25,121 nucleotides of DNA from a virus. How positions within the stretch are numbered: position 1 is the first letter of the stretch; every line of letters begins with the position of its first letter. The notes under the pieces are model-generated. The model did not search any database. It worked only from the letters and a program-made list of their open reading frames with translations, and was not told the origin of the DNA. The stretch is taken from IMG/VR virus record IMGVR_UViG_3300032092_000226, positions 1 to 25,121 of that record; one strand, 5' to 3'. Both the position numbers and the translations under genes were made by a program. Positions 1-25,121 of this stretch are shown here, piece after piece.

Positions 1-1242
1 AGAAACTCCTGTTGGTCCAATAAAACCTGTTAAAGCATCTATTCTAAACAATGGTAAAGATCCTGTTTGGTTAACGGAATATCTTAAAACAGTTTTTCCT
101 CCTGTAGTTACAATATCAATATGATCTATTAAACCAAGAGTTGCATGAGCCATATTTCCAGAAGTTTTATATTCATCTGTTTCATATAAATAACCAACTT
201 CCTCATCATAACCAAGATTATTAGATAAAGTAAATCCAGAAATAAATCTATAACCTTCTTCTACTGGAATTGAATTAACTTGAGTAGATTCTACTCTTTC
301 AAAAAAGTATCCTGTTGTATATACAGATTTGTATCCAGTTAATACTGCTGTATAACCTGTTATTCCTGTTTGTTGAATAGGTGTATATTCATAACCTGTT
401 ACATTCGTAACAAAACCCTGTTCATCAGAATCAATTACAGCTCTAGATACAAAACCAGAAATAATTGATTTTAACTGATCGGCATTATAATCTCCAGAAA
501 GAATGGCAAATTTATCTATATAACCCCTAAAGCCGGGATTTTTATAATAAAAATTAGAACTACCTAAATAAAACTTTTCATTACTTAAAATGTTTTCTGT
601 TCTATCTGTGGTTAATTTTGTTTGAGAATAAACCTTATCAGAAGCTAAATCATAATAATTAAAAGCGACGGTAAATGGATCTAAAGAAACAGAACACAAA
701 TTTTTATTAGCTAATTCTATTTCATCTGCGACGATTACATATGGTCCAGCTTCTAAATCTATTGCTTGTAAAAATAATTGATTTCTGTCATTGATTCCAA
801 TGTTAAAACCTCTTCCATAATCTATCTTTTCTCCTGATAAATATTGTCGATCAGAAAAAAATGTGTCAGAAGTAAAGGTGAATTCATCCTTATTTAAACA
901 TCCAAATAATACTCCATCTTCTGAGTTTGTTTTAGTAAAGGAAAAAAGAAATGAAGCTGACCAATTTTCATCAGAGTTATTTAAAAATCCATTATTAAAT
1001 GTATTAAATGTTAATTTCGAATAAGATAAATTTCCGCCACTATAAGCGTTGTCGTGAAAAATTCCTGTTGTTTTTCCAGAATCTAAGAATGCGTTATTAT
1101 AACCAACAGTCGCGGATGGTGAAACATTTTTTACAACTCCAGTTCCTCCAGAAACTTCAAAAGTTTCCATATCATAATAAAGCATGAGGTTTCCTGTTCC
1201 TCCACCATAAAAATCCATCAATAATTTTAAAGAATCATTCAT
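1..1242 (-). CDS. Tail fibre / receptor-binding protein with LamG-like lectin domain (3' part outside window)
   Basis: The reading frame from the ATG at 1242 stays open for 414 codons to the left edge, so the C-terminus is missing. I checked the frame triplet by triplet and found no stop. Residues about 20-260 look like a concanavalin A/LamG jelly roll: an early YYDMETF strand, WSASFLFSF, VLFGCLN, and the characteristic closing strand GYIDKFAILSGDYNADQL near residues 240-255. Residues about 275-307 hold a T-G-Y repeat (five T-G-[YI] steps), a spacer style common in fibres, and the visible sequence ends in GPTGV. The start overlaps the upstream stop in a TAATG. Position after the tape measure and two tail proteins fits a host-recognition fibre that binds surface glycans; the ligand cannot be predicted. 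The LamG call is from motif pattern only. Confidence 0.72.
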   Translation of the reverse strand, partial: MNDSLKLLMDFYGGGTGNLMLYYDMETFEVSGGTGVVKNVSPSATVGYNNAFLDSGKTTGIFHDNAYSGGNLSYSKLTFNTFNNGFLNNSDENWSASFLFSFTKTNSEDGVLFGCLNKDEFTFTSDTFFSDRQYLSGEKIDYGRGFNIGINDRNQLFLQAIDLEAGPYVIVADEIELANKNLCSVSLDPFTVAFNYYDLASDKVYSQTKLTTDRTENILSNEKFYLGSSNFYYKNPGFRGYIDKFAILSGDYNADQLKSIISGFVSRAVIDSDEQGFVTNVTGYEYTPIQQTGITGYTAVLTGYKSVYTTGYFFERVESTQVNSIPVEEGYRFISGFTLSNNLGYDEEVGYLYETDEYKTSGNMAHATLGLIDHIDIVTTGGKTVLRYSVNQTGSLPLFRIDALTGFIGPTGVS

Positions 1243-2831
1243 TACTTAAAGAAGAAGGTTTTATTAACTGAAATATTTCTGTTTCCAGTTGATATGTCGT
1301 TTTGAATTAGAAATCCATTTGGACTTGCATATTGTTGAATATATCCGCTAACTATTCTTAAAGCTGTTTGCATATTTGCACTCTCAGGAACATCTCCTTG
1401 AACAGAAACTGAAACCCTTTTATTTGTCGTGTATAAATTTTGAATAGCAAAAGAATTATCAATAGTTGGATTTATTGCATGTTTTAGATATTCTCTATCT
1501 GTTTTTACACTAACTGTAGGGTTTAACAATAATCCACTAAAATAATCAATACTATTATTATAAGAATATTCATAATCTATTGATGCCGAAAATGGATCTT
1601 TTGTAATATTAAAACTCACCTCTGAGGCGTCAAGATTATAATTTGAATATTGACCTGATCCATTAAAAAGATTTGCAATTTTAAATTCACTAAATCCTTC
1701 ATAAGCAAAAGCAAATGGATCAAGAGAGTTAAAATATTGATTAACTTTTGTGAATCTATATTCTTGCTCTGGTATTAGCCCTGTGTTTGGATTATTTATT
1801 TTGTTATAAGAAATCGTTCCATTTACAGAGGCTGAAATTATTGGAGAATCTTTTGAGGCTTGTATTGAAGTGGTATACTTATGTATAACTTCGTCCAAAA
1901 TTAGTTCAGAGGCATCACCAAAGTCATAACTAAATGAAATTAAATTAGATCCAGAATTATATTCATATGAATAAGTTCTTGGCTCTTGAACAACTTCTCC
2001 ATATAAAGATAATTCAAAATTTGCTTTAGAATTTAAAAGAGCATTTCTTGCAAATTCAGTAGCCTGTTCCTTAGTAAAAAATGATTCGTTTACTGCTCCG
2101 CTGATTCCTCCTTCAATTGTTCCTTTAACAGAAACACTTAAAGTTCCATCTTCATTATAATTTAAAGAAGTATCTGCTCTTACTATCGCTGCATTCTTAT
2201 CATATCCAGCTAATGATGATGAATACTTCCAATTCTCTGTAACAGAATAAAAATTAGAAGCTCTATCAATGTCTTCACTTTTGCTTACTAAGATTGGAGA
2301 CGAGCCACTTAACATAACGCTATAAGAAGCATCAAATCCATTTAGTCTAGAGTTTACAAAATTTCTTGCATTTGTTAAAGAGTCTCCTGTAATTTTTACT
2401 CCATAAGCACTGACTGTATGAGTTGCAGAAACAGTTCTATCTTCTTGTTCTGAATAGGACCAAGTGTCAACAGGATCTTTTATTCCATAAAAAGTAGAAA
2501 AATCAGTATCATTTTGAATTGTAAATTCAATAGAATATGGTAATCTATTTTTTATATTTGAAGAAGAAAAGTTAACACTTATTGGTTTAGCGTATTGATA
2601 TGTTTTTTCACCAACGGTTAGTGTTTGGAATCCTGTTGCCAAACCAGAAATCAATCTATCTTTTTGTATTTTTAAGGTTGTAAAATTACAACCAGTAAAT
2701 TCTCCAATTAAAGAAGCGGTTATAACGCTGTGATCCAAAACGCCACTAATTATTATAGGTTCATGGTCTATTGCCAAAAACGGATAAGGATGAGGAAATG
2801 AATATCCTCCATATGAAATAGCTGTTGACAT
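1242..2831 (-). CDS. Beta-rich modular tail protein, paralogue of the gene upstream
   Basis: 529 residues, no family recognised by name. The protein is Ser/Asn/Tyr-rich and appears built from about four repeats: an alternating strand (for example RTVSATHTVSAYG, TLSVSVKGTIEGG, RVSVSVQGDVP), then an amphipathic helix (SLTNARNFVNSRL, KEQATEFARNALL, MQTALRIVSGYIQQ), then two strands closing in an aromatic pattern (SFSYDF, SIDYEYSY, VNKTFFF). The same architecture occurs in the 512-residue protein just upstream. No signal peptide, membrane segment or enzymatic motif is visible. Start and stop codons overlap its neighbours by one base (TAATG) on both sides, so it is co-translated with the other tail protein and the fibre gene. 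A tail-tip or baseplate structural part lying between tape measure and fibre is the likely role (inference from position). Confidence 0.7.
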   Translation of the reverse strand: MSTAISYGGYSFPHPYPFLAIDHEPIIISGVLDHSVITASLIGEFTGCNFTTLKIQKDRLISGLATGFQTLTVGEKTYQYAKPISVNFSSSNIKNRLPYSIEFTIQNDTDFSTFYGIKDPVDTWSYSEQEDRTVSATHTVSAYGVKITGDSLTNARNFVNSRLNGFDASYSVMLSGSSPILVSKSEDIDRASNFYSVTENWKYSSSLAGYDKNAAIVRADTSLNYNEDGTLSVSVKGTIEGGISGAVNESFFTKEQATEFARNALLNSKANFELSLYGEVVQEPRTYSYEYNSGSNLISFSYDFGDASELILDEVIHKYTTSIQASKDSPIISASVNGTISYNKINNPNTGLIPEQEYRFTKVNQYFNSLDPFAFAYEGFSEFKIANLFNGSGQYSNYNLDASEVSFNITKDPFSASIDYEYSYNNSIDYFSGLLLNPTVSVKTDREYLKHAINPTIDNSFAIQNLYTTNKRVSVSVQGDVPESANMQTALRIVSGYIQQYASPNGFLIQNDISTGNRNISVNKTFFFK

Positions 2832-4369
2832 TAATCAAAGTATTGAAATTCTATAGACGCTGAAGATATTCCATTTATAGGATCGTATGTTGAATTTTTA
2901 GAAGAGACGCGAACGTAATTTGCACTTGGAGGAAAGCTTTCTACAATTGAAATTGCTTGGTTTTCTAAAGAAGAAAAGGTTTTTCCAACTAGGTTTACAC
3001 TAACCGCTCTTGTTGATAAATTTTTACCAACTCCTCTGCGAGTAAGTAGTTCCCTTTCGGCTAAAATTGGAGTTATTGCATATCTATCGACTCCTATATT
3101 ATCTGAAAATTCTATTTCCTTTTTTGTTATACTAGCGTCTGATTGATAAATTGGATTTGTTGAATACGTTACTGTTTCTGATATTGATTTTTCAAATTTG
3201 TTAAATTGAGTCGATCTAGATATTTCAAATAAATTATTATAATCTCCAAATAATGTTGAAATCTTATTAGATCCAACATTGTAATTGTTTAACCAAAAGG
3301 CTTTCGAAGTATTAAAAGCTGTATTTCTATTTGGACCTTTAGAAGAAATATTTACACTAAAAGAATATTGATTCCAAGCTCCTTGATTTGATTTTGAAAC
3401 ATTATATGTTGCATTTGTTATTGCATTAGCTGATGGATCATTTGTAAAAGACATAGAAACAGTAGCTGTTCCTCCGTCTGAATTTATTGTTCTCGATATA
3501 GAAATTGGGTAATTAAATTCTGATAAATTCTCTTGACGAATTCTATCAACAAAAGCTTCAATTGCATTTAATATATTTAATTCTAAAGGTTCTCTTAAAG
3601 CTTTTAAAGTAGCATCATATGATTTTCTTTTATATCCTGTATCATCAATTGAAACCGTTACCCTTATTTCTTCAGAATAGGGGTCAGAAAATTCATCTGA
3701 ATCATTAATAGAATTACTTTGAACACTTTCTGAAAATGAAATTTCTTTTGTTAAAAGATTAATGTTTTCAGTTACTATTGGTTTTAAGTAATTGTTAAAT
3801 CTACCTTTTTCAGATATTCCATCTATTTGATAACCAATATTTGGTCTTGAATCAAAAAACATTGATTGAACAAAAACTCTAGCCTTATCTAAAAAGAAGT
3901 GACCAGCATCTTGTCTATATTTTAAAGAAACGTTTCGTGATCTTGAATATGAATTTTGTCCACGCTCAAAAGAAAAGCTTTCTGTAAAAGATTCAACATC
4001 TTGAGGAGAAGGAATGTTATTAAGAATATCAGATAAGGCTCCATGTGAATTAACCCTCTGTCTTTCTTCAATAGAAATCGAAGCTGTTGTTTTTCCGACA
4101 TTTGGGCCTTCTGGATAACTTATGGATGTTACTAGGCCATTTCTAATTTCATTAGAACCAATTTTACCAACAATGTTTTGTTGTAAATAAACTGCATTTA
4201 AGGCATCAATGCCTTCGTGTAAAATATCAGCTTTATCGGTATATGACAAATCAGAAAGATCAAACTCATAAGAAGAGGAAATAATAATTCCCCAAACAGC
4301 TTCTGTCTCTAAATAATTAAAAGAAACAGTAGATGATTCTGAATTTATTTTTGTAACGAAGAAAGACAT
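2831..4369 (-). CDS. Beta-rich modular tail protein directly downstream of the tape measure
   Basis: 512 residues. Its location right after the tape measure is where siphophages place distal-tail and tail-tip genes, but I see no Dit or Tal signature. It shows repeated strand-helix-strand-strand units: RNVSLKYRQD followed by helix FLDKARVFVQSMF; IRVTVSIDDTG followed by LNAIEAFVDRIRQ and ATVSMSFTNDPS; and a final RAVSVNLVG, ENQAISIVESF, SASIEFQYF unit. That last unit aligns by eye with the last unit of the 529-residue neighbour, which supports duplication of an ancestral gene. The leader before the ATG is A/T-only without a Shine-Dalgarno motif, and the gap to the tape-measure stop is 32 bases. 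Function is inferred from position; that the gene is real is secure from length and packing. Confidence 0.7.
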   Translation of the reverse strand: MSFFVTKINSESSTVSFNYLETEAVWGIIISSSYEFDLSDLSYTDKADILHEGIDALNAVYLQQNIVGKIGSNEIRNGLVTSISYPEGPNVGKTTASISIEERQRVNSHGALSDILNNIPSPQDVESFTESFSFERGQNSYSRSRNVSLKYRQDAGHFFLDKARVFVQSMFFDSRPNIGYQIDGISEKGRFNNYLKPIVTENINLLTKEISFSESVQSNSINDSDEFSDPYSEEIRVTVSIDDTGYKRKSYDATLKALREPLELNILNAIEAFVDRIRQENLSEFNYPISISRTINSDGGTATVSMSFTNDPSANAITNATYNVSKSNQGAWNQYSFSVNISSKGPNRNTAFNTSKAFWLNNYNVGSNKISTLFGDYNNLFEISRSTQFNKFEKSISETVTYSTNPIYQSDASITKKEIEFSDNIGVDRYAITPILAERELLTRRGVGKNLSTRAVSVNLVGKTFSSLENQAISIVESFPPSANYVRVSSKNSTYDPINGISSASIEFQYFD

Positions 4370-4401
4370 ATAAATTACTTTTCAGCTATTATGGTTGTGT
4401 A

Positions 4402-7400
4402 TTAAAATTGTGGTAGAGGGTTTGCTAAAGGATCTGGTGGAGAAGGAAATGCATTGGCTAAAGCCTCTGCTTTTTTAGCTGTTAAATCAAGATAATTAAA
4501 CATTAAATCTAATCTTCCTAAATTTGATTCCATTTTAGTTGTATATTCTTCGTGTATTTTTACCAGAGCAGCTTCAGACTCATTATATTTTTTAATAAGT
4601 TCAACCCTTTCAGAACTTGCTTTTTCTAAATCTGCAATTTTTGACTTAAAAGCATCTACTATTGGAGTTATACCTTCGGTTGAAGTTGTAAATTCTTTAA
4701 TAACAGTAGAAAGACCAACATCATCAACTGTTACCTGCAAAGCTTTTTGTAGTGTTGTTAATTTTGCAGCAACCCCTTCTATTGCTGTTCCAAGGCTTTC
4801 TGATTTTATTTGCGCGGGTATACCAGCAAAAAGGTCTGCAAATTTTTGAACACCACCAGTTGCGCCTATTAATGCTGTTTGAAATCCAGTTTGATCCGCT
4901 TCAGAAAGTTTTGTTCCTTCAAGATTTATATTTCCAGCATTGGTTATTTCACCAATCTTTGCCCTTGGATCATTTAATGTTGCAAGTCTTCTATCAATAT
5001 CTTGAGTTAAAGCGGTATCGCCAGCTTTGGAGGCTGCTTCGCGAATTTGTTTTAAAATTGGTTCAAAAGCTGTTACTGCCGCTCCTCCAATTGTTGCTCT
5101 AGCTTGTTCGTTATTGCTTATTGATTGTGATGTAACATTTTTTTGAAGAGTTCCCGATTGCAAGCCAAGGGCCTTTTGAAGAGCAGTAACGTTTCCTCCT
5201 CCAAGAATTTCTCCAGCAATTTGACTTCTAAAACCTGCTTGTTGTTCTGCTGTTCCAACGCTTTCAAAAAGCCCAGAAGTTTCAAGTTTAGAAATTGTTT
5301 GATTAAATGCCTCTTGTCTTTTTAGAAAAGTATCTCCAGTTGCCATTCCTGTTGCAAGATTGCCTTTTCCTAAATTCTGAATATTTTCGTTAATTGTATT
5401 ATCTTTTCCAGAAGCAAAAGCTTCTCCAATGAGAACACCCGCACGTTCTGCATTTTGTGAAAATGTAGCGTTAAAATTATCAATAAATTGATCAAAAACT
5501 CCTTTTTGCTTTTGTAATGAATCTAAATTTATTTTTTCACGTTGTTCGTTCTCTTTGATAAAAGATTGTGTTTGAGCTTCGACAAATGACTTAATAGAAT
5601 CTGCATTTTTTTGTAACTCTTCATTTAAAGCTCCAACTCCCTCTTCTCCACCTTGTTGCTTGGCCCTTTCTTGCAAAAGAGGCTTTAAAGCATTTTCTGC
5701 ATTTAATAATTCTTTTAAATTTGCTCCTTGATTTTTTTCTGTTGAGTTCTTTAAGCTCTCTAATGCGTCTGTTCTCCTTGTAAGGGCATCAAATAATTTT
5801 GTTTGACTTTTTTGTTGATCTGCTGAAAGAATTGATTTTAAATCGTTAGTAAACCCAAGAGAGTCTGCCATATTTTTTTCAAAATCTAAGGAAGAAGCTG
5901 GCGTAGAGAAAACTTTATCTGTTATTGGTTTTATCTCTCCATCTTTATTACCTCGTTTAATATCTATTTGATTATTAAGTTCTTCCAAAGAAGGAGTTTT
6001 TGTGTTAATGAATTTAGATATTCCAGTAAGAAAATCTTCTTGACCAGTTTTTAAAACTTGAGCAGCCGAAGCTCTTTCCCTTTCTCCCGCTGAAAATGTT
6101 TCAGAGATTCTATCTCTTTCTCTTCGTTTAATTATATTTTGTTTTTCAAAAGGATCTCTTGTCTTTCTTAAATTTTGTTCTGCTACAATGTCTTTTGCTC
6201 CAGAAGCTAATCTGTCTGCACTTTCTGATTGTGATATTCTTGAATTAAATCCACTAAATCCAACTTCATCATTTAATTTTTCAAATTCAGATCTTATACC
6301 TGTAGCAGTAATTTTTATTATTTCGTATCCTTCTTTAAAAGAACTCGCAACTAAACGAAGAGCATTTCTATATCTAAATGCATCATTGTCTAGATCAGGA
6401 ATAGTAATTTTTTCAAGAGCCTCTCTTGAAGTTTGTATCCCCTTAATTTGTTCTGGTAAGCTTTCAAAAGGAGCCAAAAGAGCTTCTATTGCTTTATAAA
6501 TACCGAATCCAGCACCAGCACTAGCAACAAAGGTTGCTAATGCCGCAGCGAAAGCACCAGCTATAGCTGTAACTCCTCCAGCAACAATTGAACTAACAGT
6601 AGCTCCTCCCCCTCCTGCGGCAGCGGCTCCCGCCCCAGCAAGAGGTCTTGCTACAAATTGAGCAGCACGACCTGATACCAATGAAGCCAAACCTTCTTTT
6701 ATCTTTCCAAAAGGAATAAGACTTAAAATAAATCCTGCGTTTGCGACAATATTTGATATATCGCTGGCTTTGCTGGCAAACTCATCTGCCGCTTCATTCA
6801 TTTTTGTAATAGCGTCATTTCTTGCAGTAACTTCCTCTTCTAATTTTTTAACAACATCTGCATTTGCTTTATCTCCCTTTTTCTTTTGTTCTGCTAAGGC
6901 TTTTACCGCTTTGTCTCTAGCATCTGTTTCTTTTTTTAAAGCTTCTTCGTCAAGAGCAAAAGCTCTTGATAAAGATTCAATAGCAGGAATACCAACAAAA
7001 TAATATGCAGTGCTTAAAGCAGTAATAGCTCCTGACATTCTTTGAAATTTTGAAGAAGCCTCCGCACCTTTCTTTCCTATATCGTCTAACCCTTCTGCCG
7101 CTTTTTTTGCGGCTTCTGCCGCTTTTTTTGCAGCTTCTGCTACTTGCTTTGAGGCTTCTGCTGGTGAGGCTTGTAGAAAACCCCCAACACCACCCAATGC
7201 ATAATTAGGAATAAATCCACCAGCCGCCATTCCTATTCCTTTTCTCTCTCTTCCAATAGCGTCCTTTAATCCATTGGGTTCATCTCTTGTATTGGTGACG
7301 GCAACAGGGTTTCCCATTCCATCAAAGTGAGCGCGAATTTTATTAACAGGAATTCCTTTGTTTAAGGAATTGAAGTTTGGGATGAAACCAGATGCGGCAG

Positions 7401-10101
7401 ATTTGGCTTTTTTGTTTTTCTCCTTTCTTGCAAAAAAATCTGTTAATTCGGTTTGGTATTTCCCGTTATCATTAATAATTTTACTAGCAAAAGATTTAAC
7501 AGAATCTTCTGAGTTTGAAACTTTAAAATCATATTTTTTCTTTTTACCTTGTCCTCCAAAAAAGATTTTATCTATATCGCTGTTTGGAGCATCTACATCA
7601 AAATCTGGACCATCTGGAGCAGCTTTATTTCCTCCAACAGCGGCTACGACCGCTGCCTCAAAAGCAGAACCAATAACCCCTTGCAAAGCCCCATAAGCAC
7701 CTTGCCTACCCCCTTCTTTAACACTTGGAACAAATAAATCTTCTATGTCAGATTTTTCAACTTTTTTATTACCTAGTGTGCTGGTAATGGGTCTTGAATA
7801 AGAAACGGATGCCTTTATTACTTCTCTTTTTATTTTATCAGCTATATCAAGTTTTCGACTCTTAGCTCCTTCTAATTCTTTTGTAGGAAAGAGTGGCCCC
7901 CTGACATCAAGAGCTGTAAGGTTAAAATTTACACCAGTATTTTTTCCTTTATCTATCTTAAGTTGTTCATTGATTTGTTCAGTAAATTGTCGCTTATTGG
8001 CTCCTAAAGGTGGAACTAAAAATCCATAAGGACTTCCATCAATACTTAATCTCTTTTCTGCTGTTCCTGTTATTCGTTTGTCTTGTCGTTGCTTTTTCGC
8101 TTTTAAAGCTGACTTATTTTTTATTGCTTGTTCTATCTGCCCTTTTGTAAAGGCTATTTTTGTGTTACCAATCAATATTTTTGACTCATTCTTCTGACTA
8201 GCTTCTTTTAGGAAGGCGCTTAATTCTGCATCTGGATAATCTTCTAATGTATTGCGAGTTTTTGCATAATTCGGAATAAACCCTCTAGCATACAAAGGAA
8301 TAACCGCAGAATCTCTTCCCCCACCAAAGTTTGGAATTTCAACTTCCTGATTATTCATGATGAACTTTTGTCCACCAATTGTTCCTTGACCCATTTTTGC
8401 TTTAACAGAAGAAGAAGCTCCAAGGGATTTGGCCATTGCCTCTTCTTCCTTAAAGCCAGCAGCAAATCTCTTCTTACCTCCTTTATTTGTAAATCCTCCA
8501 CTTGGAGAGAATCCTCCAACTCCAGCTTGAGCAGCGGCAGTAGCAATACTATTAACCAAAGCTTGTTGTTGTGTTAATAAAGCGTTTTGTTGTTTAATAG
8601 CATTAATAACCGCTTGTTCTTTTTGGGCTTGAGTTGTGCTTGTGCTTAAAAGAATTGCTCTTAAATTTGCATCTTGTTGAAGAAGGGCAACAATGCCTCC
8701 TTCGATGTTTTTAATTCTTTCTTGTTCTGATCCAATTTTAAACAAATCAGAAATACCTTCCTTTGCAAACTTTGCAACAACTTGAAATAATTTAAAGAAG
8801 GCAGCGGAAACTAAAACCAATCCCGGTCCAGCAATAAAGGCTCCAATTCCTTTGAAAAATCCTTGAATTAATTTATTACCTTCTTCTGGATCAAAAACCT
8901 TATTTAAAATATCAAGTAATTTATTTGCCCCAGTTAATAGATTTTCAATAACAGGAGCAATGGTAAGCTCTCCTACTTTAGAACCAAGTTCAGTCAACCC
9001 TTGAACCAATTTATTTATTTGAGCAGCAAGAGTTTGGTTTAATTGGGCATTTTTTTCAAAAGCCTCATTAGAAGCTTGTCCAGCAGTTTGAGAAGCTCTA
9101 GCAAAAATTGAAGTTTCGCTAGATAAATCTTTTAAAGCAGCAGAAACAACGTTAATTTGATAAACACCACCAGCAAGTTCTTTAATGGCATTCGCTTGTG
9201 TTGGATCTGAAATGTTTGAAAGAGCCTGTGATAATGCCTGTAATTTTTGAACACCTGTTTGGCTTGAATCAATTTGAACTCCAAGAGCCTTGAGGTCTTC
9301 AATAACTGTTCCTCTCGAAAGTCTTGAGAAGATGGATTTAAAGGCGTTACCAATAACAGCACCACCTCTTGCAGTTGTTTGTTGAACAGAGGTAACTAAT
9401 CCAAGCAACTCATCAAAAGAAACTCCAGCATCTTCAGCCGTAGATCCTGCTCTCGAAAACGCTTCAGCCAAATCCTTAGCAGACACAGCAAAAGCCGTAT
9501 CAACTGCAATTAATTTATTAACTATTTGTTCCGCAGTAAGTCCAGCAGATGTGAAACCGTTAATGGCAGATGTTAAAGCATTAACGGAACCTTCTGCATC
9601 TAATCCAGAAACTCTTGTAAGAATAAGGGAGGCATTTAATCTCTTTACGGTCTCTTCTGCTGACAAACCCTGTCTTGCTAATTCTGAGGCAGCGTCCGCA
9701 ACCGTAGAAAATGTTTGTCCAGTATTTTTTGCAACATCAAAAATTGCATTTTTAAATTGACCCAATTGTTCAGTCGTTCCTCCTAAAATAGATCCAATTT
9801 CTGTTAATCTTTTTTCAACTTCTATGGTTGAAGAAACTAATGCTTTAAAAGCAGTAGAAAGACCATTAATAATAGAAACAGCAGCACCGAAGGCAAACAC
9901 ACGCGCAGTAGCCGCATTGATTGATTTATCAAACTCAGAGGCTTGACCTGTAATTCTTCCTAAAGAATTATTAAAATTATTTACCGCTTTTGTTGGTAAA
10001 TTAATATTACCAAAAGCAGATTGAACCTGTTTCCCAGCAGCATTTATACTTGCTGGATTAAAATTAAGATTAGCGGTAACTGTAACAGGAGCCGTAGCCA
10101 T
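4402..10101 (-). CDS. Tail tape measure protein with embedded nuclease-like domain and IPN[FY] motifs
   Basis: 1899 residues, by far the largest gene here. Tape measures set tail length and are ejected with the DNA. Residues about 115-300 match the TP901-type tape-measure core in style (VAKNTGQTFSTVADAASELA, then repeated Gly/Ala-rich helices and a GGAVIGNAFKSIFSRLSRG stretch). Hydrophobic segments lie at about 411-447 and 1151-1211 (Ala/Gly-rich), as expected of a protein that contacts the inner membrane. Residues about 970-1000 are a Lys/Ala heptad helix. The rest of the C-terminal third is long charged helix ending in a proline-rich tail. Unusual are four I-P-N-[FY] motifs (residues 589, 609, 907, 964) and, between the second and third, a PD-(D/E)XK-like signature (E815, P832-D833-F834-D835, D858-F859-K860). 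At about 0.15 nm per residue the length would suggest a tail of up to about 280 nm, less if the inserted region is globular. Confidence 0.93.
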   Translation of the reverse strand: MATAPVTVTANLNFNPASINAAGKQVQSAFGNINLPTKAVNNFNNSLGRITGQASEFDKSINAATARVFAFGAAVSIINGLSTAFKALVSSTIEVEKRLTEIGSILGGTTEQLGQFKNAIFDVAKNTGQTFSTVADAASELARQGLSAEETVKRLNASLILTRVSGLDAEGSVNALTSAINGFTSAGLTAEQIVNKLIAVDTAFAVSAKDLAEAFSRAGSTAEDAGVSFDELLGLVTSVQQTTARGGAVIGNAFKSIFSRLSRGTVIEDLKALGVQIDSSQTGVQKLQALSQALSNISDPTQANAIKELAGGVYQINVVSAALKDLSSETSIFARASQTAGQASNEAFEKNAQLNQTLAAQINKLVQGLTELGSKVGELTIAPVIENLLTGANKLLDILNKVFDPEEGNKLIQGFFKGIGAFIAGPGLVLVSAAFFKLFQVVAKFAKEGISDLFKIGSEQERIKNIEGGIVALLQQDANLRAILLSTSTTQAQKEQAVINAIKQQNALLTQQQALVNSIATAAAQAGVGGFSPSGGFTNKGGKKRFAAGFKEEEAMAKSLGASSSVKAKMGQGTIGGQKFIMNNQEVEIPNFGGGRDSAVIPLYARGFIPNYAKTRNTLEDYPDAELSAFLKEASQKNESKILIGNTKIAFTKGQIEQAIKNKSALKAKKQRQDKRITGTAEKRLSIDGSPYGFLVPPLGANKRQFTEQINEQLKIDKGKNTGVNFNLTALDVRGPLFPTKELEGAKSRKLDIADKIKREVIKASVSYSRPITSTLGNKKVEKSDIEDLFVPSVKEGGRQGAYGALQGVIGSAFEAAVVAAVGGNKAAPDGPDFDVDAPNSDIDKIFFGGQGKKKKYDFKVSNSEDSVKSFASKIINDNGKYQTELTDFFARKEKNKKAKSAASGFIPNFNSLNKGIPVNKIRAHFDGMGNPVAVTNTRDEPNGLKDAIGRERKGIGMAAGGFIPNYALGGVGGFLQASPAEASKQVAEAAKKAAEAAKKAAEGLDDIGKKGAEASSKFQRMSGAITALSTAYYFVGIPAIESLSRAFALDEEALKKETDARDKAVKALAEQKKKGDKANADVVKKLEEEVTARNDAITKMNEAADEFASKASDISNIVANAGFILSLIPFGKIKEGLASLVSGRAAQFVARPLAGAGAAAAGGGGATVSSIVAGGVTAIAGAFAAALATFVASAGAGFGIYKAIEALLAPFESLPEQIKGIQTSREALEKITIPDLDNDAFRYRNALRLVASSFKEGYEIIKITATGIRSEFEKLNDEVGFSGFNSRISQSESADRLASGAKDIVAEQNLRKTRDPFEKQNIIKRRERDRISETFSAGERERASAAQVLKTGQEDFLTGISKFINTKTPSLEELNNQIDIKRGNKDGEIKPITDKVFSTPASSLDFEKNMADSLGFTNDLKSILSADQQKSQTKLFDALTRRTDALESLKNSTEKNQGANLKELLNAENALKPLLQERAKQQGGEEGVGALNEELQKNADSIKSFVEAQTQSFIKENEQREKINLDSLQKQKGVFDQFIDNFNATFSQNAERAGVLIGEAFASGKDNTINENIQNLGKGNLATGMATGDTFLKRQEAFNQTISKLETSGLFESVGTAEQQAGFRSQIAGEILGGGNVTALQKALGLQSGTLQKNVTSQSISNNEQARATIGGAAVTAFEPILKQIREAASKAGDTALTQDIDRRLATLNDPRAKIGEITNAGNINLEGTKLSEADQTGFQTALIGATGGVQKFADLFAGIPAQIKSESLGTAIEGVAAKLTTLQKALQVTVDDVGLSTVIKEFTTSTEGITPIVDAFKSKIADLEKASSERVELIKKYNESEAALVKIHEEYTTKMESNLGRLDLMFNYLDLTAKKAEALANAFPSPPDPLANPLPQF
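7092..7154 (-). repeat. 21-bp tandem repeat inside the tape measure gene
   Basis: Three consecutive 21-base units starting at 7092, 7113 and 7134. The first two differ only at the next-to-last base; the third has drifted. In frame they encode a 7-residue Glu/Ala/Ala/Lys/Lys/Ala/Ala unit, a heptad that forms a charged alanine helix. Because the unit is a multiple of three, copy number can change without breaking the frame and would slightly alter helix length. Confidence 0.8.
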
Positions 10102-10121
10102 ACACTACATTACACTTGATG

Positions 10122-10988
10122 CTATGTAATCTTATCTTCGGGTTTCATATTTTCTAAGCCACCCGCCCTTTTTACCTTTTCTCTAATGCTAAAGTCTTCA
10201 TCATCTAATGATTTTGAGTTTTTTTCACTTTCTGTCCATTCAAATATCTTGATGGGATTATCTTTAATATCATTAGGCATTTTATAACTATTTTTCAATT
10301 TATTTATTAATACATTACCGTAAACTAATAAGTTTTTTTGAAAAACTGTAAGGTCCAAACCTGATTTATTAAAAATCTTTGAAAGATCTTCAAAAATAAT
10401 AAAGAAATCAAAAAAGTCACTACTGAAAGCCGCCCTAAGAAGAATATCCCTATCACTTAATAATGAAAACTTATCAAAATATTTTATAAAGCACTTATTT
10501 AAGTCTTCTTCAGTTATTGGTTCTTTGAACTCTTTATCATAAAAAAGAATATCAGAATAAAAAACTGAAGCCATCTTTTTGGAAACATAAGCTTCCTTTG
10601 AAGCTAAAACAAAAGATCGTTTCTTAAAATTTAAGATTTTTAATTCATTTTCGTCTTCTTCAATTTGTTTTAACAAACTTTTTTTAATATGAACGTCTTC
10701 AACCTTTGGCAAAAATCTATTTTTGCTCTTTACGGAAAATTCAAGACTTTTAATAGTTTCATCATTTTCCTTGGTCCAAGAACCGCTTTCGTAAGCCACT
10801 TCTAAAAGTTCTTTTTCAGACTTTAATCCAATAATGTCTGCTTGTCTTTCAAAACCTTCCTTATGCAAAGACTGCTTTAAAAAATCTAGAATTAAAGGGT
10901 GTTTGAAATAACATTCAACACCCTGCTCTCTTAAAATAGAATAGCCTTGTATTATTTCAGCGAGAGCCGCTTGATGAAGATCTTTCAT
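10122..10988 (-). CDS. Probable second tail assembly chaperone (T-like position)
   Basis: 288 residues, charged and largely helical, with no signal peptide or catalytic motif. It lies directly before the tape measure and after another helical protein, the place where siphophages encode the G/T chaperone pair that coats the tape measure during tube assembly. Lambda-type pairs make the longer protein by a -1 ribosomal frameshift; here the two genes instead overlap by ATGA (10985-10988), so stop-start reinitiation is the simpler route. The C-terminus is highly charged. No sequence family was recognised; the call rests on order, size and helical character. Confidence 0.55.
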   Translation of the reverse strand: MKDLHQAALAEIIQGYSILREQGVECYFKHPLILDFLKQSLHKEGFERQADIIGLKSEKELLEVAYESGSWTKENDETIKSLEFSVKSKNRFLPKVEDVHIKKSLLKQIEEDENELKILNFKKRSFVLASKEAYVSKKMASVFYSDILFYDKEFKEPITEEDLNKCFIKYFDKFSLLSDRDILLRAAFSSDFFDFFIIFEDLSKIFNKSGLDLTVFQKNLLVYGNVLINKLKNSYKMPNDIKDNPIKIFEWTESEKNSKSLDDEDFSIREKVKRAGGLENMKPEDKIT

Positions 10989-11755
10989 TCATCCTTTAAA
11001 CTTTCAATGAGTTCTTGGTTTTCGTTTTCCTCTTTTTCGAGAAAGTCTAATTGTTCCTTAACTGTTTTTTGATCTGAGCCAAGGCCATTATACCAAATCG
11101 CAAAAGTTCTACCAATTGTAGAAGAAGCTGATTTAATTATCTCAGCCTTTTTCGCAATATCCAAATCTTCTGAATCGTATTCCTCATCAAGAATTTTTGA
11201 ATAAAAGACTTCTTTTTCCTTTAAGGTTGCTCCTTCAAAGAGTTCAAATTCTCCTATTTTTGATCCAACGTTTTCTTTATAAAAAGAACAGAACAGTGCC
11301 AACCATTTAATTAATTTTTCTTGAGCCTTAACGTCTGCTGTTTGGTTAAACATTGAAGAAAGATTTGTATTATATTCAACCAATGTTTTTTGAGACTTTG
11401 CAAGAAGTTTTTTGGCCTTATCTAATTTTTGCTTTTGCTCTTCTGTTAAGTCTTCACTCTTAGAAGAAGAATAGAATTGAACAATTCTTTGTGCATCAAA
11501 GATGTTTGTAATTTCATTTGTGATATTCTCTTCTGTAGACTTTCCAAGTGCGCCACCGAGATCGGAAATCTTTTTCTGCACCATTGCTTTCGACAAAAAT
11601 CCAGCATTTAAATATTCATTAAATTTGGATGCATAATAAAATTCTGCATTTTCAACCATTGAGTTATTGGGCTTTTTAAGAACAATTTCTGCCTTTTCCT
11701 TTTTCTTGGAATTTGGAACATTGAACGAAACAGTAAAAGTATACAAATCTTTCAT
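10985..11755 (-). CDS. Probable first tail assembly chaperone (G-like position)
   Basis: 256 residues. The N-terminus has a short beta segment (YTFTVSFNVPN, AEIVLKKP) followed by helices rich in Lys/Glu and a coiled-coil-like stretch around residues 100-140 (EEQKQKLDKAKKLLAKSQKT); the last 30 residues are strongly acidic. Phage G-type chaperones often begin with a small beta domain that resembles the tube protein, which fits. The ATG at 11755 follows an A/T-only leader containing a (TATAA)n repeat. The stop overlaps the next start as ATGA. A T-TTA-AAG heptamer lies just before the stop in the correct phase, but the -1 frame meets TGA two codons later, so it cannot create a fusion with the next gene. 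Confidence 0.55.
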   Translation of the reverse strand: MKDLYTFTVSFNVPNSKKKEKAEIVLKKPNNSMVENAEFYYASKFNEYLNAGFLSKAMVQKKISDLGGALGKSTEENITNEITNIFDAQRIVQFYSSSKSEDLTEEQKQKLDKAKKLLAKSQKTLVEYNTNLSSMFNQTADVKAQEKLIKWLALFCSFYKENVGSKIGEFELFEGATLKEKEVFYSKILDEEYDSEDLDIAKKAEIIKSASSTIGRTFAIWYNGLGSDQKTVKEQLDFLEKEENENQELIESLKDE

Positions 11756-11775
11756 ATATTATATTATATTATATA
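11756..11775 (-). promoter_or_regulatory. A/T pentanucleotide repeat in the leader of the chaperone pair
   Basis: On the minus strand the bases directly before the ATG at 11755 read as overlapping TATAA units with a five-base period, providing several TATAAT-like hexamers in a row. It could act as a weak -10 region array or simply keep the start site unstructured for a host that does not use Shine-Dalgarno pairing. No -35 element or Bacteroidota TAnnTTTG box is evident, so promoter function is only a possibility. Confidence 0.25.
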
Positions 11776-11791
11776 GTTTTTATGATAAAAA

Positions 11792-12325
11792 TCAAGCACT
11801 AGCTAAATAAAAACCATTAGAAGAAAGAATATATAATCCAGTATGTCCAGCGAGAACAGTTGGAGAACCTGTTTCTGTTTTTAATGTAAAAAACAAATTA
11901 TTAAGATCACCATAATCTTCAAAAATCATTGCATCAATAAAAACATCACCAGAAGGTATTAACAAATTATTGGCAATCAAAGTTTCATTTATTTTATATG
12001 ACATTCTATTTTTTTGACCAGTTCCATAAAAGGCATGAAATTCAAGATCAAATGGTTCATTCTTTAAATAACCACCAACTAGATTCATATTTTGATCAAA
12101 GATATATCCACTATATCCAGAAAAAGCAACAACAGTTTGAAAAGGCTCTCCATAAGGAGAACCTATATATCTTATATCTACACCCTCTTCATTACGAATA
12201 CTGTGATTTTCCCAAGAACCAATTCTGCCGAATTTTAAAGAGAAGCCGCTATTTGGAACTTTAATAGTTATATCAGCTTTTACTGAAAAATTTTGATTAT
12301 GATATCCAAAATATGCACCTGTCAT
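11792..12325 (-). CDS. Small beta-rich protein of unknown function between tail tube and chaperones
   Basis: 177 residues from the ATG at 12325. A longer frame begins with a TTG at 12355, but that codon lies inside the terminator hairpin after the tail-tube gene, so the internal ATG (MTGAYFGYH) is the credible start. The protein is rich in Gly, Tyr, Phe and Asn with many short alternating strands (VKADITIKVPNSG, FSGYSGYIF, FIDAMIF, GLYILSSNGFYLA) and no catalytic motif, signal peptide or membrane segment. Placement just after the tube terminator and before the chaperones suggests a virion part needed in fewer copies than the tube, for example a tail surface or minor tail protein. I do not recognise the family. 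Confidence 0.6.
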   Translation of the reverse strand: MTGAYFGYHNQNFSVKADITIKVPNSGFSLKFGRIGSWENHSIRNEEGVDIRYIGSPYGEPFQTVVAFSGYSGYIFDQNMNLVGGYLKNEPFDLEFHAFYGTGQKNRMSYKINETLIANNLLIPSGDVFIDAMIFEDYGDLNNLFFTLKTETGSPTVLAGHTGLYILSSNGFYLASA

Positions 12326-12340
12326 ATTGATTAATACACG

Positions 12341-12369
12341 AAAAAAGGGGCGCAATTTGCGCCCCCTTT
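12341..12369 (-). terminator. Rho-independent terminator after the tail-tube gene
   Basis: Reading the minus strand, an 8-bp GC-rich stem (GGGGCGCA/TGCGCCCC core, 12347-12365, flanked by A/T pairs after one mismatch) closes a 3-base loop and is followed immediately by six T residues (12346-12341). This is a textbook intrinsic terminator placed 20-50 bases after the tube stop codon and just before the next start at 12325. Confidence 0.88.
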
Positions 12370-12389
12370 AATTTATATTATCGGTTCTC

Positions 12390-13571
12390 TTATTTGGTAT
12401 AAACAATTGGATTTGTAACATTTCCAGCAGTCGTAACACTTGGATAAGAACCGCTCATGAAAATGCCAGCAGTTTGTGTATTAGCTCCACCGATTTGAGC
12501 AGAGAACTGTAAATCAACAGTTTCGTTACCGTCAAGATCTTGCGAGAAGTTTTGAGAATCAAGAATTGCATCCTTTAAGATGTAAATAAGTCTGCTTGTA
12601 GTATTGTCACATCTATCTCTAAGAGTAATTTTAATATCTCTCTTTTCTTGACCAGCACAACCAGTTAAGAGGGCTGCAACAGAACCCCGTGTTTGATTAG
12701 CAGTAATTGCGCTAATTGCAACGGTTGTTTCGATTGGGAAGGTTAACACACGCGCATAGGGAAGAGGAGATCCAAGTTCGTTAAGAGCTTCTCTAGCCAA
12801 TGGAACCGAAATAGTAACGGACTGAGGGTGAAGTGTTGCAAGATCAACGCCACCGATTCCAAGAGGAGTATTTGAAGCTAAATCGATAGTAATTTGACCA
12901 TCACGAAGAACATCAACATTTGAGTTGCCAGTATCTGGAACGGGAAGCTTAAGCGTTCCAAGATCTGCCTTTCCTCCGTTCGAAGGTTGAATAGAGGGAT
13001 TGGCAAGGCCAGAATAAGCACCTGTATAGAATTCAACATTACCACAATCAAAGGAAACTGTTGCACTTGGAATTTCTCCAACAGAAAGATTAACCGTATA
13101 TTCTGTAATGAAAGCATTACCAAATCCCACAACATCAACATCGGCGGGACTTGCCCAAGAATCAGAATCAAAGGCATCATTACCCTCTGCAACAGTAGCA
13201 ACAAAAATGTTTCTTTCCTTAAATCTTGGATCTTCTGTTAAGAAGCCAGAAATTCCTTGAGCGTTTGGTATGGCGTTTCCAGTAATCGAATTTTTAACTT
13301 CGAAACCTAAGTGTGCTTCATTTTCTCCATCTGTTAAATAGTAATCAAAAGAACAGGTTGGAGTAAGATCGGAATTAATCAAAGAACCGATTCTCGCAAG
13401 CTGACCGAATTCTCTAATATCCTGTCTAGATCCAGCGATATCGACATCGAAAGTGAAATTGTTAATTCTGTGAAGCTGAGTTGCATTGATGCCGCTGTTT
13501 GCATGAACGAAAACACCTGTTTTTGTAACGTAAACGGCTTTACTTGCTGAAAGTTTTCTTAGACGGGCCAT
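12390..13571 (-). CDS. Probable major tail tube protein
   Basis: 393 residues. Position (after the neck genes, before the chaperones and tape measure), size, beta-rich composition and a dedicated strong terminator all fit the tube protein that polymerises into the tail shaft. The N-terminus (KAVYVTKTGVFVHANSG, FTFDVDIAGSRQDIREFGQLARIG, then LTPTCSFDYYL) has the look of tube proteins, which open with a beta hairpin and a sheet describing membership of the ring. The middle, from about residue 200 to 280, may be an added surface domain. There is no second sheath-like gene nearby, which argues for a non-contractile tail. Base composition is GC-richer than most neighbours, as in the capsid gene, consistent with high expression. 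Call is from context and pattern, not a recognised motif. Confidence 0.72.
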   Translation of the reverse strand: MARLRKLSASKAVYVTKTGVFVHANSGINATQLHRINNFTFDVDIAGSRQDIREFGQLARIGSLINSDLTPTCSFDYYLTDGENEAHLGFEVKNSITGNAIPNAQGISGFLTEDPRFKERNIFVATVAEGNDAFDSDSWASPADVDVVGFGNAFITEYTVNLSVGEIPSATVSFDCGNVEFYTGAYSGLANPSIQPSNGGKADLGTLKLPVPDTGNSNVDVLRDGQITIDLASNTPLGIGGVDLATLHPQSVTISVPLAREALNELGSPLPYARVLTFPIETTVAISAITANQTRGSVAALLTGCAGQEKRDIKITLRDRCDNTTSRLIYILKDAILDSQNFSQDLDGNETVDLQFSAQIGGANTQTAGIFMSGSYPSVTTAGNVTNPIVYTK

Positions 13572-13623
13572 GATAAGAGGGTAGGTTATTAGTCTTTACA
13601 GTATATTCTATATGTTGGGAAAA

Positions 13624-14490
13624 TTAAACGCGAGGGAATCTATAAGTCGAAATATCAAAATCAACCAAGCCAACTAAAACATCTTTATCGTATTTATTTA
13701 AAATAACTGAACTATTTATCTTTGATGTATTTACGCTTTCTATGAATGATTTAGATGAGTAATTTGACATAAAAGTATTATAAGAATATGGAAAACTCTT
13801 AACATCAAAAAATCTTCCATATGGAAAATTTTCAAAAGGAACTCTTGTTATACATTCTCTAGCTGTATCCGCCAATAAAGACAAGATATTATCAAGAGTA
13901 TAATTATCATAAGACATTACGATAACTTGAATCCTAGAAATTGTTTCCTCTTCTCCTCCAAAAGAAAATTCATTATTTTCATTATTGACGAATCTAACAA
14001 AACACGCTGGTAAAATATAAGTTTTTTCGTCTCTTTTATTTGTTTTTGAAAATAAGTTTGTGCTTGAAGTTTCGGCAGAATTGATAAAATCGCTGGTTAC
14101 AATAATACTCTCCTCATCATCTTCTGTGATGTAGGTATTTACCTCCTTTATTGTATTGTTGGCTGTAATTGTTAGTCCAGTGCCAGATGCTTGTGGAAAA
14201 ATAACTCTGCCATTATCGTAGTCAATATATAAATTGTTAGCATTTCCAGAAATAAAAGATCCGTTTACAAAAATTCCAGAATTGGGAACATCAACAGATT
14301 GATCGGCAACTAACTGTTTAAACTTTCCTTGATAAGCAACATAAGAAGAAGGAACGTCAACAAACGAACTAACATATTGAAAGGAGTTAGATTCATTAGT
14401 GGCGTAAGCTTTAAATTTAGAATCAATTAATTTATGTTCAAGCCACAAATAAAAAGAAGAGGTTAATTCTGTTGCAAATTGAGCCTTCAT
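13624..14490 (-). CDS. Neck protein, tail-terminator candidate
   Basis: 288 residues. It sits between a gp10-like tail-completion gene and the tube gene, which is where the tail terminator (the ring capping the tube) is normally encoded. It is longer than the usual 130-200 residues. The N-terminal half contains a beta segment (GIFVNGSFISG, LYIDYDNGRVIF, GLTITANNTIKEV) that may be an inserted domain; the C-terminal half (ISRIQVIVMSYDNYTLDNIL, ADTARECITRVPFE) alternates strand and helix as terminator folds do. It overlaps the upstream stop by ATGA, implying coupled translation. Alternative: another neck or head-completion protein. Confidence 0.5.
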   Translation of the reverse strand: MKAQFATELTSSFYLWLEHKLIDSKFKAYATNESNSFQYVSSFVDVPSSYVAYQGKFKQLVADQSVDVPNSGIFVNGSFISGNANNLYIDYDNGRVIFPQASGTGLTITANNTIKEVNTYITEDDEESIIVTSDFINSAETSSTNLFSKTNKRDEKTYILPACFVRFVNNENNEFSFGGEEETISRIQVIVMSYDNYTLDNILSLLADTARECITRVPFENFPYGRFFDVKSFPYSYNTFMSNYSSKSFIESVNTSKINSSVILNKYDKDVLVGLVDFDISTYRFPRV

Positions 14491-15077
14491 TTAGTAACGT
14501 TTCTTTGAAATTCTTTTAATATTGTTGACATGTAACTTCTATTTGAAAATCTGCCGCCAACAGTTGTTTTTGTTTGAATACCTTTTCCAGAACGAGAAGA
14601 AGGAGATTCTTTGTAAACATAGCTCCCTAAACCAGCAATTCCCTTCTCAATACCATCTAACCAACTTCTGCCGGGATTCCAAGGAATGGGAGAAATGTTA
14701 TAAAGAGCCTCTTTAGTTGGCGCGGCTATTTCAATTTTGAAATTTCCATTAGTCAATGCCTTAACTGAAAAATTGATTTTATTCCTTAAAAGTTGTTTTA
14801 CTGGTTGGGTTGGATCTGAACCTGATTCAAAACCAATAAATGAAAAAAGGTTTCCCTTACCACCTAGAGTTGATGAAGAATTTGAAGCAAGAACACCACC
14901 ATCTATTTCTACTGTAACAGGATCGTTTTCATATGCTTGAATCATTTGCTTTTGAGCATCATTAATCTTATTTTGCCATTCTTGTTTTATTAAAGAAGAA
15001 ACGATGGATCTATTCCCACCTTCTGTCATAGAAGCTGTAAGTGCGGCTTTATTAATATTTACTGTTATTTTTGCCAT
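14487..15077 (-). CDS. Tail completion / neck protein, HK97 gp10-like candidate
   Basis: 196 residues. It begins with a strand-helix (ITVNINKAAL, IVSSLIKQEWQNKINDAQKQMIQAY). Its C-terminus carries a Gly/Ser-rich loop followed by a basic helix (GGRFSNRSYMSTILKEFQRN), a pattern seen in HK97-gp10-type proteins that join the finished tail to the head. Order supports this: connector, head closure, this gene, terminator candidate, tube. The start overlaps the previous stop by one base (TAATG) and its own stop overlaps the next start (ATGA). Assignment to the family is by eye and moderately secure. Confidence 0.55.
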   Translation of the reverse strand: MAKITVNINKAALTASMTEGGNRSIVSSLIKQEWQNKINDAQKQMIQAYENDPVTVEIDGGVLASNSSSTLGGKGNLFSFIGFESGSDPTQPVKQLLRNKINFSVKALTNGNFKIEIAAPTKEALYNISPIPWNPGRSWLDGIEKGIAGLGSYVYKESPSSRSGKGIQTKTTVGGRFSNRSYMSTILKEFQRNVTK

Positions 15078-15514
15078 TACGATGTTCTCTGTAGCATCAC
15101 TTGAACGTAAGTAATATTAAATGGACCTATTGGACTCTGCTTCGAATCCACTTTGTAGTTTTCTCCATCAACCTCTATAACAGATGCTCTCTTAATTATT
15201 TCATAATCAGCCTTTGCAATTTTGATTCTACATTTGTCATTAGAAGAGGGAAGCATTGTATCTGTCATCCTTTCTTCCTCAGATTGTGTTGGATAATAAA
15301 TTCTTGCCTCTATTGGATATTTAACCTTTACTATATCTGAGACAACTATTGATTGGGCTTTAGTTCTATTATACAAAGGATTATAATCAACATCGGAACC
15401 AACAGATGTTGCTTCCTCAACAAATGCGTAAATGGTTCCTTTAAATGTATCATGAATATCGACAAACAAGCTGTCGATAGAAGCCTTTTCTGCATCTGTA
15501 AAAATAGAAGCCAT
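15077..15514 (-). CDS. Head closure / stopper protein candidate
   Basis: 145 residues. The N-terminal helix (DAEKASIDSLFVDIHDTF) is followed by a compact beta barrel with a closing pair VIEVDGENYKVDSKQSPIG and ITYVQVMLQR. This 'x-V-D-G-x-x-Y-x-V' hairpin near the C-terminus is typical of SPP1 gp16-like stoppers that seal the portal channel. The size matches the family. Translation is coupled by TAATG overlaps at both ends, to the connector upstream and the completion protein downstream. Confidence 0.55.
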   Translation of the reverse strand: MASIFTDAEKASIDSLFVDIHDTFKGTIYAFVEEATSVGSDVDYNPLYNRTKAQSIVVSDIVKVKYPIEARIYYPTQSEEERMTDTMLPSSNDKCRIKIAKADYEIIKRASVIEVDGENYKVDSKQSPIGPFNITYVQVMLQRTS

Positions 15515-16029
15515 TATTCAATACCTTGTCTTGGATGGAAGTAATCTAAACCTGCTCTAAACTCTATACCATCTTCTCCAGCCAATGAATTGGGAGAACA
15601 CTTAGTTGAATTATACTGAAATATTAAATTATCAAGTCTATCTTGAGCATCTCTCGCAAGATCTCCAAAGCTTTTTGAAATCGAGACTTTAGAAACCTTT
15701 TGAATAGAAGAGTCTCCTTCTCTAACCATCGTTATTGAATCAGCAAAAGAAGCAGAACTCCAAGTCAATCCTCTAAGAGTTTCTCTAGCAGATCTCTGAT
15801 AATAATCAATTTCATACATAGACATAAAAATAGACTTTTCTTCTGCAAGAAGACCACTTGGCCCAATTCCTCCAGTTGCATCTATATAAAAATCTTCATG
15901 AGTTAGAGAGTTTAAATCTCCAATATGGGTTCTAAGCCATCCAGAAACATAAGTAACAGGAAACCTTCCAGTATCGTCTGGAAAGCTATAAGTTACTATA
16001 TCAGAAGCTATTGAACCCAACTCATTCAT
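15514..16029 (-). CDS. Head-tail connector (adaptor) candidate
   Basis: 171 residues. First full-size neck gene after the capsid terminator. It has an N-terminal strand and helix region (SGWLRTHIGDLNSL) that may be the YSGWL-like start common to adaptors, a helix-rich middle (EEKSIFMSMYEIDYYQRSARETL) and a C-terminal helix (GDLARDAQDRLDNLIFQYN). A helical protein of this size next to the stopper gene fits the ring that docks under the portal (gp15/gp6 class). No catalytic motif. The family is inferred from order and helical content. Confidence 0.5.
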   Translation of the reverse strand: MNELGSIASDIVTYSFPDDTGRFPVTYVSGWLRTHIGDLNSLTHEDFYIDATGGIGPSGLLAEEKSIFMSMYEIDYYQRSARETLRGLTWSSASFADSITMVREGDSSIQKVSKVSISKSFGDLARDAQDRLDNLIFQYNSTKCSPNSLAGEDGIEFRAGLDYFHPRQGIE

Positions 16030-16044
16030 ATAGCAATATTACAC

Positions 16045-16428
16045 TTAAATAGTATCAATCAAATTTCTAATACGCTTTATAGCGGGATCATTCATGTCAG
16101 GACCATTTTTTGGCCCAGAAATGTTTTGCCTTGATCTTCTAATAAAATCAGTAAAAGATTGCATAAGCTGTTTTCTTAAAACATTCTCTCTGGAAACAGG
16201 AGTAATTCCAACCCTAGAAGCTAAAACGCGAAGTTCGTCCAATGTCATTTCAGAAAGCTTCTTTTCAAAAGTCTCTGAATTAGTTGTTCCATATGGATTA
16301 GATCTTCCAGTTCCAAGGATTTCCTCAAGAGCTAGAATTTCCTTTTCCTGTTCTTCCCTTGTCTTGATTCTATTTTTCCCGTCAGTGATTTCAAGGTCAA
16401 TTAATTCTTTAGTTTTATCTTTCTTCAT
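16045..16428 (-). CDS. Small SAP/LEM-like (helix-extended-helix) protein
   Basis: 127 residues. Residues about 62-97 read as a SAP/HeH/Rho-N-like fold: a helix starting MTLDELRVLASRVGI, a turn, then a second basic helix VSRENVLRKQLMQSF. The N-terminal 60 residues are a charged, probably helical or disordered stretch, and the tail (SGPKNGPDMNDP) is flexible. Such small HeH/LEM-type proteins are often encoded between capsid and connector genes and may touch DNA or the head vertex. It is the first gene after the capsid terminator. A TATAAT at 16440-16435 lies six bases before the ATG and could allow a near-leaderless transcript, but no -35 box is visible. Confidence 0.55.
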   Translation of the reverse strand: MKKDKTKELIDLEITDGKNRIKTREEQEKEILALEEILGTGRSNPYGTTNSETFEKKLSEMTLDELRVLASRVGITPVSRENVLRKQLMQSFTDFIRRSRQNISGPKNGPDMNDPAIKRIRNLIDTI

Positions 16429-16467
16429 ATACTTATTATAGGTTAAAAATGCTTGTTTTTAAAATAT

Positions 16468-16497
16468 AAATAACCCACCTAAAAAGGTGGGTTATTT
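16468..16497 (-). terminator. Hairpin terminator after the major capsid gene
   Basis: A perfect 13-bp inverted repeat (arms 16468-16480 and 16485-16497, core AGGTGGGTTATTT) with a 4-base loop lies about 30 bases after the capsid stop codon. On the minus strand it is followed by the T-rich ATATTTTAAAAAC rather than a clean U tract, so termination is probably partial, letting some transcripts reach the neck genes. Confidence 0.75.
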
Positions 16498-16528
16498 ACA
16501 AACAATAGCTTTTTAATAACTAATATTA

Positions 16529-17656
16529 TCAGACGATAATACCAGTCAACACACGATCTTCGATAACGATACGACCTTCTTGGATCTTACCATACCAACC
16601 GAGTTTGTTTTGACGAGAAACGAACTGATCATCAACTTGAACGCTGACTTCAGTGGAGACACCTTCTTCACGAACGGCAGGTCTGATGAGAGACTCTTTC
16701 GATCTATCGATACCAACGATAATTTCTTGAGTATCTTCGAAAACGGCTCCTGCGATAGATGTAGATCCAGCAAGTGCATCAAAGATCTTGTTGTATCTCT
16801 GACCAATGCCCATTTCGAGGATTTCGATAATACCGATTCCGAAGAAGGAAGGAAGACCGCCTTGGTTCATGAGTTGCTTACGCATTTCTTCGGTAGCAGC
16901 AATCGAGGTAGCGCCAGAATTAAGAGTAGAACCTGACCGAGTGTTAACAGGATTGTAGGCCATGTTACGAAGCTCTTCGACCATTTCTGGCGACATAAGC
17001 AAGTCAGTAACTCCAACCATTGGACCACCAACAGGTGTTCCACTTGAATACGAACTCCAGAGACGCTTGGAAAGCGTAATAAGACGATTAAAATCATCAA
17101 GTTGAAGTTGATCGGCGGCTGTTGAACGAATAATGTGATTACCAGCAGCAGATGCTCCATTAACTCTAGTATCAGCAGCAATAAGAGCGCCTAAAAGTTG
17201 GTTAATAGAAGTTTTTTCTTGCTTAAGAAGAAACTCTTGGGCCATTCTGGTGAAGACCTTGGAGATGTCGATGCTTCTACCCTTGCGAAGATACTTCTTA
17301 TCAAGAGAGATCGCGCTATCAAGCGTATAAGTCTTGAATTTAAGCTCGTCATGAGCGGGATAGAGTTCGTTGGTGCTAAGACCACCAGCAACAGACTGCG
17401 AGTGAATTCTGATATAATCTTCATCAGTCACATCGTGGAATAAGTCCAAGGGAATAGAAAGATTATCATCTTCGCTAAATGCTAAAGTCTGATAGAGGCT
17501 GGAGACAGTTGGTGCGCTGTTAATAACTTCGCTAATCACTGGACCAACTAATTCCGCAACAGCGGCTCTAGCTTCTTCCGCGATAAGCTTATCTTTCGAA
17601 GCACAAGCTTTGATAAGCTCAACTTGTTCGGGAGTTTCTTGAATACGAATTTTCAT
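16529..17656 (-). CDS. Major capsid protein, HK97 fold
   Basis: 375 residues, in the fixed order portal, protease/scaffold, decoration, capsid. The pattern fits HK97-type capsid proteins: an N-terminal helix (residues 1-45) that could act as a scaffolding arm, an E-loop-like segment (HDELKFKTYTLDSAISLDKKYL), a long spine helix (VFTRMAQEFLLKQEKTSINQLLGAL), a P-domain segment with VTDLLMSPEMVEELRNM, and the closing strand VIEDRVLTGIIV. DNA here is clearly GC-richer than the flanks and uses CGT for Arg where neighbours use AGA, as expected of the most abundant virion protein. The gene is followed by a terminator hairpin. The A/T-rich leader has no Shine-Dalgarno motif. Confidence 0.87.
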   Translation of the reverse strand: MKIRIQETPEQVELIKACASKDKLIAEEARAAVAELVGPVISEVINSAPTVSSLYQTLAFSEDDNLSIPLDLFHDVTDEDYIRIHSQSVAGGLSTNELYPAHDELKFKTYTLDSAISLDKKYLRKGRSIDISKVFTRMAQEFLLKQEKTSINQLLGALIAADTRVNGASAAGNHIIRSTAADQLQLDDFNRLITLSKRLWSSYSSGTPVGGPMVGVTDLLMSPEMVEELRNMAYNPVNTRSGSTLNSGATSIAATEEMRKQLMNQGGLPSFFGIGIIEILEMGIGQRYNKIFDALAGSTSIAGAVFEDTQEIIVGIDRSKESLIRPAVREEGVSTEVSVQVDDQFVSRQNKLGWYGKIQEGRIVIEDRVLTGIIV

Positions 17657-17682
17657 TTTTAAATTATATTAGTTGGTTAAAA

Positions 17683-18294
17683 TTAGACGGAGAATTTAAG
17701 TCTAGCATAGGGACCAGCAGCAAAATCAGTGTGTTGCTGGCTTTCTCTAAGCCCAGTTCCGATAAAGGTTCCGACTCTAACGGCGCTTTGAGCAGTCGTC
17801 AAAGAACCGAAGGCCACGCCAGTAACTTTTCCATCAGCAGTCACAACGGCAGCTTGTCCAACACTTGGACAGACACCACCAGCAAGACCGCGAACATTGA
17901 TTTCGACAACACCTCTGGATGCGACAGGAACCGCTTCGCCCGAAAGGACGCATTGAAGGTCTTGTTTCTTCTGAGGATAATAAAGAAGTTTTTCACCATT
18001 TTCATCAACTTCTCTAACGTCTCTTAAGATCATACCGATAATGAGACCAGCATCGCCAGTTCCAGCGGTAGTAACCTTTTGAGGAACAAAGGGATATTGA
18101 GATTTAGCATTACCAAGGGCGTTAGCAAAAGGACCGAAGTTTCCGTATTCCACGGGATCGAGGGTCAAATTGCCAGCAGAAACCTTGACGAACGTTCCGG
18201 CCTCGCCGGAATTTGAATCGAAAGAGTAACCATTGATTACATCTGTCTCATTAATGCTGCGGTAGGGGAGGAGGCGTGTGATTTGTTGTGCCAT
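17683..18294 (-). CDS. Probable capsid decoration / head-stabilising protein
   Basis: 203 residues, immediately upstream of the capsid gene (26-base gap), where lambda gpD-type or other decoration proteins are encoded. It is beta-rich with high Gly/Val/Ala content (GTFVKVSAGNLTLDP, GLIIGMILRDVREV, GVVEINVRGLAGG, QAAVVTADGKVTGVAF) and no helix-rich scaffold character, catalytic motif or signal peptide. Base composition is the GC-richest of the window (33 of 60 in 17881-17940), again consistent with a highly expressed virion part. Alternative: a minor head protein or vertex protein. No specific family recognised. Confidence 0.6.
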   Translation of the reverse strand: MAQQITRLLPYRSINETDVINGYSFDSNSGEAGTFVKVSAGNLTLDPVEYGNFGPFANALGNAKSQYPFVPQKVTTAGTGDAGLIIGMILRDVREVDENGEKLLYYPQKKQDLQCVLSGEAVPVASRGVVEINVRGLAGGVCPSVGQAAVVTADGKVTGVAFGSLTTAQSAVRVGTFIGTGLRESQQHTDFAAGPYARLKFSV

Positions 18295-18317
18295 GATGTT
18301 TGTTTGTTAAAGTTAAA

Positions 18318-19838
18318 TTATGCGGTTTGAAATTGAAGACCATTTTTCTTGATCTTTTGTAAAAGAGTTTCTTCGCTAGCGTATCCTGCGGTGTTGTTTG
18401 GAAGATTTGAGGCTTCAATTTCTTCAACTTCCAATTCAAGCTCAGTTTCAACTTCGTCTTGTTTGGAGGCTTTGCTTTCTAAGAGTTGTTCAGCAGCCTT
18501 TTCGATTTCAGCCTTCTTGGCTTCTTCTAAGGATGCGATTGCTTCCTTATCTTGTTTTGCGAAAAGAACTTCTGCTCTTGTTTTGAAATTCTCAAAAGAG
18601 GCTTCAGAAGAATCCAAATTCTTGACATCTTCGATAACAATCTTTTCTTGAGCTTCGGTTAATTCATACTTATCAAGAATAGCCTTAACTCTGGCATTGA
18701 ATAAATCGGCAGCAGCCTTTGCTTCGATTTCTTCCTTGATTGATCCAAGTTCTAAATTGTTTTTTTCGAATTCAGTCTTAACCAAGTCTAATTCGGCTAA
18801 GGCTTTTTCAAGATCCTTTTTGTTGGCGTCAGCTTGTGACTTCCATTCGTTTTGTTCGTCAAAAACTTTCTTGATTTGAAGAGCGATTTCCGAAGAAGCT
18901 TTACCTTCTTGAAGTTTCGCCATAAGCTGATTAAATTGTTGTTCGTTCATTGAAAATGATGATTTGTTAGCTTTTACAGATTTTTTATATTCTTGGGAAA
19001 ATAATTTGTCATTTTCTTCTTCCATTTCATCTTCTTTATCCATTTCTTCCTCTTCTTTTTCTTCTTCTTCGTATTCCTCGTCTTCAATAAGAACGTATAA
19101 TCCCTTCACTTCTGCTGCTGGAGTTTCTGTAATACCAACGCCTAAAGCATAAGCGGGGCCGTTAATTATTCTTCTGATTCTACCTTTGTTAGAGTAACCC
19201 GTTCCGCCGTAGGCTTTTAAGTTGCCTTTTAAACTAGAATAATTTTCATCTTCTTCTTCCATTTCTTCAACTTCATGCATCGAGCCTTCTCCAAATGCTA
19301 ATGCATAATTTCTAAAACCAACCTCCCACGAAGTGGAAAGAGATTGATAATTTTCACTATCAGGATCAGATGCTTGAATTAATTTCTCAGAAAGAGAAGG
19401 AAAAATATGGCGATAAATAATACCTGCCGCAGTAATGTAGAAAGGATCTTTGCGGTCTTTGTAAGCTTCAATCTCGTTGTCTTCGTATTCTGGTTGCTTA
19501 TCAGAGAAAGAGGCATTGATGATATGACCAACGATCTTATCTTTCATGTGTTCAACATTTATTGGCTTGTTAATAAATTGTTTAACAAGATCCATAGCAA
19601 CTGAAGTTTTAATGCCGTCGTCGTTTTGATTAAACTTATTTACAACAGCTAAATTAAAAACAACAGGAAGAACATCTATATTTTTTTCTGCATCAAAAGA
19701 TTCTGGCATTAAACTCTTCTTAGCAGAAGCTACCGCTTTTTCGGTAACTCCATATTTGTTCATTTCTTCTGGTTTAATAACTCTGATTGAGCCAATTAAG
19801 TTCGTTGATAAATTAGAGGTTGATTCTTCTTTCCACAT
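18318..19838 (-). CDS. Prohead maturation protease fused to scaffold
   Basis: 506 residues. The N-terminal part (about 40-245) resembles herpesvirus-assemblin-type phage prohead proteases. It has a His in the typical setting NKPINVEHMKDKIVGH (H97), a Ser cluster followed by WEVGF (S166/S168/S170) and a later strand with GPAYALGVGITE. Residues about 250-285 are an extremely acidic linker (runs of Glu). Residues about 295-480 are long charged helices typical of an internal scaffold (for example AKAAADLFNARVKAILDKY), ending in a short basic segment that could bind the capsid protein. One polypeptide thus carries both activities; such proteases usually destroy the scaffold, and themselves, after capsid assembly. 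The exact nucleophile among the serines is not certain. Confidence 0.82.
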   Translation of the reverse strand: MWKEESTSNLSTNLIGSIRVIKPEEMNKYGVTEKAVASAKKSLMPESFDAEKNIDVLPVVFNLAVVNKFNQNDDGIKTSVAMDLVKQFINKPINVEHMKDKIVGHIINASFSDKQPEYEDNEIEAYKDRKDPFYITAAGIIYRHIFPSLSEKLIQASDPDSENYQSLSTSWEVGFRNYALAFGEGSMHEVEEMEEEDENYSSLKGNLKAYGGTGYSNKGRIRRIINGPAYALGVGITETPAAEVKGLYVLIEDEEYEEEEKEEEEMDKEDEMEEENDKLFSQEYKKSVKANKSSFSMNEQQFNQLMAKLQEGKASSEIALQIKKVFDEQNEWKSQADANKKDLEKALAELDLVKTEFEKNNLELGSIKEEIEAKAAADLFNARVKAILDKYELTEAQEKIVIEDVKNLDSSEASFENFKTRAEVLFAKQDKEAIASLEEAKKAEIEKAAEQLLESKASKQDEVETELELEVEEIEASNLPNNTAGYASEETLLQKIKKNGLQFQTA

Positions 19839-19847
19839 TGTGATAAA

Positions 19848-21848
19848 TTAGTTAAGATTTTGAGAATGAAATAAAATTGACGAAGCCTCTAATGACAAAT
19901 TGTGTTCATTAGAAATTTCTAAGATTCCATCGTTTACACCTAAAGATGTTAAAACAGAAGGATTGACAATAACCTGTTCTAGCTTGTCCTTCCATTCTGA
20001 CTTTTCACATCCTTGAACAATAGCTAAACAAATTTCAGAAATAACCTTTTTTCTTTCCTTGGTCAAGCTCTTCAATGAAAGTTTTTGCTTATAAAAGGAT
20101 TCGGCTTCTGCTTGAAACTTAGAAATGCCTTCTAATGAAGACTTAATTGAATCAACGGCAAAATTTGCTTGGCTTTGTTTTTCAACTCCAGTGCCAGTTG
20201 GTCTTCCGCCTGTTGGCGCTGAAACCGTTGGATTGGAAGAATTTTGAGAAGGGGCTTTCTCTTCTTGGTTTTGGCCTACACTTCCTCCCAAAGCCAATGG
20301 TGACCAGTATCCTTTCTTTCTTTCAGAAACAAATTTCGATTGATCAAGCCCAAGCTCTTCTGAAGTTGGAAAAATTCCCTTATCAATAACATCCATGCCT
20401 TCATTTGGAGTAAGAATACCAAGTTCAACCATTCTCGCAATAAGCCTCTGCATGTCGGCATAGTTTAAAGCATCTGTTCTTTTAAATTCAATTTGAGGAG
20501 GACGCTTTAATCCCATTGTCTCACAAACATCGTTGATTTCTGGTTGTAAGAAGTCTTTGATAAATCTTTCTCTTACTTCTTCAATACGTTGAAGAAATAT
20601 CTTCAATTTAATTTCCGTATCAGCATACTTACTTTCACCAAGAAGGATATTGTTTAATCCCTCACGAATATCTTGGTTTAAAACTTCGTATTTTTCTTTA
20701 CCCATGACCTTTTGAAGATCAGGTATGACAAATTCGGCTTTTGTAGTATAGTCAGAAACTAAAACCCTACCCACGCTCTTGTTCTTAAAGATTTCTTGCA
20801 TGGCCTTTAAGTTTTGATGATTAATGCCGCCTTTTTCTGGCTCATTGCCCATCGTAACAAGAAGAATGACATTTTCAATTGATCTAGCAATAGCTTGGTC
20901 AACTTTCTTTAGCTCCATCTTTTTATTAATGTCATCAAGAACAGAATAACCGGGGGGAACCGCAAGAGGCTCGTAGTCCTGCTTTTTATAAAACACGGGG
21001 TGTAGTTTTAAAACATCCAAAGGAATTTGGATTTCCCTATTAATGATAAAAGTATTTGTATTTGATTTGGTTCTCTTGAGTTCGTCTTGAACTTCTTTTG
21101 GTAATGAATTAAAGATATCTTTATCCTTATCGGTCTTTGGATCTCTTAATTTTGCCATTTCAAAACTTGTCAAAATTTTAGCATAACTATAGTCTCCAAA
21201 ATTCATTTGCTCAGTAACCTCTATATCGGCAGGGTTAAGCATCAAATATCTAACAGGAATCTTTTTCTCTGTCAAAGTTGGAATAGGATTTTCGCTGTAG
21301 GCTTTAATAGAATTTGTATTAACTTTTGCCTCAAGATGAAGCATAAAAACATTACCACTTCTATAAATCTCTCTAAAGAACTGATCTTTTAAATCATAAA
21401 TCTTAATTTTATTAAGCCAAGCCTCAACAAAACGGCGGCTTTTCTCAGTTCCACTGTTCTTTTTAAAATAAATATCGGAGTTGGAAAATTCAGATAATAA
21501 ATCAATTGTTGATTTATAAACAGGAACATTAAAATAAGCCTTTTGAGATAAAACGATAGCATCTCTCACAGAAACTCCATCTGCTGAATAATCCCAAGGA
21601 AGAAGTCCATCGTCAATGTTTTTAAACCTTTTACGAAGAAGAGAAGATGTAGCTAAATTATCTCTAGTTCCAACTCTTGATCCAGAAGAGCTAGATAATC
21701 TACTAGCGGAACTTTCTTCTGAATAATAACCCTCTCCAATTAGCTCTGGCGCAACGGAAGCTTCTAAAAATGAAACGTTATCAATCGCATTTCCCTTTGA
21801 TAAGTTGCTCCAATATCCATCGTTCTTTTTCGTATATTTTCTTGGCAT
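19848..21848 (-). CDS. Portal protein with C-terminal extension
   Basis: 666 residues from the ATG at 21848 (MPRKYTKKN). The frame extends to a TTG at 21914 that would overlap the terminase end, but the ATG gives a clean 46-base gap and is preferred. Portal features: a helix with YKSTIDLLSEF followed by NSDIYF (residues about 105-130), the wing segment FFREIYRSGNVFMLHLEA (about 152-170), the stem/clip region with long helices (LNQDIREGLNNILLGESKYA near 390-410), and the LTPNEGMDVID helix near 475-487. The dodecameric portal is the DNA entry channel and packaging motor dock. A low-complexity Gln/Ser/Pro/Gly linker (about 515-565) leads to an extra helical domain of about 100 residues. The first 70 residues are Ser-rich and probably disordered. 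Confidence 0.88.
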   Translation of the reverse strand: MPRKYTKKNDGYWSNLSKGNAIDNVSFLEASVAPELIGEGYYSEESSASRLSSSSGSRVGTRDNLATSSLLRKRFKNIDDGLLPWDYSADGVSVRDAIVLSQKAYFNVPVYKSTIDLLSEFSNSDIYFKKNSGTEKSRRFVEAWLNKIKIYDLKDQFFREIYRSGNVFMLHLEAKVNTNSIKAYSENPIPTLTEKKIPVRYLMLNPADIEVTEQMNFGDYSYAKILTSFEMAKLRDPKTDKDKDIFNSLPKEVQDELKRTKSNTNTFIINREIQIPLDVLKLHPVFYKKQDYEPLAVPPGYSVLDDINKKMELKKVDQAIARSIENVILLVTMGNEPEKGGINHQNLKAMQEIFKNKSVGRVLVSDYTTKAEFVIPDLQKVMGKEKYEVLNQDIREGLNNILLGESKYADTEIKLKIFLQRIEEVRERFIKDFLQPEINDVCETMGLKRPPQIEFKRTDALNYADMQRLIARMVELGILTPNEGMDVIDKGIFPTSEELGLDQSKFVSERKKGYWSPLALGGSVGQNQEEKAPSQNSSNPTVSAPTGGRPTGTGVEKQSQANFAVDSIKSSLEGISKFQAEAESFYKQKLSLKSLTKERKKVISEICLAIVQGCEKSEWKDKLEQVIVNPSVLTSLGVNDGILEISNEHNLSLEASSILFHSQNLN

Positions 21849-21894
21849 ATTTGTTTCTACACAAAAGTTACTTTTTTTAACTTTAAAAGTTACT

Positions 21895-23808
21895 TTATAT
21901 GGTAAAAGGAACAAAAGTAGAGACCACCCTCTTTTCTTCCTTAACTTCTAAAGAATCAAAATAAACCTTGGCCCACCAGTTTAAAAGAACTAATGATGAG
22001 TAAAGATCTTTTCTTGGTCTATTTGGACCTCTTTGCTTTCTCATATGTAATGGCAAATCAAATGATTGAGTTCCTTGTGGACTTGTTGTAACCTCAATAT
22101 TTGAGGTTTGAATTTTTGTTAACTCAATATTTTGCTTACAATAGTCGATTAGATCGACCTTACAGGCGTCATCGTTAGAGGCTCTATATTCTGGCTCCCA
22201 TTTTAAATCTTTAATTGGAACATCTGCCTTACTTTGTTCTTCAAAATGTTTATCCCCCAAGAAGGCTCCAGAAGCAAAAATGATTCTTTTATGATCAATA
22301 CTTGCTTGAAGCATTTCGTTTGCAATTCTAATCCAAGAGGAGGAGGGATTTCTTAAAAAACAAATCTTATGCTCAGATTGATTTATTGAGCTTTTCATTC
22401 TTAACAAATCAGCATGATAATCTTCTGATTTATCAAAGTCTCCTTCAACATATTTAATTTCAATTTTTGAATTTTTAAATAATTCACTTTCGTTGCAGGA
22501 ACTGATAAATTGCAATCCTCCGTTTCTATCCCCAACTATTCCAACAACGTTGAAATGAGTATAAAGATAATGAAAATATGTCATATATGTTTTTAACTGT
22601 TGACCAGTAAGGGCAAATGAATGAACAATTGCTACTTTATTTTCTGATCTCAACAATTTACCAACATGCATACTAAAGAAGTCTGCCTCTTCACTTTCTG
22701 ACCAAGAAGGGTCAAAAGCTAATATATATTCGTCCGTAGGGTTTCCAATAATTTCTACAGCAGGGAAATCTCCTTCAGCAACAGTGCATTGCATCATTCG
22801 ACTCATCTTAAAGTAGGAGTCTCCCTCGTCTCCAAATTGAGCGCCAAACTCTCTATCAAACTGAGCCTTGCTCATTGTCGCTTTAGCTTGATTTAAAAGG
22901 TTTTGATCATAAAGTTCTGGAGGAGCTAAATCATAAGACAATTGAAAAACGGATCTATATGCCGAAGATGATCCTATTTCTTCGTCAAGACCATTTAGTC
23001 TTTGAGAATCGTGTTGACCTAAAATAAGATCAATAAACTGTTTATAAAGTTTATACATGTATTCAAACTTAAAAGAAGGAGATGATAGCAAAATCAATTT
23101 ATTGTTTGGCCAAGCAAATCTCTCTTCTTCTGTCATTTTATCTTGAGCAATAAGTTTTGTTTCAAGATCCCTAAGTTCTTTTCTTTCTGTTGGATTTTCA
23201 ATAACACCCAAGAATGGCATGATAACTTCGTTAAAGATCTTCTCTGGCATTGTTAAAAATTCATCAATAACAATTATATTAAATCTAAAACCACGAAGAC
23301 GCTCTCCGTTTGCTAAAGGCAAGGCTATCGCTCTGCTTCTTCCAATTTTTAAAGTCCATTGATCTGTTCCTTTTTGAATTAAATTTTTAGAACCAATGCA
23401 ATCCATTGCTAGTTTTGCAGACGGTTTCGAAAGAATATCTTCAATTTTAGTAAAAATCATTTTAGACTGTCTAAATGTTCCAGCCAATACCCCAATGTTA
23501 CAGCCTTGATTAAACATTAATTCTAAAATTAAATAAATAGCAGTTGAGAATGTTTTTGACATACCACGCGCCAAAACGTGCATCGTATAATCAGAAACAA
23601 AAAGAGCTTTAATTAAAACAGCTTGAAATGGAAAGAGTTTAATTCCAAGAAAAAACTCTGTTGCAAATGTTATGTTGTTTCTTAAAAAACGGTATAACAA
23701 TACAGAGGCTTCGTCTTGTTCAAGCCAGCCTTCCTTTTCTAAAATTTCTGAATTAATAAGAGTTGCTGAATAATTCAACCTTTTTCCTTGTTTGCCTTTA
23801 TCCCACAT
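21895..23808 (-). CDS. terL: Terminase large subunit (ATPase-nuclease)
   Basis: 637 residues; powers DNA translocation into the prohead and cuts the concatemer. ATPase domain: P-loop ARGMSKT at residues 80-86, Walker B IIVIDEF with D182-E183, and coupling motif LILLSSPS with S242-S243. Nuclease domain (RNase H fold): D366 in ILAFDPSWS, D427 in GIVGDRNGG, and a C-terminal acidic group near D546-D547/D552. The P-loop is atypical: Ser replaces the Gly normally preceding Lys-Thr. The C-terminus is basic (HMRKQRGPNRPRK). The start overlaps the upstream nuclease gene by 11 bases, suggesting coupled synthesis. The motif set makes the identity secure. Confidence 0.95.
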   Translation of the reverse strand: MWDKGKQGKRLNYSATLINSEILEKEGWLEQDEASVLLYRFLRNNITFATEFFLGIKLFPFQAVLIKALFVSDYTMHVLARGMSKTFSTAIYLILELMFNQGCNIGVLAGTFRQSKMIFTKIEDILSKPSAKLAMDCIGSKNLIQKGTDQWTLKIGRSRAIALPLANGERLRGFRFNIIVIDEFLTMPEKIFNEVIMPFLGVIENPTERKELRDLETKLIAQDKMTEEERFAWPNNKLILLSSPSFKFEYMYKLYKQFIDLILGQHDSQRLNGLDEEIGSSSAYRSVFQLSYDLAPPELYDQNLLNQAKATMSKAQFDREFGAQFGDEGDSYFKMSRMMQCTVAEGDFPAVEIIGNPTDEYILAFDPSWSESEEADFFSMHVGKLLRSENKVAIVHSFALTGQQLKTYMTYFHYLYTHFNVVGIVGDRNGGLQFISSCNESELFKNSKIEIKYVEGDFDKSEDYHADLLRMKSSINQSEHKICFLRNPSSSWIRIANEMLQASIDHKRIIFASGAFLGDKHFEEQSKADVPIKDLKWEPEYRASNDDACKVDLIDYCKQNIELTKIQTSNIEVTTSPQGTQSFDLPLHMRKQRGPNRPRKDLYSSLVLLNWWAKVYFDSLEVKEEKRVVSTFVPFTI

Positions 23809-24724
23809 ATTTTTTATCTAAGTAAAATTGTAAATCGCACCTATGCATTTGTTTTCCAAAATAAAGAATTCTTTGAGTTATATCTTTTGCATCTTCTTTG
23901 TCTTTACAGAATACAAATTGTATTGTTTCTGGATAGGTTAAACAAAGTTTTCTAACATTAGAAAAAGCAAAAGACAAATTGGTTTGATATTTGAATTGAA
24001 GATTTTGACGAATAATTTCTGCAAAAGTTCCTTCAACAACAACAAAAAGAAAGCTATTAAAACTCTTTGTTCTTTCGACCTCCTTTTTAAATCTTTCAAA
24101 ACCAACCCCAAAGGTTCCTTTAAAATCATTTATAGACTTTCTATCTATAAAGGTGGAACTATAAAAATCTCCACCAGCACAATAGTCTCCACAATCAAGC
24201 TTGTTTATTAATTGATTTTTAAAATCAAAAGGCTTTTGTTCGCGAGTATCTACATGAATCTCTATTTTGTCTAACTCTTCTTTAGAAACGTCCCAAAAAC
24301 CTTCTGGCAGAGTTTGGTTATAAAAGTATTCAACTTTTAGTTCTTTTGCTAAGTTTTCAGTTGATTCAAAAAATCTTTCACAAGTAATTAATCCAGCCCT
24401 TTTCTTGCTAATGAAATAATTTTGAGAAGGTAAGAAGGAAAACTTATATTTTTCTTTATCGGCCTTCAATTCATGAAGAATGACCTCTTTACCTTCTTTT
24501 GTTGAGCATCCTTTTAAAAACTTGTTTCTATTAACTAATGAGTTAAAACATTCCCCCTTGTATTGTTGAGGATTATTGAAATCAATCAAAGAACCGTCAA
24601 GCCTGTCTCTGTTTGGAAAATTTCTTTGGTAATATGCAGCAATGCCGCCATGTTTATTAACATGGATGTGTAAACCAGCTTCTTTTGTAAAAGACGCTCC
24701 ACATTCTGCACATTTATAGTTCAT
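23798..24724 (-). CDS. C2H2 zinc-finger protein with ERCC4-type nuclease domain
   Basis: 308 residues. The N-terminus is a classical C2H2 finger: C5-x2-C8-x12-H21-x3-H25, with the expected hydrophobic residues (F12, L18). From about residue 155 it carries an ERCC4 (XPF/Mus81-type) nuclease signature: V-D159-T-R-E162, then G179-D180-Y, then D194-R-K-S-I-N-D200 (family consensus GDx(n)ERKx3D, with Asp for the first Glu), then a helix with FGVGFERFKKEVERTK and the strand FLFVVVEG. It lies directly ahead of the terminase, overlapping it by 11 bases and overlapping the previous stop by ATGA. Structure-specific cleavage of branched DNA during packaging or recombination is likely; the finger may give DNA binding. 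No helix-hairpin-helix repeat, usual in eukaryotic relatives, is seen. Confidence 0.85.
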   Translation of the reverse strand: MNYKCAECGASFTKEAGLHIHVNKHGGIAAYYQRNFPNRDRLDGSLIDFNNPQQYKGECFNSLVNRNKFLKGCSTKEGKEVILHELKADKEKYKFSFLPSQNYFISKKRAGLITCERFFESTENLAKELKVEYFYNQTLPEGFWDVSKEELDKIEIHVDTREQKPFDFKNQLINKLDCGDYCAGGDFYSSTFIDRKSINDFKGTFGVGFERFKKEVERTKSFNSFLFVVVEGTFAEIIRQNLQFKYQTNLSFAFSNVRKLCLTYPETIQFVFCKDKEDAKDITQRILYFGKQMHRCDLQFYLDKKYVG

Positions 24725-25121
24725 AGAATTTCATATTTACTAATACCAAAGATTCTACCCTTTAATTCGTCAACTGACTCAAGCCTATCTATTTCTTCTG
24801 AAATAAGCTTGTTTTGCATTTCTGCCATCATTACCATTTTCTTTCTGTCTTCGTGACTTTGAAAAACTTCAACAATGGAAAGGAAATTGATAGTCGCATC
24901 TCCCTTCTTTTCTAATCTTTTGGCCCGATCTCCATTTAATTTATTAATCAAGGAGTCAATTCTTTTCTCACATTTATCTAGTTCATCAGATGTAGCCTTG
25001 AGATGCTCTGTTAATCTCATAGTAAGGTCTTCTGCTGAAATATCCTCACTCTCAAGCATGTGATTAAATTGATCTAATCGCTTTTGAATTTTTGATTTTC
25101 TTACATAATTAGAGCAAACCA
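24721..25121 (-). CDS. Helical protein upstream of terminase, 5' end outside window (small-terminase candidate)
   Basis: The first in-window ATG is at 25059 (112 residues), but the frame stays open for 20 more codons up to the right edge and encodes a plausible basic helix (VRKSKIQKRLDQF), so the gene probably begins outside the window. The visible 132 residues are helix-rich, with a Lys/Glu coiled-coil-like stretch (HLKATSDELDKCEKRIDSL) and an acidic end before GRIFGISKYEIL. Position just before the nuclease/TerL pair suggests a small terminase subunit, but no DNA-binding helix-turn-helix is visible in this part. The stop overlaps the next ATG as ATGA. Function not established. Confidence 0.5.
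   Translation of the reverse strand, partial: VCSNYVRKSKIQKRLDQFNHMLESEDISAEDLTMRLTEHLKATSDELDKCEKRIDSLINKLNGDRAKRLEKKGDATINFLSIVEVFQSHEDRKKMVMMAEMQNKLISEEIDRLESVDELKGRIFGISKYEIL

Follow-up and report, generated by a model that had tools for sequence, protein, structure and literature searches.

The stretch of viral DNA considered here (the window; 25,121 nucleotides) contains on its minus strand an open reading frame (ORF) of 1899 aa that, judged by family homology, is a tape measure protein (TMP): it matches PF10145 (PhageMin_Tail, E=6.7e-26 in a Pfam search) and the PHROG tail length tape measure families, the best of them at E=4.4e-40. With the N-terminal TMP region as query, at least 546 relatives were retrieved from IMG/VR. 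Further along the protein, the motif A-x-G-F-[IV]-P-N-[FY]-A is repeated, and two of its copies enclose a variable module that houses a nuclease-like domain, in agreement with the preliminary description, which had placed this segment between two IPN[FY] motifs. The conserved core of the domain, as delimited by alignments of 44 and 88 sequences and by AlphaFold (AF2) models, runs from an LVP strand to the helix that follows the DxK motif. A small spacer module, which recurs in related TMPs, separates the second motif copy from a third, and the Gly/Ala-rich hydrophobic segment downstream is possibly a membrane-spanning part (Table 1).

Table 1. Features of the TMP gene and of its nuclease-like module (window positions; residue numbers refer to the ORF).
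Feature	Position	Strand	Basis or conservation
TMP ORF, 1899 aa	4402..10101	(-)	open reading frame; PF10145; PHROG TMP families
PhageMin_Tail homology, conserved N-terminal TMP region, residues 123-311	9169..9735	(-)	PF10145
Hydrophobic segment, residues 414-448, upstream of module	8758..8862	(-)	Kyte-Doolittle scan, peak 1.93
GFIPNY motif 1, residues 607-612, N-side module boundary	8266..8283	(-)	sequence; DNA identity with nearest relative stops within
Variable module, residues 613-904, houses nuclease-like domain, no histidine	7390..8265	(-)	translation, comparison with relatives
Nuclease-like domain, about residues 680-900	7402..8064	(-)	44- and 88-sequence alignments and AF2 models
E815, motif I (GxxFE helix)	7657..7659	(-)	100 E + 3 D of 103
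D835, motif II (DFDV)	7597..7599	(-)	98 of 103
D858, first residue of (D/E)xK	7528..7530	(-)	86 D + 16 E of 103
K860, Lys of (D/E)xK	7522..7524	(-)	103 of 103
GFIPNF motif 2, residues 905-910, C-side module boundary	7372..7389	(-)	sequence
Small spacer module, residues 911-961, '..NP.AVTN.RDEPNGLKDAI.R..'	7219..7371	(-)	cluster of 71 related small modules
GFIPNY motif 3, residues 962-967	7201..7218	(-)	sequence
Gly/Ala-rich hydrophobic segment, residues 1166-1203, downstream of module	6493..6606	(-)	Kyte-Doolittle scan, peak 1.89

It had been proposed that the segment contains a PD-(D/E)XK nuclease domain on the basis of five residues, E815, D833, D835, D858 and K860, all of which occupy the assigned positions in the ORF. 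Their conservation was followed in 103 domain copies from 100 ORFs, all TMP-like and from uncultured viruses, with the limit that some copies were gathered via the motif or the domain itself, so that counts in those sets are biased. E815, D835, D858 and K860 are conserved in these relatives, whose domains share 15-34% identity with the window sequence, K860 without exception. As for the two aspartates of the PDFD stretch, only one withstands the comparison: D833 is present in just 49 of the 103 copies, and D835 is therefore the relevant residue. Other near-invariant positions are G811 (103/103) and F814 (102/103). The catalytic residues of the PD-(D/E)XK superfamily are thus found in their order, with a Glu on a GxxFE helix followed by an Asp and by (D/E)xK, and the third motif position alternates between D and E, as the name of the superfamily requires. 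The distances cluster at 20-22 residues from E to D and at 22-25 from D to D/E, the usual spacing for these enzymes. A loose E-D-(D/E)xK pattern is present in 91 of 92 family modules compared with 16.7 in shuffles, and dN/dS between pairs of modules ranges from 0.04 to 0.36. The conserved pattern is the E-D-(D/E)xK signature of PD-(D/E)XK nucleases, and the nuclease-like module is under purifying selection. It has been reported that TMP segments set the use of inner-membrane partners and the sensitivity to SNIPE (PMC13190303), and the variability of the region would be consistent with host adaptation, as expected for a structural or receptor part contacting host inner-membrane proteins in which the conserved acidic residues and the Lys are structural. 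Nevertheless, at such low identity to the window it is, apart from Gly and Phe, precisely the residues of catalytic type that are near-invariant, and a purely structural role seems highly improbable.

The predicted fold is where the PD-(D/E)XK reading has so far found no support. In the AF2 model of the domain (227 aa, pLDDT 84, pTM 0.77) the strand order is non-canonical; this and a second model (pLDDT 78) both consist of strands and helices arranged unlike the alpha-beta-beta-beta-alpha-beta core, with most strands ahead of the Glu helix and no strand either between that helix and the Asp or after the last motif. Searches with Foldseek and VIA-align using both models gave no usable structural match and no PD-(D/E)XK family, a result that excludes nothing, and no profile or sequence match of the domain was obtained in Pfam, PHROGs, NCBIfam, PADLOC or PDB sequences. 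Members of the PD-(D/E)XK superfamily frequently fail to match each other. Used as a single-sequence query, the module had no match in viral contigs, cultured phages, Pfam, PHROGs or PDB; relatives of the domain were reached only by starting from the complete TMP and going on to an alignment, none of them among the cultured phages searched, and a scan of contigs from 84,980 species genomes yielded none either. Two of the alignments (A2 and A4) lacked a segment of sufficient conservation to serve in that scan. Weak matches to FtsE (phmmer, with the module) and to lectins and other unrelated chains were discarded as chance. When the domain was compared by hhalign with two canonical-looking modules from related TMPs, motif I was aligned, without significance. 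What stands of the earlier proposal is a discrete, conserved domain with E, D and (D/E)xK under purifying selection. The departure of the models from the canonical core and the lack of a structural neighbour would also suit another kind of enzyme, or a metal-binding fold, that acquired E, D and D/E-x-K independently and is not a nuclease, all the more as kinase- and transferase-like modules occur among those discussed below. This we consider unlikely, given that the order, the spacing and the D/E alternation match those of PD-(D/E)XK enzymes and that other modules bear canonical-looking motifs such as FE...ALDF...VEAK.

The boundaries of the module coincide with breaks in identity between related phages. 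The window and its nearest relative (L002) share 91.7% DNA identity over 9.8 kb, stopping inside the GFIPN codons, and their modules share about 32% protein identity. In a second relative (L003), which matches the window more weakly (73.6%), identity ends at the same base, so that a chimeric assembly behind the break is unlikely. Of 30 TMP pairs whose upstream identity is 85% or higher, 27 have the break between -5 and +12 residues from a motif; in a set not chosen by motif this is the case in 15 of 36, against 4% expected. The constant N-terminal part of the TMP can be up to 99-100% identical, yet the modules differ. They are also internal, most complete ORFs continuing for about 800 or more TMP residues past them. 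Several pairs have modules in one slot without any blastp similarity, which led us to reject ordinary fast divergence, as opposed to exchange, for them. Closely related phages swap the module at the GFIPN motif, and exchange exactly at GFIPNF suggests that the TMP doubles as a carrier of interchangeable cargo enzymes.

The nuclease-like domain belongs to a large pool of modules that are interchangeable and flanked by IPN[FY] motifs, a membership that does not figure in the preliminary description. Unrelated modules share one slot in TMPs that are 88-94% identical upstream, among them an SNase-like module and others with VESK, GEAK or EVRTRK. A nuclease-like ExK pattern is found in 25 of 117 other modules, compared with 5.0 in shuffles, and is not enriched in the remaining TMP sequence. 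The same motif also bounds modules that lack a nuclease signature (P-loop, kinase-like, poly(A) polymerase). Three relatives (L004, L011 and L157) combine nuclease-like, P-loop, kinase-like or PolyA_pol modules; of these types PolyA_pol alone passes a curated cutoff, the PolyA_pol head domain (PF01743) being detected within a related TMP at E=2.9e-14.

In the TMPs closest to the window by N-terminal sequence (80, of which 76 are not cut short), the domain was found by HMM in 62 of the 76 and a divergent E-D-(D/E)xK segment, judged by eye, in 8 more; truly empty module sites number at most 3 of 76. The TMP adjoins the DNA path inside the tail, and a domain so nearly universal in this TMP clade could work on the DNA of the phage itself, inside the virion or while that DNA is being ejected, as in trimming or releasing the DNA end that is held beside the TMP. 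Such a housekeeping step would not call for modules that are hypervariable and unrelated to each other in a single slot, and we regard it as quite improbable. A further alternative is a selfish or domesticated nuclease cassette of the homing type, inserted in frame, which would cut the TMP alleles of co-infecting phages and be copied in by recombination. TMP genes are often targets of homing endonucleases, and at a given site one nuclease can give way to another that is unrelated to it (PMC10448857); copying would explain the sharp boundaries, since the identity breaks fall at the module edges. In phage ICP1, the TMP gene is interrupted by such an element, an HNH nuclease in a spliced intron (PMC10448857), likewise a nuclease sequence inside a TMP gene that varies between relatives. 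In the window, however, the module forms an unbroken stretch of a reading frame with no internal stop and no sign of an intron. There is no intein signature, and the translation of residues 613-904 contains no histidine, so that an intein (HN) or HNH element was rejected. The rarity of empty sites and the use of the same motif around modules with no nuclease signature also speak against homing, which we judge to be unlikely, though about as credible as the non-nuclease alternative.

Our preferred interpretation, to which we assign a probability of roughly 60%, is that the region is an interchangeable, virion-carried, nuclease-like cargo module of the TMP, delivered at infection and cutting nucleic acid. 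The module would be a metal-dependent nuclease-like enzyme with an E-D-(D/E)xK active site and chemistry of the PD-(D/E)XK type, built into the tail tube along with the TMP. During injection, TMPs have been reported to get as far as the inner membrane of the host (PMC13190303); once expelled into the envelope and membrane of the cell, the TMP would carry the enzyme to the site of entry or into the cytoplasm, where it might cut nucleic acid of the host, of host defences or of competing elements. Related phages exchange the module at the GFIPN motifs, and one TMP frame would therefore be equipped with different enzymes, which is what an arms race over the target would lead one to expect. That the module is cargo is read from this modularity. 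As a counterpoint, several copies of a globular domain of some 220 aa have to get through a tail tube that is narrow, and would therefore need to be unfolded or stretched. In a broader formulation, for which we see even odds, these phages, tailed, uncultured and forming a large clade, would have a virion effector system of a class not described before: their TMP would be a polymorphic carrier with a middle part made up of a series of exchangeable enzymatic modules, swapped at the fixed peptide motif GFIPNF and delivered into the host with the genome. The modules would be mostly divergent nucleases, together with kinase-like, P-loop, SNase-like and nucleotidyltransferase types.

Tme, from the contractile injection systems of Streptomyces davawensis, is a TMP-related endonuclease effector with an active nuclease (PMC11126660), and the functional domains of Sle1-type effectors are diverse and exchangeable (PMC13277306); in both, as proposed here, a TMP-like protein bears an effector domain. 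In Tme, however, an EndA-like, His-dependent domain is C-terminal and belongs to a bacterial injection system, whereas the window module is internal, without histidine, bracketed by GFIPN and embedded in a phage gene set, and no EndA-like domain with a DRGH motif at the C-terminus is seen in it. The polyvalent proteins of phages and conjugative elements are virion-borne, carry several unrelated enzymatic domains, as some of the related TMPs may, and are thought to be injected (Iyer et al. 2017, PMC5512222). Here, by contrast, the carrier is a TMP, the word 'tape' being absent from the text of that work, and one repeated motif separates the modules. According to the citing passage in PMC13277306, the TMP of mycobacteriophage TM4 has an embedded peptidoglycan hydrolase motif, and hence an enzymatic motif within a TMP. 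TMPs of this type differ from the window in that the target is the cell wall and the active site is not of the nuclease type. To our knowledge, their hydrolase motifs have not been described as an exchangeable cassette. Finally, polymorphic toxin systems share with these TMPs a constant delivery part and an exchangeable domain, with the modules being only putative toxins; their toxin domains are C-terminal, unlike the internal TMP modules.

The known roles of TMPs are to set the length of the tail and to open the membrane. We know of no enzymatic cargo in phage TMPs so far other than cell-wall hydrolases, and of TMP-related proteins with an active nuclease only from bacterial contractile injection systems. 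In a survey of mosaicism in phage proteins, TMP sequence mosaicism was noted and no genuine recent case was confirmed (PMC10684548); the window and its relatives provide such cases, with a boundary at base level within a defined motif. Should the modules prove to be delivered and active, the tail itself would carry interchangeable enzymes directed against hosts or competitors, and the GFIPN motif would offer a simple handle for finding many more of them.

The tape measure protein (TMP) of the window, which is an entire virus record of 25,121 bases and possibly a genome fragment, matches PF10145 (Pfam, E=6.7e-26). It also matches fifteen profiles in PHROG (best 4.4e-40), almost every one of them named as tape measure. 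The preliminary description proposed an ordered PD-(D/E)XK-type residue set at about residues 805-870 and, from it, a nuclease embedded in the TMP that could be delivered at infection; all five residues lie at their proposed positions. It also placed the segment between two IPN[FY] motifs; these are present as GFIPNY before it and GFIPNF after it, and they constitute the boundaries of a variable module (residues 613-904). Elsewhere in the window, adjoining the terminase, a gene on the minus strand (23798-24724) combines an ERCC4-type nuclease domain (PF02732 E=1.8e-4) with a zinc finger of the C2H2 type (PF00096 E=4.2e-4), both under curated cutoffs.

Coordinates of the window TMP, its motif copies and P-loop-type modules in TMPs of related IMG/VR loci (L148, L014, L004)
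Feature	TMP residues	Window position	Strand	Remark
TMP ORF		4402-10101	minus	1899 aa
GFIPNY	607-612	8266-8283		motif copy
GFIPNF	905-910	7372-7389		motif copy
Third motif copy	962-967	7201-7218
P-loop module, L148	636-793
P-loop module, L014	918-1073
P-loop module, L004	1264-1446

The module alone retrieved zero relatives as a query. A search of IMG/VR with the whole TMP yielded four, in whose alignment the E, the D and the DFK are retained, and this alignment as query led to 52 loci, every one in a TMP-like ORF; 120 further stretches were gathered by scanning for the boundary motif itself. An iterated HMM over the collected ORFs detected 103 domain copies in 100 ORFs. Across these copies, K860 is invariant (103/103), as is G811 (103/103), while F814 is found in 102/103; the E815 position holds E in 100/103 and D in three, and position 858 holds D in 86/103 and E in 16/103. 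Of the claimed PDFD aspartate pair, D835 is kept in 98/103 and D833 in only 49/103. Retention of E815, D835, D858 and K860 corresponds, at the sequence level, to the textbook E-D-(D/E)xK set, including the D/E alternation behind the superfamily name. Because copies gathered by the HMM are biased toward this motif, a second set was taken independently of module and motif, comprising the 80 TMPs nearest the window by N-terminal sequence only, 76 of them not cut short. The HMM recognised the domain in 62/76, a divergent E-D-(D/E)xK segment was judged by eye in 8/76 more, 3/76 carried the boundary motif with other modules, and 3/76 had no recognisable module. Module pairs display dN/dS values of 0.04-0.36; therefore, the domain is maintained by selection. 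In six TMPs (L181, L186, L192, L193, L203 and L222) the domain is kept and the boundary motif is varied (for example GNLPRYA, GHIPRYA or GYMPKFA).

AlphaFold2 (AF2) modelling of the domain reached pLDDT 78 with a 44-sequence input, and pLDDT 84 and pTM 0.77 with 88 sequences (residues 676-902). The model is an alpha/beta domain: E815 sits on a helix, D835 is located at a short strand, and D858/K860 are at another strand, after which comes a helix. One short helix separates the two acidic strands, the remaining strands precede the Glu helix, and the strand order differs from the canonical alpha-beta-beta-beta-alpha-beta. Fold searches with the AF2 models (Foldseek, VIA-align) gave no match, nor did comparison of the domain with sequence libraries. 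Since the strand order is non-canonical and such matches are absent, we regard the E-D-(D/E)xK active-site type as supported and membership of the fold as no more than possible; the domain may belong to PD-(D/E)XK in a permuted or much diverged form. A main rival reading at this point is that the domain represents another enzyme type. Intein and HNH types were ruled out because the module lacks histidine.

The boundary motif (consensus A-x-G-[FY]-[IV]-P-N-[FY]-A) is present in 524 copies in motif-bearing ORFs, at most nine per ORF, dividing the TMP middle into modules. Also recurrent is a small spacer module, about 50-80 residues long, of which a single cluster contains 71; the window holds one between its last two GFIPN motifs (7219-7371), with a conserved DEPxG segment. 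Exchange at these boundaries is evident in DNA: the window and L002 (IMGVR_UViG_3300027973_000210) share 91.7% identity from window 8268 to 18091, the match stops inside the GFIPN codons, a weaker match to locus L003 stops at the identical base, and the window and L002 modules share only about 32% protein identity. Among 30 TMP pairs with upstream identity of at least 85%, identity is lost within -5 to +12 residues of the motif in 27 (median 0). In the set taken independently of the motif, the break falls near the motif in 15/36 pairs against 4% expected; nine of those pairs lack the motif under the pattern used, and the 36 pairs, which are not independent, form 15 groups. Modules sharing one slot show zero blastp similarity in TMPs 88-94% identical upstream, L090 and L147 carry different modules despite 99.5% upstream identity, and L170 carries one module more than L084. 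The motif may be a processing site, a tube-lumen anchor or a recombination point.

Other modules occupy the same TMP pool. The shared slot in the TMPs that are 88-94% identical upstream holds an SNase-like module in L103 (PF00565 E=0.014, below cutoff) and the motifs SRSDI...VESK, ARLDF...GEAK and FDF...EVRTRK in L123, L177 and L124, respectively. Nuclease-like ExK patterns are enriched in other modules (25/117 versus 5.0 in shuffles) and not in the remaining TMP sequence (30/836 versus 45.9). Seven P-loop-type modules, with no clear family, share an invariant YDSD start, GPxGxGKST and the same bounding motif, and protein-kinase-like modules (G-x-G start, DLHGxNYxxN, I-D-x-G) occur in L171, L082 and L011. 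In the L157 TMP (ORF start 3938, plus strand), PF01743 (E=2.9e-14) marks a head domain of the tRNA nucleotidyltransferase/poly(A) polymerase type, and an HD-like segment apparently comes after it. The other main rival, that the module is a homing-type cassette, draws on the known targeting of TMP genes by homing elements (PMC10448857) and does not easily account for these non-nuclease modules.

The best-supported reading is that the module is cargo, a nuclease-type enzyme borne in the tail. TMPs are expelled at infection. They get to the inner membrane, where the lambda TMP was labelled during injection (PMC13190303). Hydrophobic segments lie on either side of the module (residues 414-448 and 1166-1203); the second of these, Gly/Ala-rich and at window 6493-6606, resembles a glycine-zipper membrane segment. 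Conservation, exchange and the boundary of the module are established by the comparisons above; for activity, delivery and target, we infer that the enzyme would be released into the envelope or cytoplasm and would act there on nucleic acid of the host or of competitors.

The closest precedents are Tme (PMC11126660), an injection-system effector that is related to TMPs and whose EndA-like endonuclease is active, and the reconfigurable Sle1-type effectors (PMC13277306); polyvalent proteins share the idea of several enzymes per virion protein (PMC5512222). A survey of mosaicism across phage proteins was unable to confirm that any in TMPs is recent (PMC10684548), and no description of GFIPN-bracketed modules was found in the open-access library searched. 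We rate the system as belonging with virion-borne, exchangeable effectors, an already known kind, with a fair chance that it merits a class of its own. Phages would swap such modules because targets or defences change.
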